A stretch of DNA of 64,000 nucleotides, taken from the NCBI RefSeq assembly GCF_900090325.1, contig NZ_FMHW01000002.1:930001-994000 (forward strand). Direction: 5' to 3'. This DNA is from Micromonospora pallida (GTDB lineage: Bacteria; Actinomycetota; Actinomycetes; Mycobacteriales; Micromonosporaceae). Below the pieces are notes generated by a model. The model was not told the DNA's origin. It saw only the letters and a program-made list of their open reading frames with translations, and ran no database searches. Positions 1 through 64,000 of the stretch are shown here, one piece after another. Positions within the stretch are counted from its first letter, which is position 1. Each line of letters begins with the position of its first letter. Position numbers and translations under genes: made by a program.

Positions 1-1
1 C

Positions 2-2884
2 GGCCACCCGCCCTATGTACGTGTGGCCTTCCAGACTCGGCGTCAGCGCCGCATCGAACAGGTCGCCCTTCCGTTGGGATACGGGGTCGTCGGTGGACTG
101 TTGACTGGGCTGATCACCACCGGCTGGGAGGCCGCGCTACCGGCCGGACTGGTCTACGGGCTACTCACCGCCGTCCTGCCGTCCTGGCGACCGGCCCCAC
201 CAAGCCGCCGGGCCACCACGTCCCCGACTGACCTGGCCCACAACCGCCGTAACATCACCGCCACCGCGTTTCAACAGGCTCTGACCAGCGGCCCCGTGTT
301 CACCCTCATAGGGGCGCTGGCCCATACCCCGACGCCCTTGGCTATCGGTATCACGGCCGCCGCGGTCTACGGCATCACCGCCGGGCTCGTAGCCGGCGGC
401 TGGACCTGGACCCGGTTCCGTCTGACCCACACCCGTCTCGCACTGCAAGGCTGGCTGCCCTGGCGCCTGAAACCTCTCCTCGCCAGCGCCCACCACCACG
501 GCGTCCTACGCCAAGCAGGCACGGTCTACCAATTCCGCCACGCCATCCTCCAAGACCACCTCGCCCACACCGCGCACGTCCAACACCTCCGACTTCAGGC
601 CGACACCGGCGACGGGTACGCCGCCGGGCGGTTGGTCGACCTGCTTGTCGAGCAGGGCCGGGTTGACGAGCTGCGGGCTCGGGCCGATGCCGGCGACGAG
701 TACGCCGCCCGGCGGTTGGCCGACCTGCTTATCGGGCAGGGCCGCGTTGATGAGGCGATCGGCATCCTGCGGGTTCGGGCCGATGCCGGCGACGTGCACG
801 CCGCCCTGCGGTTGGTCGACCCGCTTGTCGGGCAGGGCCGCGTTGATGAGGCGATCGGCATCCTGCGGGTTCGGGCCGACGCCGGCGACGTGCACGCCGC
901 CGGGCGGTTGGTCGACCTGCTTGTCGAGCAGGGCCGGGTTGACGAGCTGCGGGCTCGAGCCGATGCCGGCCACGGGTACGCCGCCCTGCGGTTGGCCGAC
1001 CTGCTTATCGGGCAGGGCCGCGTTGATGAGGCGATCGGCATCCTGCGGGTTCGGGCCGACGCCGGCGACGTGCACGCCGCCGGGCGGTTGGTCGACCTGC
1101 TTGTCGAGCAGGGCCGGGTTGACGAGCTGCGGGCTCGAGCCGATGCCGGCCACGGGTACGCCGCCCTGCGGTTGGCCGACCTGCTTATCGGGCAGGGCCG
1201 CGTTGATGAGGCGATCGGCATCCTGCGGGTTCGGGCCGACGCCGGCGACGTGCACGCCGCCCGGCGGTTGGTCGACCTGCTTGTCGAGCAGGGCCGGGTT
1301 GACGAGCTGCGGGCTCGAGCCGATGCTGGCGACGAGTACGCCGCCCTGCGGTTGGCCGACCTGCTTATCGGGCAGGGCCGCGTTGATGAGGCGATCGGCA
1401 TCCTGCGGGTTCGGGCCGACGCCGACGACGTGCACGCCGCCCTGCGGTTGGTCGACCTGCTTATCGGGCAGGGCCGCGTTGATGAGGCGATCAGCATCCT
1501 GCGGGCTCGGGCCAACGCCGGCGACAGGCACACCGCCGCGCGGTTGGCCGACCTACTTGTCGAGCAGGGCCACGTTGACGAGCTGCGGGCTCGGGCCGAC
1601 ACCGGCGACAGGCACGCCGCCCGACGGTTGGCCGACCTGCTCGCAGGGCAGGGCCGGGTTGACGAGCTGCGGGCTCGGGCCGATGCCGGCGACAGGCACG
1701 CCGCCCAGCGGTTGGCCAACCTGCTTGTCAAGCAGGGCCACGTCGATGAGGCGATCGGCATCCTGCGGGCTCGGGCCGACGCCGGCGACTGGCACACCGC
1801 CGCGCGGTTGGTCGACCTGCTCGCAGGGCAGGGCCGGGTTGACGAGCTGCGGGTTCGAGCCGACGCCGGTGACAGGCACGCCGCCCGGCGGTTGGTCGAC
1901 CTGCTTGTCAAGCAGGGCCGGGTTGACGAGCTGCGGGCTCGGGCCGACGCCGGTGACAGGCACACCGCCGCGCGGTTGGTCGACCTGCTTGTCGAGCAGG
2001 GCCGGGTTGACGAGCTGCGGGCTCGAGCCAACGCCGGCGACGAGTACGCCGCCCGGCGGTTGGCCGACCTGCTTATCGGGCAGGGCCACGTTGATGAGGC
2101 GATCGGCATCCTGCGAGTTCGGGCTGACGCCGGCGACGTGCACGCCGCCCGGCGGTTGGCCGACCTGCTTGTCAAGCAGGGCCACGTCGATGAGGCGATC
2201 GGCATCCTGCGGGCTCGGGCCAACGCCGGCGACGAGTACGCCGCCCGGCGGTTGGTCGACCTGCTTGTCGAGCAGGGCCGGGTTGACGAGCTGCGGGCTC
2301 GAGCCAACGCTGGCGACAGGCACACCGCCGAGCGGTTGGCCAACCTGCTTGTCGAGCAGGGCCACGTCGATGAGGCGATCGGCATCCTGCGAGTTCGGGC
2401 CAACGCTGGCGACTGGCACGCCGCCGAGCGGTTGGTCGACCTGCTTATCGGGCAGGGCCACGTTGATGAGGCGATCGGCATCCTGCGAGTTCGGGCCAAC
2501 GCCGGCGACGGGCACGCCGCCCGGCGGTTGGTCGACCTGCTTATCGAGCAGGGCCAGGTTGACGAGCTGCGGGCTCGAGCCAACGCCGGCGACAGGCACA
2601 CCGCCGAGCGGTTGGCCAACCTGCTTGTCGAGCAGGGCCACGTTGATGAGGCGATCGGCATCCTGCGAGTTCGGGCCAACGCCGGCGACGAGTACGCCGC
2701 CGGGCGGTTGGTCGACCTGATTGTCGAGCAGGGCCGGGTTGACGAGCTGCGGGCTCGGGCCGACACCGGCGACAGGCACGCCGCCAGGCGGTTGGCCGAC
2801 CTGCTCGCAGGGCAGGGCAGCCCATCGTCGGAAGCTGTCTCGGAAACGACTAATAACAGTACGATTGATCAAAACCAGAGTTGA
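2..2884 (+). CDS. Membrane-anchored TPR/Sel1-like repeat protein, 5' partial
   Basis: The reading frame is open to the left edge, so the true start lies outside the window; an internal GTG at 23 is only the first start codon visible. Two hydrophobic blocks (about residues 18-50 and 90-125 from that GTG) look like paired membrane helices. They are followed by a stretch ending in FRHAILQDHLAHT, which resembles the end of the effector/winged region of actinobacterial NACHT/STAND ATPases (inference). The rest is about 25 repeats built on [VDEAIGILR or VDELR]-xRADAGDxxAAxRLxDLLxxQGR, helical hairpins of TPR/Sel1 character. A signal-sensing STAND protein whose NTPase domain lies upstream is the likeliest identity; a simple membrane scaffold is the alternative. 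Three other frames across the repeats are also open and are artefacts of the repetition. Confidence 0.7.
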   Translation, partial: GHPPYVRVAFQTRRQRRIEQVALPLGYGVVGGLLTGLITTGWEAALPAGLVYGLLTAVLPSWRPAPPSRRATTSPTDLAHNRRNITATAFQQALTSGPVFTLIGALAHTPTPLAIGITAAAVYGITAGLVAGGWTWTRFRLTHTRLALQGWLPWRLKPLLASAHHHGVLRQAGTVYQFRHAILQDHLAHTAHVQHLRLQADTGDGYAAGRLVDLLVEQGRVDELRARADAGDEYAARRLADLLIGQGRVDEAIGILRVRADAGDVHAALRLVDPLVGQGRVDEAIGILRVRADAGDVHAAGRLVDLLVEQGRVDELRARADAGHGYAALRLADLLIGQGRVDEAIGILRVRADAGDVHAAGRLVDLLVEQGRVDELRARADAGHGYAALRLADLLIGQGRVDEAIGILRVRADAGDVHAARRLVDLLVEQGRVDELRARADAGDEYAALRLADLLIGQGRVDEAIGILRVRADADDVHAALRLVDLLIGQGRVDEAISILRARANAGDRHTAARLADLLVEQGHVDELRARADTGDRHAARRLADLLAGQGRVDELRARADAGDRHAAQRLANLLVKQGHVDEAIGILRARADAGDWHTAARLVDLLAGQGRVDELRVRADAGDRHAARRLVDLLVKQGRVDELRARADAGDRHTAARLVDLLVEQGRVDELRARANAGDEYAARRLADLLIGQGHVDEAIGILRVRADAGDVHAARRLADLLVKQGHVDEAIGILRARANAGDEYAARRLVDLLVEQGRVDELRARANAGDRHTAERLANLLVEQGHVDEAIGILRVRANAGDWHAAERLVDLLIGQGHVDEAIGILRVRANAGDGHAARRLVDLLIEQGQVDELRARANAGDRHTAERLANLLVEQGHVDEAIGILRVRANAGDEYAAGRLVDLIVEQGRVDELRARADTGDRHAARRLADLLAGQGSPSSEAVSETTNNSTIDQNQS
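598..2820 (+). repeat. Tandem 84/96-bp coding repeats in near-identical copies
   Basis: The C-terminal array alternates a 28-residue unit (84 bp) and a 32-residue unit (96 bp). The 180-bp pair at 841-1020 is repeated base for base at 1021-1200, and the next pair differs by only a few bases. Such DNA-level identity implies recent expansion or gene conversion, and the copy number may differ between isolates or be collapsed in assemblies. Confidence 0.9.
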
Positions 2885-2887
2885 TGA

Positions 2888-3082
2888 ACGTTTCCGCAGA
2901 TTGCCAAGAGCGACCGGGCCCGAAACCCGTCTCAGGAGCCCACCCCGTGCCCCGACCTCGCGCACTACCTCGCCTGGCTGGCCGCGTTCGGACGGGACTC
3001 GCCGCAGGTCAGTCGCCCCGACGTCGACGTCTACCTCACCACGCTGCGACCAGACACCTCCCCCGAGTCGGCCGCGCCGTAG
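2888..3082 (+). pseudogene. Remnant of tyrosine recombinase N-terminal domain
   Basis: The frame opens just after the repeat gene and ends at a TAG. From about 2948 it reads PDLAHYLAWLAAFGRDSPQ followed by VSRPDVDVYLTTLRP, the pattern of the SAM-like core-binding domain of actinobacterial phage/element integrases. There is no start codon, no catalytic domain, and the frame stops after about 65 codons. It is best read as the scrap of an integrase left by an insertion or deletion. Family assignment is by pattern only. Confidence 0.5.
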
Positions 3083-3210
3083 TTACCGGGCCGAAACAAC
3101 GCCCGCCCTCCCTGGTCGCGGCACCGAATGAACGCCCGGGAACTTGGATTTCCATCACGCCTTACAGCGCTGGAGTTGTTTTCGGTCCGGAAACTACCAG
3201 TCGGGCGGGC

Positions 3211-3420
3211 CTATCGGTCAATGCCCATGATGTGGTTGGCGCGGGCGAAGAACTCGTCCTGCGCTGCGCCGTCGGCGTCGAGGGTGACATGGTGTTGGGC
3301 GTAGTCGCTGCCCTCTGGGCGACTGCTCGGGTCGAACGGCGTCGAACTCTCGTGGCGGGCGGTCCACTCCCGGTGCCACTCGCCGAGCGCGACCAGACGA
3401 CGACGGCGTTCGGGATTCAT
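3211..3420 (-). CDS. Hypothetical protein, 69 aa
   Basis: A short charged protein that begins with an Arg-rich stretch, contains WHREWTARHES near residue 15 and ends in FFARANHIMGIDR. The ATG at 3420 is the only sensible start; longer readings in this frame run into low-complexity Arg/Pro sequence typical of a shadow frame. I do not recognise the family. It lies downstream of the VWA gene on the same strand and may be the last gene of that transcript. Confidence 0.45.
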   Translation of the reverse strand: MNPERRRRLVALGEWHREWTARHESSTPFDPSSRPEGSDYAQHHVTLDADGAAQDEFFARANHIMGIDR

Positions 3421-3656
3421 GGCGCCCACAGTGCTGTCACCCCGTTCTAAGCGGATCCCAACAACGTAGCCTTGCCGATCCACACGCCGGCCTCTGCAGT
3501 GGGGTGTGCGAGGCCGCCTGGGGAGGCACGGAGCTCGCCGGCGCCAGCATCGCCGGATGGGCGCTGCGCTGTAGGCCGGGACTCCACGGGGGCGGGCCGG
3601 CCGGCACCGCCCGGACCGCGAGTGGCGGTGCTGGCAGTGCCGATCCCGGCGTCGGT

Positions 3657-5453
3657 TCAGTTGTTGCGTAGGGCGGTGGCGGCGGCGCGGGCGATGAGCC
3701 GTCCTGCATCGGCGGGGTTGCCGAGGACGGTGGCGTGGGCGCCCTTGAGTGGACGGGCGTCGGGTGGGCCGAGCCAGAGTAGTCCGCAGCCGGCGCGGAC
3801 GAGCCGGTCCAGACGTTTCTGGCCGTCGGTGATCTCGGCGGCGGTGAATTCGCCGTCGCTGACGACAACGAGCAGCCGCGCGCCGCCGCGCGGGTCGGCC
3901 AGGCTGAGGGCGGCGTCGAGGGCGTCGACCGCGAGGGGGAATCCCTGCGTGTTGTTCTCCCTGCCGAACAGGCGGACCTTCTCGGGTGGTTGGCCGGGGC
4001 GGGTCACGGCGGTGACGTACTGGCCGAAGGTGACGGTGGCGCTGGTGCCGCCGGCCCAGGCGGTGGCCTGCGCGGTGATCCACGCCGCCGAGGCGATCGG
4101 CCTGGCGAACGTTTCCACCGAGGGGGAGACGTCGGCGACGATCCCGACGTGGATCGGTGGCTGCGGCACGCGGCGGCGTTCGCTACGCCGCCACGGTTCG
4201 GAGGTGGGGATCTGCCCGGCGGCGCGCTGTGCGTCGGCGGCGAGCGCGGCGCGGGTGACGAGCCGGCCGGGCGGTGTCACCGAGGTGATGACTGCGTCGG
4301 TCGGTTCCCGGTAGGCGGCTTCCCGCAGTGCGCGGGCGAGCTGCCGCGCGGCGGCCCGCTCGTCGTCGTCGGGCTGCCGGCTCCGGTGCGGGGGAGGTTG
4401 CTTGCGTACCAGCGGTGACCCCTTGGTGCTCGCGCCACCTCCGCCGCCCGCGCCTGAGTCGCTCCCGAACACCGCGCCGGCCGCGTCCTGGGACCGTTTC
4501 TGCTGGTCGGCCTCGGCCTGGCGCTGCTGGGCCCGCTGTTCGGCGCGGGCGGCGGCAGCCGCAGCGGCCTGGGCGGCTTCGGCGTCGTGGACTGCCACGG
4601 CGCCGACGACGGAGCCAGCCGCCTTGCGCAGCACACCTCTGCCAGCGGGACTGCCGCCTGTGCCCTGCCCTGCCTGTCCCGTGCTGCCCTGCCCGGCCTG
4701 GGCAGGCCCCGGTGCGGGCAGCGCGGCGTCGGGGTCCACGCCCAGCGCGTCGCACCAGCGTCGACCGAGGGCGAGCATGGCCTCAGTGTCGTCGTCGGGC
4801 GCCTGATGCGCGTCGCGCCAGATCCGGGTGAGGGTGCCGAGCAGGGCGGGGCGCAGGATCCGGACGACAGCCCTGCGTAGCTGTTCGGCCTCGTCGGGGT
4901 CGATGACACCGGCGTCGACCCGGCCGAGGACGAGGGCGGCGCTGGCGGCGGCGGCCCACGCGTCGTCGGTGGTCGGGATGTCGTCGAGCAGGATCCTGGT
5001 GACGGCGGCGCGTAGCCAGCGGCGGTCGCCGGGCCTGCGGCTCAGCTGGGCGGCCTCGATGCGGGACTCCTCCAGCAGGGCGGCGGCCTCGGCCACCCGG
5101 GCGGGTCCGGACCCGAACTCCCAGCGGGTGTGCTGGGAGTGCGCGGCCTCGTGGACCAGCAGCCCCCACGCCACGGGGTACTTCTCTCGAGCATCCGGGT
5201 CGTGCGGGTCGACCGTGCGGGGGTCGACGCCGAGCTACGTGCCGTCGATTTCGATGGTGGCGCGTTCGCGGATGAAGCAGGCGGGTGCGCCGCCGCCGGC
5301 ACCGGGTTCGATGACGACGAGCAGGTCCTCCCGGCCGGCGATCGGTGGGATGTGCGCGCTGAGCGCAGCTGACATGCGGAGCCAGGCGTGGTCTGCCGGC
5401 AGCGGGGTGGAGGCGGCGTCGGGGTCAGCGTTGAGGTGTTTCGACAGCGACAT
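3657..5453 (-). pseudogene. VWA-domain putative metallopeptidase, interrupted by in-frame TAG
   Basis: The frame starts with ATG at 5453 (MSLSKHLNADPDAAS), runs 72 codons, meets TAG at 5235-5237, and continues in the same frame to 3657 with clean coding sequence: LGVDPRTVDPHDPDARE, then an HEAAH motif (zinc-type HExxH), and a C-terminal von Willebrand A domain with the MIDAS motif DVSPS and a VVVSDGEF strand. The full length would be 598 codons. This matches the predicted-metallopeptidase plus VWA architecture (DUF2201 type) that pairs with MoxR AAA ATPases, and such a gene lies directly upstream. A GTG at 5174 could restart translation, but HExxH would then sit at residues 8-12, so a restarted product is unlikely to be native. 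A one-base change (TAC to TAG) or a sequencing error explains the lesion. A low-complexity Ala/Gln linker separates the domains. Confidence 0.75.
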
Positions 5454-5475
5454 GGTGCTGCCCTCCTTTCCGGGG

Positions 5476-6753
5476 TTACAGCTGGTTGCCGAGGGCGAGC
5501 GGCAGGATCTTGGCCAGGCCGAAGGCTTGGCAGACGGCTTTGTGCACGACCTCGCGGTCCTCGACCGGGGCGAGGCCGATGAGGTTGGCCATGGCGGTGT
5601 CGACGCCGAGCACGTCGGCGATCCGCTTGAAGGCGAGCAGTTCCCGCAGTTGTGGCGCCCAGCCGATCTCGCCGCTGTCGTACTGGGTGGCGAGGTTGCG
5701 GGCGGCGCGCACCATCCGGGAGTCGACGCCGAGCGCGGCGGCCAGGTCGTAGTCGGAGGAAACCTTGACCTGGGTGGAAAACCTGGAGGCGAGGGCCTCG
5801 GTCAGCACGGCGCCGTGCACGCCCGGGTTGTGGCCGGCGACGACGTAGAAGCCGGGGGAGGCGGTGACAACCCTGCCAGCGGCGGCCTTGAGGATGATCT
5901 GCCGGCGGCCGTCCATGGCCGGGTAGACCACGGCGAGGACCTTCGGCTGGATCAGGGTGGCGTCGTCGATGAACAGCACTCCGCCGGCTTCCATCGCCCG
6001 CGGCAGCGGACCGGGCACGAACTCGTAGCCGCCGGCGTCGGTGGGCACGTAGTCCCCGACGATGTCCCCGACGGTGGTGTCGCCGTCGCCGGGCACCGTG
6101 TGCAGGTCGGCGCCGAACGCGGCCTCGATCAGCGAGGTCTTGCCGGTCCCCGGTGGCCCGTACAGCAGCACGGGCACGTCGGCGTCGCGCAGGTCGCGCA
6201 GCACGTCGACGTCGGGGCGTTTGGCCAGCAGCCGCGGGTAGTACAGCTGCCCGTTCGGGCGCCGCACCGGCCCGGTGGTCGGCTTACCCGGCGCGGGCGG
6301 CGTGGGGGTGGGGGTGCCCGGTCGCGGGGTCGACACAGCCGGGCGGGTGGTCGACGCCGACGCCGGCCGTGGGGCGGGGTTCGCCGGACGGGTGGCGGGC
6401 GCGGGTCGGGTGGCGGGCGGTGGCGCAGGCGGTAGCGGCGTCGGGTTGGCCCGGTGTTCGGCTGTTCCCGCCTGGGTGATGCGGTACTGCTTGGGCGAGC
6501 CGGGCAGGAGTTCGGCGTGGCCGCGCTCGGCGAGCCGGTCGCAGGCCTGACCGATCGCGCCGGAGGACCGACCGACCAGGATCGCGGCGATGTCGCCGAC
6601 GTCCATGGCGACTCCGGCGCTGGACAGTACGGCGAGGACCTGGTTCTGCAGCTCGCCGGCGCGTAACCTCGGCAGCCCGCTGACCGCGTTGATCCCGCTG
6701 CTGGGCGTGGAGCCGCTGGGCGTGGCGGGCGTGCCCGCTGTTGGTGTCGTCAT
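5476..6753 (-). CDS. MoxR-family AAA+ ATPase with N-terminal winged helix
   Basis: The 425-residue protein has a helix-turn-helix-like module at about residues 30-95 (LQNQVLAVLSSAGVAMDVGD...), a Pro/Thr-rich linker to about 165, and a MoxR-type AAA+ core with Walker A GPPGTGKTS (199-207) and Walker B VLFIDD (259-264). MoxR ATPases act as chaperones that remodel or activate partner complexes through VWA-domain proteins; the VWA/metallopeptidase gene begins 22 bp downstream on the same strand, so the two are almost certainly one operon. The ATG at 6753 is preferred over the upstream in-frame codons, which encode Pro/Arg-rich low-complexity sequence. Confidence 0.85.
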   Translation of the reverse strand: MTTPTAGTPATPSGSTPSSGINAVSGLPRLRAGELQNQVLAVLSSAGVAMDVGDIAAILVGRSSGAIGQACDRLAERGHAELLPGSPKQYRITQAGTAEHRANPTPLPPAPPPATRPAPATRPANPAPRPASASTTRPAVSTPRPGTPTPTPPAPGKPTTGPVRRPNGQLYYPRLLAKRPDVDVLRDLRDADVPVLLYGPPGTGKTSLIEAAFGADLHTVPGDGDTTVGDIVGDYVPTDAGGYEFVPGPLPRAMEAGGVLFIDDATLIQPKVLAVVYPAMDGRRQIILKAAAGRVVTASPGFYVVAGHNPGVHGAVLTEALASRFSTQVKVSSDYDLAAALGVDSRMVRAARNLATQYDSGEIGWAPQLRELLAFKRIADVLGVDTAMANLIGLAPVEDREVVHKAVCQAFGLAKILPLALGNQL

Positions 6754-6892
6754 CGCCGGTCCCCTGACGCCGCCGGTTGGTGCGGCGGGGACACGACTAC
6801 CGCCACCCGGTTGGGTGTTCAAGTCGCGGCCGGGGCTGGTGTGCTCTGGTGCGGGTTGAGGGTGCACGCGTGGTTCCTCCTGACAACGGGCA

Positions 6893-6925
6893 GGAGGTGG
6901 CCACGCCTCCGGCGCGGCCACCTCC
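6893..6925. terminator. 10-bp inverted repeat in the 6754-7137 gap
   Basis: GGAGGTGGCC (6893-6902) and GGCCACCTCC (6916-6925) form a perfect 10-bp stem with a 13-base loop. It lies downstream of the 7138 gene and upstream of the MoxR gene on the minus strand, so a transcription terminator or intercistronic hairpin is likely. No U-tract is evident. Nothing else is seen in the 384-bp gap. Confidence 0.4.
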
Positions 6926-7137
6926 CGATTGGGAATGGGTTGGTGCCGCGCCGAACCGCCCGGGGGAGGACGGGGCGGGCAACCGGTGGCGGTCGCCGGA
7001 AACGGGCGTCGGTCAGCTACGGATGACGCCGCGTAAACAGGTGGAGCGAGTGCCGCTCGCGTCGCGCGTCGAGGAGCCTGTGCGCGGAGCGGGTCAGGTG
7101 GTTGCGACTGGTGGGCGTGGTGGGGTCGATCGCGGCT

Positions 7138-7404
7138 TTACGTGGTCTGCCACACCCAGCGGCTGCCGGTGCCGTTGACGCCGTCACGCGTGCCGCGCGA
7201 TACGACCTCACCACGCTCGTCGATGACCTCGACGCGCCAGACCACCGACAGGCTGCGGTACTCGCGCTGCACGTGCTGTTTCACTGCGGTGAGGCTGGGG
7301 AACCGGGTTCCGACACCGGGCGGGACCTCGGTGATCGGGTGAGATGTCGGGTTGCCCTCCAGGTAGCGGTGCCCTCGTATCGACACCGCGAGGATCCTGA
7401 ACAT
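7138..7404 (-). CDS. Hypothetical protein, 88 aa
   Basis: A small, apparently soluble protein (MFRILAVSIRGHRYLEGN...) with a beta-rich pattern ending in GSRWVWQTT. The ATG at 7404 follows a CTGGAGAG ribosome-binding site at good spacing, which settles the start. It is one of a run of small minus-strand genes typical of actinomycete plasmids and integrative elements. Family not recognised. Confidence 0.6.
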   Translation of the reverse strand: MFRILAVSIRGHRYLEGNPTSHPITEVPPGVGTRFPSLTAVKQHVQREYRSLSVVWRVEVIDERGEVVSRGTRDGVNGTGSRWVWQTT

Positions 7405-7507
7405 GTCATCTCTCCAGGAGCTTGAGGCTTACTTTCCAAAGGGGTGCGCGCCACGCGGCCCTCGACCTGCTGCGGGAGTGCGGCCGCGGGTGCGCCGATC
7501 CTGGTCG

Positions 7508-8158
7508 CTAATCCGGCCACTCCTCCCACATCCAGGTGCCGGCGCCGACGGCGAACATGTCGTCGTCGTCCGGTGCGATGACCTCCCGAACGCCCTCGCC
7601 GTGCAGAAGGAGCACGTCGCCGCTGACGAATAGCTGTCCCGGCATGGAGTCGGGCTGCGCGCCATCGTGGCGCCACTGCTCGTCCACGTCAGCCGTCAGC
7701 CGCGCGACCACATCGCGAGTGAAGCGGGGCCTGGCCCAACCGTTCCAGTGCTGTGGCCCGACCTGGCAGGGGTAGGGCCCGCCGCTGGCGTTGGCGATGC
7801 GGACCACAGCGGGACGCCAGGATGAGGAGTCGGCGGCGCGCGTGCCGTCCGGGGTGAGCTGCCGCGCGGCACCGGCGGTGACCGCGGCGGCCAGGAGCGC
7901 GGCGATCGCCCGCCAGGCGCGCTCGATCGCCGTGACGGTGTCGGCGACGACGCCGCCGAGGTAGTCCGGGTCCTGGCTGATCGTGTACCGCAGGGCGGCA
8001 TCGGCGGTACCGCTGACGTGCTCGATCAGGACCGCGCACAGCCGGGCGGACTGCGTGTCGGTCGCAGCGACGCGCGGGTCGGCCAGGAGGGAGGTTTCGT
8101 CGAGGTCGTAGCCGAACTGCGTGGCGACCCGCACGAGCGGGCTTCGCGACGGAGGCAT
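7508..8158 (-). CDS. Hypothetical protein, 216 aa
   Basis: The product is mostly helical in its first half (DTQSARLCAVLIEHVSGTADAAL, then AIERAWRAIAALLAAAV, possibly an amphipathic or membrane-proximal helix) and polar in the second, ending in WMWEEWPD. The ATG at 8158 with GGAGAA just upstream is chosen over an upstream extension of Pro/Arg low-complexity sequence. No domain recognised. It shares strand and setting with the neighbouring element-backbone genes. Confidence 0.6.
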   Translation of the reverse strand: MPPSRSPLVRVATQFGYDLDETSLLADPRVAATDTQSARLCAVLIEHVSGTADAALRYTISQDPDYLGGVVADTVTAIERAWRAIAALLAAAVTAGAARQLTPDGTRAADSSSWRPAVVRIANASGGPYPCQVGPQHWNGWARPRFTRDVVARLTADVDEQWRHDGAQPDSMPGQLFVSGDVLLLHGEGVREVIAPDDDDMFAVGAGTWMWEEWPD

Positions 8159-8190
8159 GGAGTTCTCCAACAGAGATCGGCGGTGCCCAC

Positions 8191-8234
8191 GAGGACGGGC
8201 CCACGGCGCTGGAGGCCGCGGGCAGCCCGTCCTC
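8191..8234. terminator. Intercistronic 10-bp hairpin
   Basis: GAGGACGGGC (8191-8200) and GCCCGTCCTC (8225-8234) are perfectly complementary with a GC-rich loop. The hairpin lies between the 8387 and 8158 genes on the minus strand. It may end or attenuate transcription between them. Confidence 0.4.
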
Positions 8235-8386
8235 GGGGCGCCAGGTGGACGAGAGGGGCGAGCCAGGAGACCTGGGGGCGTCGCGGTGCCGGCTTGCCAA
8301 CGTGGTGCCACCGCCGTTGGCCGCGAGGGCGACCGACAGCGGGGGCGGGGACGCTCGTCATCCGGTTGACGCGCCGCAGGACGGGG

Positions 8387-8842
8387 TCAGTCGGAGACCG
8401 GGGTGTGGTTGATGCGGCTCGGGTTGACGACGGTGCAAAAGCTGCGGTGGACTCCCCGCCGGTAGCGGCCGTTGTCGCCGCCGAGCTGGACGAGGGAAAC
8501 CTTGTCGCCGGTGACGCGCAGCACGACATGGAGCTGCCCGGCGGGCTCGTGCCAGCCGGGTCCGGCGACCATGACGACGCTGCCCGGCCAGAGGATGGTG
8601 GGGGTGGCCTCGGGGGTGGGCGGCGTGCTGTCCTGCTGGCTGGCCGCAGTGATGGTGTTGTCGGGTGCTGGCTGGAACATGTCCTTGGGGGCCCGGATGG
8701 GGCGCCCGCCGGTCACGGGCGCGGCGATGAGGTTGACACGGTGCACTTCACGCACGCGATAGACGACGGTCTCCTCGCCCGGCCGGGCGAAGGCCGGGTC
8801 GATGACGACGAGATCGTCCGTGGTGAACGTGTGGCTGGGCAT
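8387..8842 (-). CDS. Hypothetical protein, 151 aa
   Basis: Begins MPSHTFTTDDLVVIDPAFARPG and contains IRAPKDMFQPAP and ILWPGSVVMVAGPGWHEP, suggesting a small beta-barrel or SH3-like fold in the C-terminal half (inference). The ATG at 8842 has CAGGAG upstream. It is separated from the upstream DUF4262 gene by a terminator-like hairpin, so it may have its own promoter. Not recognised as a named family. Confidence 0.6.
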   Translation of the reverse strand: MPSHTFTTDDLVVIDPAFARPGEETVVYRVREVHRVNLIAAPVTGGRPIRAPKDMFQPAPDNTITAASQQDSTPPTPEATPTILWPGSVVMVAGPGWHEPAGQLHVVLRVTGDKVSLVQLGGDNGRYRRGVHRSFCTVVNPSRINHTPVSD

Positions 8843-8885
8843 GGAAAACGACGCTCCTGACTGGATCTTCGTCGGACATGACAAA

Positions 8886-8908
8886 GCCCCACGCGGGGCG
8901 CGTGGGGC
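8886..8908 (-). terminator. Rho-independent-type terminator
   Basis: On the minus strand the stem GCCCCACGC/GCGTGGGGC (9 bp, 5-base loop) is followed directly by TTTG. It lies 95 bp beyond the stop of the DUF4262 gene and just before the ATG of the next minus-strand gene. Confidence 0.6.
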
Positions 8909-9003
8909 GGATCGATGGCTGTGTCGACGGCGGCGCTTCTGTTTGGTGTTGTCGGGCCGCAGAACGAATCGTGGGAGGCAGATGCCTGGCGCCGTGTGTT
9001 CGG

Positions 9004-9459
9004 CTACGGGTGTGTGAGCAGCGGCTGGACGTGCCAGGGGTAGGCGTACCCGCAGTCCCACGGGAACCGGCCATGCTGGTCCGGCCACACGATCTGCTGC
9101 AGGTACACGCGATCCTTGCCGTACCGGGCGTAGGCCGCGCCGGGGTGCAGCGCCTCGGTGGCTGGCCCCTCGACGATCACCGCGTCGTAGCCGACGAGCA
9201 GGTCGTCGACGCGTTGACCGTGGGTGAGCGGCTGCGTCCCGCTGTACACACGGCGGGCCATGTCGTTGAGCAGTTCGTGCGCGATGAGGGGGTCCAGTCC
9301 GGCGATGACCAGCTCGGGGAGGTCACGCTCGGTCAGGCCGACGGTGTAGGCGAACGGGCTGTCGGTCTCACCGCGATCCGGCACGACGGCAGTCACCGCC
9401 CAGCCGATGGTGTCGATGTGCTCCTGCTGCCGTCGGAAGAACTCGTCGAGGGATGGCAT
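9004..9459 (-). CDS. DUF4262 domain protein
   Basis: The 151-residue protein shows the DUF4262 layout: IDTIGWAVTAVVPD near the N-terminus, then FAYTVGLTERDLPELVIAGLDP, HELLNDMA, and a C-terminal YLQQIVWPDQHGRFPWD. The biochemical role of the family is not established; members are frequent on actinobacterial plasmids and integrated elements. The ATG at 9459 has AGAAGGAGA upstream. It follows the 9483 gene with a 23-bp gap and is probably co-transcribed with it. Confidence 0.75.
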   Translation of the reverse strand: MPSLDEFFRRQQEHIDTIGWAVTAVVPDRGETDSPFAYTVGLTERDLPELVIAGLDPLIAHELLNDMARRVYSGTQPLTHGQRVDDLLVGYDAVIVEGPATEALHPGAAYARYGKDRVYLQQIVWPDQHGRFPWDCGYAYPWHVQPLLTHP

Positions 9460-9482
9460 GTTCGTTCTCCTTCTGAGGGTGG

Positions 9483-10508
9483 TTAGCGGGCGAGAATGGA
9501 CACGGCGTCGCCGAGGAGCAGCGGAGCGCCGTCCGGCCCTTTGATGTGTCGGTGGATCCAGATCCTGTAGGGCTGGCCGTCGGCGTTGACGAGGTGCCGC
9601 CAGTGGCCTTTCACGAAGAACCGGACCCGGTAGTGCCATCTGGCCTCGCCGCCGTCGCGGTCGGTGATGGCCTTGCGGCGGCGCAGCATGACGACGCGGG
9701 TCTCATGGACGACGTTGTCCCGCTGGGCGCGACGGCGGGCGGCCCGGTCCAGCGGCGCAGCGGACACGGTGGCCAGGGGTTGGGCCTGGATGACCCAGAA
9801 CGCGTAGGCGATGGCCGCCACCGCGTTGACCCGGACGGTCGACTCGTCGATGCAGAACCGCCCGTCCGGCGCAGGTTCCCACTCGATGTCGTCATCGTCG
9901 ACCACCGGCGGGCCGGGGCGGTCCTGGACCGGCCTGCCGATGGGCAGCCGCGCGGACGACGTCAGGACGTAGGGGCCCAACTCTGCCGCGAGCTGGGGTT
10001 GTTCGGCGTAGAGGGAGCGGCGGCGGGCAGCGGACGGATCGAGGGGGTCGTCGCGGTCCGCCCAGCCGATGATCCACCAGTCAGTGCTGCCGGTGGCGCG
10101 GTTGCGCATCTTGGCCCAGGTGACCGCGCCGATCGAGGTGACCTGCCCGTGCAGTCCGCGGTGGTAGATCGGTTCGGGCAGGAACAGCACGCCGCCGTCG
10201 CTGGGAGCGACGTCGTCGGGCACGACGTCGCCGGTCAGGTTGAGTGCTTCGGCGGCGGCCACGACCGCGCTCATCTCGGGAGCCAGAACGTAGGGCTCGC
10301 CGAGTTGCCAGGGCTGGTGAGTGAGCCTGTCGACGGCGTCGAGTACCTCTGGTGTCGTCGTCGCGTCCGATCCCTCGAACGCGGCGTCGAGATAGGCCCT
10401 CAGGTACTGGCGGGCGAAGCTGGTACGGCCGTAGTCGACCATTCGGCCCTTGAGATGGACGGCGGCGCGGGCGTAGCCGGCCAGGGTTGTTTCGGTGTGG
10501 AAGGTCAT
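9483..10508 (-). CDS. Hypothetical element-backbone protein, 341 aa
   Basis: A soluble mixed alpha/beta protein starting MTFHTETTLAGYARAAVHLKG, with an acidic linker (VVDDDDIEWEP) near residue 205 and a basic C-terminus rich in HYRVRFFVKGHWRH and YRIWIHRHIKGPDG. The C-terminal pattern recurs in actinobacterial element proteins of unknown function. A GGAGG site precedes the ATG at 10508. It heads a likely pair with the DUF4262 gene. Confidence 0.65.
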   Translation of the reverse strand: MTFHTETTLAGYARAAVHLKGRMVDYGRTSFARQYLRAYLDAAFEGSDATTTPEVLDAVDRLTHQPWQLGEPYVLAPEMSAVVAAAEALNLTGDVVPDDVAPSDGGVLFLPEPIYHRGLHGQVTSIGAVTWAKMRNRATGSTDWWIIGWADRDDPLDPSAARRRSLYAEQPQLAAELGPYVLTSSARLPIGRPVQDRPGPPVVDDDDIEWEPAPDGRFCIDESTVRVNAVAAIAYAFWVIQAQPLATVSAAPLDRAARRRAQRDNVVHETRVVMLRRRKAITDRDGGEARWHYRVRFFVKGHWRHLVNADGQPYRIWIHRHIKGPDGAPLLLGDAVSILAR

Positions 10509-10581
10509 GTGCCTCCTTCAAGGGGTGGTGAACCGGCGGGGCAGGGCGCGCGCCGGTGGCTGGGTTCGGGGACGGTGGCCG

Positions 10582-10947
10582 TCAGGCTGCGAGGCGGAGA
10601 GCGGCCATGGGTTGCCGGCGGGGCAGCGGTTCCGGCGCGGGCCGGACCACTGCCGGCGTGGGGCGCGTGGGGCGGAACCAGCCGGCGAACCTCTGCGCGA
10701 CAGCGGCGACGACGGGGACGCGGGCGCGTCCCGGCGTGAACCGAGGCGGCCGGGTGGCGGCATGCTGTGCCCGCTGTGCATCGCGCAGCGGCTGACAGGG
10801 GTACGCCTCGTGGGCGCAGCGCAGGTTGGCGCACCGGCCGGGGTGGCGCGGGTCGGGCTGGTGGTCGGCGGTGACGCGGACGGCCATGCGCCACAGCAGG
10901 ACGTCCGTGACGTTCTCGGGCACATCGACGGGAGTGGCGGGCAGCAT
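10582..10947 (-). CDS. Hypothetical protein with CxxxxC-type cysteine motif
   Basis: The 121-residue product (MLPATPVDVPENVTDVLLWRMAVRV...) contains CANLRCAHEAYPCQPL, three cysteines that could bind a metal (inference), then a long Arg/Pro-rich tail. A GAAAGGA site precedes the ATG at 10947. Similar small cysteine-bearing proteins occur beside transfer genes in actinomycete elements, but no function is known. Confidence 0.55.
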   Translation of the reverse strand: MLPATPVDVPENVTDVLLWRMAVRVTADHQPDPRHPGRCANLRCAHEAYPCQPLRDAQRAQHAATRPPRFTPGRARVPVVAAVAQRFAGWFRPTRPTPAVVRPAPEPLPRRQPMAALRLAA

Positions 10948-11770
10948 CGGAGCGGGTCCTTTCGACAAGCGGATCGGGGTGGTCACCACCGACGTGGCCG
11001 TCTCGGCTCGTGACCTGGGAGCCGTCCTACCGCCGTCCGGTCGGAGCGGTGGTGACCGCGACGATCAACGCTCGACTCTGCGGCGCGATCAAGTCGTCCA
11101 CAGGTTGTCGTCGGAGGGTGGCCCGGGCTGGCGGCACCACGTGAGGGTGTATGCCCCGGGGTGATCGTGGGTGCGGGGCTGGCGTGAGAGAGTCGCCGAT
11201 CACCGTGCTCGAGGGGCTCTGCGGCATCGGTCAGCAGGCGGTGGATCCTGGCTGTCGCGGTGCAGCGGGCGGCGGCGACGATCCAGTCCGCGACGTGCGC
11301 GGGTTGCCTGGTCGCGGCACGGGCCAGCCGGCCGGGTGCGAGGCGGTGGCCGCCCGGTGCGGGAAGGTGTCGTCCACGAGGCGGTCACCGCCTCGTCGAG
11401 GGCGAGCGCCGGACGGCGGAGCTGGCGGTATCGGGGTCCAGGAACATGTCGGTCCTTCAGCGCGACGATGCGCGCGGGGCGGAACGACAGCCCCGGCCGG
11501 GGACGGGCGCCTGCGGACACGGGACCGGCTCACGGCCGGCGGCAGCAGGTGCTCGGGCCCCGGCCAGGGCTGTGCGTGTCAGGGTGAACTGTCGGAACGG
11601 GCCGTCATAGCGGCGCGGCAGGTGATGCCGGCTCAGGCCTGCGTCCCCGAGGTGAACCGCGCGCCGAACAGGTCGTGGACGGGATGCGAGTGCTCTCCGG
11701 GCAGACGGTGGGCGGTGGTGATGAGGAGTGGCCTGCCCGTAGCCGGTCGCGCCGGGCGGGTTGCCGCGCC
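10948..11770. other. 823-bp region without a convincing gene
   Basis: Several Arg/Pro-rich frames are open on both strands but none combines a start codon, a ribosome-binding site and protein-like composition. Minus-strand fragments do look coding in pieces: 11633-11770 reads LITTAHRLPGEHSHPVHDLF directly after the stop of the 11771 gene, and around 11230-11345 a frame contains HVADWIVAAARCTATARIHR without any start. The region may be a decayed stretch of one or more small genes. Confidence 0.4.
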
Positions 11771-12160
11771 TCAGCGCGGCGCCGGGGTGGTCGTGGCCTG
11801 GTCGGGGTGCTGCGTCACCCAGAGCCGGGTCATGGCCCGCAGGTGCTCGACCTGCGCGGCCCGCCTACCGATCAGCGCGTCGAGGCGAGGCCCACGCGCC
11901 TGGAGTGCGCCGGTGGAGTCGACGACCGGGATCCGGTCGTCGGGACCGGCGGCGAGAACCTTCTCGACGTCGCTCAGCGCGTCGCGGAGGGTCGGGACGA
12001 GCTGGGCGATCTGCGCTTCGGTGCTGGCGAGCGCGGTGAGCGCGTGCCACAGTTCCGAGGCCACGGACGGCTGGTCGACGCCGGCGGGGACGGCGTCCAT
12101 GAGCGCCTGAACGCTGATCCGTACGTCGCAGTACTTGAGGACGAGCTGAGTGTCGATCAT
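11771..12160 (-). CDS. Hypothetical helical protein, 129 aa
   Basis: The product is almost entirely helical (ELWHALTALASTEAQIAQLVPTL, then LIGRRAAQVEHLRAMTRLW) and may be a coiled-coil or helical bundle. The ATG at 12160 follows CAGGAAG. A coding-like stretch continues in frame for 45 codons beyond the TGA stop (to 11633), so the protein may once have been longer. No family recognised. Confidence 0.6.
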   Translation of the reverse strand: MIDTQLVLKYCDVRISVQALMDAVPAGVDQPSVASELWHALTALASTEAQIAQLVPTLRDALSDVEKVLAAGPDDRIPVVDSTGALQARGPRLDALIGRRAAQVEHLRAMTRLWVTQHPDQATTTPAPR

Positions 12161-12265
12161 GGTCTGCTTCCTGTTCGAAGGTGAGGTCAGAGAAGGTCCG
12201 CGCTGTTGCCGGGTGCGCCGTCGGCTGACGCCCGCGCCCGGACGAACGCCGCGCCGAGCAGCCGG

Positions 12266-12868
12266 CTACCGGATGCTGCTGATCGGCGGCGGGCACGCCT
12301 GCGAGTTGGCGATCCGCGCGGCGCGGTCGAGGTCAGCGCCGGCGTGCGGCGTTCCGGCACCGTTGACGAGCAGGTAGATGGTGGCCTCGTCCGCGACGGT
12401 GCCGACCCGAGCCCGCACACAGGGCAGGTCCATCAGCCGGGCGATCCGGCGGGGTGCGTGCAGTCCAGTCACGCGGACGTAGGGACCGTCGTCGGTGTCC
12501 TCGGCAACGCGGATCCAGTCGGTGGGAAGCCACGAGGTGGGGATGGCCAGGTTGCCGGCCTGCCAGGCGAGGGCGGTTTCGAGACGCTGCCGGCCGTCCA
12601 CCACGGCGTAGGTGACGTGGGCGTCGGGGTCGCTGTCGTGCCAGGCGGCCCCGGTGCGGTCGTTGAGGAGGACGGCGGGGATCGGGACGCCCTGTAGCCA
12701 GGACCGCATGAGGGCGATGCGCTGGTCGTCGGTCCAGCGGCGGCCACGCTGGTACGGGGCGTCGAGGATCATCTCGCCACGACGGATCCGCTCGGTGTAC
12801 TCGTCGATGGACCAGACCCCGAAGCCGGTGGACAGCGGCGTCAGTGGGTTCGTGGTTTGCCAGGTCAT
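12266..12868 (-). CDS. DUF262 domain protein (ParB/Srx-like fold)
   Basis: The 200-residue protein has the DUF262 hallmarks: WSIDEYTERIRRGEMILDAPYQRGRRW, ALMRSWLQGVPIPAVLLN, VVDGRQRLETALAW, and a late LLVNGAGTPHA. DUF262 forms the N-terminal half of GmrSD-type modification-dependent restriction enzymes and also occurs alone; the nuclease-type DUF1524 half is absent here, so restriction activity should not be assumed. The ATG at 12868 is the first in frame, preceded by AGGAACAGCC. Confidence 0.8.
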   Translation of the reverse strand: MTWQTTNPLTPLSTGFGVWSIDEYTERIRRGEMILDAPYQRGRRWTDDQRIALMRSWLQGVPIPAVLLNDRTGAAWHDSDPDAHVTYAVVDGRQRLETALAWQAGNLAIPTSWLPTDWIRVAEDTDDGPYVRVTGLHAPRRIARLMDLPCVRARVGTVADEATIYLLVNGAGTPHAGADLDRAARIANSQACPPPISSIR

Positions 12869-13042
12869 GCTGGCTGTTCCTCCGATAGGAATGAAAGGAC
12901 TCGGTGGGCGGACTGCGCCTTCGCGGCCAACGCCGGCAGACGGGAGGTTCCGATCGGGCTGCTATTCGATGCCGCCGTGCCGCCGCCTTGAATCTGCTGC
13001 CGGACTCGCCTCGGCCGGAGCTGGCGGCGCTGCCTGCTGGGC

Positions 13043-13258
13043 CTACTCGACGTCTCCGAGGCTGAGGATGTGCACGCCCTGCTCGGCCGGCCAGAACGTG
13101 CCGCCGACCCGCGACCAGTCCCTTCCGCACGCCGTGCAGGACCATGCCTGTCCGACGCCCGGGGCACCGTAGGTGGCGACGAATTCGAGCGTTCCGGCTG
13201 CTTCGCAGTCGTGCTCGGGGCGGGAAACACTGGCGCCGTCATCGTCGACGCTTTTCAT
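13043..13258 (-). CDS. Small zinc-ribbon-like protein, 71 aa
   Basis: A short acidic N-terminus (MKSVDDDGASVSRPEHDC) leads to a CTACGRDW pair of cysteines that, with an earlier Cys/His, could form a zinc knuckle (inference). The start at 13258 is fixed by CGGAGGAGCTC immediately upstream. Its stop lies 174 bp before the DUF262 gene on the same strand, and it follows the M23 hydrolase gene closely. Confidence 0.55.
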   Translation of the reverse strand: MKSVDDDGASVSRPEHDCEAAGTLEFVATYGAPGVGQAWSCTACGRDWSRVGGTFWPAEQGVHILSLGDVE

Positions 13259-13318
13259 GAGCTCCTCCGTTGGGGGTAGGGGAGTGGTTGGGTGTCGTGT
13301 CTGGTGCGCGATCACCGC

Positions 13319-14404
13319 TTACGGCCGGGCGCCGAGCGGGGTGCCCTGCGCGGCCATGAAGGGCACCGGGTCGATCGCGCCGGCCTCGCTGGCGTCGCCG
13401 CGTACGTGCACCTCGAAGTGCAGGTGCGGGCCGCTGGAGTGGCCGGTGGAGCCGACGACGCCGAGGGGTTGTCCGACGGCGACCTGCTGGCCGACCGTCA
13501 CCATCGGGGGTTGGTCCATGTGGCAGTAGCGCGTCAGCAGCCCGCCGGCGTGGTCGATGTCGACGTACCAGCCGCACCCGCGGGTAAGGACGGGGTCGCC
13601 GTCGCGGTCACAGCCCCACGGCGCGCCGGTGCTGGCGTAGACAGCATTGCAGCGGACGGTGCGGACGGTGCCAGCGGACGCGGCGCGGATGATCGTCCCG
13701 CGCGGGGCGCTGAGGTCGACGCCGTCATGGCCGGGCCGGTCACTGCTGCGGAACCCGGATCCGACCGGGGCGAGCACGGGCTGGGTCCACGGGCCGACCG
13801 CCCCGCAGCCGGCCAGGCCGCCCATCGGTAGGCCAACCGTCCTGGCGATGACCGTGACGAGCTCCGCTGCCGGGCCCTCCCACTTGGCGTACGCATCGGG
13901 GTAGGCGCTGACTTGCACGGCCTGCGCAGCTTCGGTCAACGGCATGGTCTGCCAACCGCCGATCGTGAGCAGCTTGGCGTAGAACCTGCCGGCCGCGTAG
14001 ACCGGATCCTGGAGCTGTGCCGGGGTGCCCCAGCCCTGGCTGGGGCGTTGCTGGAACAGCCCGACAGAGTCCCGGTCGCCGCCGGGCAGGTTCCGCAGCG
14101 TGCTTTCCTGCATCGCGGTGGCAACCGCGATGACCCAGCCACGATCTGGTACCCCGAGCTGGGTGCCGATGGTGACGATTGCCGCCGCGTTGGCGACCTG
14201 CTCGCCGTCCCATTCGCCGATCGTCGGCCAGTCGCTGGGCATCCTCGGCGGGCTGGCCGCAGTGGAACTCGCTGATGGCAGGGAGATCGGTAGGCAGGAC
14301 CCGGCGGCGGTACCGCCGGCGAGCAGGCCGCCCAGCCCACCCGCGCAGAGCACGAACACGGCGACGACGGCGATGATGAGCGACACCAGGGAGCGGATCT
14401 TCAT
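13319..14404 (-). CDS. Membrane-anchored M23 peptidase with lysozyme-like segment
   Basis: The 361-residue protein has an N-terminal membrane anchor (about residues 5-35), a segment at about 70-150 that reads like a transglycosylase fold (VATAMQESTLRNLPGGDRDS, VGLFQQRPSQGWG) and a C-terminal LytM/M23 domain with the HDGVDL and HLHFEV zinc/catalytic motifs. Bifunctional cell-wall hydrolases of this kind open the peptidoglycan for conjugation machines (VirB1-like role), which fits the nearby transfer genes. The ATG at 14404 directly before KIRSLVSLIIAVVAVFVLC is preferred over a longer, unlikely N-terminus. Confidence 0.85.
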   Translation of the reverse strand: MKIRSLVSLIIAVVAVFVLCAGGLGGLLAGGTAAGSCLPISLPSASSTAASPPRMPSDWPTIGEWDGEQVANAAAIVTIGTQLGVPDRGWVIAVATAMQESTLRNLPGGDRDSVGLFQQRPSQGWGTPAQLQDPVYAAGRFYAKLLTIGGWQTMPLTEAAQAVQVSAYPDAYAKWEGPAAELVTVIARTVGLPMGGLAGCGAVGPWTQPVLAPVGSGFRSSDRPGHDGVDLSAPRGTIIRAASAGTVRTVRCNAVYASTGAPWGCDRDGDPVLTRGCGWYVDIDHAGGLLTRYCHMDQPPMVTVGQQVAVGQPLGVVGSTGHSSGPHLHFEVHVRGDASEAGAIDPVPFMAAQGTPLGARP

Positions 14405-14519
14405 GGATGCCTCCAGAGGCTTGCCGACGCAGCGGTGCCCGATGTCCGGGCGCGGGTGGGCGTGGGAGAGGGCGGTCCGCCGCGCAGACGGCGGCGGGAT
14501 GGGCGGAGCGGACCTGCGG

Positions 14520-14804
14520 TCAGGCCCGGGTGACCCTGATGTCGTAGTGCTCCTCGGGCAACCGCCGGGCACAGCCAGCGGTGGCCCCAGGCATGTCCCC
14601 GGCGCAGGTTGTCGATCAGGGACGAGTCGCCGTCGGCGAGGTCGCCGTCCGGGTCCACGCGCCGACGCCGCCACCAAAGCGGTAGTCATCGATGCGGGGC
14701 GTGCCGAACCGCATCGGCGGCTGGATGACGCGGTCCAGTTCGGCGTCGACGGTGCCGGCGGCCGCGGTGCCCGGCACGAGGACGGCGAGCAGCACGTGTC
14801 CCAT
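14520..14804 (-). pseudogene. Small element gene with probable compensating frameshifts
   Basis: From ATG 14804 (MGHVLLAVLVPGTAAAGTVD...FGTPRIDDYRFGGGV) the frame stops at 14616. A better continuation from about 14657 is in another frame (DPDGDLADGDSSLIDNLRRG), and near 14565 the sequence returns to the first frame to end RRLPEEHYDIRVTRA at 14520. The total is exactly 95 codons, as expected for one insertion plus one deletion in an intact gene. Alternatively a 62-residue protein ends at 14616. The start overlaps the stop of the upstream gene (TGATG), implying translational coupling. Function unknown. Confidence 0.4.
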
Positions 14805-15205
14805 CAGTGGACTTCGTCCGGCGGGGTTGCCAGCTTCGGAACCGCCTCGAAGATCGCGCCGTCGTGGCGGAGCGAAGAGCACGCCTCGCGGAACCGCACG
14901 AGTGCCCTTTCTCGCTCCTCCTGTACCTGGATAAGCGCGAGCCCGACAGCCCGCACACGCTCACCGGCGGTGACGAGTTCAGGGCCGTTGGCCCCGTCGT
15001 AGACGTTCCAGAGCACCTGCGTGGCCTCAACGAGCAGTCTCTCCTGAACGTTGGCGGCCACCAGAGCGCAACCTGCGGTGATGAAGTCACGGACCGTAGC
15101 CGTGTTGAGCGCGGTGGTGACGCAGATCTGCTCCATGTCAGGCGTGGCGCCGTCGAGGCGGGCGAGATGCTGTAGGACGACAACTACGTCTTTTACGTCG
15201 TTCAC
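14804..15205 (-). CDS. Hypothetical helical protein, 133 aa
   Basis: Starts at GTG 15205 with CTGGAGTG upstream (MNDVKDVVVVLQHLARLDGA). It is predominantly helical (LLVEATQVLWNVYDGANG; LALIQVQEERERALVRFREA) and ends with a stop that overlaps the next start. No family recognised; likely co-expressed with the small gene that follows it. Confidence 0.6.
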   Translation of the reverse strand: MNDVKDVVVVLQHLARLDGATPDMEQICVTTALNTATVRDFITAGCALVAANVQERLLVEATQVLWNVYDGANGPELVTAGERVRAVGLALIQVQEERERALVRFREACSSLRHDGAIFEAVPKLATPPDEVH

Positions 15206-15357
15206 GATTCACTCCAGAACGGGTGTGGATGGGTGGAATCCCCCGGCGGGCGTGCGGCGGGGAAGCTGACGACGCCGCCGGGCCGACGGCGGGTCAGGAG
15301 GGGCCAGGCCTGGACGAGGTAGTTGTCGCCTGCGGAGCCGGGCCTGGCCCCGGCGGG

Positions 15358-16095
15358 TCACCGGTCGTACGGCGGCGGCCAGTCGCGGGGGCGACCGTCG
15401 CTCGGGGCGTCTCCCATGTGCTCGGCGTAGCCGTGCACCGCGCCGCCGTTGGCCTTGGCCCAGTACATGGCGATGTCGGCGAGGTGCAGCAGGGACTCGG
15501 GATCGCGGCCGGCCTGGTCGGTGGTCGTGTAGCCGACGCTGGCGACGATGTCGATCTGCCTGCCGTGGAGGACGAACGGAACCTGGCTGATGTCCCTCCA
15601 GGCCCGGCCGGCCACCGAGATCGTTCTGTCGAGACCGCCCTGGACGATGAGGGCGAATTCGTCGCCGGAGAGTCGGGCGGGGAAGACGTCGGACTGCCCG
15701 AGGCGGCGGAGCCTCTCAGCAACCTGGGCCAGCAGGGTGTTGCCTGCCCGGTGCCCGAGACGGTCGTTGACCAGTTTGAACCCGACGAGGTCGAGGACGA
15801 TGACGCCGACCTCACTGTGGGTCGTCACCGCGTGCGTCAGCCGCTCGATCGCCGCGCGACGGTTGGGCAGGCGGGTGGTGTCGTCCTCGGTCGCCTGCCG
15901 GTGGTAGGTGTCGCGTTCGGCCCGCAGGGTCTCGACCAGGCCGTGCGCGTTCCGGACGACGCGGTCCAGCGTCCGCAGCCGGGTCCGGGCGCGGGTCAGC
16001 AGGGCCCAGAGGCGCAGCGCCCAGAGGCCGGCGACGGCCAGTCCGGCGAGGAGCCCGCCTGCGGCGGTGATAAGGGAGTTCGCTGTCTGAGACAC
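15358..16095 (-). CDS. Membrane-associated GGDEF-domain protein (SGDEF variant)
   Basis: One N-terminal membrane helix (about residues 8-32), a short coiled-coil linker (RVVRNAHGLVETLRAERDTYHRQ) and a GGDEF domain carrying DLVGFKLVNDRLGHRAGN and the active-site loop RLSGDEFAL. The first glycine of GGDEF is Ser; SGDEF/AGDEF variants can retain diguanylate cyclase activity, so activity is possible but unproven. The product-inhibition RxxD site is not in its usual place. Single-domain GGDEF genes are recurrent on actinomycete integrative elements. The GTG at 16095 follows AGGAGCG. Confidence 0.85.
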   Translation of the reverse strand: MSQTANSLITAAGGLLAGLAVAGLWALRLWALLTRARTRLRTLDRVVRNAHGLVETLRAERDTYHRQATEDDTTRLPNRRAAIERLTHAVTTHSEVGVIVLDLVGFKLVNDRLGHRAGNTLLAQVAERLRRLGQSDVFPARLSGDEFALIVQGGLDRTISVAGRAWRDISQVPFVLHGRQIDIVASVGYTTTDQAGRDPESLLHLADIAMYWAKANGGAVHGYAEHMGDAPSDGRPRDWPPPYDR

Positions 16096-16192
16096 TGGTT
16101 GTCGCTCCTTGTGGCTGAAGGAGCACCGGGGGCAGGCGTGAGCGCGCCAACGTCAAACGCCCGCCCCCGGGCTGCCAAGGGTGAAGGCGCCG

Positions 16193-17161
16193 CTAATTGG
16201 CCTGGTAGGTCGCGACCTTGGTGTCGAGTCGCGTGACGTTGCCGGCGATGACGAGCTTGTCCAGGGCGTTCGCCACCGCCCCCGCGCTGGCCTTGTTGAC
16301 CTGGGCGCCGTCGCGGGCCTGGTTGATCAGCTTGCAGATCTCCCCGACCTTGTAGGCGGTGTCCGGGTTGCGTTGCAGCAGCGCCAGCACCTCGTCGCGG
16401 AGTTCCCCCTTGCGGCGTCGGGGCTGGGCCGGCTTCCGGCGGCCGTCGCGCTCCTGCGTGCCGGTTTCCGGCCCGGCCACTGCCGGTGCCTGGTGCTCGC
16501 CTCGCGCCGTCGAGTCGGTTGCCAACCCGCCGACCCGGTCGTCGGCGCGCGGTTCACCGGCCGGCTGGTCCCGCGTGGTGCTGCTTGACGCCGGTGGATC
16601 GGTCTCCGGCGCCGATTCACTCTCCAGTCCGGTCATCGGCCCCGGCTCGGGCTCGGCCTGCGGCGTGTCGGCCTGCTCGACGGTTCCGGCTGGGCCTGCC
16701 GCTTCGGTCGGCGTGGGGCTGGCCTGGCCGGCGTCCGCCGTCGAGTCGCCGGTCTGCTGGTCGGCAGGCGGTTTCCCAGGTGTCTGGCCCTCGGCGGGTG
16801 CTCCGGCGCCGGGCTCGGGTTCCGCCTCGGGGCGGAGGTCGGCTCGCTGCTGCGACTCGCCCCAGGCCGGGTCGTCGGCACCCGTCGAGGCAGCCGGTGG
16901 CAGCTGCGTGCTGGTACTGCCGGCGACGACCGACGCGGCTGCCGCCTTGCCGGTTTCGGTCAGCTGCCACAGCGTCGTGCGCTGCTCGGCGCGGACCCGC
17001 TCGGCGTGGCCCGCGCTTTCTAGCTCTCGCAGCTTGGGGGTGGTCGTGGGGTAGGCGATGCCGACGGACTCGCCGATGCTTGCGGCGGTGGCCGGACCGA
17101 GCTCGGCGAGCGCGGTCAGCACCCGCTCCAGGGTGGACGGGGTCTTGGTGCTGTCGATCAT
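16193..17161 (-). CDS. Two-winged-helix DNA-binding protein with acidic linker
   Basis: The 322-residue protein has a MarR/IclR-like winged helix at residues 8-75 (LERVLTALAELGPATAASIG...TTLWQLTETGKAAA), a long Glu/Pro/Ala-rich disordered linker, and a second winged-helix-like module at about 255-320 (RDEVLALLQRNPDTAYKVGE, ending in TRLDTKVATYQAN). Architectures of this kind are common transcription or partition-type regulators on actinomycete elements; the target is unknown. AGAAAGGAAA upstream of ATG 17161 supports the start. Confidence 0.7.
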   Translation of the reverse strand: MIDSTKTPSTLERVLTALAELGPATAASIGESVGIAYPTTTPKLRELESAGHAERVRAEQRTTLWQLTETGKAAAASVVAGSTSTQLPPAASTGADDPAWGESQQRADLRPEAEPEPGAGAPAEGQTPGKPPADQQTGDSTADAGQASPTPTEAAGPAGTVEQADTPQAEPEPGPMTGLESESAPETDPPASSSTTRDQPAGEPRADDRVGGLATDSTARGEHQAPAVAGPETGTQERDGRRKPAQPRRRKGELRDEVLALLQRNPDTAYKVGEICKLINQARDGAQVNKASAGAVANALDKLVIAGNVTRLDTKVATYQAN

Positions 17162-17271
17162 GCGACGGGTTTCCTTTCTCCCTGCTACCAGGGCGCGAGG
17201 ACGAGGCGTGGACTCATGCACGCTTCGAAGCGGGGTTCGATCAAGTCGTTGGGGTGGACTCCCGCGTACGC

Positions 17272-17321
17272 CGGGCCGCGACAGCCAGTGCGGTCGTGGG
17301 GCGACCTGGTGTCGCGGCCCG
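17272..17321. terminator. 12-bp stem hairpin after the lsr2-like gene
   Basis: CGGGCCGCGACA (17272-17283) pairs perfectly with TGTCGCGGCCCG (17310-17321) around a 26-base loop. It sits just past the stop of the Lsr2-like gene on the minus strand and probably terminates its transcript. Confidence 0.55.
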
Positions 17322-17339
17322 CGTTCGCGCTCCGCAGGG

Positions 17340-17690
17340 CTAGTGGGCGCCGTTGTAGACGTCGTGGACGGCCGGAGGGATCGCCCCTCGGGTCCGGGGC
17401 TCGGGCAGGTGGTGCTCCTGCCAGTGGGTGGCCCACCACTGCCGGACGCGGGCGTTGAGGGCGCGGCGGTCCGCGCTGGTGCCGTGGCCGGTCTGCTTTC
17501 CCGCCGTCGATTTCGGCATGCGGCGGGCGGCGGCGATGAAGGGCTGGAAGGCGGCGGCCATCCGGTCGAAGTTGGGGCGGGACAGGTCGATCTCGTACCA
17601 CACGCCGTTGAAGGCGAACCGGTAGCTGTCGACCTCGTCGGTGGATCCGTCGAGGTCGTCGTAGACAACGCTGATCGTTTTGATGGCCAT
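17340..17690 (-). CDS. lsr2: Lsr2-family nucleoid-associated protein
   Basis: The 116-residue product matches Lsr2 along its whole length: an N-terminal dimerisation domain (MAIKTISVVYDDLDGSTDEV...GVWYEIDLSRPNFDRMAAAF) and a C-terminal DNA-binding domain (VRQWWATHWQEHHLP, then RTRGAIPPAVHDVYNGAH), where RGA replaces the usual RGR AT-hook-like tripeptide. Lsr2 bridges AT-rich DNA and silences foreign genes in actinobacteria; an element-borne copy could mask the element or counter the host protein. ATG 17690 has GAGAGGA upstream. Hairpins on both sides suggest a monocistronic transcript. Confidence 0.85.
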   Translation of the reverse strand: MAIKTISVVYDDLDGSTDEVDSYRFAFNGVWYEIDLSRPNFDRMAAAFQPFIAAARRMPKSTAGKQTGHGTSADRRALNARVRQWWATHWQEHHLPEPRTRGAIPPAVHDVYNGAH

Positions 17691-17721
17691 CGGGCCGTGT
17701 CCTCTCGATAGGAGATGTAAA

Positions 17722-17803
17722 AGAGCCCCCGGCCGGGTACGGCGGCGGGGGCGGTCCGACGTGGGGTTCCCGGCCAAGGGACAGGCGGGTTCGGTGGGGC
17801 TCT
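17722..17803 (-). terminator. Terminator-like stem upstream of lsr2
   Basis: AGAGCCCC (17722-17729) and GGGGCTCT (17796-17803) can pair; read on the minus strand the second arm is followed by TTTTA. It lies between the monooxygenase stop and the Lsr2 start. Confidence 0.45.
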
Positions 17804-17822
17804 GGCCACGGGCGACGGCGGC

Positions 17823-18976
17823 TTATCGGGCGCCGAGGCCGAGCTTGTCGCCGATGACGGGCCCCTGCCGTACGGCGGCGACCGCAGTGGGCAGGTGCCG
17901 GCGCTGCCACCCGTGCAGGGCAGCCGGCAGGTCGGCGCCGTAGCGGCGGTGCTGGGTGAGCGCGACGGCCAGTCCGGCGGCCTGTTCGATGCCGTTGTTG
18001 GCGCCACGGGCGGTGTGTGGGCGTACCGGGGCGAGGGCGTCGCCGAGCAGGACGGCGTGCCCGTCGCCGACCGGCCACACCATTCGGGTGGGTGGATCGA
18101 TGTCCAGCACCGGTACGGCCATGCGGGCGGTCGTGGCGTGCACGACGCCGCGTGGTTGGACGGGAGCAGCTGGTCGGCGTGCTCGTCGACGTGGGTGCGG
18201 GCGGCCGGGGTGATGTGCTGAGGCAGGGCGAAGACCCGGCGGGTGGGTTTCGCGCCGAAGCGCTGCTCGTAGTCGGCGGCGGTACAGCCGAGGTAGAAGG
18301 TCCAGTCGCAGCCGCCGGGCACCGGCGCGATGTTGAACTGCGCTCCGGGGCAGGGCTCCAACCGGACGAAGTCCCGCAGGTCGGGTTGCGGGGTGCTGGT
18401 CGCGATGCCGCGGTGGGCGACGTAGCCGGCGTAGCGCAGCTTGCGGCCCGGGTCCAGCAGGCGGCGGCCGATCGAGCTTCGGCCGTCGGCGAACACGACC
18501 AGGTCGGCCGTTTCGGTGCGCCCGTCGGTGAACTGCAGGATGGGCCGGCCGGCATGGTGGGTCAGGCCGGTGACCCGCATTCCTCTACGCAGGGCGCTTG
18601 CCGGGACCCGGGCGGCCAACGCGCGGTGCAGCAGGGTCCAGGTGGTGTTACGGCCGGGGTAGGTGCGAAGGACGGCTTGTTCCGGCTGGCGGTCGCGGAT
18701 CGCGACCTGCCGGATCGTCTCGGAGTCGTAGGCGATGAACTCGCGCTGCGGGATGTCGAGGCGGTCGAGCACGTCGAGCGCGGTGTGTTCCAGGCCGATG
18801 AGCCCGCCGCCCAGCGGGGCGGAAGCCGGCGTGGCTTCGTAGACGGCGACGTCGAAGCCGGCCCGCAGCAACAGCAGGGCGGTGACGGGGCCGGTCAGGC
18901 TGCCGCCGATCACGGCGACGCTCAGCCGGCGGGTGCCACCGGTGGTGCGGGCGGCCGGAGCGGGGTTGAAGTCCAT
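17823..18976 (-). pseudogene. FAD-dependent monooxygenase, frameshifted near 18150
   Basis: The first 270 codons give a flavoprotein monooxygenase of the aromatic-hydroxylase type: Rossmann segment VAVIGGSLTGPVTALLLLRA, ADLVVFADGRSSIGRRLL, and a middle beta domain. Around 18150 this frame becomes Pro/Arg nonsense while a neighbouring frame begins VHATTARMAVPVLDIDPPTR and carries the second FAD motif (PVGDGHAVLLGDALAPVRPH, then GANNGIEQAAGLA) to the stop at 17823. Together they form one normal-length enzyme (about 384 residues), so the gene is broken by a 1- or 2-base indel or misread there. The first glycine motif is GGSLTG rather than GAGxxG. Substrate unknown; its place among transfer genes suggests cargo. 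Confidence 0.7.
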
Positions 18977-19132
18977 CAGGGTTCCCTTCTGCGGGAGGTG
19001 GGAACCCAGGCACAGCCGTACGGCCGTGCCCGGGGTGCGCGGTGTGCGCGGGTCGGCCGGGCTACGGCCAGGTCGTGCGAGTTGAGGTGGTGCGAGACTT
19101 CCGGCGGCCGGCTCAGCCGACGCCGGAGGCGG

Positions 19133-19758
19133 TCAGCAGCCGGGGCTGGGAAGCCCGGCGAGGATGGTGTGGGAGCGGCCGAGGAATCGGTCTGCCACGT
19201 CGAAGCCCTTGTCGACGATCACTGCTGATCCACTCCGCTGGAAGAGGTATAGGGCGGCCCTTGCACGGGCCGGGCTTGGTGGCATGCCCCAGCCTGGGGC
19301 ACCCGGCGGGACCGCCATGCGCGGCGCCGGGCGATGGCCGGCCGCAGGCCAGCGTCGGCGTCGATGGTGAACATGTCGAAGCCGGCGGTGTGGCCGGCGC
19401 GGAGCAGGTCGATCAGCCTGGTGTCGTCGAGGAGGGCGATCTGCGCCTGTATCGGGCGGTGGTGGCGTGGTGGGCTGCCGAGCCATTCGGTCCAGGTGAT
19501 GCCGTGGCCGTAGCGGCGACCGGGGGTGGTGCTGCGGAAAGGCTCCGCGCTGAGGCTGTACTCGGACAGGCTCGGGTGGAAGTTCCCGTCGATGTAGAGC
19601 CGGTCGTCGAGGTCTCCGCTGCAGTCACGCATGAGGTGCAGCGCGGGCGGAGCGTGGGTGTCGACGTTGCCGTCGAAGTCGAGCCGGTGGCGCGTGCTGA
19701 TCGCGGTTTCGGCCAGGTGCAGCACGGTCGCCAGGTCGAACCAGAGCCGTAGAAACAT
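19133..19758 (-). pseudogene. Hypothetical protein, probable frameshift near 19320
   Basis: From ATG 19758 (MFLRLWFDLATVLHLAETAI) the frame is protein-like to about codon 145 (FDMFTIDADAGLRPAIARR) and then becomes Arg/Pro-rich until the stop at 19219. The adjacent frame from 19318 (MAVPPGAPGWGMPPSPARA; SGSAVIVDKGFDVADRFLG) looks coding to 19133 but has no ribosome-binding site. Either one frameshifted gene or two overlapping small genes are present. Family unknown. Confidence 0.4.
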
Positions 19759-19808
19759 GCGGATCGATCCCTTCAGGTGTCGTGGGAGTTGGTGGCTGGT
19801 GGGTGGAG

Positions 19809-19868
19809 CCGGTCGGGCAGCAACACAGGTCCCCTTGGGTACGAGGGATGTGTGGCTGGCCCGACCGG
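19809..19868. other. Intercistronic structured element, copy 1
   Basis: CCGGTCGGGC (19809-19818) pairs with GCCCGACCGG (19859-19868); the loop contains GTCCCCTTGGGT followed by GGGAT, capable of an inner stem. The same outer stem and a similar inner motif recur about 0.5 kb away between the next pair of genes (20326-20390). Confidence 0.5.
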
Positions 19869-19889
19869 TCCAGGTGTTGCGGTCGACGC

Positions 19890-20273
19890 TCAGAGGCGGT
19901 GCGGACGCGCGAGCGCGCGGACGCCGATGATCGATCCGTCCAGGTCTCGGACGGTGTCGTGGCAGACCAGCACGTCGTCGCGGCCGTACGCGGCGAGGCC
20001 GACGACCAGGGACACCAGGTAGTAGGTGCCCTCGACCGGCGGCGGTAGCGGCGGGACGCCGTCGTCGGCCGCACCGAAGGCGACTCGCTCGACGGGGACG
20101 CCGAGATCGAGGTCGTCGGGTCCGATGACCCGTTGGCCCAACCTCACCGGTTGGTGCTGCGTGGATGGGGTGATCACGCGCAGCGGCGTGACGCTGCCCG
20201 GCTCGATGCGATCCGGGGTGTCACTCGGGAAGATTCGGACAGGGTGCGGCGTCAGGTTGACGATCTCCGCCAT
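19890..20273 (-). CDS. Hypothetical phage/element protein of the NLTPHPV type
   Basis: The 127-residue protein starts MAEIVNLTPHPVRIFPSDTP, a signature seen in small phage and plasmid proteins of unknown role, and ends GTYYLVSLVVGLAAYGRDDV, then LVCHDTVRDLDGSIIGVRAL. The TTG one codon upstream is also in frame, but GGAGG-7-ATG favours the ATG at 20273. Structured intercistronic elements lie on both sides. Confidence 0.65.
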   Translation of the reverse strand: MAEIVNLTPHPVRIFPSDTPDRIEPGSVTPLRVITPSTQHQPVRLGQRVIGPDDLDLGVPVERVAFGAADDGVPPLPPPVEGTYYLVSLVVGLAAYGRDDVLVCHDTVRDLDGSIIGVRALARPHRL

Positions 20274-20325
20274 CAAGGTCCTCCGATCATCGTTGGAGTT
20301 GCTGTCTGGTCCCGCCGTGGGCGGA

Positions 20326-20390
20326 GCCGGTCGGGCCGCAGCGAAGTCCCTTTCGGGTTCAGGGGGACGCCGCCTGCTGGCCCGACCGGC
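20326..20390. other. Intercistronic structured element, copy 2
   Basis: GCCGGTCGGGCC (20326-20337) pairs perfectly with GGCCCGACCGGC (20379-20390). The loop holds GTCCCTTTCGGGTT and GGGGGAC, which can form an inner stem, closely resembling the element at 19809-19868. Terminator, attenuator or RNA-processing site are possible. Confidence 0.5.
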
Positions 20391-20396
20391 TTGCGG

Positions 20397-21122
20397 TCAG
20401 GAGTCGTGCAGGGTGACGGCGAACAGCCGCTGGGACTCGTCGAGCGACTCCAGGTAGCGGGCTGCCTGCTCCAGGTAGGTGATCCGGTCGGCGAAGAACG
20501 CGCTGGCCGGTTGCATCCGGTCGCCGGCCTCGGTGAGGAAGGCGTCGGTGCACAGCGCCCAGAGGGCGTGGTAGTTGGCGTACGCGCTGGCGCCGGCCTG
20601 GAAGATCTCCAGGTCTCCGACATCGAGTTGCCCCGGGCCGTAGGTGACGGCGTTGTGCATGCGCATGACCTGCACCCGCGGCTGCCGGTTGAACTCGGCG
20701 GTCGCGGTGTCCATCGGGTACGCCGACGGGTCGGACAGGTGCTTCTGCAGGAAGTTCGGCCACGGGGTGGCGGCCTTCGTTCCCGCGACGACGCGGGCCC
20801 AGTGCGCGTGACGCACGCTGGCCCCGACGTAGGCGCCGTGACGCATGCCGGCCAGATCGAGCAGGCCGATGGGGCCTCCGGCGCAGTACCGGGGTCCGGT
20901 CTTGGCCTTGCGCAGGTCGATGAGCTGACGTCGCTGCCATGGGTAGATGGCCGGGGAGGCCCAGTACCGGGGGCAGCTCGTACCCGAGACGCCGAGGTGC
21001 CGTTCGAGGTTCCGGGTGCTGTCGAGCACCTGGGACAGCTCGTCGGTGACGCAGACGATCATGGTGCGAACGACTGCGTCCGGGATGACGGTGGTGGCCG
21101 CGGCGGCCGTCCTCTTGTTCAT
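20397..21122 (-). CDS. Hypothetical protein, 241 aa
   Basis: The product begins MNKRTAAAATTVIPDAVVRT and has a well-ordered, mostly helical remainder (ELSQVLDSTRNLERHLGVSG, AEFNRQPRVQVMRMHNAVTY, ASAYANYHALWALCTDAF). The ATG at 21122 follows CGAAGGAGAC. No family recognised. It is the first gene after an intergenic region with three TGACA/TGTCA pentamers and so may be under the same control as the transfer genes. Confidence 0.6.
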   Translation of the reverse strand: MNKRTAAAATTVIPDAVVRTMIVCVTDELSQVLDSTRNLERHLGVSGTSCPRYWASPAIYPWQRRQLIDLRKAKTGPRYCAGGPIGLLDLAGMRHGAYVGASVRHAHWARVVAGTKAATPWPNFLQKHLSDPSAYPMDTATAEFNRQPRVQVMRMHNAVTYGPGQLDVGDLEIFQAGASAYANYHALWALCTDAFLTEAGDRMQPASAFFADRITYLEQAARYLESLDESQRLFAVTLHDS

Positions 21123-21386
21123 GCGGGTCTCCTTCGGGGTTGGGCGTGCTGTGGGCACGCGGAGATAGCCGGTCCACTGGGTGCGTGGCGCCGGCTGGTG
21201 GGTGGGTTGGGGTTGGTGCGAGGTGGTGGGCGCGACCGTCGGGGTTCGTCGCGGGCTGCTGGGCCGACCGGCCGCGAGGGCGGGTGGGCGTCAGGTGCCG
21301 GAATGCGGCGAAGGGTCCGAGGGTGGGACCTACCGGGTGGAGATATATGTGGGTGTTGTGGTGCCGAGAACCGTAGCGGCCTGATC

Positions 21387-21485
21387 TGTCAGCGCTCGTC
21401 GAGCCGCAGATCCCGTACATGGCCGCTGAGCTGCACTGTCAGATAGGAGCGGTGGTCAAGGACGGCGACGTGCCGGCTCTTGACA
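21387..21485. promoter_or_regulatory. TGACA/TGTCA sites upstream of the 21122 gene
   Basis: TGTCA at 21387 and 21437 and TGACA at 21481 fall within 100 bp, in CTGTCAG/TGACAGAT contexts. The same pentamer is abundant in the regulatory region at 33.8-34.7 kb, so these are candidate operator sites. Confidence 0.45.
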
Positions 21486-21538
21486 GATCACCGCGATCGG
21501 ACAGGTGGGGTATGCGGTCTGCCAGGTGCGCGTGTCGG

Positions 21539-22453
21539 TCAGAGAGGCGTGTGGGCGACCTGTTCGGTGGGCGGCTCGGTGTCGCGGCGGACGAACCGGT
21601 TCGGATTCGTGGCCGCGTACGGGCCGTGGTCGCTGGGGAGTTCGTGCAGACGTCGGAGCCGGTCGGCGTCGCTGGTCAGGGTCCAGACGGGCCCTGCGGG
21701 GTCGGTGCCGTGCACGGCGGTGGCCATCGGCATCCGCGCGGACGTACCGGCGAGCGCGTCGAGGAGGTTGCGTTCGCGGCCCTGGCTGGGAACCCAGAAC
21801 AGGACCGGGTAGCGGGGGCCGAACTCGGTCACCCGCTCGTAGGCGCGCAGCTTGGCCAGCACTCTGCCGAGGGGTTCGGTGCCGTTGTCGTGCTCGAGGA
21901 AGAACCCGACCGTGGTATCGCCGACGGTCCACACACCGTGGCCGTCAGGCTGGACCCCGGCGCCGCCGTAGGCGTCGGTGGCGTGCTGTTCGGACCACCA
22001 CCGCTCCAGGCGCGCCAGCGGATGGGTGCGGGCGTGGGCGAGCAGGTCGGTGAAGAAGTCGTTGACGCCGAGCAGGTGGCGCAGCTTGCGGCTGCCGACA
22101 ATCCGGTCGGCCCGGTCGCGGCTGCTGCGCGGCGGTTTCGCGGCGGGGCTGTCGGGGTCGTGGTAGGCGTCGCGGTGCAGTCGCAGGCCGAGCGGCCCGA
22201 GCGCGTACAGGTACTGGGTGGAGCCTGCGGCGCTGGTGTCGACGAACCGGTCGACGGCGGCGATGCGGTGCAGCAGGGTCAGCCGCAGACGGGCGCTGCG
22301 GTCGGAGGGGAACAGGGCCTTGGTGACCTGGCGTGTGGACAGTAGGTAGTGCTCGGCGAGCCAGGACAACAGCAGCCGGTCGCGTGGGGTGAGGCGACGG
22401 GTGTGCAGGTACGGGTCGGACGAGGGCGAGCGAGGCGGAAGACGGCTGGACAC
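21539..22453 (-). CDS. Replication-relaxation family protein
   Basis: The protein matches the replication-relaxation (Replic_Relax) family of actinobacterial and Gram-positive mobile elements: an N-terminal winged helix (LTPRDRLLLSWLAEHYLLST, then RQVTKALFPSDRSARLRL) and a second half with HLLGVNDFFTDLLAHAR and a PD-(D/E)XK-like remnant fold including TVGFFLEHDNGTEPLGR and YPVLFWVPSQGRER. Such proteins assist rolling-circle replication or relaxosome assembly. GTG 22453 with TGGAGTACC upstream is preferred; an ATG at 22486 lies inside a palindrome and lacks a ribosome-binding site. Confidence 0.75.
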   Translation of the reverse strand: MSSRLPPRSPSSDPYLHTRRLTPRDRLLLSWLAEHYLLSTRQVTKALFPSDRSARLRLTLLHRIAAVDRFVDTSAAGSTQYLYALGPLGLRLHRDAYHDPDSPAAKPPRSSRDRADRIVGSRKLRHLLGVNDFFTDLLAHARTHPLARLERWWSEQHATDAYGGAGVQPDGHGVWTVGDTTVGFFLEHDNGTEPLGRVLAKLRAYERVTEFGPRYPVLFWVPSQGRERNLLDALAGTSARMPMATAVHGTDPAGPVWTLTSDADRLRRLHELPSDHGPYAATNPNRFVRRDTEPPTEQVAHTPL

Positions 22454-22478
22454 GGCAGGTACTCCAGGGGGAGGAGAG

Positions 22479-22494
22479 CCCTCCATACGGAGGG
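22479..22494. promoter_or_regulatory. CCCTCC-N4-GGAGGG palindrome, with TGACA sites nearby
   Basis: A perfect 6-bp inverted repeat with a 4-base centre overlaps the leader of the replication-relaxation gene; TGACA also occurs at 22527 and 22653. It could be an operator or could sequester the ribosome-binding site, since its arms resemble GGAGG and its complement. Confidence 0.4.
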
Positions 22495-22663
22495 TGTCTG
22501 AGTGGGGTTCGACCACAGTGGCTGGCTGACAGGCCGCAGTGCGGCAGCAACCGACCACCACCGGTGATCTGTCGGCCGGTGCCGGAGATGAGGGTGGAAG
22601 GGGTGGCGGATCCCCACAGGGATCCCGCTACGGAAGCCGGTGCCTGTCGCGGTGACAGATCGG

Positions 22664-25153
22664 TCAGGACGGATTCTTGCCGCCTCTGCGGCGCCGGTCG
22701 TCCGGTTTCTGGCTGTGCTGCTTGACCAGGGCGTCGATGGCGGACGGGTCCTGGACGGGAACCGCCTTGGCGACCTGCTGGCGGATCGCGGTGGCCTCAC
22801 CGACCACCGGCAGTGGCGGTCGGGTCCGCATGGTGAACGCAGGTGTCTGCCGGCCGTTGACGACCAGGCGACCGACCGCCGTGTACGCGTCGAGGTGGGA
22901 CAGGTCGTGCTCGTCGAGTTCCGGCAGGGTGTGCCGGGCCAGCACGCGGGCGTCTTCCGGCGCGACACTGAAGTAGATCTTGTTTCGGGCGTTCGCGGAT
23001 ACGGCGGCGAGGAGTTCCCGGGGGAACTGGGCGAGGTCCTGATGGGCGAGGGTCATCGCGAGCCGGTACTTGCGGGCCTCGGCCAGCATCGTGTCCAGGC
23101 TCGCGGCGAGGGTGAGGAAGTTCTGGCACTCGTCGAGATAGATCGAGCAGTCCTTACGCCGGTCGGCGGGGATGCTGGCGCGAGCGGTCGCGGCCTGCCA
23201 CACGCGGGCCAGGATCAGCGAGCCGAGCAGCCGGCTGGTGTCCTCGCCCAGTTCTCCCTTCGGGATCCGCACCAGCAGCACCCCGCCGTCGAGGACCTTC
23301 GACATGTCGAAGCTGGACCTGGGGTAGCGCATCGTCTTGCGGACGAAATCCCTGAGGAGGAAGGCGCGCAGCCGGGCCAGGACGGGGCCGATGATCTGCG
23401 ACCGCAGCGCGGGGGAGAGGTCGTCGTACCACTGCCAGAAGCCGTGCAGCCCGTCCGGGTCGTTCAGGTCCACGGTCATCGCCGACCGGAACTGGGCGCT
23501 GTTGAGCAGCGGCGGGATGTGCTGGAGGGTGACGTTGGCGTGCCGCAGCAACGTCAGGCAGGACACGCGCATCACGTCGTCCATCCGGGGCCCCCACGCC
23601 TTGGAGAAGATCGAGCCGAAGATGCTGACGAGGTTGTCGACGACCAGGTCCGGGTCGTCGCCTTCGAGGGGGTTCATCGCGGGCGGGTTGGGCTGGGCTG
23701 GGTCGAACAGCACCACCCGGTCGGCCATGGTTGTGGGGATCCGGTCGAGGACGTCGAGGACGAGGTCGCCGTGCGGGTCGAGCACGATGGTGCCGCGGCC
23801 GGCCTTGATGTCGTCGATGATCAGGTTGGCGAGCAGGGTGGTCTTGCCGGAGCCGGTCTGCCCGACCATGTGGGTGTGGTAGCGGGCGTCTGCCACGGAC
23901 AGCGCGACGGCATGGCCGCCGACCTCGGCGTCGCCGAGGACCTTGCGTCCCCGTCCACCGGTCGGCACAGCGACCGGGACCGGCATCGACTTGGCGCGGG
24001 CGCGGTCCAGGCCAGGCACGGCCAGGTCGCGGGGCAGCCCCGCCAACGCGGCGAGTTCGGGGGCCGAGGTGAGGAACCCGGCGCCGAGCCGCCGCGCGGC
24101 CAGGACCGCGACGGGCCGAGGCATCCGGGTTCGGTGGGCGAGCCGGTTCCGCCCCGCGTAGACGGCGAACGAGGACGCGACCGCGTCGGCGACGCCCCGC
24201 AGCCGGTGGTTGGGCAGGGTGCCGTCCCGGTGGGCGCGGGACGCGATCGCGTACCGGATGCTGGTCTCCCACAACTGGTGGGAGGTCTTGTCGAGGACCG
24301 CCCGCACGTCCCGCTCGACGGTCGGGTCCCGGCGGCTGGCCGGCGCCGCGCTGGCATGGCTGCGCGAGCGTCCAGGCAGGAAGATCTCGATCAGCTCGAT
24401 CAACGGCCCAGCCAGATTGACCGACGGCACGGCGGTCTTGCCCTGCCGCAGCCGCCCGGCGGCGCGCCGGGCACGCCCCGCGCGGCGGGGCGCGGCAGGG
24501 CGGGCGAGGACCTGCACACAGGCGCACTCGCCGTCCCGGAGCTGGGCGCCCGCGGCCATCAGGGCGCGCAGCGGGTCGGCATGGTGGTCGCTGGTGAACG
24601 GGAGCCACTCGGCGGCCACGGGCAGCAGGTGACCACCCACCGCAGCGGCTGTGTCGGCGGGGACGGGGTCCGGGGCGGGTTCGCTGGTGGTGGTTGCGGC
24701 GCCCGGCCACGCCGCGCGAACGGCGGCCTCGACCGCCCCGTTCGGGACGGTGCCGGGCACCCACAGGGAAATGATCAGCTGCCGGCCGGTCCAGGCGTAC
24801 TGCAGGACAACGTGCGGGGTGCCGTAGAGCAGCCGTCGACGGCGGGACGGGGTGAAGATGCCGGCCAGGTTCGCCCACAGGGCGGCGGCACCGTGCTCAT
24901 CGACCTCGGGCGGCGGGGCGATGGTCACCAGCCGGGAACCCGTGGCGTGATAATGGTGTCGCCACAGCGTGGCGAGGCTCCGGCCGGCGACCCAGATACA
25001 GACCAGGCCGGCGGCGACGCCGAGCAGCCACGGCCGCTCGATGACCCAGTCCGCTGCACCCGGTATCCAGCGAGTTGTCGGTAGCGGGGGGGTCGTCGAG
25101 CCGGGATCGAGGCTGGTCGAAGTGATCGACGGCAAGGGCATGAGGGAGGTCAT
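22664..25153 (-). CDS. VirD4/TraG-like type IV coupling ATPase
   Basis: The 829-residue protein has one N-terminal membrane helix (about 42-62), a Walker A GQTGSGKT at 431-438 with TIVLDPHGDLVLDVLDRIP downstream, a Walker B in CSIYLDECQNF near residue 690, and a RecA-like C-terminus (LAMTLAHQDLAQFPRELLAA). This is the conjugative coupling-protein/TraM-recognition ATPase that recruits the DNA substrate to the secretion channel and pumps it. Two TGACA pentamers lie about 150-175 bp upstream. AAAGGACG precedes ATG 25153. Confidence 0.85.
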   Translation of the reverse strand: MTSLMPLPSITSTSLDPGSTTPPLPTTRWIPGAADWVIERPWLLGVAAGLVCIWVAGRSLATLWRHHYHATGSRLVTIAPPPEVDEHGAAALWANLAGIFTPSRRRRLLYGTPHVVLQYAWTGRQLIISLWVPGTVPNGAVEAAVRAAWPGAATTTSEPAPDPVPADTAAAVGGHLLPVAAEWLPFTSDHHADPLRALMAAGAQLRDGECACVQVLARPAAPRRAGRARRAAGRLRQGKTAVPSVNLAGPLIELIEIFLPGRSRSHASAAPASRRDPTVERDVRAVLDKTSHQLWETSIRYAIASRAHRDGTLPNHRLRGVADAVASSFAVYAGRNRLAHRTRMPRPVAVLAARRLGAGFLTSAPELAALAGLPRDLAVPGLDRARAKSMPVPVAVPTGGRGRKVLGDAEVGGHAVALSVADARYHTHMVGQTGSGKTTLLANLIIDDIKAGRGTIVLDPHGDLVLDVLDRIPTTMADRVVLFDPAQPNPPAMNPLEGDDPDLVVDNLVSIFGSIFSKAWGPRMDDVMRVSCLTLLRHANVTLQHIPPLLNSAQFRSAMTVDLNDPDGLHGFWQWYDDLSPALRSQIIGPVLARLRAFLLRDFVRKTMRYPRSSFDMSKVLDGGVLLVRIPKGELGEDTSRLLGSLILARVWQAATARASIPADRRKDCSIYLDECQNFLTLAASLDTMLAEARKYRLAMTLAHQDLAQFPRELLAAVSANARNKIYFSVAPEDARVLARHTLPELDEHDLSHLDAYTAVGRLVVNGRQTPAFTMRTRPPLPVVGEATAIRQQVAKAVPVQDPSAIDALVKQHSQKPDDRRRRGGKNPS

Positions 25154-25305
25154 GAGGGGCGTCCTTTGCGGATGTGCGCGCGGCAGGACGCGATGACGCA
25201 CCCCGAATGAGTGCGGAACATCGCTGCCGGCGGCGTCATTGGGCTGGCCTAGGCGTTGTCGTCGTCGGCTAGGTCGAGCGGAGCGCGCTAACTGCTGGTT
25301 AACGC

Positions 25306-25329
25306 TGACATTGAGTCCGAACAGTGACA
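25306..25329. promoter_or_regulatory. Paired TGACA sites in divergent promoter region
   Basis: Two TGACA pentamers (25306 and 25325, 19 bp apart) lie between the divergent coupling-protein and beta-propeller genes. They match the pentamer clustered near the regulator at 33 kb. Confidence 0.4.
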
Positions 25330-25370
25330 CTTTGCTAGTCGCTGCAGGTCACGTGGATCAGGTTGGGGGC

Positions 25371-27263
25371 ATGCCCTTCGGAGGATTCCCCCGTATTGTC
25401 GCTGCGATCACGTCCCGCCCGGTGGTGCTACTCGTGATCGCCGTCTTGGTGTTGGTGGTCGTGCGCCAAGACGGCTCGTCGGGCAGTCGGCCGAGCGCCG
25501 CTCGAGCCTCGCTGCCCAAGGGTGGGATCGTCTCTCCATGGGAATTAGCAGTGGGCAGCTTCAGCGGGACCGCGATCGATGAGCAGTCCGACAGCATTGC
25601 ACTGACAAACTATGGGGTCGGGCCGAACGAGCCGAACCAGCTACAGGTGGTCGACCTAGTACGGGGTACGGTGCGTTGGGCGGTCACTGCTGATGTCACG
25701 TGGGTGACGAACCCGGACGGGACGCTGGCGGCCACCCCCGATGGACTCGCCTTCCTAACCACGGACGTGTTATACGGGAACGACCCGGTGTACGGAGTGC
25801 AGCTATCTACAGGCGAACTGGTATGGCGCGCGCGGCCCAGTTCGAACTCGGAGCCACGCCTGGTGGGGGGCCTGCTTATGCTCGAGACTGACGCCGGCGT
25901 TCTCGCGCTCGATGCCAAGACCGGTGCGGAGCGGTGGCAGTGGACTGCAGACGACGATTGCGGTGAGTACGGGCCCGAGCTGAACGAAATGAACTCCGGA
26001 GGGATAACTGCGAAGTGCGGAGGTGCTATCTACCACATCAAGGTCGCCGACGGCACTACCGCGTGGAGATGGTCTGTCCGGAACGGATGCATCATCCGAA
26101 ACGAATCCTCGGCCGCCGGAATCGTGGCCGCGATCGTGACCTGCGGAGACGACCAAGCGCTGCATGTTGTCGACGGCGACTCTGGGGCGCAACGCTGGTC
26201 GCGGGCGATCGACTGGGACAAGGAAGGAGCCGACCCGGCAGACCCGGACCAGGGAGCAGCCGGCGTCGCGGTGGTGTTGGCCGGGGATACCCCGATGGTC
26301 GCCGCTCTCGGTCCTGGCCAGGTCTACGCGGCCTTCGACGGGAAGCCTGTGCCGCTGCCACCTGGACTGGTCCCGGTTTACTACAGCGGATATCCAGGAC
26401 CTGCCGGCCTGCTTCTGCAGAGAGACGACGGACGGGGCCTCACGCTGACTGTGGTCGACCCGGCCGCTGGTCATGTTGTGTGGGAACGGGCGTTGCCGTT
26501 CCCGGCCGAGCATAACCCCGAAGGAAAAGGAACCTACTTGTATCGTTTTGCCGGGGGAGTCCTGTATGTCGTGGGCGTTGTGCCCCTGCTCTGGCCTGCG
26601 GTAATCGCGCTCATTGATGGACAGTCCGGCGACATGACGCTCTCTGCGGCCGGGCGTGGCAACGTCGACTTGATCGGCACCGGCGTGGACGGGACGCTCT
26701 ACTTGACCTACGGCCCATACGGCCAGAGCCGGCTCACCGCGCTACGAGTGACCGGCAGCTCCTCGGGGTTTCTGGGTAGCCAGCTGGGATCGGATCAATG
26801 GCCCGACGCGTGCCGGCTTCTCTCCGCAGCCCAGTACCGATCCGCGTATCCCGGTGTGACGCCAACCCTGCAGCCCGAGGCGTTGCGTCTACCCGGAGTG
26901 GAGCTGCCTGCCCCGCCACGCTGTCGCTATCTCCCCTCGGCCATCGACGGCACAGAGGTGACGGTCTCAGTAAGTTGGCTGGCGGACGCCGCCGACGAGG
27001 CCCGGCGAGTGGCCGAAGGACAGAATCCGTACGGCCGCGACCCCGTCGCGGTAGCTGTCGGCAAGGCGAAGCGCCCGGCGCTGCAATGGGATGACACGAA
27101 CACCGGGGTTGACCTCATGGAGCGCATCCGGGTGTCGTTCGCCGTGGGCCGGTGCGTTGCCAACGTTGAGACGCTCGGCGACAGCAGTCCCTTGGTTGCA
27201 CTCGCTGGATCAGTGGCGGACAGCCTGGCCAATCCGGTCGTGAGTCCGGGTTGTTCCGCGTAG
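25371..27263 (+). CDS. Membrane-anchored PQQ-like beta-propeller protein
   Basis: After a short N-terminus comes one membrane helix (VVLLVIAVLVLVVV), then propeller blades with the PQQ/quinoprotein-like signature (LQVVDLVRGTVRWAV, VQLSTGELVWRAR, LALDAKTGAERWQW, LHVVDGDSGAQRWSR, LTVVDPAAGHVVWER). A C-terminal domain of about 130 residues (PDACRLLSAAQYRSAYPG...) resembles the DUF3558-like Cys-containing domain of actinobacterial lipoproteins. It probably acts outside the membrane in binding or sensing; no catalytic residues for dehydrogenase activity are evident. It reads against the transfer operon with the next gene. ATG 25371 is used; GTG 25353 is possible. Confidence 0.65.
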   Translation: MPFGGFPRIVAAITSRPVVLLVIAVLVLVVVRQDGSSGSRPSAARASLPKGGIVSPWELAVGSFSGTAIDEQSDSIALTNYGVGPNEPNQLQVVDLVRGTVRWAVTADVTWVTNPDGTLAATPDGLAFLTTDVLYGNDPVYGVQLSTGELVWRARPSSNSEPRLVGGLLMLETDAGVLALDAKTGAERWQWTADDDCGEYGPELNEMNSGGITAKCGGAIYHIKVADGTTAWRWSVRNGCIIRNESSAAGIVAAIVTCGDDQALHVVDGDSGAQRWSRAIDWDKEGADPADPDQGAAGVAVVLAGDTPMVAALGPGQVYAAFDGKPVPLPPGLVPVYYSGYPGPAGLLLQRDDGRGLTLTVVDPAAGHVVWERALPFPAEHNPEGKGTYLYRFAGGVLYVVGVVPLLWPAVIALIDGQSGDMTLSAAGRGNVDLIGTGVDGTLYLTYGPYGQSRLTALRVTGSSSGFLGSQLGSDQWPDACRLLSAAQYRSAYPGVTPTLQPEALRLPGVELPAPPRCRYLPSAIDGTEVTVSVSWLADAADEARRVAEGQNPYGRDPVAVAVGKAKRPALQWDDTNTGVDLMERIRVSFAVGRCVANVETLGDSSPLVALAGSVADSLANPVVSPGCSA

Positions 27264-27284
27264 CGCGGCTGGGGAAGGACACTC

Positions 27285-28139
27285 ATGAGCAAGCGACGAC
27301 GTTCTCAGCAACCACGCACCGCCCCAGCGGCTAGCAGCACGCCAGATGAGCAGAGCAAGCCCTTGTGGCGGCGCCTGAGCACTTGGATGATCACAACCCT
27401 GGGCGCTGTCGTGGCAGCTGCCGCTATCGCCGCGGTCACGGCATATATCAACCGACATGTACCACCGCCCCCGGAGCCGACGCCGACTCCCGGAAATGGG
27501 TTTGAGCCTGCGGTTCGCAGGATCCCGAAGTGCGGGCAGAGCTACGCCATCGGCCGGACTATCGACCCGCGCAGCGAAGCCGCCGAGCTACTCGCACTGG
27601 ATAGAGGCGGACCAAGCTTTGACGAATTCCTCCGCCGACAGAACGCCAGTCCGATCGGCACAATCACCATAGAGATCGTCTTCACCGGCCGGCTGCAACG
27701 TCCCACCCGGATTCTCGATGTCCGCATGGCGCGTCTAAAGACAACCCCAAACCTTGCCGGCACCGAACTGCGGACCTCCTGCGGCGGCGACCCGCCGACT
27801 CGCGCGGTGGAACTCGACCTCGATACGCCGCCGAGGGTGTTGATGCGCGGCAAGACCCCGTACTTCGACAGGCACGACCTGGACGTCACGGTAGAGGAGC
27901 GCGAGACGCTGCGGATCTCTGTGTCGGCTCGGCTGCACGGCTACCGATGGGTCTTTGCTATTGATCACATCGACGGCTCTGGGGCCCACGTCACCAGCTA
28001 TCTTGACAGCCAAGGACGCCTCTACGATGACATCGCCCACATCCCAGGCGAAGCGGAGTTCTCCTTGACCGGCGCGGCGAAAGCCTACGGAGCGCGATAC
28101 CAGGAATCCGGCGGACGCTTCTACCAGGAAGCTAGTTGA
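27285..28139 (+). CDS. Single-pass membrane protein, hypothetical
   Basis: The 284-residue protein has a basic cytoplasmic N-terminus (MSKRRRSQQPRTAPAASSTP), one membrane helix at about 34-56, a Pro/Thr-rich spacer and an extracellular domain with two cysteines (PKCGQSYAIGRT; RTSCGGDPP). A good GGGGAAGGACACTC site lies before ATG 27285, 21 bp after the propeller gene, so the two form an operon. Its codon use is slightly less GC-biased than the transfer genes. Function unknown. Confidence 0.6.
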   Translation: MSKRRRSQQPRTAPAASSTPDEQSKPLWRRLSTWMITTLGAVVAAAAIAAVTAYINRHVPPPPEPTPTPGNGFEPAVRRIPKCGQSYAIGRTIDPRSEAAELLALDRGGPSFDEFLRRQNASPIGTITIEIVFTGRLQRPTRILDVRMARLKTTPNLAGTELRTSCGGDPPTRAVELDLDTPPRVLMRGKTPYFDRHDLDVTVEERETLRISVSARLHGYRWVFAIDHIDGSGAHVTSYLDSQGRLYDDIAHIPGEAEFSLTGAAKAYGARYQESGGRFYQEAS

Positions 28140-28335
28140 CCTGCGGTGCCGGCGGTAGGCTTCCCCCGCGCGCTGATTGGCTCTGGTATCGGTTGATTTC
28201 TTGGCGCGAGCTCATGCTTCGACCAAAAGCCAAGCACTTGCAACCTTGAACGTTGTAGGTCTTCCCGACGTTCTGGTCGGAGGGTCGATTCCAGAGAGTT
28301 CCGTCGTCAGAAGCCGGAGTCGAACCCGGGGTTCG

Positions 28336-30132
28336 TTAGGAGTCGTCATCAGACTCAATGAACTCGAGGCCTCCGGTGGCGAGGGGATGCTCGGCAGTGC
28401 TGGAGATCGCCTGGAAGGCGGTCCGGTTGGTACCGCTGACCAGGAGTCCGTGGCCCCGTGGCGCCGCGAGCAGCAACCGTCGCTCACCGGCGGTGAGGTT
28501 GAAGGCGTCGCCGACGGCGTTGATGGCCTGGGGTGCTTGGCGGAGCAGGATTTGCGTGGCGGCGTTGGCGACGGCGGCCTGGCCCAAATCGGTGCCGAGC
28601 AGGTCGGCCGCGTCCTGGGTGACCACCGTCAGCCCGGTGTGCCGTTTACGGCCCGCCTTGGACAGCCGAAAGAGGAACTTCGCGCCCTCGCCGTCGCGCA
28701 TGAGCAGCCACGCCTCGTCGACCACGACGATGCGTCGCGGCGGCGGGCCGCCGGCCGGTGGCGCGTCGACCTGCCGCCAGATCGAGTCGAGGGCGAGCAG
28801 GGTGCCGACGGTGCGCAACTCGTCCGGGAGCTGCCGCAGCGACCACACGACCAGGTGACCATCCGGCCGGGTGGTGGTCGGCCCGTCGAACAGATCCTTG
28901 AACGATCCGTCGACCCACGGTGAGAGCCGGGCGGCGAGCTGCGCGGCGGCCGGATCGGTGTCCGCAGCCAGGGTCGCGGCCAGGTCCCGCAGCAGCGGAG
29001 CGGGTCGGCGGCGGGTGCGCGGGTCGGCGGTGATCCCTGCCTGCCGGTAGACGGCGAGGATGGCGCGGTCCAGCGCTGCCCGCTCGGCCGGCGGCGGCAG
29101 GTGGCCGACCAGTACGGAGATGAGGGTGTGCAGGAACAATCCGCGGCGCGTGAGCACGTCGGGACGGGTGTCACCGGCGGGCAGCTCAAGCGGGTTGACC
29201 CGGACACCTGCCGCGCCGAGCCGCACGACCGTCCCGCCGACCGCGTCGGCCAGCCGCAGGTACTCGTCCTCCGGATCGATGATCGACACCTCGACGCCGG
29301 TGTAGAGGTGCCGCAGCGTCTCCAGCTTCACGAAATAGCTTTTTCCGGCACCGCTGCGCGCGAGAACGACGCTGTTGTAGTTGTCCTGGGCGAAGCGGTC
29401 CCACCAGACCACACCGTTGCCGGCCGGGTTCGTCCCATACAGCACGCCGCCGGTCGCCGCCGGCTCGCCCGGCAACGGCGCCGGCAGGTCGGGTGAGGCG
29501 AGAGGGAACGCGGCGGCCAAAGCGGCGGTGTCCATGGTCCGCGGCATCCGCAGCCCATCGCTGGCGAGGGGCAGGGTGGTGGTCCAGCCGGCGAGCTGAC
29601 GCCACGTCGCCGGCTGCACCTCGAGCAGGGTGGAGGCCGCGGCGGCCTTGACCCGGGCGCACGCCTGCAGCAGTTCCTCCTCAGACCGGGCGTGCACCGT
29701 GACGTACAACCCGACGCGGAAGAGCTTGGCGGCGCCGCGGGCGAGCCGGTCGGCCAGGTCGGTGGCGTCCTGCGCGGCGGCTTCGGTGTAGGGGTCGACC
29801 AGCTTGCCCCGTTCGGCGTCGGCCCGCCGAGACGACTCCAGCCGGGCCCGCTGCCTGCGCAGCCGGGCGGCGGCGACCGGTGCGGGCAGCGGCTCGATGT
29901 GCAGGGTGACGTCGACCCGGCCGGGGTAGGACAGCAGCGGCTCCAGCCACGCCGGGCCGACCTCGGCCGGGTACCCGGTGACCACGAGGGTGGCGGTGTA
30001 CCCGTCGCCGACCCGCAGCCAGCGCGGGGTCACCTCGACCGAGGCCGGAGCGACCGCGCTGGCCAGCCCGGCCGCCGCGCCGCCGGAGGGCGCAGTCCCG
30101 TTCGGGTGAGCACGTGAGCGTCGAATGCCCAT
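28336..30132 (-). CDS. VirB4/TraE-like conjugation ATPase
   Basis: The 598-residue protein carries an N-terminal VirB4-type domain (VTLHIEPLPAPVAAARLRRQ), a Walker A LARSGAGKSYF near residue 260, a Walker B RIVVVDEAWLLM near 460, and a C-terminal LTVVTQDAADLLGTDLGQAA and AATQILLRQAPQAINAV segment typical of the family. VirB4 ATPases power assembly of the type IV channel at the membrane. It follows the PrgI-like gene with a 16-bp gap, last in the minus-strand transfer operon. ATG 30132 has AGAGGAGAA upstream. Confidence 0.9.
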   Translation of the reverse strand: MGIRRSRAHPNGTAPSGGAAAGLASAVAPASVEVTPRWLRVGDGYTATLVVTGYPAEVGPAWLEPLLSYPGRVDVTLHIEPLPAPVAAARLRRQRARLESSRRADAERGKLVDPYTEAAAQDATDLADRLARGAAKLFRVGLYVTVHARSEEELLQACARVKAAAASTLLEVQPATWRQLAGWTTTLPLASDGLRMPRTMDTAALAAAFPLASPDLPAPLPGEPAATGGVLYGTNPAGNGVVWWDRFAQDNYNSVVLARSGAGKSYFVKLETLRHLYTGVEVSIIDPEDEYLRLADAVGGTVVRLGAAGVRVNPLELPAGDTRPDVLTRRGLFLHTLISVLVGHLPPPAERAALDRAILAVYRQAGITADPRTRRRPAPLLRDLAATLAADTDPAAAQLAARLSPWVDGSFKDLFDGPTTTRPDGHLVVWSLRQLPDELRTVGTLLALDSIWRQVDAPPAGGPPPRRIVVVDEAWLLMRDGEGAKFLFRLSKAGRKRHTGLTVVTQDAADLLGTDLGQAAVANAATQILLRQAPQAINAVGDAFNLTAGERRLLLAAPRGHGLLVSGTNRTAFQAISSTAEHPLATGGLEFIESDDDS

Positions 30133-30148
30133 CGCAGCGTTTCTCCTC

Positions 30149-31099
30149 TCAGGGCTTCCTGCTGTTGGCGGTGAGGGTGATGACCGCGTCCGGGGCGGCC
30201 AGGCCACCGGGGCGTGGGGGCCGGTAGGGGTCGGCGGCGGCGACGAGCGCCGCCGTGGCGGCCGCCCCGTCGAGCGCGCGGGCGGTCACGCCGAGGCCGG
30301 ACAATGCCCGGACGCTGTCGTCGGCCCGCCGCCGCGCCACATGGCTGCCCTGTTCACCGGGCGCGGTGCGGGTGATCACGAGGACCTGGCGGCGCAGCGG
30401 ATCCCGGTGCTCCGCCAGGTCGGCCAGGAATACCGCGTGGTCCGCGCACGCCGCCTCCAACGCGGGGTGCGGCAGGGTTCGGGCGGCGTCGGCGACCGCG
30501 CGGGCGTGGGAGGCGAGGTCGACCGGCTGGGCGGACACGAGAACCTGCGTGGGCGCCGACAAGCTGTTGAGCCAGCGGCCAAATCCTTCGATCAGGGCAG
30601 CCTGCTCGCTGGCGGTGCGCAGCGTCAGGTTGATGTTCGTGGCCGCGACGATCGCCGCCCGGTCACCGCCTACGGTGATCTCACCGTCGTCGCCGATCGC
30701 GTCGGCGGGCAGCCGCAGGGGAGCCGGCAGCGGAATCCGTCCCTTCGGCCGCTGCACCCACTCGGGCACTCCGACGGCGGATTCCCCTGCCGACGACAGC
30801 CCCTTGGGGCTGCGGGAGTGGCGGACCGCGTGCAGCAGCCACACGTCCATCGGCAGCCCGTCACGGCGTCCGACCACCAGCCCGAAAACGACACCGCCGA
30901 AGACCACGCCGGCGAAGACGATGACCTGCGCCGGGACCACGGGGCGTAGGCCGTTCCAGGCGCCGTAGAACAGCATTCCGGCGACCGCGAGGATGGCGAG
31001 CTGCCGCCAGGTCAGCCCGTAGGCGACCTTGTCCGGAGCGTCGACGTCGGCGGGCATCCGTGTCCGGTCGACCACGTCGACAGAATCGTTGTCGGTCAT
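30149..31099 (-). CDS. PrgI/VirB3-like membrane protein (SCO6880 type)
   Basis: The N-terminal third matches the PrgI-type inner-membrane module (ADVDAPDKVAYGLTWRQLAI plus LAVAGMLFYGAW, then a second helix VIVFAGVVFGGVVFGLVV). The remaining cytoplasmic part (INLTLRTASEQAALIEGFGR, LSAPTQVLVSAQPVDLASHA) resembles the front portion of SCO6880/VirB4-type proteins without a Walker A. It would tether the VirB4 ATPase to the membrane complex. The start overlaps the previous stop (ATGA), so translation is coupled. Confidence 0.8.
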   Translation of the reverse strand: MTDNDSVDVVDRTRMPADVDAPDKVAYGLTWRQLAILAVAGMLFYGAWNGLRPVVPAQVIVFAGVVFGGVVFGLVVGRRDGLPMDVWLLHAVRHSRSPKGLSSAGESAVGVPEWVQRPKGRIPLPAPLRLPADAIGDDGEITVGGDRAAIVAATNINLTLRTASEQAALIEGFGRWLNSLSAPTQVLVSAQPVDLASHARAVADAARTLPHPALEAACADHAVFLADLAEHRDPLRRQVLVITRTAPGEQGSHVARRRADDSVRALSGLGVTARALDGAAATAALVAAADPYRPPRPGGLAAPDAVITLTANSRKP

Positions 31100-32019
31100 T
31101 TCATGACCCTCCTGAGGGTGTTGAGGCCGGGAACGCTGCGGGTGAGCTGCTGGACGACGACAACCCGCACGACAGCGCCGAGGGCGTTACTCCCGGCGCG
31201 TCCGCCCTGACCGACCCATCGGCCGACCAGGCTGGGGATCTTCACGGTCGTCCAGAGCAGGACGATCACGATGAACAGGTTCAACACGCCGCCTGGCTCG
31301 ACCGGCAGGCCCAGCACGGGCAGTAGGTGCGCCGAGTCGAGCAGCATCCACTGGCCGGCCGTCAGGGTGAACGCCTGGGCGGTCGGGATCAGGAGGCAGC
31401 CGCCGTAGGCGCGCCACCACATCCGCGCGACGCCCTCCAGGGCGGGGACGGCGTGGCAGGCCAGGGGCAGCGGTGCGATCGCGGTCATCACCAGCAGGGC
31501 GACGAACCGGCCGATGAGCTGGAACGCCGTCATCACGATTAGCACCGTGATGGCCAGTACGAGGATGAGGAACAGCAGCGGAGCCGTCGGGTCTCGCCCG
31601 ATCTCGATGTGGTTGCGCACGGCCCCGAAGGCACTGTCCCCGTTGTAGTTGCCCTCGCTGATCGCCCCGGTCAGGGCGTTGGCGAGCGTGATGAGCTCGC
31701 CGCAGAACAGCTGGGAGAAGTGCGCGGCGACGAAGCCGACGACCAGCCGCGGCGCGAGGTCCTTGACGGTGTACCGGGAACGCTCGTCACCGCCGGAAAC
31801 CATGATCATGACTCCGGCGGCGACGAACACCAGGACGAACGCGGTGTCGACGATCCAGATCGACCGGCCGGTCAGAGCCTGTACCTGGGGCAGCGCCGTG
31901 ACCTGGGGGGTTGTGAGGAGGACATCGGTGATCAGACCGAAGACCGCGTTGAGGCAGGCCAGGACCGCCTCGATCAGCCATTCGAGGACCTGGTCGAGAA
32001 TCCCGCCCATCCAGTTCAT
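31096..32019 (-). CDS. VirB6/TrbL-like polytopic membrane protein
   Basis: The 307-residue protein has about six to seven membrane helices (for example FVLVFVAAGVMIMVSGGDER, LFLILVLAITVLIVMTAFQL and ALLVMTAIAPLPLACHAVPA) with the central tryptophan-containing loop ARMWWRAYGGCL characteristic of channel proteins of actinobacterial conjugative systems. It is expected to form part of the inner-membrane DNA channel. It lies 5 bp from the pilin-like gene and overlaps the PrgI-like gene by ATGA. Confidence 0.8.
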   Translation of the reverse strand: MNWMGGILDQVLEWLIEAVLACLNAVFGLITDVLLTTPQVTALPQVQALTGRSIWIVDTAFVLVFVAAGVMIMVSGGDERSRYTVKDLAPRLVVGFVAAHFSQLFCGELITLANALTGAISEGNYNGDSAFGAVRNHIEIGRDPTAPLLFLILVLAITVLIVMTAFQLIGRFVALLVMTAIAPLPLACHAVPALEGVARMWWRAYGGCLLIPTAQAFTLTAGQWMLLDSAHLLPVLGLPVEPGGVLNLFIVIVLLWTTVKIPSLVGRWVGQGGRAGSNALGAVVRVVVVQQLTRSVPGLNTLRRVMK

Positions 32020-32024
32020 GGCGC

Positions 32025-32396
32025 TCAGCCCCCCACGATGCCCTGCACGAACTGCAGCAGGACCGGGGCGAGGACGGCTAGGCCGTAGCCGACCAACGCG
32101 TTACGCAGGGCGCTCTTGGCCTTGTCGACCTGGCCCGGGTCACCGCCCGCCGTGGCCCAGTAGACCCCCGCGAGAACCAGGAACAGGGTGGCGATCCCGG
32201 CCAGCAGCAGCATGATCTGGGTCTGCAGGTTGGCGATGACGACCGGCAGGGTGTTCGCCGCCAGGTAGGCGACGTCACCCGGAGCGGCCTGGGCGGCACT
32301 CGGCGCGGCGAGGACCAAGACGGCGGCGCCCACTGCCGCGCCGACGCGGCGGATCACGGGGAGACGGACAATCTTGTTGGTGCGGATGCGGAGCAT
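32025..32396 (-). CDS. VirB2/TrbC-like pilin with signal peptide
   Basis: A basic N-region and hydrophobic core (VGAAVGAAVLVLAAPSAAQA) end in an A-Q-A-A-P cleavage site, followed by two membrane helices (TQIMLLLAGIATLFLVLAGV; YGLAVLAPVLLQFVQGIVG) separated by AKSALRNALVG. The size and layout are those of VirB2-type pilins or small channel subunits. GGGAGGTGA before ATG 32396 is the strongest ribosome-binding site in the operon, fitting a highly made subunit. It is the first gene of the transfer operon. Confidence 0.8.
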   Translation of the reverse strand: MLRIRTNKIVRLPVIRRVGAAVGAAVLVLAAPSAAQAAPGDVAYLAANTLPVVIANLQTQIMLLLAGIATLFLVLAGVYWATAGGDPGQVDKAKSALRNALVGYGLAVLAPVLLQFVQGIVGG

Positions 32397-32509
32397 GGGT
32401 GGTCACCTCCCGCCCCGCCGCCGGCCACCGAACGGCGCCGGGCGGGGCGATTGCCAGCAACGGTCGAAGGAACGCCGCCGAGCGCGAGGCCGGCTGCCGC
32501 ACCCGCCCC

Positions 32510-32528
32510 GGGAGGAGCTCGTCCTCCC
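32510..32528. other. Short hairpin in the transfer-operon leader
   Basis: GGGAGGA and TCCTCCC (7-bp perfect stem, 5-base loop) lie 114 bp upstream of the pilin start. In the minus-strand transcript the hairpin would form in the 5' leader. Confidence 0.35.
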
Positions 32529-32557
32529 TTACTGGGTGATTGCGGTAATCGATGAGG

Positions 32558-32731
32558 TGTCAGCGCATGCGATGGCGCGGCACCCGGAGCGACACGGCAG
32601 GCATCGCCCCGCGCTCGACGGCGGACGGGACCCGGACCAGCGCTCGTTGGCTGCGCTCGTCTTGTCCCGCACCTACCAATCGGCGTTTGTCAGCCGTGGC
32701 GAACACCTGCCGGTCTGACAGCGGTCTGACA
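32558..32731 (-). promoter_or_regulatory. Putative promoter/operator region of the transfer operon
   Basis: Four pentamers (TGTCA at 32558 and 32688; TGACA at 32716 and 32727) occur in the 490-bp non-coding stretch before the pilin gene. A 50-bp segment at 32674-32723 is repeated in inverted orientation (48 of 50 matches) at 34616-34665, just before the divergent methyltransferase operon, so both operons carry the same element facing their first gene. No gene is seen in this gap. Confidence 0.6.
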
Positions 32732-32824
32732 GGACGTTCCGGGGTCCTCGCAGGCGAGGCCTATCGGTTGGGCGCGCTGGAATCGTCCCACCTGGCGCAT
32801 AGAGCCGAGCGTGGAAAGACCAGA

Positions 32825-32870
32825 ACGGTTGTGGGCCTGGGCGCATCATCGGCGCCAGGCCCACAACCGT
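32825..32870 (-). terminator. Strong hairpin terminator after the regulator gene
   Basis: ACGGTTGTGGGCCT (32825-32838) pairs perfectly with AGGCCCACAACCGT (32857-32870), and the stem continues into GC-rich bases around an ATCATC loop. It begins 17 bp past the stop of the sigma/HTH-like gene and probably insulates it from the transfer operon. Confidence 0.65.
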
Positions 32871-32886
32871 CAGAGAGAAGAAGAAG

Positions 32887-33774
32887 TCAGGCCGCTACCG
32901 CGATCCCACGAGTCCCGGCCGCGCCGCGCGTGCTGGCTCTGCCGGCGCGGATGCTGGTCCGACGCTTGGCCTGCGTCACCGTCCGCTCGATGGCATCGGT
33001 CGAAGCGATCTCGGTGAGGCTGCCCTCGGAAATGGCCCGCGCGAGTCGAACATCGGCACGTGCCAGCCGCATCCGCAGCGCGTCCACGGTGATGCCGAGC
33101 CGGGCAGCGATCGGCTCGGGCGCCCGCCGGCCCAGCCGGACCTCGATCCACGGCTGCACGTCCGCCCGGTCGATGATCCGCAGGGTGCCGGCGCGCCGGA
33201 CCAACAGGTCCGGGTGGCCGTAGGGAACCTTCGGAGCCCGGGGCCCGGCCGCCGCATGCTCGATGTCCTCGACCGGCACCGCCTGCTCGTCGGCCAGCCG
33301 CACCCGCCGCCCGGCCCGAAAGGCGGCCATGGTCAGCGACGCGTACAGCGCCGGCCGGGTCAGGTCGAGGTGATCGCGCAGCGCCTCCAGGAAACCGGTC
33401 AGCACCTCGTTGCCGATGTCGGCAGGGTCGCCCCGGTAGCCGGCGGACAGTTGCCCGGCGATACGCACGAGCGCGGGCATCGCCATCCCGACCGCGGCGA
33501 TCGTCCACTCCTTGCCCCGCAACCGGGCCCGCAGGACCAGCTCCCGCCATACAGCGTCACGACCCAGGTATTCGCCTGGGTGCTTGAGCAGCCAGTCCCG
33601 CAGCACCGACAGGGGCACGACACCGGACGGCAGGACCATGTCCTTGCCGATGTCACGCGGCAGGCTGTCACAGTCGAGGGCCAACGGAGCCGGCTCGCGC
33701 GTCAGCGCCACGAACGCCACGTCAGCGGCGAGCAGATGAGAGGTCGGCCAGTCCGGGGTGTCGGACACGGACAT
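32887..33774 (-). CDS. Sigma-factor-like helix-turn-helix regulator
   Basis: The 295-residue protein has a central helical region reminiscent of sigma-70 region 2 (DIGNEVLTGFLEALRDHLDL, then TRPALYASLTMAAFRAGRRV) and a region-4-like helix-turn-helix near residue 235 (RAPEPIAARLGITVDALRMR), followed by a basic tail. Proteins of this type sit next to transfer genes in several actinomycete elements; sigma activity is unproven. Its ATG at 33774 lies within a TGTCA pentamer at the edge of the 18-copy cluster, suggesting autoregulation. TTGGAGT is the ribosome-binding site. Confidence 0.6.
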   Translation of the reverse strand: MSVSDTPDWPTSHLLAADVAFVALTREPAPLALDCDSLPRDIGKDMVLPSGVVPLSVLRDWLLKHPGEYLGRDAVWRELVLRARLRGKEWTIAAVGMAMPALVRIAGQLSAGYRGDPADIGNEVLTGFLEALRDHLDLTRPALYASLTMAAFRAGRRVRLADEQAVPVEDIEHAAAGPRAPKVPYGHPDLLVRRAGTLRIIDRADVQPWIEVRLGRRAPEPIAARLGITVDALRMRLARADVRLARAISEGSLTEIASTDAIERTVTQAKRRTSIRAGRASTRGAAGTRGIAVAA

Positions 33775-34651
33775 GTCAGAACTCCAATGACAGAAGGGAT
33801 ACGAGAGCGGGCGATGCCGCCGACGGACATCGGCGGATCCCGTGCCAGCAGTACGACACCGGTGTCTGACACGGTCATGACAAACGCGGAACCAGCCCTC
33901 GCCGCCAGGCTCACCGTGATCTGACACGTACTCCGGGCACAGCCCTCGAACGGCCTGTGAGCTTTGCCCGTGCTCCCCTCGTAGACCGCCCCTGAGCTGC
34001 CCTGTCAGTTCGGCGGTCGGCAGTGACAGCCGGGTAGAGCAAGCGCTATCGCGATCATTCAAGGACCGCAGCAGTCGATCCCAGGACCCGACCGAGTGCC
34101 AGGCCAGGCACCTCCAACTCGCTGACAGAATCCGCCTGCCCACCCCCGGCGCGTCCGGCCAGGGATGTCAACTGCACCAATCGATGACATGGACAAGCCG
34201 GCATCGCCATGCCACCGCTGGACGCCGATGCCGGACGCTCGCCGGACACGTCGATGTCGGTGGCGAGAGTGGACGTCAGGGCTGCTGCCCGCGTGTCCAT
34301 GTCAGCGATCTCCGCAGATGTCCGGTGCGAGTGTCCGAGTGGCGACCACTGATGTGACAAGAGCGAGAGCCGTCTGTCGGGCGGGAGCAGTCATCGCGGA
34401 GCGGGGTCGTCCGCCGGGAGCCGTGACAGATGCGGAGAGTGTCTGACAGGCGGGGCTGACCCTCGATGCCGGCCAAGCGGCGCGCCGTGCCCCGCCTGAC
34501 AGGGAGGTGCCGACAGGTGCGGGCCGCGTCCGTCACCGTATGCGAGGCGCACCCACATGGATGAGGTGGCATCGAGCAAATCGGGCGAAACGTGGGCTGT
34601 CAGACCGGTTCAGGTCGCTGTCAGATCGCCAGGTGTTCGCCACGGCTGACA
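33774..34651. promoter_or_regulatory. Non-coding region with 18 TGACA/TGTCA pentamers
   Basis: Pentamers begin at 33774, 33788, 33867, 33878, 33922, 34003, 34024, 34123, 34166, 34185, 34300, 34355, 34424, 34444, 34497, 34598, 34619 and 34647, in both orientations, often as CTGACAG. About one would be expected by chance in DNA this GC-rich. A perfect GACACCGGTGTC palindrome lies at 33855-33866. No gene is seen in 33775-34705. Candidate roles are an operator array for the adjacent regulator, an iteron-type origin, or oriT. Confidence 0.65.
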
Positions 34652-34665
34652 AACGCCGATTGGTA
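34616..34665 (+). promoter_or_regulatory. 50-bp element duplicated before the transfer operon
   Basis: This segment is the inverted counterpart of 32674-32723 (48 of 50 bases). It holds CTGTCAG and CTGACA separated by about 20 bp and ends in GATTGGTAGA, where TTGGTA could be a -10 hexamer. The ATG of the first plus-strand methyltransferase gene lies 41 bp downstream. Confidence 0.55.
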
Positions 34666-34705
34666 GACGTCAGCGCATCACGGCGCGGCGCGGAGCCGAC
34701 ACCAC

Positions 34706-35626
34706 ATGAACGAGCACTCCACGCCGCAGCCCGCCCACCAGGGCGGCACCCCCCACATCCCTTCGATGGATCTGGTCGCCGGCGAACCGCCGGTACCGAT
34801 CACCGTCTGGCGCACCGCCCGCAGCGGCGACGACCAGAGCACGAGCATCTCCCACCGGCTGGCGTACCGACTCGTCGCCGCGTACAGCCGGTCCGGCGAG
34901 GCGGTCGTCGACCTCACCGACACCCACGTCCTGGACACCGCCTGCCTGCGCGGCAGGCGCCGCCACCACCCGGCCTGGTTCACCGGAGCCTCGGCGCCGT
35001 TCGTCGGGCCGCAGACGCCACAGCACCTGAGCGAGCCCGACGACGGCCCGGACTCCGACGGCCCGGACTCCGACGGCCCGGACTCCGACGGCCCGGACTC
35101 CGACGGCCCGGACTCCGACGGTCCGGACGTGCGGGCGTGGTTCGGCGACGACCTCACCGACCCCGACCCGGACTGGGTGGCGGGTGACGAACCGTCCGGC
35201 GTTCCGGGCGATGGTGATGACCTGCAGGGGCGGACCAGTCTCGTGGTGGCCACTTGGCCGCTGGACGCCAGCAGCGACGCGGCCAACCATGCCCGCCTGG
35301 CGTGGCTGCTCGCCGCCTGCGGCCGACTGCTGCGCCCCGGCGGGTGCCTGGTCCTCGTCGTCGGGGTCCCGGCCGGCGCGGTCGCGACCCCGGAGGACTT
35401 CACCCCCGTGGTCGACGCCGCCGCAGGTTCCGGACTCGGCTACCTGCAGCACATCGTCGCGGTCGCCGCCGACACCGACGGCGACCGGTTCACCTACCAC
35501 GCCACCGACGAGGAGCTGCTCTCCCTGGCCCGTACCACCAGCGCCGAGCAGTTCGTGCTCCACGTCAAGGTCCACGCCGACCTGCTCGTCTTCACAAGCA
35601 GGCAGGGCGGTGACCGGCGTGCCTGA
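34706..35626 (+). CDS. Methyltransferase-fold protein with GPDSD repeats, lacking catalytic motif
   Basis: The 306-residue protein has a repeated acidic linker (GPDSD five times, about residues 112-140) and a C-terminal Rossmann-like half (GRTSLVVATWPLDASSD, HARLAWLLAACGRLLRPGGC, then VLVVGVPAGAV) that resembles the latter part of a class I methyltransferase. No SAM-binding GxG motif and no (D/N/S)PPY are present, so it may be an inactive partner of the methyltransferase that follows. The ATG at 34706 has GGAG 10 bp upstream. The genes overlap by 17 bp. Confidence 0.55.
   Translation: MNEHSTPQPAHQGGTPHIPSMDLVAGEPPVPITVWRTARSGDDQSTSISHRLAYRLVAAYSRSGEAVVDLTDTHVLDTACLRGRRRHHPAWFTGASAPFVGPQTPQHLSEPDDGPDSDGPDSDGPDSDGPDSDGPDSDGPDVRAWFGDDLTDPDPDWVAGDEPSGVPGDGDDLQGRTSLVVATWPLDASSDAANHARLAWLLAACGRLLRPGGCLVLVVGVPAGAVATPEDFTPVVDAAAGSGLGYLQHIVAVAADTDGDRFTYHATDEELLSLARTTSAEQFVLHVKVHADLLVFTSRQGGDRRA
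35042..35131 (+). repeat. 15-bp tandem repeat encoding GPDSD
   Basis: Five exact or near-exact copies of a 15-bp unit (GACGGCCCGGACTCC) followed by a partial copy produce an acidic, flexible linker. Length variation by slippage is likely. Confidence 0.85.
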
Positions 35627-36545
35627 ACCCTCGACCAACAACACCACCGCAACGCCGGGTCTCAACGAGACGACTGCGGCCTGGCCGCAGGACCTGTCGG
35701 TCTGGGCGACCGCCCAGTCGACCGGTCCGGTCCAGCGCCGCGGCCGGTACGTGCCCCAGTCGGTCAAGCATCCGGCCCGGATGCTGCCGGCGATCGCCGC
35801 CCACGCGGTTCGCTCCTACACCCAGCCCGGCGACCTGGTGTTCGACCCGATGTGCGGGATCGGCACCACCATCGTGGAGGCCATCCACGCCGGCCGCGAC
35901 GCCATCGGCGTGGAGTACGAGTCCCGCTGGTCCGACATCGCCGATGCCAACATCGCCCACGCGCACCGGCACGGTGCCACTGGCCGTGGGTCGGTGATCC
36001 GCGGGGACGCCACTCGCCTCACCGCCCTTCTGCCGGCGGCCCTGCAGGGGCAGGTGTCCCTGGTGGTGACCTCACCGCCGTACGGGCCGACCGTTCACGG
36101 CCTCGTCCGGCCCGGGGCCGACGGGGTCGCCAAGTTCGACAACCGCTACGGCGAGGACAAGGGCAACCTCGCCTACCGCTCCTCCCTGGCCGGGCTGGTC
36201 GACGGGTTCACCGACATCCTGCGCGGCTGCCACGCCCTGCTGCGCCCCGGCGGAGTGGTCGTCGTGACCGCCCGCCCGTGGCGCAAACGGGGCGAGCTGG
36301 TTGACCTGCCCTCGGCTGTCCTCGCGGCCGGCACCGCCGCCGGCTTCACACCGCTCGAGCGGTGCGTCGCCCTGCTCGCCGCCGTCCGCGACGGGCAGCT
36401 CGTCGCCCGTCCGTCGTTCTTCCAACTCCAACAGGTCCGCAAGGCCAGGGCCGGCGGCGTACCGATGCACCTCATCGCACACGAGGACGTCCTGGTCCTC
36501 GGCAAGCCCCAGCCGCCGGAGCCGAGAACCGAGGTGGTGGCGTGA
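35610..36545 (+). CDS. N6-adenine/N4-cytosine DNA methyltransferase
   Basis: The product has the two motifs of the group: SAM-binding LVFDPMCGIGTTIVEAIHAG (motif I) and catalytic VVTSPPYGPTVHGL (motif IV, TSPPYG), with motif I downstream of an N-terminal YVPQSVKHPARMLPAIAAHA segment. TSPPY is commonest among N4-cytosine and some N6-adenine enzymes, so the target base is uncertain. No cognate restriction enzyme is adjacent, so it may be a solitary methylase protecting the element. GTG 35610 is chosen, with GTG 35619 as alternative; both overlap the previous gene. Confidence 0.8.
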   Translation: MTGVPEPSTNNTTATPGLNETTAAWPQDLSVWATAQSTGPVQRRGRYVPQSVKHPARMLPAIAAHAVRSYTQPGDLVFDPMCGIGTTIVEAIHAGRDAIGVEYESRWSDIADANIAHAHRHGATGRGSVIRGDATRLTALLPAALQGQVSLVVTSPPYGPTVHGLVRPGADGVAKFDNRYGEDKGNLAYRSSLAGLVDGFTDILRGCHALLRPGGVVVVTARPWRKRGELVDLPSAVLAAGTAAGFTPLERCVALLAAVRDGQLVARPSFFQLQQVRKARAGGVPMHLIAHEDVLVLGKPQPPEPRTEVVA

Positions 36546-36667
36546 TCGCACCCACACACCGCTATCTCCCCCTCGGCACCGGGGTGGACGCGCCGGCCTG
36601 CGGGCCGAGAACCTGCCCGCACGACGCGCCGGCCGCAGTCGACGCCGGGCACAAGGGGGTGGCGTGA
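36542..36667 (+). CDS. Small protein, 41 aa, in the methyltransferase operon
   Basis: A 41-residue frame starting at a GTG that overlaps the previous stop (GTGA) and ending in a TGA that overlaps the next GTG in the same way. It contains ACGPRTCPHDAP with two cysteines. The paired 4-bp overlaps strongly suggest it is translated as part of the operon. Function unknown. Confidence 0.5.
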   Translation: MIAPTHRYLPLGTGVDAPACGPRTCPHDAPAAVDAGHKGVA

Positions 36668-37119
36668 GCGTTGCGCACACCACCGGCCCACGGATTGGAT
36701 CCCTCTGCAGCGGCTACGGAGGACTCGACCTGGCCGTCGAGCTGGTGCTCGGCGGCCACCTCGCCTGGTACGCCGAGACCGACCGGCACGCCACCACCGT
36801 CCTCGCCTACCACTGGCCCCACATTCCCAACCTCGGCGACATCCGCGCCGTCGACTGGACCCAGGCCGAACCGATCGACATCCTCACCGCGGGTTTCCCC
36901 TGCCAGGACATCAGCAACGCCGGAAAACGCGCAGGCATCACCGGGGAACACTCCAGCCTCTGGACACACGTCGCCAGAGCCGTTCGCGACCTTCGATCGT
37001 CGCTCGTGTTCGTGATGACTGCCGACGTCTACACGTCTGTGTTGCAGGACATGAAGACGACAACCGCCGAGGCTACGACCAAGATCATCCCTCGCCGGAA
37101 CCGTCCGAAGGCGGCGTAG
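36664..37119 (+). pseudogene. Truncated C5-cytosine methyltransferase fused to integrase C-terminus
   Basis: The first 117 codons are a good C5-methyltransferase N-terminus: GSLCSGYGGLDLAVELVLGG (motif I) and TAGFPCQDISNAGKRAGITG (motif IV, catalytic Cys in PC). Right after RSSLVFV, where ENV and the remaining motifs should follow, the frame runs into MTADVYTSVLQDM, the typical last helix of a tyrosine recombinase (TxxxYTxVL), and ends within 35 codons. The recognition domain is missing, so it cannot methylate. A deletion joining the methyltransferase gene to the tail of a downstream integrase gene explains the structure. GC at third positions drops past the junction. Confidence 0.75.
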
Positions 37120-37358
37120 CCCCGTTCGACGGTGCCGTCGCTGGCCGGTGTCCTACTGATGCAGGACGCCAGCCCGCGATGGCACCCGGTGGCCGTGACG
37201 GACGAGATGGCCTCCACCGTGACGGCCATAACTGGTCCCACCACGGGCTGGCTGTCGCTGCTCTCGGCTACCGAACGTGCGCGTGTGCTGGTGCTTACCG
37301 AGCGGCGATGGCACCGACTCGCGCCGTTGTCGGCGGCAGATGCGGATGCCCGTGGACG

Positions 37359-38009
37359 TCACCGGCTCGATGCTTCGCCGATGCCGTATCGCACCATGTC
37401 GTGCAGGCCCTCGGGTAGTAGATCTCTCATGAGGCCACGGTCCACGAACGTTGCTAACGATCGGCCGATTTCGTCTCCCGCTGCGTCGGCCAAGTCCTCA
37501 TCGTGCGCGGCGTGCCACAACGCGTCCAGTGCGCGCGGGTCGTTCCAGTTCGCGAGGTCGACTGCGGCCTGGCACCGGAAATCCGGGTCCTCCGACTGGT
37601 CCAGCAGCACCGTGTGTAAGCGCTCGGCGCGCCAGTCCCACCGCGGTTGCCCGGCCGCCCGCAAGCCGTCGCGCAGTTCCCTGGGCGGCCGGTATCCGTG
37701 TTCTTCAACGTAATGCAGGATCATCATCGGCGCGGCGTAGATCTCCCCGTCGGGCAGGTAGTAGCGATACTCGCCGTTCCCCTCGAATGCCCCACAGAAG
37801 TCACAGTCGTGCCAGCCGAGCGTGACGCTGCCGATCCGCCAGGAGGCAACCCTGAGCCGCTCCATCTCGGCACCAGTCATCGGCGCCGCGCCAGCGCCCT
37901 GCACCCCGTAACGGGGCCCCAGCCACCCTACGGCCCGCATCGGCAGCGGAAAGTCGAGGTAGTCGTACGGCGACAGGTCGAAGTACTCCACGCCACGATC
38001 ATCCGGCAT
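37359..38009 (-). CDS. Hypothetical protein with C-terminal HEAT-like repeats
   Basis: From ATG 38009 (MPDDRGVEYFDLSPYDYLDF) the protein has an N-terminal domain with GWLGPRYGVQG and a CDFCGAFEGNGEYRYYLPDG segment, then helical repeats of HEAT type (FRCQAAVDLANWNDPRALDA, LWHAAHDEDLADAAGDEIGR). A GTG at 38120 could add 37 residues; neither start has a convincing ribosome-binding site. The family is seen in actinomycetes as single genes near secreted or immunity-type loci, but I cannot name its function. Confidence 0.6.
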   Translation of the reverse strand: MPDDRGVEYFDLSPYDYLDFPLPMRAVGWLGPRYGVQGAGAAPMTGAEMERLRVASWRIGSVTLGWHDCDFCGAFEGNGEYRYYLPDGEIYAAPMMILHYVEEHGYRPPRELRDGLRAAGQPRWDWRAERLHTVLLDQSEDPDFRCQAAVDLANWNDPRALDALWHAAHDEDLADAAGDEIGRSLATFVDRGLMRDLLPEGLHDMVRYGIGEASSR

Positions 38010-38244
38010 GCAACGTCTGATGTCTTCGTTGCCTTCGGTGACGAGCCGCTCCTCGGCAGATCCGCACACACTCAGCGGCAGATGGGGAAGGAGGCTCCAC
38101 CTGAATTCGTTGTCAGGCACTGCTGTGCGCGCAGCCTGCCGATACGGAATTGCCGCGTGAGATCAGCGCGGCACGGGGCCGCATCGCGGCTGGCGGGGCA
38201 GGGCGAGAATGTAGATTGATCTTAGCCAACGCGCGGGGGGATGC

Positions 38245-39300
38245 ATGACGGTTTTCGGCTGCCGGATCTGCGACACCGCTCTGACGGTCCCGGTGTCGAG
38301 GGTGGCGCTGCCTGTCCATGCGAACCAGAAGTACGGGAACGGGCCGGGATCGCTCGCCCCGGCACTGGAGCCCGGCACGTTCGCGGTGAATCCGCTGCCC
38401 TCCGGTTCGCCATGGCGCCGGTGGGCCGAACTTGAAGCCGGTGAAGCCGAGGCGCTCGGCTGGTACGCGCCGAGGTTCAGCATCTCAGCCGGGCCGGTCG
38501 GCCAGGTGTTGCTCGCCCCGGGGGACGTCCACGGTGCCGTCATCGACCCGGCGCTGGTCGGCGACTCCGCGTGTTGTGGCCTCGATGGCGGGGAGCCCAA
38601 CATGGTCTGCGTCACCTGCGGCGCGCCGGTGGCCATCCGGATCGACGACTGTGGCCTGCGGCAGGCTACCTGGCTGGACCCGCTGACCACCCACGTGCTC
38701 GAGGACGGTCCCGGCCCGCACCCGGTGCTCGACTGGGCGGACCTGATCGACCAGCGGCCCGGTATCCCACCGTCTGAACCGGGCGGCGGCTGGCACCCGA
38801 TGTGGGCGGCCGCCGCAGCCTCGGCGCTGGCACACTTGCTGGCTGCCTCGGGCGGCGACCCTATATCGATTCCGAATCACCAGGTCGCCAAGGTCTTCCG
38901 GCCCACTCTCGACCGTCTCCTCGACCCGGGCAGCACAGGGCCGGAGCGCACCCTGGTCCTGGCCGGGCCCGACATCCCGGACACCGGCGGTCACTTCGCC
39001 CTCATCCCGGAACATCCGCAGACCGGTGAACTCTGGCCGGTGGCCCCGCCGGTGAAGCCGATCCCGCTGGCTTGGGACGCCTGGCGGTACCTCGCGTTTC
39101 ACCGAACCCCGAAGCCGGTTGGGCGGTCGGTCCCGATCCCGCCGGAGGCCCTGCCGGCACTGCTCCCGGGTCACCGGTTCGAGCCGGACGGCCAGATCTT
39201 CCTCAGCGTTCTGGCCCGACTGCCCGAGGTCAGGCAACCACGGTTACGTGCCATCTACGACCGAGGCCGCCCCTATAGCTACACCTACTGCAGCTTCTGA
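38245..39300 (+). CDS. Hypothetical zinc-finger-containing protein, 351 aa
   Basis: Two CxxC pairs stand out: FGCRICDTALT at the N-terminus and MVCVTCGAPVAIR near residue 120, likely binding one or two zinc ions. The C-terminal part is Pro-rich with HRTPKPVGRSVPIPPEALPA. The family recurs in actinobacteria with the same CRICxxALT start; its role is unknown. ATG 38245 has GGGGGG a few bases upstream. It is transcribed away from the neighbouring gene. Confidence 0.6.
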   Translation: MTVFGCRICDTALTVPVSRVALPVHANQKYGNGPGSLAPALEPGTFAVNPLPSGSPWRRWAELEAGEAEALGWYAPRFSISAGPVGQVLLAPGDVHGAVIDPALVGDSACCGLDGGEPNMVCVTCGAPVAIRIDDCGLRQATWLDPLTTHVLEDGPGPHPVLDWADLIDQRPGIPPSEPGGGWHPMWAAAAASALAHLLAASGGDPISIPNHQVAKVFRPTLDRLLDPGSTGPERTLVLAGPDIPDTGGHFALIPEHPQTGELWPVAPPVKPIPLAWDAWRYLAFHRTPKPVGRSVPIPPEALPALLPGHRFEPDGQIFLSVLARLPEVRQPRLRAIYDRGRPYSYTYCSF

Positions 39301-39530
39301 CCGACTGGTCGTCGCGATAGGGCCCTTCCTCCGGCTGGCTCACTATCACCGGCACGTCCGCGCGGCACTACCCGTCAGCCGGCTGCGCTCCACGACACGC
39401 AGTTTGCGGCTTATGCGGGCACCGGATCAAGGGCGATCAGGGTAACGGAACCGGGTCCCACCATGCGGAGTATGGCGCGGGTTGACGCTGTCGGTGCCTT
39501 CGACTGGGCTGCCGAGCAGCTGCGGGGTGC

Positions 39531-39929
39531 TCAGGGCCGTCCGGAGTCGAGCAGCGCGATCCTGCGTGCCCCGGCGGTATGTCGGTAGCTGGCGTCGAGT
39601 AGCTCGCCGACCTCGTCCCAGCCGATGTCATCGGTCAGGTCCACCCCGACCCACCCATAGGCGCCCAGGTAGGCCGGTACGAAGCAACGGTCTTCCGCCA
39701 GCAGCGCCGCGCGCTCGTCGGGGTCAATCAGCACGATCATCGACTGTTCGTGCTGTTGATTGACGCCGTCGACCTTCACCGATCCCCCGTAGTAGGCGAA
39801 GACTTTGGTGGTGTAGAAGGCGGGACGCCCATGGGAGATCTTCTCGGCCGCGTCGGGGAAGGCCAGGGCGAGCGTCCGCAGCCGGCCCAGGACCGGGTCT
39901 ACCTCGTCAAACATGATGGGATGCGGCAT
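39531..39929 (-). CDS. MmcQ/YjbR (DUF419) family protein
   Basis: The 132-residue product has the family pattern: LALAFPDAAEKISHGRPAFY, TTKVFAYYGGSVKVDG, a hydrophobic strand (SMIVLIDPDERAALLAEDR) and a C-terminal AYLGAYGWVGVDLTDDIGWD with DASYRHTAGARR. Such CyaY-like small proteins are thought to bind DNA or act as adaptors. The start at ATG 39929 is tentative, with 39947 and 39914 as alternatives. Confidence 0.75.
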   Translation of the reverse strand: MPHPIMFDEVDPVLGRLRTLALAFPDAAEKISHGRPAFYTTKVFAYYGGSVKVDGVNQQHEQSMIVLIDPDERAALLAEDRCFVPAYLGAYGWVGVDLTDDIGWDEVGELLDASYRHTAGARRIALLDSGRP

Positions 39930-40021
39930 GCCAGAAGGTAAGCACATCCTGGGCGGCCACGGCGCCCTGCACCACGCGCCTCGCGGCAGATCCGGGCGCA
40001 TGCGTGCGAGAGACTGACCTT

Positions 40022-40588
40022 GTGCGAAAGACCGGACGAGCAAGCGACGGTAGGCAAGCCGCTGTCGAAAGTGTGGCTGCTTATCTTGCAGACGACGATG
40101 CAGAGGTCCACAACCTCACTCATGCCGCCGTGCAGAAAAATGCGATGGCCGCAGCGCTGAACCTGACAGCCCTTGTAGCGGACGCGGTCATCGAGCTGGC
40201 TGCCTCGAACGGGAGCAAGCCCCAGCAGATTCTTCGGTCGCTCGGGCAGGGGGAGACGGGTGAGTCGTGGTACTCGTCTGATCCGGCGAACCACAGCCCC
40301 GCCCAGCCCGGAGCCGTGCAGGTCGTCTACCCCGCTTCGCTGGACGACTACGACTGGGCGATGACTGAGGCCAAGGGCTGGATCGAGGTAGTCGTCCACT
40401 GGTCCGGGCGCGAGAAGGCGATTACCTTCTACGATCCGACCCGGTTGGCTCAGGAAGTGCAGAGTGCTATGAGGGTGCCTGGCTACTTCGCCGAGCGGGC
40501 TGTCGCCGTCGTACCGACGGTAACCAGGGAAGCGATCGAAGCTGCCGTCGCTCTGATGGCCCTGCGTGATTTCGCCGACGTCGGTTGA
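40022..40588 (+). CDS. Hypothetical protein, about 188 aa
   Basis: A soluble protein with a helical N-terminus (RKTGRASDGRQAAVESVAAY, TALVADAVIELAASNG) and a beta-rich C-terminal half (GAVQVVYPASLDDYDWAMTE, WIEVVVHWSGREKAITFYDP). GTG 40022 is used; GTG 40004 is equally possible, and neither has a clear ribosome-binding site. It is divergent from the MmcQ/YjbR gene. Not recognised. Confidence 0.5.
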   Translation: MRKTGRASDGRQAAVESVAAYLADDDAEVHNLTHAAVQKNAMAAALNLTALVADAVIELAASNGSKPQQILRSLGQGETGESWYSSDPANHSPAQPGAVQVVYPASLDDYDWAMTEAKGWIEVVVHWSGREKAITFYDPTRLAQEVQSAMRVPGYFAERAVAVVPTVTREAIEAAVALMALRDFADVG

Positions 40589-40772
40589 GGCGCTGCCCCT
40601 CAGACGGGCGAGCAGCGGCTACCGGCGTGGCAGACGCCCGCTCATCGGCAGATCCGCTCGCTGTCGTGCGGCAGCACCGGGTAGCCCCTGGCCCTTACAC
40701 ACCGTTACGTGGCTCTCGGCGAGACTGGCACGTGTTGGGGCCAGTTATGGCCGGACGTACATGTTGCTGGTC

Positions 40773-41732
40773 TTATCGACCGGCACGCGGCGCTGGCCGG
40801 GGTGCCATCCGGACGGCGGCCGTGGCGGGCGTAGACGGTTCCGGGAAGCGAGTTCCCCGGTTGGGATTCGGCCGTGGGCTGGGTGCCTCGATGGCGGTGG
40901 TGCGGTGGTCTCGCGGCTGCTCGGGCGGCTGGCCGGTCAGGATCGCCGCAGCAGGCTTGCGGGCGGTGGTGGAGGCGAACTGGTAGCCGCGCACGAGGAC
41001 GGCGGGATCGGTCATGAGCACGGCGAAGTGGTCCAGGTCGGCGTGAGTGAGACCTTCGTGGAGAAGTTTGTGGTGCAGCTGGCGGGCGTTGTCGGCGAGG
41101 AGGCGGCAGCCAGGGCTGCCGCCGGTCCAGGTCTCGGCGGTCCACCGGGTGCGTACCTGCTCCAGCCCGTTGGTGGTGAGGATGGCAGGGGTCTTGTCGC
41201 CCCAGTGCAGGTCAACGCCGTTCGCGGACAGGACGTCGAGGATGCCGTGGACGACGTGGACGACGAGATCGCTGTCTGCGGTGCGGGGGCCGTGGGCGAT
41301 GACGGGGGCGTAGACGATCTCGCCGAGGACGAGCCAACCGCCGGGTCGCAGCGTGGTGATCATCTGCTGGAGCAGGGCGTGCCGGTTGGGTAGGTGTTCG
41401 AGGACGCACCGCGCTACGGCCACGTCGACGCTGCCGGTGCTGACCGGGAGGGGCTGGGTGCGCAGGTCGCGTTGGTAGACGTCGAGGATGCCGGTGGGGT
41501 TGAGCAGGCTGGTGTCGATGTCGACGGCGGTGACCTTGCCGGCGGGACCGACGAGGTCACACAGACACGCCGCGATGGATCCGGCACCGGCACCGACGTC
41601 CAGGGCGTGCTGTCCGGCGGTGATGCCGATTCGGCGGAGCTCTGCGCGGGTGATGGGGTCGAGGATGTCCTGCAGGGGGTGCAACTGGGTGATGTGGTTG
41701 CGGAACTGGTACCGCGATGCTCTGGTGGTCAT
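40773..41732 (-). CDS. Class I SAM-dependent methyltransferase
   Basis: The 319-residue protein has the SAM-binding loop HALDVGAGAGSIAACLCDLV, acidic strand VTAVDIDTSLL, motif DVAVARCVLEHLPNRHALLQ and a post-motif TTLRPGGWLVLGEI, all standard for Methyltransf_25/11-type small-molecule enzymes. The last 60 residues are low-complexity and probably disordered. GAGGAGAA lies before ATG 41732. It follows the EEP gene on the same strand with a hairpin between them. Substrate unknown. Confidence 0.8.
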   Translation of the reverse strand: MTTRASRYQFRNHITQLHPLQDILDPITRAELRRIGITAGQHALDVGAGAGSIAACLCDLVGPAGKVTAVDIDTSLLNPTGILDVYQRDLRTQPLPVSTGSVDVAVARCVLEHLPNRHALLQQMITTLRPGGWLVLGEIVYAPVIAHGPRTADSDLVVHVVHGILDVLSANGVDLHWGDKTPAILTTNGLEQVRTRWTAETWTGGSPGCRLLADNARQLHHKLLHEGLTHADLDHFAVLMTDPAVLVRGYQFASTTARKPAAAILTGQPPEQPRDHRTTAIEAPSPRPNPNRGTRFPEPSTPATAAVRMAPRPAPRAGR

Positions 41733-41790
41733 TGGTGTTCTCCTCGACATGGCAGGACTGGTCGGACAGCGTGAGTCAGTGCTGGCAGGG

Positions 41791-41810
41791 CAAGGTGTTC
41801 GCACACCTTG
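41791..41810. terminator. 8-bp hairpin between EEP and methyltransferase genes
   Basis: CAAGGTGT and ACACCTTG pair perfectly around TCGC. It lies downstream of the EEP stop and 59 bp upstream of the methyltransferase start on the minus strand, so it may partially separate the two transcripts. Confidence 0.45.
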
Positions 41811-41942
41811 GTGGCGGGGCCGTCGGTGACGGATGGCCGTGGTGCACGGTGGCCTGCCCGCATGATCCCGAGCTCAACACCACGGCGCCGGCTACGTGGA
41901 TGCCCAGCCCGGGCGGCGGGGAATACCAGGAGCGAGGGCGGG

Positions 41943-42928
41943 TCACCGGCTGCTCCCTAGCGGAGAGGGATCCTGTCGCGGGGGCCGTGGCTCGGTGTTG
42001 GTGGTGGGGGTGTCGAAGGCCAGGGTGGCGGTGACGAGTCGGTGGTCAGAGGGGTAGGGGCGTTGTGCCGGCACATGAACCCGGTAGCTGCCCGGGTGGA
42101 CGTGGGGTCGCATGGCGGTGTTGGCGAGGAGCCAGTCGATGAGCAGGCTCCCGCCGGCGTCGACATCATTGTTGACGGTGGATAGCAGGGCTGTGTGGGG
42201 GCTGGCGGTCCAGGCGAGTTCGGCGATGGCGTGGAAGCCGCAGCCGTTGTCGCGGCGGTGGGTGTCGGGGTTCCAGCGGCCGATGAGGTGGTCGCCGGCG
42301 TCGGTGTCGGCGGTCCAGGTGCCGTCGGGGTGTTGGCGGGCTTTCTGGGCGCGGGCGCGGTAGCCGGCGGCTGCCCAGTCGCGTTGGGGCAGGTGGGGTG
42401 CGGACGCGGTGGAGTTGAGGTCGCCACCAGGATGAGGGGCATGTCGATGGTGCCGTAGCGGTCGAGTAGGGCGGCTTGTTGGCGGCGGCGGATGCCGCAG
42501 TGGGGGTCCCAGTGGGCGACGGCGGCGGCGAAGACGGTGCGGCTGTCGGGGTTGCCGGGGGTGCCGGTGTCGCGGATGGCGAAGAGGGCGATGTTGCGTT
42601 TGTCGGTGAAGGCGTGGGGGTCGTCGGGGGTGTGCCAGGAGCGCAGGGTCAGCAGGGTGGGGTCGTAGAGGATGGCTGGGGGGATGGGGCCGCGTGGGTC
42701 GTGGCCGAGCATGCCGACGTAGGGGCGGTCGAACCGGTCGGCGAGCAGTTCCGCGGCCTGGTGCAGGGGGTGCTGGCCGTGTTCGTGCCAGGTTTTGGCT
42801 TCGCAGAGCAGGATCAGCGCGGGCGGGGTGTCGACGTCGTGGAAGGCGTCGACGAGGGGGCGTAGGTCGCGGTGGCCGTTGCGGAGGCCGCCGGCTTCGA
42901 AGTTGAACAACGCGACAGGAATGATCAT
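41943..42928 (-). pseudogene. Endonuclease/exonuclease/phosphatase (EEP) protein, one-base frameshift
   Basis: From ATG 42928 (MIIPVALFNFEAGGLRNGHR) the frame encodes EEP motifs: FNFEAG, ALILLCEAKTW (metal-binding Glu), and AAAVAHWDPHCGIRRRQQAA. At about 42430 the strand that should read LVGDLNSTASAPHLPQRDW instead reads LVATSTPP; restoring one base in GGTGGCGAC repairs VGDLNS and the rest of the fold, including SDHRLVTATLAF, to a TGA at 41943. The total of 986 bp is one short of a multiple of three. The start overlaps the helicase stop (ATGA). Nuclease versus phosphatase activity cannot be told from sequence. Confidence 0.75.
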
Positions 42929-45420
42929 GATTGTCCCTCCTTGGCGGCGGGGCGGGGCCCGGGAGCTTGCTCGCGGTCGGGGTTGGGGGTGGCGTGGTCG
43001 CGTCGGGCGATGACCTGACGCACGCCGCCCCAGCCGAGAGGGATCTCCCAGTGCATGCCGATGGCGTCGAGGGCGGCGATCTGATCGCCGGTCAGAGTGC
43101 CGTCGCGTCGTGCGGTGCGCTGGCTGCTGAGCCACCGGGACAGGTCGACCTCGCCCTCCCGGTGGCCTTTGCGGGGATGCAGGTGCCCCTCACGCTGGTG
43201 GTAGGCGGCGGCTGATGCGAGGTTCCGTTGCCAGGCCGCCTCACGGATGGACCATTGGATGCCGAGTGCTTCCAGGGCGCGGACGCGGTCGGCGCTGAGA
43301 CGGCCCTTGCGGTGCTCGACGCGTCGGGTGGCCAGCCAGTTGTAGAGGTCGACGCCGTTGACGATGAGGTGGTAGGGCACGTTCAGGTGGCCGTGTTCGG
43401 CGTGGAACTGTTGGGCGGCGGCGTACCCGTCGTGGTGGGCGGGGCGGATGGTCCAGTCGATGCCGAGGGCGTCGAGCGCGGCGACCCGGTCGGCCGGCAG
43501 GGTGCCAGCGCGGTGGGCGGTGCGTTGCTGCCACAGCCAGCCGTAGAGGTCGACACCATCCACGAGGTGGCCGTGGGGGACGCGTAGGTGACCGTGCTCG
43601 GCGTGGAATCGTTGCGCGCAGGCGAGTCCCCGTGGCCAGATCCGTTCCCGGGGCGCCCAGTCGAAGCCGAGCGCGTTGAGGTAGGCGACCTGGTCGTGGT
43701 CCAGGCGGGCGGCCTTGTGGTCGGCGCGTTGCCGAGCGGCCCACCGGTCCAGGCGGACGCCGTGCCGGACGTGACCCGTCGGGACCCTGGTGTGGCCGTG
43801 CGCGGTGTGGAAGTCGCGTAGAGCGCCGTAGCCGACCATCCAGTCGGAGGTGGTCTCCTCCAGAACCCGCACCGTCAGCTGCCGCAGCAACTGCTCTGGG
43901 GCGTATCCGTCGGGCAGGCGGACCAGCAGCCGCGGCGGCAGCTCCGCGGCCCCGGTGGACGCTTTGGTGCGCTGGTGGTCGAGGTCGGCGGCCAAGCCGC
44001 TGTCGTGCGCCCGCAACGCCCGCAGCGTCTGCAGCAGGGTGGCCCACCGGGCCATGTCCCCGGCGAGGTCGGAGGCGGTGTCGGCGGGGTCGTCCGGCAG
44101 CAGCACCGGCAACAGGATGGTGGCGATGCCGGAGCCGGCCGGGTTGCGGCGCAACGCCCGCCCGACAGCCTGGATGACGTCGGCCTGGGACTCCTTCGGC
44201 GCGGTGAACACCACCGCGTCCACCGCAGGCACGTCCACACCCTCGCCCAGGCAGCGCGAGTTGGAGAGCACCGTCCACCCGTCCTCGGGCGGGTCTGCCA
44301 ACCGCCGCAGATGCAGGTGCCGCTGGCCGGTGCTCTGGGTGCCGTCGACGTGTCCCACCGTCAGCCGACCCTTCGGACGTTCCTCCTCGGGCAGGGATCC
44401 CACGGCGGCCGGCAACGTGCGGGCGAACTCCCGGCTGGCCCGCACCCGGGGCGTGAACACCAGCACCCGCCGCAGACCGAACTCCGCCGCTGCCCGGGCC
44501 AGGGCGGTCTGCACCACCACCGTCCGCAACGGCGCGGCACGCGCATGCACCACTGCAGCGGGATCCAGCTCCCGCAGCATCTCCAACGCCTGCGCGGAGG
44601 TGACGCCGATGGCGAGGATCCGGTAGTCGTCGAGCCAGCCGTCGTCGATGGCCCGCGAGAACGGGTACGTGTAACAGACAGGCCCGAACACCGACGCCTC
44701 ATCCATCGACAGCACATCGCCACTACCGTCGGCGGCGCGTCGCCTGGCCGGCAGCAGCCGGGGCGTGGCCGACATGTACAGCCGCCGCCGCGCCGGCAGA
44801 TGCTCGTCCCGGTGCACCAGCGCACCGTGCTTGCCCGCCCAGCCGGCCGTGTGGTGGGCCTCGTCCACGATCAGCAGGTCGGCGGTGATGCCGGCGGCAT
44901 CAAGACCCCTGCCCACCATCTCGGCCGAGCGGTGGGTGACCAGTACAAGGTCCAACCCAGGCCGACCCGGCTGTCGCACCCACTCGGCGATCTCACCCGG
45001 ATTCGTGGTTACCGGGCACGGCAGGTCGACCACCCGCACGGCGTCATCGGCGACGCTGCCGTCCCCGCACACCGCCAGCACCCGCGTCGGTGCACCAGCC
45101 CCGACCCACACGTCGAGGGTCTGCGCCAACAAGGTCAGCGACGGCACCGCCACCACCACCAGCCCGGACGGACACAACCGCACCCCAGCGTGCACCCCAA
45201 CGATCGACTTCCCGCTGCCGCAGGCCGCCCGCACCTGACCACGACCACCACCGACCAAGGCCGCGACCACCGCGTCAACGGCCTCCCGCTGATAGCCACG
45301 CAACTCCGGCAGCCTCCCGCGCGCGACTGCGTCTGTCGTGCCGTCGGCGAACCGGTCTGGGTCGTGGTGCGGGGCTCCCTCCTCGGAGAGCGTGGGGCGC
45401 AGGTGGTGATGAATATGCAC
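42925..45420 (-). CDS. SF2 DEAD/DEAH helicase with four helicase-associated repeats
   Basis: The 831-residue protein has a Walker A AACGSGKS near residue 67, a Walker B/motif II LLIVDEAHH, motif III YMSATPR, motif VI region DVIQAVGRALRRNP, and then four helicase-associated (HA) repeats of about 65 residues (for example FHAEHGHLRVPHGHLVDGVD, ...ALDALGIDW). HA-repeat helicases of this type are common in actinobacteria; their cellular role is not established. GTG 45420 (HIHHHLRPTLSEE) with GAGGA upstream is preferred over a longer, low-complexity N-terminus. It is coupled to the EEP gene and follows the GTPase gene. Confidence 0.85.
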   Translation of the reverse strand: MHIHHHLRPTLSEEGAPHHDPDRFADGTTDAVARGRLPELRGYQREAVDAVVAALVGGGRGQVRAACGSGKSIVGVHAGVRLCPSGLVVVAVPSLTLLAQTLDVWVGAGAPTRVLAVCGDGSVADDAVRVVDLPCPVTTNPGEIAEWVRQPGRPGLDLVLVTHRSAEMVGRGLDAAGITADLLIVDEAHHTAGWAGKHGALVHRDEHLPARRRLYMSATPRLLPARRRAADGSGDVLSMDEASVFGPVCYTYPFSRAIDDGWLDDYRILAIGVTSAQALEMLRELDPAAVVHARAAPLRTVVVQTALARAAAEFGLRRVLVFTPRVRASREFARTLPAAVGSLPEEERPKGRLTVGHVDGTQSTGQRHLHLRRLADPPEDGWTVLSNSRCLGEGVDVPAVDAVVFTAPKESQADVIQAVGRALRRNPAGSGIATILLPVLLPDDPADTASDLAGDMARWATLLQTLRALRAHDSGLAADLDHQRTKASTGAAELPPRLLVRLPDGYAPEQLLRQLTVRVLEETTSDWMVGYGALRDFHTAHGHTRVPTGHVRHGVRLDRWAARQRADHKAARLDHDQVAYLNALGFDWAPRERIWPRGLACAQRFHAEHGHLRVPHGHLVDGVDLYGWLWQQRTAHRAGTLPADRVAALDALGIDWTIRPAHHDGYAAAQQFHAEHGHLNVPYHLIVNGVDLYNWLATRRVEHRKGRLSADRVRALEALGIQWSIREAAWQRNLASAAAYHQREGHLHPRKGHREGEVDLSRWLSSQRTARRDGTLTGDQIAALDAIGMHWEIPLGWGGVRQVIARRDHATPNPDREQAPGPRPAAKEGQS

Positions 45421-45582
45421 GTGGTGGTCCTCGTGGATGGGTGGGTATGGGAGCCTCGGCCCGGGGCGGCTGCCCGGCGGACGCGGGTGGGCATGGCCGC
45501 TAACCCGGCGGGCTGAAGCTCGTACGCCGACCATGACGGCCACGACGTCCGACAACAGGCGCACGGACGCCGACCGAGTGGC

Positions 45583-46176
45583 TCAGGGAGAGACGGACCC
45601 GCCAGCACGGACCGCAGCGGGACGGCGGGTCAGCAGGTGCTGGACGAGGGCGATCAACAGCCGTCGGACACTGTCGCGGTTCCGCACGTCGAGCTCGACG
45701 ATCGGCACTTCTCCCGACAGGGCCAGGGCCTGGCGGATGTCGGACGCGGCGAAGCTGCGGGCACCGGGGAACGTGTTGACCGCGACGACGAACGGCAAGC
45801 GGACATGCTCGATGTAGTCCAAGTGCGCGAACGAGTCCTGCAGACGACGAACGTCGACGAGCACCACCGCCCCGACCGCGCCGCGCACGATCGCGTCCCA
45901 CATGAACCAGAACCGCCTCTGCCCCGGCGTGCCGAACACGAACAGGGTGACGCCGTTGACCTCCAGCCGACCGAAGTCCATCGCCACCGTGGTCGTGGTC
46001 TTGCCCGGCGCGTGGGAGACATCGTCGGAGGCGACAGCGACCTCGGTGCTCAACGGGGCGATATCCGAAACCGTCTGCACCAGCGTGGTCTTTCCGACCC
46101 CGAACGGCCCCGTCAACGCGATCTTCAACCCGCTCTGCCCCGACACAGCTGCTCCTGGTGCGACTGGTGTGCTCAC
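45583..46176 (-). CDS. Orphan conservon-type GTPase (CvnD-like)
   Basis: The 197-residue protein has the CvnD pattern: ALTGPFGVGKTTLVQTVSDI (P-loop), TTTTVAMDFGRLEVNG, LFVFGTPGQRRFWFMWDAIV (switch II) and VVAVNTFPGARSF (specificity loop). It is closely similar in layout to the CvnD of the complete conservon at 52.7 kb but stands without CvnA-C partners, so it may work with that conservon or with the helicase behind it. GTG 46176 has AGGAG seven bases upstream. A 33-bp element lies 295 bp upstream. Confidence 0.85.
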   Translation of the reverse strand: MSTPVAPGAAVSGQSGLKIALTGPFGVGKTTLVQTVSDIAPLSTEVAVASDDVSHAPGKTTTTVAMDFGRLEVNGVTLFVFGTPGQRRFWFMWDAIVRGAVGAVVLVDVRRLQDSFAHLDYIEHVRLPFVVAVNTFPGARSFAASDIRQALALSGEVPIVELDVRNRDSVRRLLIALVQHLLTRRPAAVRAGGSVSP

Positions 46177-46470
46177 CGGTTGGCTCCTGCGGCGACGAGA
46201 CGGCTGGCGTTTAACGACGTTGGCGTGCGCTGGTCGCCTATCGGCTCGGCGAACTGGTCACGCTCGGCGGTCCCGACCGGCAGGTCCGCGTCCCGACCGG
46301 ACGCCCGCTGCTGGCTGCCACGTTGGCCGTTGGTGGCGGCCTGTCCTGGCTGCAGAGTCATCGATACCTCCCGAGGGTTGCTCGCGAGCAGTGTTGGATT
46401 CGGGCACTGCGTGGTCACCGACGATTGCGGAGACTTGTGCCGCGACATTCACGTAACCGCTTGGGCGCGC

Positions 46471-46503
46471 CTGTCGACTACCTCCGACACAGACTTTCGA
46501 CAC
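46471..46503 (-). promoter_or_regulatory. 33-bp GTGTCG element, copy 1 (minus orientation)
   Basis: Read on the minus strand: GTGTCG-N7-GTGTCG-N8-CGACAG. It faces the orphan GTPase/helicase operon. The last half-site has one mismatch to CGACAC. It is one of two back-to-back copies in the 741-bp gap 46177-46917, which contains no gene. Confidence 0.6.
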
Positions 46504-46616
46504 CGATTCGTATCGACCTTGGCGGCAATGGCTCGCCCATACGCTGCCGGCAGCGTCGAGTTGATGCTCTGTAGCGCCCAGGACCTGCGGGAGCGGCGGG
46601 ATTCGTGGTGCTGCGC

Positions 46617-46649
46617 ATGTCGAAGGTGCGTGTCGGGGGTGTTCGACAC
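46617..46649 (+). promoter_or_regulatory. 33-bp GTGTCG element, copy 2 (plus orientation)
   Basis: Reads ATGTCG-N7-GTGTCG-N8-CGACAC on the plus strand, facing the CYTH gene 269 bp downstream. Its last 20 bases differ by a single base from the reverse complement of the copy at 50135-50154. Confidence 0.65.
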
Positions 46650-46917
46650 GGCGTCTCGCGCTGGCGATCGCCTGCCAGGGGCCGAGGTGCCGCATCACCG
46701 TCTGCGGGGCGGTCAGGGTTCGCTAGCGCACCGGACGGAAGAGCTGGTCGCTTTGCTGGCAGCGTCCGGACCGTTGATGCCGGCTTCACCCGCCCAAGGT
46801 GGTGCAGCATTGACCGCCGAAGGGTGGACCGGTCGCGCGGTAATAGTTGTGAACTGCCACCGAGGGTTGGGCGGGGCGAGACGCGGGTTCGCCGGTCGCG
46901 CCGTAGGCTGCCACGAC

Positions 46918-47511
46918 GTGACGAGCATCGACATCGCCCAGACGACGGGCACGACCGCGGTGGCCGCGTGCGAGGTGGAGGTCAAGTACCAGGTCGGCGA
47001 CCTCGCGGCGCTGGAAGCGGCTCTGGCCGCCCACGGTGTCGTCCTGTCAGCGCCGGTCGTTCAGGATGATCAGGCATACGCGCGGGTCGGCTGGGATTAC
47101 GGCCAGTCCAAGATCGGGGTTCCGTTCGCGCGGCTGCGGACCGAGCGGGGACGGCATCTGCTGACGGTCAAGACGCCGGTGGCCAACGAGCAGTCGTGCG
47201 TCGAGCACGAGACCGAGGTGGCCGATCGGGAGCAGATGCACGCCGCGATCCAGCAGCTGGGCTTCTACCCGACGGTGCGCATCCGTAAGACCCGCCGCAC
47301 CGCGACTCTCGGATTGATGTCGTTGTGCGTCGATCAGGTGGACGGCATCGGCGCGTTCCTGGAGATCGAGCGCATCGTCGATGGCGGCGAGTCGGGTGAG
47401 CGGGTCCAGGCCGAGCTTGACCGGTTCGCCGTCGCGCTGGGCGCGCCGCTACGGCGGACGAACGAGACCTATGACTCGCTGATCCGGGCGGCGAGGATGG
47501 CCGGGGTCTAG
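46918..47511 (+). CDS. CYTH-domain protein (class IV adenylate cyclase/CyaB-like)
   Basis: The 197-residue protein opens the CYTH fold with EVEVKYQVGDLAALEAALAA (ExExK), followed by LRTERGRHLLTVKTPV, VRIRKTRRTATLGLMSLCVD and FLEIERIVDGG, the set of charged strands that line the triphosphate tunnel. CyaB-like members cyclise ATP and others hydrolyse inorganic or thiamine triphosphate, so a triphosphate substrate is safe but the reaction is not. GTG 46918 is used; the ribosome-binding site is weak. It ends in a 4-bp overlap with the convergent EEP gene. Confidence 0.8.
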   Translation: MTSIDIAQTTGTTAVAACEVEVKYQVGDLAALEAALAAHGVVLSAPVVQDDQAYARVGWDYGQSKIGVPFARLRTERGRHLLTVKTPVANEQSCVEHETEVADREQMHAAIQQLGFYPTVRIRKTRRTATLGLMSLCVDQVDGIGAFLEIERIVDGGESGERVQAELDRFAVALGAPLRRTNETYDSLIRAARMAGV

Positions 47512-48311
47512 AACAGGGTCGCCGGCTCGGCTACCTGCGGCATGGGGCATATGTCGAGGGTGTCGACGGGCAGGTCGAGGTTCAGGGTGACTGCGGCGTG
47601 GTCGGTGAGGCGCTGCTCGCGGGGCTCCTGCAGGTAGCCGCCGCCCTGGAGCCGGCCGCGCAGGGCGGTGCCAACGTGCAGGTAGTCGAAGCGGTAGCCG
47701 TTGCCGGCCCGACCGAACCAGCTGTGCTGCGGGACGCCGGCGTAGAGGTGGTGGTGGGCGTCGGTGAGGCCGGCGTCGGCGAGGGCGTCGAACAGGGCGT
47801 ACTCGAACGGCAGCCACACCCCGGGGTAGGGCGGCTGGTGGTCGCGGGGGATGACGTTGTAGTCCCCGCCGAGCACCAGATGTGCCCGCTCGTCGGCCTT
47901 CAGGCGGCCGAGGGTGTCGACGAGGGAGGCGAGGAACGCCCGTTTCCGTTCGACCTTGGCCGGGGCGCGGTCGCTGGACGGCACGTAGACGCCGAGGACC
48001 GTGACGGGCGGGTCGGTGTGAACGGTGGCGGCGACGGCCCGGCCCGGGATAGTGAGTCCAGCGGTGATGTCCGGGCGGGCGGTGACCGGTACGCGGCTGA
48101 TCATCGCCGCGCCGCGGTCGCCGGGCAAGGGCGGGTGTAGTACGTGGCAGCCGGCGCGGCGGAAGTGGTCGAGCAGGTAGGCGCTGCCGTCGCCCCCGCT
48201 GGTTTCGGTGAGCAGGAGAATCTGTTCCGGGCGGCCGGCGAGCCACCGCAGCAGCGGTTCGGCGCGCCGCCGCGAGGCGGCCTGGATGTTCACGGTCAGG
48301 AACGACAACAC
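47508..48311 (-). CDS. Endonuclease/exonuclease/phosphatase (EEP) family protein
   Basis: The 267-residue protein has the full EEP set: MLSFLTVNIQAASRRR (Asn), ILLLTETSGG (Glu), GVYVPSSDRAPAKVERKRAF (second metal region), LVLGGDYNVIPRD (GDxN) and LTDHAAVTLNL (DH). It could be a nuclease or a phosphoesterase. It is last in an operon with the thymidylate-kinase-like and radical SAM genes, 12 bp after the former. GTG 48311 is the start. Confidence 0.8.
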   Translation of the reverse strand: MLSFLTVNIQAASRRRAEPLLRWLAGRPEQILLLTETSGGDGSAYLLDHFRRAGCHVLHPPLPGDRGAAMISRVPVTARPDITAGLTIPGRAVAATVHTDPPVTVLGVYVPSSDRAPAKVERKRAFLASLVDTLGRLKADERAHLVLGGDYNVIPRDHQPPYPGVWLPFEYALFDALADAGLTDAHHHLYAGVPQHSWFGRAGNGYRFDYLHVGTALRGRLQGGGYLQEPREQRLTDHAAVTLNLDLPVDTLDICPMPQVAEPATLF

Positions 48312-48323
48312 GAGGCGAGACTT

Positions 48324-48932
48324 TCAGGCCGCAGGGCGTCGGGCGAGCATGGGGGTCAGCGTGTCGAGAATGGCGCAGACGACCTGGTCCGGGTCCCGGT
48401 TCCGGCAGTCGATCTTCACCTGGTGCCACGACTGCCGCTTGAGGAAGTCGAAAGCCTGGTCGTAGAGCTGCAGCTCGCGTGCGGGGGTGCCGGTCGCCTC
48501 GAGCCGGGTCAGGCGCCGGCGTACGGCGAGCCGGGTGGCGATGACCCGCGGGTCGTCGACCAGGTAGACGGAGATGGCAGGCTGCAGGACGTACCGGTTG
48601 TAGCTCCAGATCTCGCGGAGGTCGACCGCGTCAACGCGCTGCAGGACCAGCGAGGACTGCACGTAACGATCGCTGATCACGATAGTGCCGGAGTCGAGCG
48701 CGGGGATGATCTCGTCCTCGACGTGCATGGTGCGGTCGGCGGCGATCGCGAGGGCGAGGGCCCGTCCGTGGATGACGGCCTCGGCCTCGCGCAGCAGTTC
48801 CCCGAGGCGGGTCCTGGTGGGTTCGGTTGTCAGGTGGACCGGCTGGCCGGTGCGGTGGCGCAGCCGCTCGGCCAGCAGCCCCGCGACCGTTGTCTTCCCG
48901 ACGCCGTTGGGTCCCTCGATCACGATGAGCAT
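48324..48932 (-). CDS. Thymidylate-kinase-like nucleotide kinase
   Basis: The 202-residue protein begins MLIVIEGPNGVGKTTVAGLL (P-loop), has TTEPTRTRLGELLREAEAV, AADRTMHVEDEIIPALDSG and the SDRYVQSSLVLQ signature, matching dTMP kinases. The substrate may differ from dTMP because it is clustered with a radical SAM enzyme, as nucleotide kinases are for prokaryotic viperins. It lies 6 bp after the radical SAM stop, so the two are co-translated. Confidence 0.8.
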   Translation of the reverse strand: MLIVIEGPNGVGKTTVAGLLAERLRHRTGQPVHLTTEPTRTRLGELLREAEAVIHGRALALAIAADRTMHVEDEIIPALDSGTIVISDRYVQSSLVLQRVDAVDLREIWSYNRYVLQPAISVYLVDDPRVIATRLAVRRRLTRLEATGTPARELQLYDQAFDFLKRQSWHQVKIDCRNRDPDQVVCAILDTLTPMLARRPAA

Positions 48933-48938
48933 GACCGG

Positions 48939-50042
48939 TCAGGCCCTGACAGGTTGGATCGGGATCAGCGGACGCCGGACGGTCTCGGGCGGGCACTGGT
49001 CGGCGTCGGGGCCACCGATGGGCTGGCCGGCGGCGACCACCGCCGCTGGGCAGCCCTTGCCGCAGGAGTCGCTCAACGCGCACGCGCCGCAGGTCGGGTT
49101 GGCCCCGACCTGGTAGCGGTCGTGGAAGCGGTAGCGGTCAAGGGCGTCGGCGATCTCGCCGTGGAGGATGTTGCCGACCAGGAACTCGCGGTCGGCGTGC
49201 CGTGACTGTGGTGTCCGGGCGGCGAAGACCAGGTAGGGGCAGACGGCGGTGTCGCCGTTGGCGAACACGTAGATCAGGGTGCCGGCGTCGCAGCCGGACA
49301 ACGGCCGGTTGTCGTTCGGGAAGCGGATCGGCACCAGCTCGACACGGCCGGCCAGGGGCGCCGTGGCGGCGGCGATCGCCCGCATCGTCTGCTCCGGCGC
49401 GGCGAGCCGGCCGTGGGACTTCACGCCCCGGCCGAAGCTCGACAGCGGGTTCATCAGCACATACTCCGCGCCCAAGTCCGCGGCGAACGCGCACAGCTCG
49501 GCGAACTCCTCGGGGCGGGTGAGCACGTTGGGCGTCGACAGGATCCCGTGCAGCAGACCGGCGTCGGCGAACCGTCGTGTCGTCTCCAGGGTGATGGCGA
49601 ACGAGTTGCGGTCACCCCGGAACCGGCCGTGCGACGAGGGGCGGAACCCGTCGAAGCTGACGTTGACTCGCACGTTGCCCAGCGCGGCGAGGGCGGCGAT
49701 CTGCGCGTCGCTGGTCTGGGTGGCGTTCGTGCAGATCTTGACCGATAGGTCCATCCGCGCCGTCGCCGCGCAGATCTCCACCAGGTGCGGGTGCACGAAC
49801 GGCTCCCCGCCGGTCAACGTCAACCGTGTCACCCGGGCCCGCCGCAGCCGGGGCAGCACCGTCTCGATCATCTCCTCCAGCGGTATATCCATGCCGACCT
49901 GGGTGGATGACACGAAGCAGTGGGCGCAGTGCAGGTTGCACCGCTCCGTGATCTGTACCAGCGCCTTACGCTCGTCGCCCTCTACCGAGGTGCGGAAATA
50001 GCAGGAGCTGGCGTGTGTCTCGACGACCAGACGCTTGCTCAT
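48939..50042 (-). CDS. Radical SAM protein with SPASM-like C-terminus
   Basis: The 367-residue protein has the radical SAM cluster motif CNLHCAHC at residues 35-42 (CxxxCxxC), TLTGGEPFVHPHLVEI, and a C-terminal SPASM-type region with CDAGTLIYVFANGDTAVCPY, VGNILHGEI and CGACALSDSCGKGCPA for one or two auxiliary iron-sulphur clusters. SPASM enzymes typically modify peptides or small metabolites. Its kinase neighbour resembles viperin loci, but viperins lack a SPASM domain, so a viperin role is less likely. GGGAGG stands four bases before ATG 50042. First gene of a three-gene operon. Confidence 0.85.
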   Translation of the reverse strand: MSKRLVVETHASSCYFRTSVEGDERKALVQITERCNLHCAHCFVSSTQVGMDIPLEEMIETVLPRLRRARVTRLTLTGGEPFVHPHLVEICAATARMDLSVKICTNATQTSDAQIAALAALGNVRVNVSFDGFRPSSHGRFRGDRNSFAITLETTRRFADAGLLHGILSTPNVLTRPEEFAELCAFAADLGAEYVLMNPLSSFGRGVKSHGRLAAPEQTMRAIAAATAPLAGRVELVPIRFPNDNRPLSGCDAGTLIYVFANGDTAVCPYLVFAARTPQSRHADREFLVGNILHGEIADALDRYRFHDRYQVGANPTCGACALSDSCGKGCPAAVVAAGQPIGGPDADQCPPETVRRPLIPIQPVRA

Positions 50043-50134
50043 GAACCCTCCCAGCGCCCACCCGCTCCCAGCGGCGTTGACATCGCCTGGCCTGGGTCAC
50101 GGGATTCCTCGTCCAGCTAACGGGGCGTCTGCTC

Positions 50135-50167
50135 GTGTCGAACACCCTCGACACCGAAATCCGACAC
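50135..50167 (-). promoter_or_regulatory. 33-bp GTGTCG element, copy 3 (minus orientation)
   Basis: On the minus strand: GTGTCG-N7-GTGTCG-N8-CGACAC, all three half-sites exact. It lies 93 bp upstream of the radical SAM start and faces that operon. The 454-bp gap 50043-50496 otherwise contains no gene. Confidence 0.7.
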
Positions 50168-50305
50168 CGCGGCAGACCCGGCCGTGCCCGCGTTCACCCG
50201 GTCCCGATCTGCGTTGGCCAGCAACATCGACCGATCCCGAAGGATCGGAGTGGCCAGCCGAGAGGCGCTTTGGTCCCTCCATACGGGCCAAGTGGTGCGG
50301 GTTCC

Positions 50306-50338
50306 GTGTCGGTTCTTCGTGTCGACGGTGTTCGACAC
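50306..50338 (+). promoter_or_regulatory. 33-bp GTGTCG element, copy 4 (plus orientation)
   Basis: GTGTCG-N7-GTGTCG-N8-CGACAC with all half-sites exact, facing the conservon start 159 bp downstream. It is back-to-back with copy 3, exactly as copies 1 and 2 are arranged at 46.5 kb. Confidence 0.7.
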
Positions 50339-50496
50339 TCCACGCGCCCGCCATAACTGATTGCCAATGGCATCGATCGCTGCGACGCCGGGACCAACCG
50401 GACCCGGCAGGTGGCCGACACCTGTGAATGAGGGCGGGGTCGCAGCCGGTGGCGGGAGCTGCTGCTCGGCGCCACCTAACTACTTGGGGAGGCAGG

Positions 50497-51855
50497 GTGC
50501 GAGTCCGACTCGACGCGTCGGCTGAAGAACCGCCTGCGACCAGCCTGCGCGCCCGCTTGCTGGGGATGTGTGTGGCGCCGGCCGCTGTGGTGGCGATGAT
50601 CGGCCTCGGTGCGGCGACGTGGGTGGTGGCGCTGTCACCGGGGCACGTTCCGGCGATGGCCGGGCTGGTGCTGGTGTGCGCGGCTGTGGCCTGCGCCGCG
50701 GTCATCGCGGGTGCTGCGTCGTACGGTCGTGGACTCGCCCGGTCCGTTGCCCGGACTGCGGTGGCTGCCCGGCCTGAGCCCGTTCAGCCGGTGGTGGGGC
50801 AGCAGGAGGTGTATGTCGGCCTCGCGCGCCGGCTGCAGGGACTGGTGCATCGGGAGATCCAGTTGCTGGATGTCCTGGAGGCGCAGGTCGAGGACCCCGA
50901 CCTGCTCAAGGGCCTGTTCCAGGTGGATCACCTCGCGACCCGCATGCGCCGCTACGCGGAGAACCTCGCAGTGGTGGGAGGGGCCGTGCCACGGCGGCAG
51001 TGGAGCAGGCCACTGCCGCTGGTCGAGGTCCTGCGCTCCGCCATCGCCGAGGTCGAGCAGTACCCGCGGGTTCGGGTGGTGCCACCGGTCGAGGGAACAG
51101 TGCGCGGCCACGCCGGGGCCGACGTGGTGCACCTGCTGGCCGAGCTGATCGAGAACGCCACCGCGTTCGCGCCTCCTCACACGGAGGTGACGGTGCGGGC
51201 CCGGCGGGTCGCGGCCGGCGTGGCGGTCGAGGTGGACGACCGCGGCCTGGGCATGCCGCATCCCGAGCAGGACCGGCTGAACGCTCTGCTGGCGGATCCG
51301 GGCCGGGTGGATGTCGGGGACCTGCTGCGCGATGGCCGTATCGGGGCTTGGGTGATCTCGGCGCTGGCCCGCCGGCACGACATCACGGTCAAACTGCAGA
51401 GCAACGTCTACGGCGGTGTGCAGGCGGTGGTGATCCTGCCGACGACGTTGCTCGGAGACCAGACGGCCCAGGAACCGTCGGCCGTCGACGCGGCCCGAAC
51501 GCCCCCACGCGGCGCGGCGACCGTGCCATCACCGCTGATCGGTGCTGCGCCTGCGCCGGCCGACCCTCGTCACCGCCCACCTGCGCCCCTGACGGAGCTG
51601 ACGCGGGCCGCGCCACATGGGGCGTTGCCAGCGCCCCACAACAGCACCGACACGGGCCAGGCGGGCGGGGACGGCGTGCGTCCCGTGCTGCCGCGCCGGA
51701 CACGGCAGGCACACATGGCGGCCCCGTTACGGCAGGCCCGCCCAGGGTCGGGGAACCAGCCGACCGGCGGCCACGACCCCACTCTGATGGCCAATTTCCT
51801 ACGCGGCGCCAACTCCGGAAACGCCGACCCGCCCACAGGACCTCCTGCCCGTTGA
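50497..51855 (+). CDS. cvnA: Conservon sensor component (CvnA, histidine-kinase-like)
   Basis: The 452-residue protein has two membrane helices in its first 80 residues (APAAVVAMIGLGAATWVVAL; AGLVLVCAAVACAAVIAGAA), a conserved VDHLATRMRRYAENLAVVGG segment corresponding to the phosphoacceptor helix, and a GHKL ATPase domain with LLAELIENATAFAPPHTEV (N-box) and VDDRGLGM (G1). The last 110 residues are Pro/Ala-rich and likely disordered. CvnA is the membrane sensor of a conservon complex. GTG 50497 with GGGGAGGCAG upstream is the start. Confidence 0.9.
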   Translation: MRVRLDASAEEPPATSLRARLLGMCVAPAAVVAMIGLGAATWVVALSPGHVPAMAGLVLVCAAVACAAVIAGAASYGRGLARSVARTAVAARPEPVQPVVGQQEVYVGLARRLQGLVHREIQLLDVLEAQVEDPDLLKGLFQVDHLATRMRRYAENLAVVGGAVPRRQWSRPLPLVEVLRSAIAEVEQYPRVRVVPPVEGTVRGHAGADVVHLLAELIENATAFAPPHTEVTVRARRVAAGVAVEVDDRGLGMPHPEQDRLNALLADPGRVDVGDLLRDGRIGAWVISALARRHDITVKLQSNVYGGVQAVVILPTTLLGDQTAQEPSAVDAARTPPRGAATVPSPLIGAAPAPADPRHRPPAPLTELTRAAPHGALPAPHNSTDTGQAGGDGVRPVLPRRTRQAHMAAPLRQARPGSGNQPTGGHDPTLMANFLRGANSGNADPPTGPPAR

Positions 51856-51889
51856 CCACTGACCGCCGATGTTCAGAAGGAGTTGTCTT

Positions 51890-52312
51890 GTGATGACCAC
51901 GACGCCCGGCCAGGAACTGACCTGGCTGCTGTCCGCCCTGGTGGAACGGGTACCGCACACCCGGAGCGCACTGCTGCTGTCCTCCGACGGGCTGCCGCGG
52001 GCCGCCCACGGACTGACCGATGACAGCGCGGACCACCTGGCAGCGATCTCCTCCGGGCTGTTCTCCCTGACCCGCAGCGCTGGCGAGATGTTCGACGAAG
52101 GCTCCGGCGTGCGGCAGGTAGTGGCCGAGCTCGACGACACGCTGCTGTTCGTCACCGCCGCGGGTGAAGGTGCGGTACTGGCGGTACTGGCGGGCCGCCA
52201 GGCTGACGTCAGCGTCCTCGGCTACGAGATGTCGCAGATGGTCAAGAGCGTCCGGCCGTACCTGGCGACACCCACCCGCGGCACTGCCGTCCCGTCTCCC
52301 GCCGTGCGATGA
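51890..52312 (+). CDS. cvnB: Roadblock/LC7 protein (CvnB)
   Basis: The 140-residue protein matches roadblock/LC7 (MglB-like) proteins of conservons: LTWLLSALVERVPHTRSALL, LSSDGLPRAAHGLTDDSADH, LAAISSGLFSLTRSAGEMFD and VTAAGEGAVLAVLAGRQADV. CvnB probably acts as a GTPase-interacting regulator of CvnD. GTG 51890 has AAGGAG seven bases upstream; ATG 51893 is the alternative. Its stop overlaps the next start (ATGA). Confidence 0.9.
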   Translation: MMTTTPGQELTWLLSALVERVPHTRSALLLSSDGLPRAAHGLTDDSADHLAAISSGLFSLTRSAGEMFDEGSGVRQVVAELDDTLLFVTAAGEGAVLAVLAGRQADVSVLGYEMSQMVKSVRPYLATPTRGTAVPSPAVR

Positions 52313-52686
52313 GATTCGGCGGCGCGCATCAGGAGACGTGGGTCGACGAGGCGGCCGGGCGGCTGGTACGCCCCTACACGGTCAGCGCCGGGCGGACCCG
52401 ACCCACCACAGCAATGGACCTGCTGTCGTGGGTCGTCGCCACCGGCGTACGGCCGCGCGGGCGGTTGGAGCCGGACCACGACGTGGCCTTGGGCCTGTGC
52501 GGCGAGGCGACCACGGTCGCCGAGGTGGCCGCCCGGATGAGACTCCCAGCCGCGGTCACGAAGGTGGTGCTGTCGGACCTGGTAGCGGTCGGCGCGGTAC
52601 GCACCCGTCCACCCAGCCCGGTCGCCGACCCGACCGACCGATCGATCCTGGAGAGGCTCCTTGTCGGCCTACAGCAACGACTCTGA
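52309..52686 (+). CDS. cvnC: DUF742 protein (CvnC)
   Basis: The 125-residue DUF742 protein starts with acidic residues (MRFGGAHQETWVDEAAGRLV), contains RPYTVSAGRTRPTTAMDLLS and a winged-helix-like C-terminal half (HDVALGLCGEATTVAEVAAR). DUF742 proteins are the fixed third component of conservons; their biochemical role is unclear. It overlaps CvnB by 4 bp and CvnD by 26 bp. Confidence 0.9.
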   Translation: MRFGGAHQETWVDEAAGRLVRPYTVSAGRTRPTTAMDLLSWVVATGVRPRGRLEPDHDVALGLCGEATTVAEVAARMRLPAAVTKVVLSDLVAVGAVRTRPPSPVADPTDRSILERLLVGLQQRL

Positions 52687-53278
52687 CCGCACGCCGAACG
52701 CGCTCAAGGTGCTGGTCGCTGGCGGGTTCGGAGTCGGGAAGACCACCTTCATCACGGCGACGAGCGAGATCCCGCCGCTGCGCACCGAGGAACTCCTCAC
52801 CGCGGCCAGCGTCGGCACCGACGACCTCGCCGGAGTGGAAGCCAAGACAACCACCACCGTGGCGCTGGACTTCGGCCGCATCACTATCGACTGCGAGAAC
52901 GTCCTGTATCTGTTTGGCACACCGGGGCAGGACCGGTTCTGGTTCCTGTGGGACGAACTGTGCCAGGGCGCGCTCGGCGCGGTGGTGCTGGTCGACACCC
53001 GCCGCCTGCCGGACTGCTTCGCCGCCGTGGACTTTTTCGAGTCCCGCCGCCTCCGGTTCCTGGTCGCCGTCAACGAGTTCGACGGTGCCTACCGATACGA
53101 CCCTCAGGAGGTACGCGCAGCCCTGGGACTGCGGCCCGAGGTGCCGGTCGTGACGTGCGACGCCCGCCACCAACGATCCGCCACCGCCGTCCTGGCGACG
53201 CTCGTGCAGCACCTGCTCACCCAACCCCCTCCCACACCCTTGAGCTTCGATCCGATAGAGGCAGGCAGCCCAGCATGA
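52661..53278 (+). CDS. cvnD: Conservon GTPase (CvnD)
   Basis: The 205-residue protein shows VAGGFGVGKTTFITATSEIP (P-loop), KTTTTVALDFGRITIDCENV, LYLFGTPGQDRFWFLWDELC and FLVAVNEFDGAYR, as in MglA/Cvn-type Ras-like GTPases. It starts at TTG 52661 inside the previous gene, the only start giving the usual N-terminus, with GAGAGG upstream. It is the likely output switch of the complex and a paralogue of the orphan GTPase at 45.6 kb. Confidence 0.9.
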   Translation: MSAYSNDSDRTPNALKVLVAGGFGVGKTTFITATSEIPPLRTEELLTAASVGTDDLAGVEAKTTTTVALDFGRITIDCENVLYLFGTPGQDRFWFLWDELCQGALGAVVLVDTRRLPDCFAAVDFFESRRLRFLVAVNEFDGAYRYDPQEVRAALGLRPEVPVVTCDARHQRSATAVLATLVQHLLTQPPPTPLSFDPIEAGSPA

Positions 53279-53835
53279 TCAACGACAGCTACGAACCCCG
53301 ACTCCTCACCCCGCCCGACCTGCAGGCGCCGCAGCGGCTACACCGGCTGCAGGCCCTCCGACTCGGACGGCCGGAGCCGGAGTTCGACGACTTTGCCCAC
53401 AAGCTGGCGCAGACCACCGACATGCCCTGGGCGATGGTGAACTTCCTCGACGAGCACGGACAGTTCTTCGCCGGCCTTTACACCACCCCGACCACCCAGC
53501 CAGGGGTGTCCGCACCCGTTACCCCAATCGAACCCGGCCGCCGCATGTCACGAGACCAGGGCTTCTGCCCACACGTCGTCGCCCGACGCCGCGCGCTGGT
53601 CCTCGAAGACGTCTGCGCCTGGCCACGGTTCGCCGGCAACCCCGTCGTCGACCAACTCGGCATCCGCACCTACATGGGCGCCCCACTGATCGACCACACC
53701 GGCACCGCCCTCGGAACGATCTGCGTCGTCGGCCCCGAACCCCGCGCCTGGGGCCAGAAAGGGCTCACCACCATCAAGACCCTGGCGGCCGAACTGTCAG
53801 CCCTTATCAACCAGCGGGAACACCGCCCCGGCTAA
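53275..53835 (+). CDS. GAF-domain protein of the conservon operon
   Basis: The 186-residue protein is a single GAF domain: an N-terminal helix (LHRLQALRLGRPEPEFDDFA), MPWAMVNFLDEHGQFFAGLY, FCPHVVARRRALVLEDVCAW and YMGAPLIDHTGTALGTICVV. GAF proteins in conservons may sense a small ligand or interact with CvnA. The start overlaps the CvnD stop (ATGA), so the five genes form one unit. No cysteine for heme or bilin attachment is obvious apart from FCPHVV. Confidence 0.85.
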   Translation: MINDSYEPRLLTPPDLQAPQRLHRLQALRLGRPEPEFDDFAHKLAQTTDMPWAMVNFLDEHGQFFAGLYTTPTTQPGVSAPVTPIEPGRRMSRDQGFCPHVVARRRALVLEDVCAWPRFAGNPVVDQLGIRTYMGAPLIDHTGTALGTICVVGPEPRAWGQKGLTTIKTLAAELSALINQREHRPG

Positions 53836-54030
53836 CAACCCGGGGCGTGCCCGACAGCCTCCCGCCGCGCCACCGACCCCAGGCACCTTGGACCTTCCCG
53901 CGTTGCCTCGCCGCCCAGGTCGGCAGCTCACTTTCCAGGAACTGCTGGTGACAGCACCTCCACCACGGCCCGACCTTGCGGCGCAACTACCACCAGACGG
54001 CACCGTGGGCGACTCACGAGGAGACCCGGC

Positions 54031-55245
54031 ATGACCGACGGCTACCACCTCACCCCCCGCCACACGCACCTGCGGAACACCGTCCGCGTGTTCGCCGAGA
54101 CCGAGGTCCGCCCCCACATCCCGGAGCTGGAGGCGTCTCGGAGCGTGGCGTACGACCTGTCCCGGCAGATTGCCTGCCAAGGGTGGCTCGGCGTCACGAT
54201 CGACCCCACCCACGGCGGACTCGGACTCGGCCACCTCGCCAAAACGATCATCATCGAGGAACTGTCCCGCGTCTCGGCCGCCATGGGCGCCATGCTCCAA
54301 GCATCCCAACTCGGCGCCGCGAAGATCATCCACTTCGGCAACGACGAGCAGAAACAGACCTGGCTACCCGCCATCGCCGCCGGCACCTGCCTGCCCACCA
54401 TCGCCGTCACCGAACCCGGATCCGGCAGCCACGTCCTCGGCATCACCACCACCGCCGTCCCCGACGGCGACCACTACCTCATCAACGGCACGAAAACCTT
54501 CGTCGGCAACAGCCACATCGCCGACCTCCACGGCGTCGTCGCACGCACCAGCCCCGGCACCCGCGGACTATCCGCCTTCCTCGTCGAAGCCGACCGACCC
54601 GGCGTACACCTCACTCCACACCAGCCGAGCATGGGCCTGCACGGCTTCAGCTTTGGCGAGGTGGCCTTCGACAACTGCCGCATCCCCGCAGCCAACCGGC
54701 TCGGCGCCGAAGGCGACGGCCTCGACGTGGCCTACTCCTCCAGCGTCCTGTACGGCAGACCCAACCTCGCCGCCGTCGCCCTCGGCATCCACCAAGCGAC
54801 CCTCGACACCACCATCGCCTACACGACCAACCAGCACCGCTACGGCAAACCACTGGCCGACCTGCCGACGATCAAACAACGGCTCGGCACCATGCAATCC
54901 CGGCTCATGACCGCCCGCCTGGCCGCCTACCACGCCGCACACCTACTCGACCACGGCCAACCCTGCGACGCCGAACTTATCAACGCCAAGCTCATCAATG
55001 CCGAATTCACGATCGACTCCGCCCGTACCGCCATGGAAATGCACGCCGCACACGGCCTCCACCCGGCGCAATCACCCATCGAACGCTACTTCCGCGACGC
55101 CCTACACATCTTCGCCCCCGCCGGCACCACCGACATCCAACTCCTACGACTGGCCGAACACGCCCTTGGCGCCACCCAACAGCCCTGGTCAACCCAGTTC
55201 AATGCCTCCATGGCCGGTCGACTCGAAACGAGCGTGGCGAGGTGA
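54031..55245 (+). CDS. Acyl-CoA dehydrogenase-like flavoprotein, catalytic Glu apparently absent
   Basis: The 404-residue protein has the acyl-CoA dehydrogenase fold: N-terminal helices (LRNTVRVFAETEVRPHIPEL), GWLGVTIDPTHGGLGLG, AVTEPGSGSHVLGITTTAVP, HYLINGTKTFVGNSHIADL and a C-terminal AMEMHAAHGLHPAQSPIERY. Where family members have YEGT with the catalytic Glu, this one reads FAPAGTTDIQLLRLAEHALG, and no alternative Glu is seen on the helix used by isovaleryl-type enzymes. It may oxidise poorly, or catalyse an unusual reaction. GAGGAGA precedes ATG 54031; it probably follows the conservon transcript. Confidence 0.8.
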   Translation: MTDGYHLTPRHTHLRNTVRVFAETEVRPHIPELEASRSVAYDLSRQIACQGWLGVTIDPTHGGLGLGHLAKTIIIEELSRVSAAMGAMLQASQLGAAKIIHFGNDEQKQTWLPAIAAGTCLPTIAVTEPGSGSHVLGITTTAVPDGDHYLINGTKTFVGNSHIADLHGVVARTSPGTRGLSAFLVEADRPGVHLTPHQPSMGLHGFSFGEVAFDNCRIPAANRLGAEGDGLDVAYSSSVLYGRPNLAAVALGIHQATLDTTIAYTTNQHRYGKPLADLPTIKQRLGTMQSRLMTARLAAYHAAHLLDHGQPCDAELINAKLINAEFTIDSARTAMEMHAAHGLHPAQSPIERYFRDALHIFAPAGTTDIQLLRLAEHALGATQQPWSTQFNASMAGRLETSVAR

Positions 55246-55702
55246 AACCCGTACGGCGGACAGGAACGAGAGAGGCGGACTGCGTGGCATGCTGACCCCC
55301 AAGCGTTATCCCCACCGAACAGCCCACAGACACCTTGCCCGTGTTGGCGGAGTTTCTCCACACGGCTCGGCTGCCCGTCGCTGCTGAGGCCACCGATTGC
55401 CACCGCCAGCTCTCACCAGCACGACGTAGCTCAGGCTTCGGCGTGGGGCGAGCACCGGCAGGTCCGGCGCGCCCTGCGGGAGCGCTTGTTCGTCTGCCTA
55501 CGGCGAGCGTGGTGGCCGTCCTGTTCGCGCTGTCCATGCTTGCCCGATGCCAGCCAGAGGCATGGGCGGACCCAATCGCGTCGAGCAGAAAAGCCGCGGT
55601 ATCGAGCGAGCCACTACTGACCGCAGTGCCGGAACTACTGCTCCATACGATTATGGATGTGTTGCAGTAAACCTTTCGGTCACCCCCGCCAGAGGAGGGT
55701 TG
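55246..55702. other. 457-bp intergenic region, no gene seen
   Basis: Open frames here are Arg/Pro/Ser-rich shadows without ribosome-binding sites. No 33-bp GTGTCG element and no convincing terminator were found. The base composition is lower in GC than the flanking genes towards the right end. Confidence 0.5.
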
Positions 55703-55939
55703 TCAGCCCGTTTCCTCCGAAACAGGCTGCCGGTACTGGTAGACCTCGACGTCGTCGAGTCTGTCCGTGAGGATATATACGTGCTCAACCGTGGGCACAG
55801 CGACATTGCTCGTCCCGAGGTAGAAGCCTGTTTGAGACAGCTTGACCACCGCCGACGGCCTGCCGTCGGCGGCGACCTCCACGAGCATCAGTCTCCCGTC
55901 GACCGGTCCACCCAGAAACCACGCCTCTACTGCCGCCAT
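55703..55939 (-). CDS. Hypothetical protein, 78 aa
   Basis: A compact beta-rich protein: MAAVEAWFLGGPVDGRLMLV, then GFYLGTSNVAVPTVEHVYIL and DRLDDVEVYQYRQP. The WFLGGPxDGR opening is seen in small actinobacterial proteins of unknown role. It is divergent from the Mrr-like gene. The start at ATG 55939 has no clear ribosome-binding site. Confidence 0.5.
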   Translation of the reverse strand: MAAVEAWFLGGPVDGRLMLVEVAADGRPSAVVKLSQTGFYLGTSNVAVPTVEHVYILTDRLDDVEVYQYRQPVSEETG

Positions 55940-56073
55940 CCGGCCATCATGCCGCGCCGCCCAGGCGGCAGGTCGTTCTTCACGCCGTGCCAGGCTGGGC
56001 TGCCGCCCCGGCAAACATCGCTTCTGCGCCGGACATGTCGACGGGAGACGGCCGAGATAGGAGGATGCACCGC

Positions 56074-57144
56074 ATGGCGCATGCGTGGGTGATTCGGTCT
56101 GGTAGGCATGGTGAGCGTGACCAGTGGGCTTTGCTCAACGGGTTCTCGGGCGGCGGATGGCGCGAGGTCCCTGACCTGAGCGCCTGCGCGAGCCGTGAGG
56201 ACGTTGCGAAGGTCGTTGAAGCGACGTGGCCGGGCGCGTCTGTGGGCAAGCGCCACAATTTTACCGGGCAACTGTGTGCTCTGCGGTTCCGCATCCATCC
56301 CAAGGATCTACTGGTTATGCCGCTGAAAACGACGAAGCAGATCGCCTTCGGGCGAGTGACCGGTGGCTACCAGTATCGTGCCGGCGAGGCGGAGGCCGAT
56401 CGGCGGCATGTCGTCACCGTCGACTGGCAACGTATCGACTTGCCACGCGCTGCGGTCAAGCAGGACCTGCTCTTTACCCTCGGCAGTGCCATGTCGATCT
56501 TCGCGCCGAGCAAGAACAACGCGGTTGCTCGGCTGGAGCACCTGCTTACTTACGGCACCGACCCCGGTAATGCCGCACTGAGCGGCACCACGCCAAAAAC
56601 CGCCGCGACTAGCCAGGCGAGCGATACCGCCGCACAGACAGATGTTGACGAGCCGGAGCTGGCAGCTGACATCGAACAGGTCGCCCTCGACCAGATCACC
56701 GCCCGCATCGCAGAGGAGTTCACCGGCCACGACCTGGCGACGCTCGTCACCGCGATCCTTACCGCCGAAGGCTTCCACTGCACACTGGCACCCCCCGGTC
56801 CGGACGGCGGCATCGACATCACTGCCGGACGCGGCCCGCTTGGTCTCGACAGTCCCCGCCTGCTCGCCCAGGTCAAGTCAGGCTCGCAGATCGGGGCGCC
56901 CACCGTCACTCAACTCCACGGCGTCATGACGACCCACGGCGCCGAGCAGGGCCTGCTCGTCGCATGGGGCGGACTGACGAAGCCCGCCCGAGACGCCCTG
57001 AAAAACCAGCACCTGCGGGTACGGGTGTGGGAGGCAGGCGACGTGGTCGAGGCAGTCCTGCGTACGTATGACCGGCTGCCGGAAGAGATCCGCGCCCAGG
57101 TACCACTGCGCAGGGTATGGATGCTCTCCGACGCTGGTCTCTGA
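56074..57144 (+). CDS. Mrr-like restriction endonuclease with N-terminal effector domain
   Basis: The 356-residue protein has an N-terminal domain of the type found in front of Mrr-like nucleases (HAWVIRSGRHGERDQWALLN, then QIAFGRVTGGYQYRAG) and a C-terminal Mrr catalytic domain: LVTAILTAEGFHCTLAPPGP, DGGIDITAGRGPLG and LLAQVKSGSQIGAP, giving the D...QxK active site. Mrr enzymes cut modified or foreign DNA. ATG 56074 has GGAGG nine bases upstream. It starts the defence-type run that continues to the right edge. Confidence 0.8.
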   Translation: MAHAWVIRSGRHGERDQWALLNGFSGGGWREVPDLSACASREDVAKVVEATWPGASVGKRHNFTGQLCALRFRIHPKDLLVMPLKTTKQIAFGRVTGGYQYRAGEAEADRRHVVTVDWQRIDLPRAAVKQDLLFTLGSAMSIFAPSKNNAVARLEHLLTYGTDPGNAALSGTTPKTAATSQASDTAAQTDVDEPELAADIEQVALDQITARIAEEFTGHDLATLVTAILTAEGFHCTLAPPGPDGGIDITAGRGPLGLDSPRLLAQVKSGSQIGAPTVTQLHGVMTTHGAEQGLLVAWGGLTKPARDALKNQHLRVRVWEAGDVVEAVLRTYDRLPEEIRAQVPLRRVWMLSDAGL

Positions 57145-57291
57145 CCTGGGCTGCCTGGAGTGTGTTGTTCGGCAGCACGCGGCAACCTATCGCAGTGCGA
57201 GCATGCCGGCTGCGGCAGCCCTTCGGCTCCACCGCGAGGTCCATCGGTCGGCTCTGCGCCTCGGCACTGTGCAGCTTCAAGGACGCGATCG

Positions 57292-58188
57292 ATGAACACG
57301 AGTAGTCCCGCGTACTACACTCCGGCCATGCGGGCCTTGCTCATCACCACTCTGACCGAGGTTGACAGCGATGAGCTACGGCACGTCGTGGACATCTCGG
57401 CTCGCGAGAACGTCCAACTCGTCCCGACCGGCGCTCTAGGGGCGGGCGCCTACTTGGCCGCAAGTATCGAACCGGAGGCTCGTGCTGCGATCGCTATCTT
57501 GCCCAAGCGGTCCGCAGAGCATCCAGGATGGTCGGCGATAATGGTCGAGGTGGGCATTTGCCTCGGAATGGCGATCCCTCTGTTGCTAATCGTGGATCCG
57601 AGTGAAAAGCTGCCTCCGGCGCTCGCCCCAGTGCGGCACGCGCGGGCCAGGCTAGATGACATAGACTCATTGCGTCTCCACATCGGGATGTTCTTGCGCG
57701 GCGCCCGGCAGGTGTCCCAGGCGGCCGGAAGTCGCCCCACGCGGCACACCGATACGGTGACGACCCATGTTGAAACATCCGACTCTTGGACCTTTGCTGG
57801 CCACAAACTCCAGTCAGATGTCGCCGCTCTATTGAGCAGTTCCGGAGCGCTACTCGGTGCCGCCGTAGTTGGTGATCAACCCGGAGTCGATCTGGCGTTC
57901 GCTGTCGATATCCAGCGCGTTCCCACGACCGTCGTTGTGGAAGTGAAGCCTTTCAGTGGCCACTGGGCACCGACATCGGCTATCCAGCAACTCTCCCGGC
58001 ACATCGAGGAAACTGGCGCTGACCTTGGCCTCTTGATCACTGACAAGTCCCCTGCCGGACCGCTTGTGCGTCAGGCCCCTGCGAACATCCTCGTCTACTC
58101 GCTCGAAGACCTTAGTGAGGCGTTGCGGACGACCGGGCTAGAGCGGCTGCTCCGCGAAGCGCGCAACCGAGTGGTTCACGGTGTGTGA
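57292..58188 (+). CDS. Two-domain protein: TIR/deoxyribosyltransferase-like plus PD-(D/E)XK nuclease
   Basis: The N-terminal 130 residues (MRALLITTLTEVDSDELRHV; AAIAILPKRSAEHPGWSAIM, VEVGICLGMAIPLLLIVDPS) resemble TIR-like or nucleoside-deoxyribosyltransferase-like nucleotide-binding folds. The C-terminal part has GVDLAFAVDIQRVPTTVVVE and VKPFSGHW, which fits a PD-(D/E)XK nuclease (D...ExK). Such pairings of nucleotide-sensing and nuclease domains occur in anti-phage systems, but this assignment is by pattern. Codon use is less GC-biased than the window average. AAGGACG precedes ATG 57292. Confidence 0.6.
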   Translation: MNTSSPAYYTPAMRALLITTLTEVDSDELRHVVDISARENVQLVPTGALGAGAYLAASIEPEARAAIAILPKRSAEHPGWSAIMVEVGICLGMAIPLLLIVDPSEKLPPALAPVRHARARLDDIDSLRLHIGMFLRGARQVSQAAGSRPTRHTDTVTTHVETSDSWTFAGHKLQSDVAALLSSSGALLGAAVVGDQPGVDLAFAVDIQRVPTTVVVEVKPFSGHWAPTSAIQQLSRHIEETGADLGLLITDKSPAGPLVRQAPANILVYSLEDLSEALRTTGLERLLREARNRVVHGV

Positions 58189-58191
58189 GAC

Positions 58192-58731
58192 GTGGATTCG
58201 AGCTCGATCAAGAACCTGCTAGAGGCGGCGGCCGAAGCGCCACACAGTCAGGCCAAGGGCAAGGCGTATGAGGACCTGATCGCCTACCTGTTCGAAGCGG
58301 TGCCCGGCTGTATTGTGGACCGCGATATTACCAACGTTTTTGGAACCGAGCAGATCGACCTAGCGGTCGGTAACATCCATGAAGTTGGCGGATTGCGCCT
58401 GTTCCCCCCGGTTTTCCTGGTGGAGTGCAAGAACTGGGATGAACCCGTCGACAGCCAGGCAGTTGGCTACTTCTTCAACATCCTTGCAAGTCGATCACTC
58501 GAACTAGGTGTACTCATCGCCGCCAACGGGGTTACCGGAGACCTCACCAAAGGCCTTCATGCTCACGCTCTCGGGCTGGGCGCAGCCTCACGTGGGATCA
58601 AGATGATCGTGGTAACAACCAGGGATCTTTCCCGCGTTGAGAAGCTATCCGACTTCATTGAACTCTTTCACCGTCGGTATCTTCGGGCCTGCGCAACTGG
58701 GCAGCTAGGCGCCCCCGGACCCGAGGACTAA
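58192..58731 (+). CDS. PD-(D/E)XK nuclease-like protein, 179 aa
   Basis: A small restriction-endonuclease-like domain: KGKAYEDLIAYLFEAVPGC, VFGTEQIDLAVGNIHEVGG and PPVFLVECKNWDEPVDSQA supply Glu, Asp and ECK residues of the fold. It starts with GTG three bases after the previous stop, so the two nuclease genes are co-translated. It may be the partner or regulator of the preceding protein. Confidence 0.7.
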   Translation: MDSSSIKNLLEAAAEAPHSQAKGKAYEDLIAYLFEAVPGCIVDRDITNVFGTEQIDLAVGNIHEVGGLRLFPPVFLVECKNWDEPVDSQAVGYFFNILASRSLELGVLIAANGVTGDLTKGLHAHALGLGAASRGIKMIVVTTRDLSRVEKLSDFIELFHRRYLRACATGQLGAPGPED

Positions 58732-59024
58732 TTGATCTCGGCTGCCGCCGGGTTGGGCCCTATTCGCATGTAATGAACGTGTTGCGGCGACATTGCCGAG
58801 AAGATTCATCGAGGGCGGAGAGGTGTTGTAGTGGCGCTGGCCGGATTGGTCATCGGCGGACTGATTGCGATGTGCTGTTGACGACCGGTTTTAACTAATG
58901 CACCACAGTGGCGGGCAATTGAGGTCGGGGGCGTGGGCTGGCAGGCGGATCGCGGTCACCCAGGCCCGGCCGCCATCCGCGCGCCGAATATGCCAAAACA
59001 GGCAGATTGGTGCGCTTCGGCTCG
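58732..59024. other. 293-bp gap between convergent defence genes
   Basis: A 16-codon frame from GTG 58831 (MALAGLVIGGLIAMCC) follows GGCGGAGAGG and could be a tiny hydrophobic peptide, but it is too short to call. Otherwise AT-richer spacer sequence between the convergently transcribed nuclease and drmC genes. Confidence 0.35.
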
Positions 59025-59735
59025 TCATCTGACTTGTTCATAGAGGATGCCGTGTTTGCTCCGCATGAGGGTCTCGATCGATGTGGCGAGGTTGGTGTCG
59101 TGTGCCAGCAGCCCCAGTTCGATGTTGTTGGTCTCGGCGCTGTAGGAGAAGTTTGCGCTGGTCAGCAATATGACCGCGCGGTCGACGACGATGAACTTGG
59201 CATGGCTGACTAGCGGATGGCGGCCTCCGGGTGGGGTGAGCGTCCGGAATACGGTCGCCTTAGGCAGGTGTGCCGCGACGGCGGCCGGGGAGCCGGCGTG
59301 GGCGTCGAGGTACACCGTGACGCTCAGGCCGGGGCGTGCTGCGGCGTTCTTCAGGGCGGGCCACATCCCTGAGTGCGGGGTGAAGTTGAAGCTTGAGCAG
59401 ACGATCGACATGCGTGCGTCGTCGATGATGCGTTGGGCTTCGCTGGTGAGGCGGCCGGTGGTGGCCTCGACGCCGGGCATGGTCCAGACAGGGGTGATGG
59501 CGGTCCGGACCGCTCGTGCACCGGCGATGGCTCGGAGCACGGCGACCGAGTTGTCCCGGTGCTCCACGCCGACTTTGGCTGCGGTGAGCAGGCGTTTGAC
59601 CTCGCTGCGGCGGGCGGCGTGTACCTCTTTCAGTGCTTGGCCGGTGGTGCCGCCGGCTTGTAGCACGGTGGCGAGTCGTTGTGCTTCGTAGGCGGTCAGG
59701 AAGGCGCCGAGCTCGGTGTGGGGGTCAGTAGACAT
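59025..59735 (-). CDS. drmC: DISARM phospholipase-D-like protein DrmC
   Basis: The 236-residue protein has one phospholipase-D motif, SHAKFIVVDRAVILLTSANF (HxK-x4-D), followed by SAETNNIELGLLAHD, after a helical N-terminus (FLTAYEAQRLATVLQAGGTT). DrmC is one of the three core DISARM genes, the least essential in tested systems. Its ATG at 59735 overlaps the end of drmB by 11 bp, so they are coupled. Confidence 0.85.
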   Translation of the reverse strand: MSTDPHTELGAFLTAYEAQRLATVLQAGGTTGQALKEVHAARRSEVKRLLTAAKVGVEHRDNSVAVLRAIAGARAVRTAITPVWTMPGVEATTGRLTSEAQRIIDDARMSIVCSSFNFTPHSGMWPALKNAAARPGLSVTVYLDAHAGSPAAVAAHLPKATVFRTLTPPGGRHPLVSHAKFIVVDRAVILLTSANFSYSAETNNIELGLLAHDTNLATSIETLMRSKHGILYEQVR

Positions 59736-61791
59736 CGATGGTGCCGAAGAAGCCGGGGACCCGTTCGTCGTCGATGCTTGGCAGGGTGAGCAGGAACCGT
59801 CGGTCGAGGAATCGGTTGGCGCGTTCGCAGGAGGTTTCCGAGGCGAAGCAGCAGCAGTGGCAGGCCGCACCATGTAGGAAGTCCTCGCCGTGCCGTGGTG
59901 TGCGTTGGCCGCAGACGGGGTCGGACGAGCAGCGGCCTGCTCTGCGGAGCGCGTCGAGGAGGAGCCCGTGGAGTCGTTCCGGTTGGCTGAGGGCGACGAG
60001 ACCGCCGAGGGTGCCCTCGCTGTCGGAGGCGGTGGTGCAGATGAGAAGTCCGGCGGCAGCGGGGCGGTCGGGGGTGGCGGGCCAGGCGTAGAGGCGTTCG
60101 CTGAGGCTGGCGGCGCCGTAGCCGCAGGACATCGCCATCTGGCGGATGAGGATGTGCGCGAGGGTGTGGATCAGCCAGTAGCGGGGTGCGGGAAACCGGG
60201 TGTCGGGGTTGATCTGCGCGGCGGTGGCAGAGAAGCGTCGAGAGAAGTTGTGCCTATGGGCTCCGCGGTGCGCCCGCCACAGCGCGGTGGGCAGGATCTG
60301 CGCTTCCCAGGCAGAGACGGCGTTTTCGTCGAGTTGCAGGAAGACGCCCTCGCCGCGGTCCTCGGTGGCTGGGACCCAGGTGGGGCGGCCGTCCCGGGTG
60401 AGCTTGACGAGCCGGCTCGCGAGGTCGTTGACCCGGTCCATCTCGTCGATGCGGGTAAAGCCGATCACCGCGTTGACCTTCTTCATCCGGTTCACGGCGA
60501 TGACCCGGTGCACCTGCTTCGGCAGCTCGGCGGCGGTGGGCATCTCGGTGACCATCAGCCCGCTGGCGTCCTGCTGCTGCGCGAACAAGCTCGGGTTTTG
60601 CAAGTAGTTCCACTCCGGCACAAGCAGCTCGACCGGGTCCCAGTCGCGCAGCCTCTCCCGGCGTTCCTCCTCCGACGGTGGTGGGGCGAGTGCCTCGGCC
60701 ACCGCTGCGGTCAGCTGCTCGTCGGTGACTCCGGCGATGTCGCACTTGTGCGCGGCGAGCAGCGAACGAAGCATCTTCGGCAGGGCCGCGTAGTCGGCCA
60801 GTTCCTCCGGAGTCAGGTACGTGCGTAGGTTCGTGGCGAGCGCGGTCTGCTTCTGCTCCTCGCTGCGGGGCATGACGATGATCGACTGGGTCGAGGCGAA
60901 CCAGAGGTTGGACGCGCCCATCATCATCAGCGAGGTGTCCAGCCCGCACTTAGGGTCGAAGGCGTTCAGGTGCGGGTGCCGGCCCCGGCAGGTCGGCAGC
61001 TTCCGCTTGCCGGCCTCGCCCTGAGCCTCGCCCATGCCGCGCCGCTGTTGGCAACGTTCGCAGGTGATGACCGCGCCGGCTCCCTGACCGATGTTGCTGT
61101 CGCGCAGTTTCAGGTCCGGGTGCGGGGCGGCGGGGCAGGTTCTGCCGCGGTGCACCCACAGCGCGTACGGGAACTCGTCGAGGTGGCCGTTGGCGCAGGC
61201 GAGCAGGTAACGGGCGGGCACCGCCGGGCTGCGCCTAGCTTGTCCCTTCGCGGGATCCTTGGCCTTTCCCTTCGCCGCCCCCGCGAACGTACGGCCGGGA
61301 CAACTTGCGTGTTCGAAGGTCGCCAGGTCGGGCCGGAACGGGTGGGTGTTGGTGTAGCTGAACCGCGACAGCGGCCCGAGGTAGTCGCAGCCGGTGCAGC
61401 GCAGCCACTGCGGGAACACCCGGGCCGGGATGCCGAGGTCGGAGCCCTCCTGTGACATCGCGCGGGCCTTCGGCTGCCACGGGAACGGCCGCAGTTGCTG
61501 CACGCGGGACCCGAGGTGAAGCTGGACCACCTTGAGCAGCCGTGGTTCCTCGATCGTCGGCACGGTGGGCCGTCGTCGCCAGATCGGCTCCCAGTCGTCG
61601 AGGCCAGCCGGCATGATCGAGAACTGCGGCAGGTCCATGATCGAGCCGACACCGTAGGTGTAGAGCAACGACGACGGGCGGGCGGAGCCGACCTTGGCCC
61701 GGTTCTTGACGTTCGACTGCTCGCTATCGGCGAGTGGGTCCAACGGCTGCGCCGACTCGAAAATCATCTGAGTCGCGTCGTCGTCCGTCAC
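59725..61791 (-). CDS. drmB: DISARM DUF1998 protein DrmB
   Basis: The 688-residue protein shows the DUF1998/DrmB features: an N-terminal TYGVGSIMDLPQFSIMPAGL, zinc-type cysteines in WLRCTGCDYLG and CERCQQRRG, and a C-terminal GYGAASLSERLYAW, TASDSEGTLGGLVALS with a Cys-rich GAACHCCCFASETSCERANR. DrmB works with DrmA as a DNA-binding complex. Its GTG start at 61791 overlaps the drmA stop (GTGA) and has AAGGAG seven bases upstream. Confidence 0.9.
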   Translation of the reverse strand: MTDDDATQMIFESAQPLDPLADSEQSNVKNRAKVGSARPSSLLYTYGVGSIMDLPQFSIMPAGLDDWEPIWRRRPTVPTIEEPRLLKVVQLHLGSRVQQLRPFPWQPKARAMSQEGSDLGIPARVFPQWLRCTGCDYLGPLSRFSYTNTHPFRPDLATFEHASCPGRTFAGAAKGKAKDPAKGQARRSPAVPARYLLACANGHLDEFPYALWVHRGRTCPAAPHPDLKLRDSNIGQGAGAVITCERCQQRRGMGEAQGEAGKRKLPTCRGRHPHLNAFDPKCGLDTSLMMMGASNLWFASTQSIIVMPRSEEQKQTALATNLRTYLTPEELADYAALPKMLRSLLAAHKCDIAGVTDEQLTAAVAEALAPPPSEEERRERLRDWDPVELLVPEWNYLQNPSLFAQQQDASGLMVTEMPTAAELPKQVHRVIAVNRMKKVNAVIGFTRIDEMDRVNDLASRLVKLTRDGRPTWVPATEDRGEGVFLQLDENAVSAWEAQILPTALWRAHRGAHRHNFSRRFSATAAQINPDTRFPAPRYWLIHTLAHILIRQMAMSCGYGAASLSERLYAWPATPDRPAAAGLLICTTASDSEGTLGGLVALSQPERLHGLLLDALRRAGRCSSDPVCGQRTPRHGEDFLHGAACHCCCFASETSCERANRFLDRRFLLTLPSIDDERVPGFFGTIDVY

Positions 61792-64000
61792 TCGTCTTCT
61801 CCTTCGGGCAACTCCCACGCCGGCGCGTCGTCGGGTTCGACGACGAACAGCCGCTCGGGTATGGGGCTGACCAGCAGGTTGATCTCCGGCTGGACCTCCC
61901 GCATCGAGTGCGCGACGACGAACGGCGCACGGTCCGGCAGGCCCTGGTGGGCCTTCGCATTCTCCGGGCTGATCAGCAACGGCAGATAGCTGTCGTTGTC
62001 GCCGGTGCGCTCGTACACCAGGGTCTTGCTGAGCTTTCCGGCGTACTTTCCCCGAGCGTTCCACTGGTCCAGCCGGTTGATCAGCCGCTGGTGCGCCTGT
62101 GCCATCAGGTCGTCCAGCTGAGCAGCCGGCCGGATTCGGGCGTAGAGCCGATCGACCAGGGCGGCGAGAGCGTCCTGTTCGTCACGGACCCGCCACGCGG
62201 CCCGCTCCGGCGACAGCCCGTCGTCGCGGTGCGCCTGCAGCACCCGCGCCGCGCTGACCAGCACCCCGTCGATGCCCCGGTCCAGCGCGGTCGGCGAGAA
62301 CGGGGTGACCGACAGCGCCTCCACCTGTGCGTAAAACGTCTCGTGGTAGTGCCGGAACTGCTCGTAGTGGGCCAGGTCGCGGGGCCGCGCCCAGTTCCCG
62401 AGCGCCACGACCAGCCCGGGTCGGCCGCAATCCTCACCCGGACGGCCCACGTCGCGGCCCACCCGCGAGGACGCCTGGATGTACTCGGCGGTGTTCTTCG
62501 GCTGCCCGACCACCAACATCAGTCCGAGTCGCTGCACGTCGACGCCGACCTGCAGCATCGAGGTGGCCAGCACCACGTCGAACGGGTCGGCCTTGGATCG
62601 CTCCATCCGCCCGCCAGCCTCCTGCTGTTCGAGCCGCTGCCGCATCGCTGCGGTCGTGGCGTAATCCGGGTCGAATTCCAGGGCCAGGTTGTCTAGCGTG
62701 CGTCCGATGTCGACCGAGGCGATGCGGGAGGTCAGTTCGCCAGTGACCAGCCGTCCGTACGAGCCGAGCCGCCGTGGGAAACCCGATCCGGGGCGGGGTT
62801 GCCGGACCCGGTTCTGCACGTCGTCGGCCACATAGCGGGCCATACCGGCCAGTTCCCGGGTCGCGTTGAAGTAGCCCACCAACGTCATGTATGGATCGGC
62901 GGCGGACCCACTGCAGTCGAACAGTAACTGCCCGGCAAGCAGCAGTACCTCGGCGACCCGGATCTCCGCGCTCGACAGCCGCACCCCCTGCGCGCTCACC
63001 CCGATGTAGCGTCGACCTGGAGTGGCCGGCCCGATCGGCAGCTCCTGCGAGAAGTATGTGTCCGCCACGTCCAACACCTGCGGCGGGAAAATCTGAACGC
63101 CGCGCCCGTACAGCCCTCGCACCTGGTCGTCGGCGCGGCGCACGGTGGCCGTCGACGCCACGATCATCGGCCGGACCGGGTTGCCGTCTGCGGTCTGCCA
63201 CGAGGCGAGGGTCTCTACGACCACCTCGAACAGCCCCACGGCGGTTCCCAGCGCCCCGGTGATCAGGTGCAGCTCGTCCTGAATGATCAAATCCGGCGGC
63301 CGTAGACGTCCGACCGGGCGTACGGTCGCGGCAGGAAGGCCCGGTTCGGCTTGATGTCTGGTGGTGACGCTGCAGCCGTCATAGTCGGGGTGCACGTAGC
63401 CGTGCCGGCCGCAGTACCTGCCGACGTAGCCGAACAGCGCCGCCGCCTCACCCTCGCGGGCCAGACGGGCGAACTTGTCGACCGTCGCGATCACGAATGC
63501 CGGCGGCATCCGGTAGATCTCCTCGTCCACCGTCAGCATCGGCAGGCCCTCACCCACCTGACCGCCCTGGGCGAACGGGCACTGCCCCATGTCGTCGCCG
63601 CAGAAGACCAGCACCCGCCGGCTCATCTTGACCGGCTTCACGTTCGCCGCGCCGATCGGGCTGCCGCACCACGGGCACCGCTGCACCTGCAAAACCGTCA
63701 AACGGTGCCCGCCGTACGCGTTGGCCTTGAGTAGCTGCTCGTTCGCCTCCTCCCAACGCTTCGGGCTTACGTCGGTGCCGACCCACAGCCCGATCCGGAA
63801 CGGCTTGCTACCCCAGGTTGCCTCGTCTCGGCGGCGGATCAGTTCCGCGGCGCACACGAGCGTGGTGGCCCGCTGGAACTGCTGCGCGGTGAGCAGGCGC
63901 AACGTGTACCGCATCAACACGGCCACCCCGTCACGCCCGTCCAACGGCCCATCCGACGACGCCACCACCTGCTGCCGCCGCCGGATTGCGAACGTGTACG
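61788..64000 (-). CDS. drmA: DISARM helicase DrmA, 5' partial
   Basis: The frame is open to the right edge, so the N-terminus, including the expected Walker A, lies outside the window. The visible part has RPPDLIIQDELHLITGALGT (DEXH-box variant QDELH typical of DrmA), zinc cysteines CPWCGSPIG and CPFAQGG, STATVRRADDQVRGL (motif III) and a helicase C-terminal domain with LATSMLQVGVDVQRLGLMLV and AEYIQASSRVGRD. DrmA is the DISARM helicase. Methyltransferase (drmM) and drmD/E genes, if present, should lie to the right of the window. Confidence 0.9.
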   Translation of the reverse strand, partial: YTFAIRRRQQVVASSDGPLDGRDGVAVLMRYTLRLLTAQQFQRATTLVCAAELIRRRDEATWGSKPFRIGLWVGTDVSPKRWEEANEQLLKANAYGGHRLTVLQVQRCPWCGSPIGAANVKPVKMSRRVLVFCGDDMGQCPFAQGGQVGEGLPMLTVDEEIYRMPPAFVIATVDKFARLAREGEAAALFGYVGRYCGRHGYVHPDYDGCSVTTRHQAEPGLPAATVRPVGRLRPPDLIIQDELHLITGALGTAVGLFEVVVETLASWQTADGNPVRPMIVASTATVRRADDQVRGLYGRGVQIFPPQVLDVADTYFSQELPIGPATPGRRYIGVSAQGVRLSSAEIRVAEVLLLAGQLLFDCSGSAADPYMTLVGYFNATRELAGMARYVADDVQNRVRQPRPGSGFPRRLGSYGRLVTGELTSRIASVDIGRTLDNLALEFDPDYATTAAMRQRLEQQEAGGRMERSKADPFDVVLATSMLQVGVDVQRLGLMLVVGQPKNTAEYIQASSRVGRDVGRPGEDCGRPGLVVALGNWARPRDLAHYEQFRHYHETFYAQVEALSVTPFSPTALDRGIDGVLVSAARVLQAHRDDGLSPERAAWRVRDEQDALAALVDRLYARIRPAAQLDDLMAQAHQRLINRLDQWNARGKYAGKLSKTLVYERTGDNDSYLPLLISPENAKAHQGLPDRAPFVVAHSMREVQPEINLLVSPIPERLFVVEPDDAPAWELPEGEDE

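Follow-up and report, generated by a model that had tools for sequence, protein, structure and literature searches.

A shared operator in Micromonospora points to a candidate DNA-binding partner, so far missing, for conservon G-protein systems

In the genome of Micromonospora pallida, two divergent intergenic regions each carry a back-to-back pair of a 33-bp element, and the question arises which genes these copies join and which protein might act on them. The preliminary description of the locus had proposed that one regulator or an alternative sigma factor controls all four units behind the copies. The window analysed here comprises 64,000 nucleotides (positions 930,001 to 994,000 of contig NZ_FMHW01000002.1), and the search was extended to the rest of the genome and to related genomes.

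Operator copies and their target units

The element consists of three GTGTCG half-sites, two direct and one inverted (GTGTCG-N7-GTGTCG-N8-CGACAC), and all four copies lie at the coordinates and on the strands given in the preliminary description, two of them exact and two with one mismatch. Copy 1 (46471..46503, minus strand; last base G mismatched, 43.4 bits) precedes a 62-codon ORF and an orphan GTPase gene, and copy 2 (46617..46649, plus strand; first base A mismatched, 44.9 bits) precedes a CYTH gene. Copy 3 (50135..50167, minus strand; exact, 52.8 bits) stands about 93 nt ahead of a radical SAM gene and copy 4 (50306..50338, plus strand; exact, 49.5 bits) ahead of the gene for CvnA, both with a conservation footprint. 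The additional shared bases, GGTGTTCGACAC, are present in three copies, as had been described, and the palindromic end of each copy (GTGTCGA-N6-TCGACAC) faces the nearest gene start. At up to three mismatches the window holds five matches, compared with a mean of 0.33 and a largest value of 3 in shuffled windows, which confirms that the pattern occurs far above chance expectation; the match at 50122 on the plus strand overlaps the copy at 50135 and is not counted as a separate site.

A -10-like box follows 13 nt downstream of copy 1 (GTTACGTGAA, 46448..46457, minus strand), copy 3 (GTTAGCTGGA, 50112..50121, minus strand) and copy 4 (CATAACTGAT, 50352..50361, plus strand), the last also appearing in the footprint comparison. 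Of 65 distinct sites, 57 have the best position for the GTTRRCTGR box 12-14 nt downstream. Two observations on the box count against the explanation preferred below, namely that five of these 57 boxes score below 4 and that no clear box was found downstream of copy 2 (box score 0.5). In a footprint comparison of six genomes, the sites form conserved blocks between genomes, and these footprints and the box together mark the element as a putative promoter-proximal operator. As the half-sites lie just upstream of the conserved box, a regulator bound there would extend over the -35 region and would control the gene at which the operator points. The same arrangement could be read as a promoter of an alternative sigma factor, with TTCGACA as -35 and GTTRRCT as -10, and the box is indeed not TANNNT-like and its spacing is almost fixed. 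However, a three-part element of 33 bp exceeds a promoter hexamer in length, and inspection of the neighbour clusters by eye showed no recurrent sigma gene; we do not favour this part of the original proposal and regard it as very unlikely. For a putative regulator, the fixed spacing between operator and box makes activation slightly preferable to repression.

The unit behind copy 1 begins with the 62-codon ORF (46173..46361, minus strand), which runs into the start of the orphan CvnD-like GTPase gene (45583..46176, minus strand; ATP_bind_1, 90.8 bits). A helicase with four helicase-associated domains (42925..45564, minus strand) and a 323-aa protein (41957..42928, minus strand) are also encoded there; the latter had been labelled EEP, and no Pfam or NCBIfam model matched it. 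In its ribosome-binding site and first ~20 codons, the 62-codon ORF looks like the beginning of an RmlD-like reductase gene. Such a gene in three other genomes is similar in operator, ribosome-binding site and first codons, and the orphan-GTPase unit therefore seems to have taken over a promoter that elsewhere drives the reductase, and it would have been added to the regulon by promoter capture. The case for one regulator is accordingly weaker for this unit than for the others.

The CYTH-domain protein behind copy 2 (46918..47511, plus strand) matches the class IV adenylate cyclase model with 60.8 bits, just above the cut-off of 57.95. Copy 3 points at an operon that encodes a radical SAM protein (48939..50042), a dTMP-kinase-like protein (48324..48932; 103.6 bits, cut-off 83.25) and an EEP / exonuclease III-like protein (47508..48311), all on the minus strand. 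The radical SAM protein has SPASM-like C-terminal cysteines as read by eye, and among NCBIfam models it matches the mycofactocin maturase best, below the cut-off. An identity as prokaryotic viperin was rejected at 51.1 bits versus an NCBIfam cut-off of 180, the best pVip match spanning residues 30-138 only. This radical SAM protein led to 28 other loci; 24 of them were called as having the radical SAM/kinase/EEP triple, 21 of these also with CYTH, and so the earlier statement that the genes are not otherwise known to belong together fails for this part. An element-like site occurs in only three of the 28 loci.

Behind copy 4, CvnA, CvnB, CvnC and CvnD are encoded in this order in one operon on the plus strand (50428-53278), which makes it a complete conservon. 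CvnA is histidine-kinase-like with HATPase_c (50428..51855, start at 50428 or 50497), CvnB a roadblock/LC7 protein (Robl_LC7; 51869..52312, start at 51869 or 51893), CvnC a DUF742 protein (52309..52686) and CvnD a GTPase (ATP_bind_1; 52661..53278). The next gene encodes a GAF protein (53275..53835, plus strand; GAF E 1e-15) in the place of the CvnF-type accessory, which excerpts of PMC13343842 define for a subset of systems. An acyl-CoA dehydrogenase gene (54031..55245, plus strand) comes after the conservon here and in several related genomes.

Distribution of the element

In the 7.76-Mb genome, five copies with at most one mismatch were found, all inside ~71 kb. The fifth (C2:909259-909291) lies outside the window, 67 kb off, ahead of an FxLD lanthipeptide operon, in which the FxLD methyltransferase (508.9 bits, cut-off 320) is accompanied by a LanB-type dehydratase (Lant_dehydr_N and _C); the genome has two FxLD methyltransferase genes above the cut-off, both at this locus. 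Allowing two mismatches added four places, one being the overlapping reading at 50122, and three mismatches gave 14 places, both judged chance-like by eye, while the reversed pattern matched eight places at up to three mismatches.

A first search of the family matched 32 genomes, from which eight (G024, G103, G110, G141, G177, G183, G235 and G304) and one place in G303 were left out as chance-like by eye. The stricter pattern gave 60 sites in 26 of the 354 family genomes, and the reversed-pattern control none in these 354. The element is thus rare and conserved in related clusters, rather than frequent and randomly placed. A site scan with 39 seeds, near-duplicates omitted, lists 68 sites, 67 of them at 28 bits or more; gene tallies around these sites are not independent of the element, as the regions were chosen for carrying it. 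Targets that recur across genomes are the radical SAM/dTMP-kinase-like/EEP operon, the conservon, CYTH, the FxLD methyltransferase and regulator genes.

The inverted pairs, together with an integrase-like gene near several clusters (c22, judged by eye), could suggest a repeat without regulatory role, such as a mobile-element end, a recombination site or a chance product. But single copies are common, and the 13 neighbouring site pairs less than 400 bp apart comprise 12 outward-facing, one same-strand and no inward-facing pair. The sites also lie at gene starts with the promoter-like box after them and are conserved blocks between genomes, and there is no Rfam match within 44000-54000, for which reason a known structured RNA at the element was likewise set aside. 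A repeat of this kind is therefore hardly to be expected.

A candidate regulator and its class

We think that the 33-bp element is probably the operator of an XRE-type HTH regulator that coordinates the units described, with P0001 as the candidate in this genome. P0001 is a 468-aa protein encoded outside the window (C2:906674-908077), two genes ahead of the fifth copy, and it is the only close homologue in its own genome. Its HTH matches HTH_31 (36.6 bits, cut-off 27) and HTH_3 (23.6 bits, cut-off 23). The predicted model (mean pLDDT 87.6) combines the HTH with a helical-repeat superhelix, and profile and fold matches are to TPR proteins. P0001 would bind the element and coordinate the FxLD lanthipeptide operon, the conservon with its GAF accessory, the radical SAM/dTMP-kinase-like/EEP operon and CYTH, and its TPR domain may sense a peptide or the CvnD GTPase. 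The one-regulator proposal thus keeps its core, a conserved promoter-proximal operator ahead of the conservon, the radical SAM operon and CYTH, here and in relatives, and was incomplete in that the likely regulon adds the lanthipeptide operon and the likely regulator lies outside the window.

The HTH class (at least 90 bits; next score 78.6) is found in 23 of the 26 element-bearing genomes versus 10 of the 328 others; the Fisher P of ~3e-25 is no true probability, as the genomes are related, and the co-occurrence is inflated if regulator and targets move jointly as an island. In 11 of the 26 genomes the distance from a site to an HTH-class gene is no more than 350 bp; in 21 it is no more than 10 kb, and 23 have such a gene on the same contig. 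In G146 and G277 it is divergent from a conservon, 26 bp from the operator, and in G299 it follows CvnA-, CvnB- and CvnC-type genes behind an operator and stands in the place of CvnD, for which no match was found at that locus. In other genera (L104, L122 and L127), same-spacing variant sites lie 35-207 bp from diverged members with HTHs 37-44% identical. A variant half-site pattern matched two of 394 genomes of the taxonomic class, one of them judged chance-like, so that this form is rare.

Several observations count against P0001 and its class. P0001 is ~69 kb from the sites of the window, and the site scan gave no operator for its own gene; ten genomes have the HTH class without the element; and the nearest HTH gene is 76 kb off in G203 and 15 kb off in G331. 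In the element-bearing genomes G287, G335 and G337 no HTH-class gene was found among the 14 candidates scored per genome. The C-termini of the class vary, being TPR-like or, in G146, AAA, so that a common signal does not follow from them. The prediction that diverged elements would occur near HTH-class genes of genomes without the pattern at up to one mismatch mostly failed, with two of 12 regions (from ten genomes, a listed eleventh, G179, being left out) and none of eight controls.

The operator might instead be bound by another protein, for example an unlinked regulator or the conservon's own CvnC (DUF742, HTH superfamily) together with CvnD. A DNA-binding complex of GTP-bound CvnD8 and CvnC8 is proposed in excerpts of PMC8510531, and G287 has a CvnC orthologue and the element. 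Close CvnC orthologues (at least 87% identical), however, occur in just nine of the 26 element-bearing genomes, whereas the HTH class occurs in 23, and CvnC was set aside as common binder; any binder outside the HTH class appears rather unlikely to us. Returning to the HTH class, it is a speculative extension, which we would not expect to hold in full, that these regulators, with their tripartite operator and exchangeable TPR-like or AAA domains, provide certain conservons with the DNA-binding output that has been missing. In this reading the TPR domain would be acted on by the CvnD GTPase or by a processed FxLD lanthipeptide, and the conservon, the lanthipeptide genes and the radical SAM/kinase/EEP/CYTH cassette would thereby be set jointly.

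Comparison with known systems

In the open-licence literature searched, we noticed no work dealing with this operator or with the regulation of FxLD clusters. Through one conserved operator a conservon is linked to a lanthipeptide operon and to a class of candidate regulators, which bears on how conservons reach DNA. The protein, the DNA site and the genes to be tested can now be named, and the same putative regulon gains a conserved, uncharacterised enzyme cassette.

In its HTH, P0001 has profile matches to the restriction-modification controllers C.AhdI and C.BclI, whose short entries (74-77 residues) leave no room for a TPR part, unlike P0001. Such controllers use paired sites near the promoter, and we know of no link between them and conservons. 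With the RRNPP regulators (Rap, Rgg, PlcR) P0001 shares an N-terminal XRE HTH and, according to the predicted model and the profile and fold matches, a C-terminal TPR-like superhelix; RapF, RapJ and PlcR rank below LGN in Foldseek, as weak matches (E 0.0016-0.006, TM by query length 0.25-0.41). Unlike the RRNPP regulators, one scanned HTH-class protein, that of G146, has an AAA domain instead.

A close parallel is Cvn8 of Streptomyces coelicolor, which likewise combines CvnA-D and a GAF accessory with a regulatory tie to a lanthipeptide cluster. Excerpts of PMC13343842 and PMC8510531 describe that Cvn8 represses the adjacent lanthipeptide cluster via an unknown DNA-binding protein and that mutants of cvn8 over-express the lan as well as the cvn8 genes, and the working model in the former places an unknown effector, possibly a DNA-binding protein, between CvnD8 and the cluster. 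Whereas the lan cluster is adjacent in Cvn8 as these excerpts describe it, the conservon of the window is linked by a shared operator to a distant FxLD cluster.

The 33-bp element and its conservation

The element GTGTCG-N7-GTGTCG-N8-CGACAC is almost certainly a conserved control element. The four copies that the preliminary description had claimed in the window (46471 and 50135 on the minus strand, 46617 and 50306 on the plus strand) were borne out, each being exact or off by one base, and a whole-genome pattern search at up to one mismatch found a fifth at C2:909259-909291 on the own-genome contig, 20.7 kb ahead of the window start and 67 kb ahead of the nearest window copy. The pattern also recurs among relatives, in keeping with the operator proposed there: matches with at most one mismatch were found in 32 of 354 family genomes, eight of which were deemed chance-like and had their regions left out of the weight-matrix scan. 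A degenerate pattern (up to three mismatches) gave 60 sites in 26 of the 354 genomes, with no site in any of the 354 in the reversed control. A weight matrix from 39 seeds, run over regions surrounding the remaining matches (20 + 16, one of the 16 being an own-genome flank) plus the own flanks, gave 68 sites of at least 12 bits in 704 kb and none in the reversed sequence of the same 704 kb; such genome and site counts are not independent, because the genomes are related.

When the divergent region is aligned across six genomes, the elements stand out as conserved blocks. In two of these, G168 and G331, a flanking gene is unlike that of the window, and the second copy in G331 has kept its palindromic core and lost the first half-site (13.7 bits). 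G168 holds an additional element, distant from its other clusters (G168:C1:2822027-2822059).

The spacing between half-sites is fixed. The exact form TGTC-N9-TGTC-N10-GACA occurs 15 times in 930 kb of other loci, a count that includes two canonical elements and several orthologous copies; other spacings tried there occur 0-2 times each, with one exception of eight occurrences, seven of which overlap a TGTC-N9-TGTC-N10-GACA site on the opposite strand. A -10-like box, GTTRRCTGR, fitted on the sites themselves, has its best position 12-14 nt behind the element at 57 of 65 distinct sites (mean score 7.2 vs 0.0 in the adjacent control stretch); 5 of the 57 well-placed boxes score below 4. Of the neighbouring sites, 13 pairs are separated by less than 400 bp; in 12 the two copies point outward, and in the remaining pair both lie on one strand.

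Genes behind the element

With a home-made gene caller, the first gene lying no more than 700 nt downstream was tallied for 69 sites, namely 67 of at least 28 bits together with L169 and L172. That gene encodes a radical SAM protein at 13 sites (ten of a 367/368-aa type, three of a 333-aa type), an FxLD methyltransferase at 12, CvnA at seven, an XRE-type regulator at six, a CYTH protein at five, an RmlD-like reductase at three and other products at 16; seven sites have no gene in range. By the same caller, an FxLD-system methyltransferase gene (508.9 bits, cut-off 320) begins 207 nt after the fifth own-genome copy, followed by a precursor-looking 68-aa ORF and a LanB-type dehydratase. A second such methyltransferase above the cut-off lies downstream at the same locus (L032:19418 on into L033).

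In ten loci, fetched for carrying the element, it lies 65-96 nt upstream of the 367/368-aa radical SAM gene. The protein-led check, in which 33 named loci were found with the radical SAM protein independently of the element, agrees: among the five loci of at least 83% identity, the element stands ahead in four and the fifth is cut off at the start, and 3 of the 28 loci at no more than 71% identity contain an element-like site of at least 14 bits. The cassette is more widely distributed than the operator, since the gene caller reported all three of its genes (radical SAM, dTMP-kinase-like and EEP) as a triple in 24 of these 28 loci (L104-L131); 21 of the 24 also hold CYTH.

Copy 46471, ahead of the orphan GTPase gene (45583-46176), comes with a promoter, a ribosome-binding site and first codons like those of the reductase gene in three loci (L075, L087 and L094). 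An ORF of about 62 codons stands in the reductase's place in the window and in G176 and G271, and runs into the GTPase. Elsewhere in the window lie DISARM-like defence genes (59025-63926; DrmA and DrmB matches with a PLD-domain gene) and an Mrr-like restriction endonuclease (56317-57144), which strongly matched the PADLOC candidate family PDC-S02.

A candidate regulator and published conservons

The operator is probably bound by a candidate regulator of the HTH class, the proteins sharing the XRE-type HTH of P0001 (468 aa, C2:906674-908077), which is the sole close homologue within its own genome (next best, 36.6 bits). The class comprises 55 genes in 33 genomes, is present in 23 of 26 element genomes, and its genes sit near element sites. 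None was found in the element genomes G287, G335 and G337, where, as throughout, the search scored no more than 14 preliminary candidates in each genome, so that absence from a genome is not proven. Ten genomes have the class and no element (G141, G155, G179, G205, G210, G211, G215, G231, G292 and G353), and the prediction of a diverged element near HTH-class genes in genomes lacking the pattern at up to one mismatch held in only 2 of 12 regions.

The predicted model of P0001 has a helical C-terminal superhelix (mean pLDDT 87.6, pTM 0.68), which LGN, Rap proteins and PlcR match weakly. A class member in G146 carries an AAA domain joined to its HTH. In G299 a class member comes after CvnA-, CvnB- and CvnC-type genes, 31-35% identical to those of the window, the operator overlaps the called CvnA start, and no CvnD match was found at the locus. 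HTH-class genes of 370 aa lie divergent from a conservon at L064:5564-6676 and L087:4249-5361, the L064 protein having an AAA domain behind its HTH.

Literature searches of open-licence papers brought nothing on the 33-bp operator to notice. In two reports on conservons and Cvn8, a neighbouring lanthipeptide cluster is repressed and the DNA-binding effector is given as unknown (PMC13343842, PMC8510531); the latter proposes CvnC8 together with CvnD8 as that effector.
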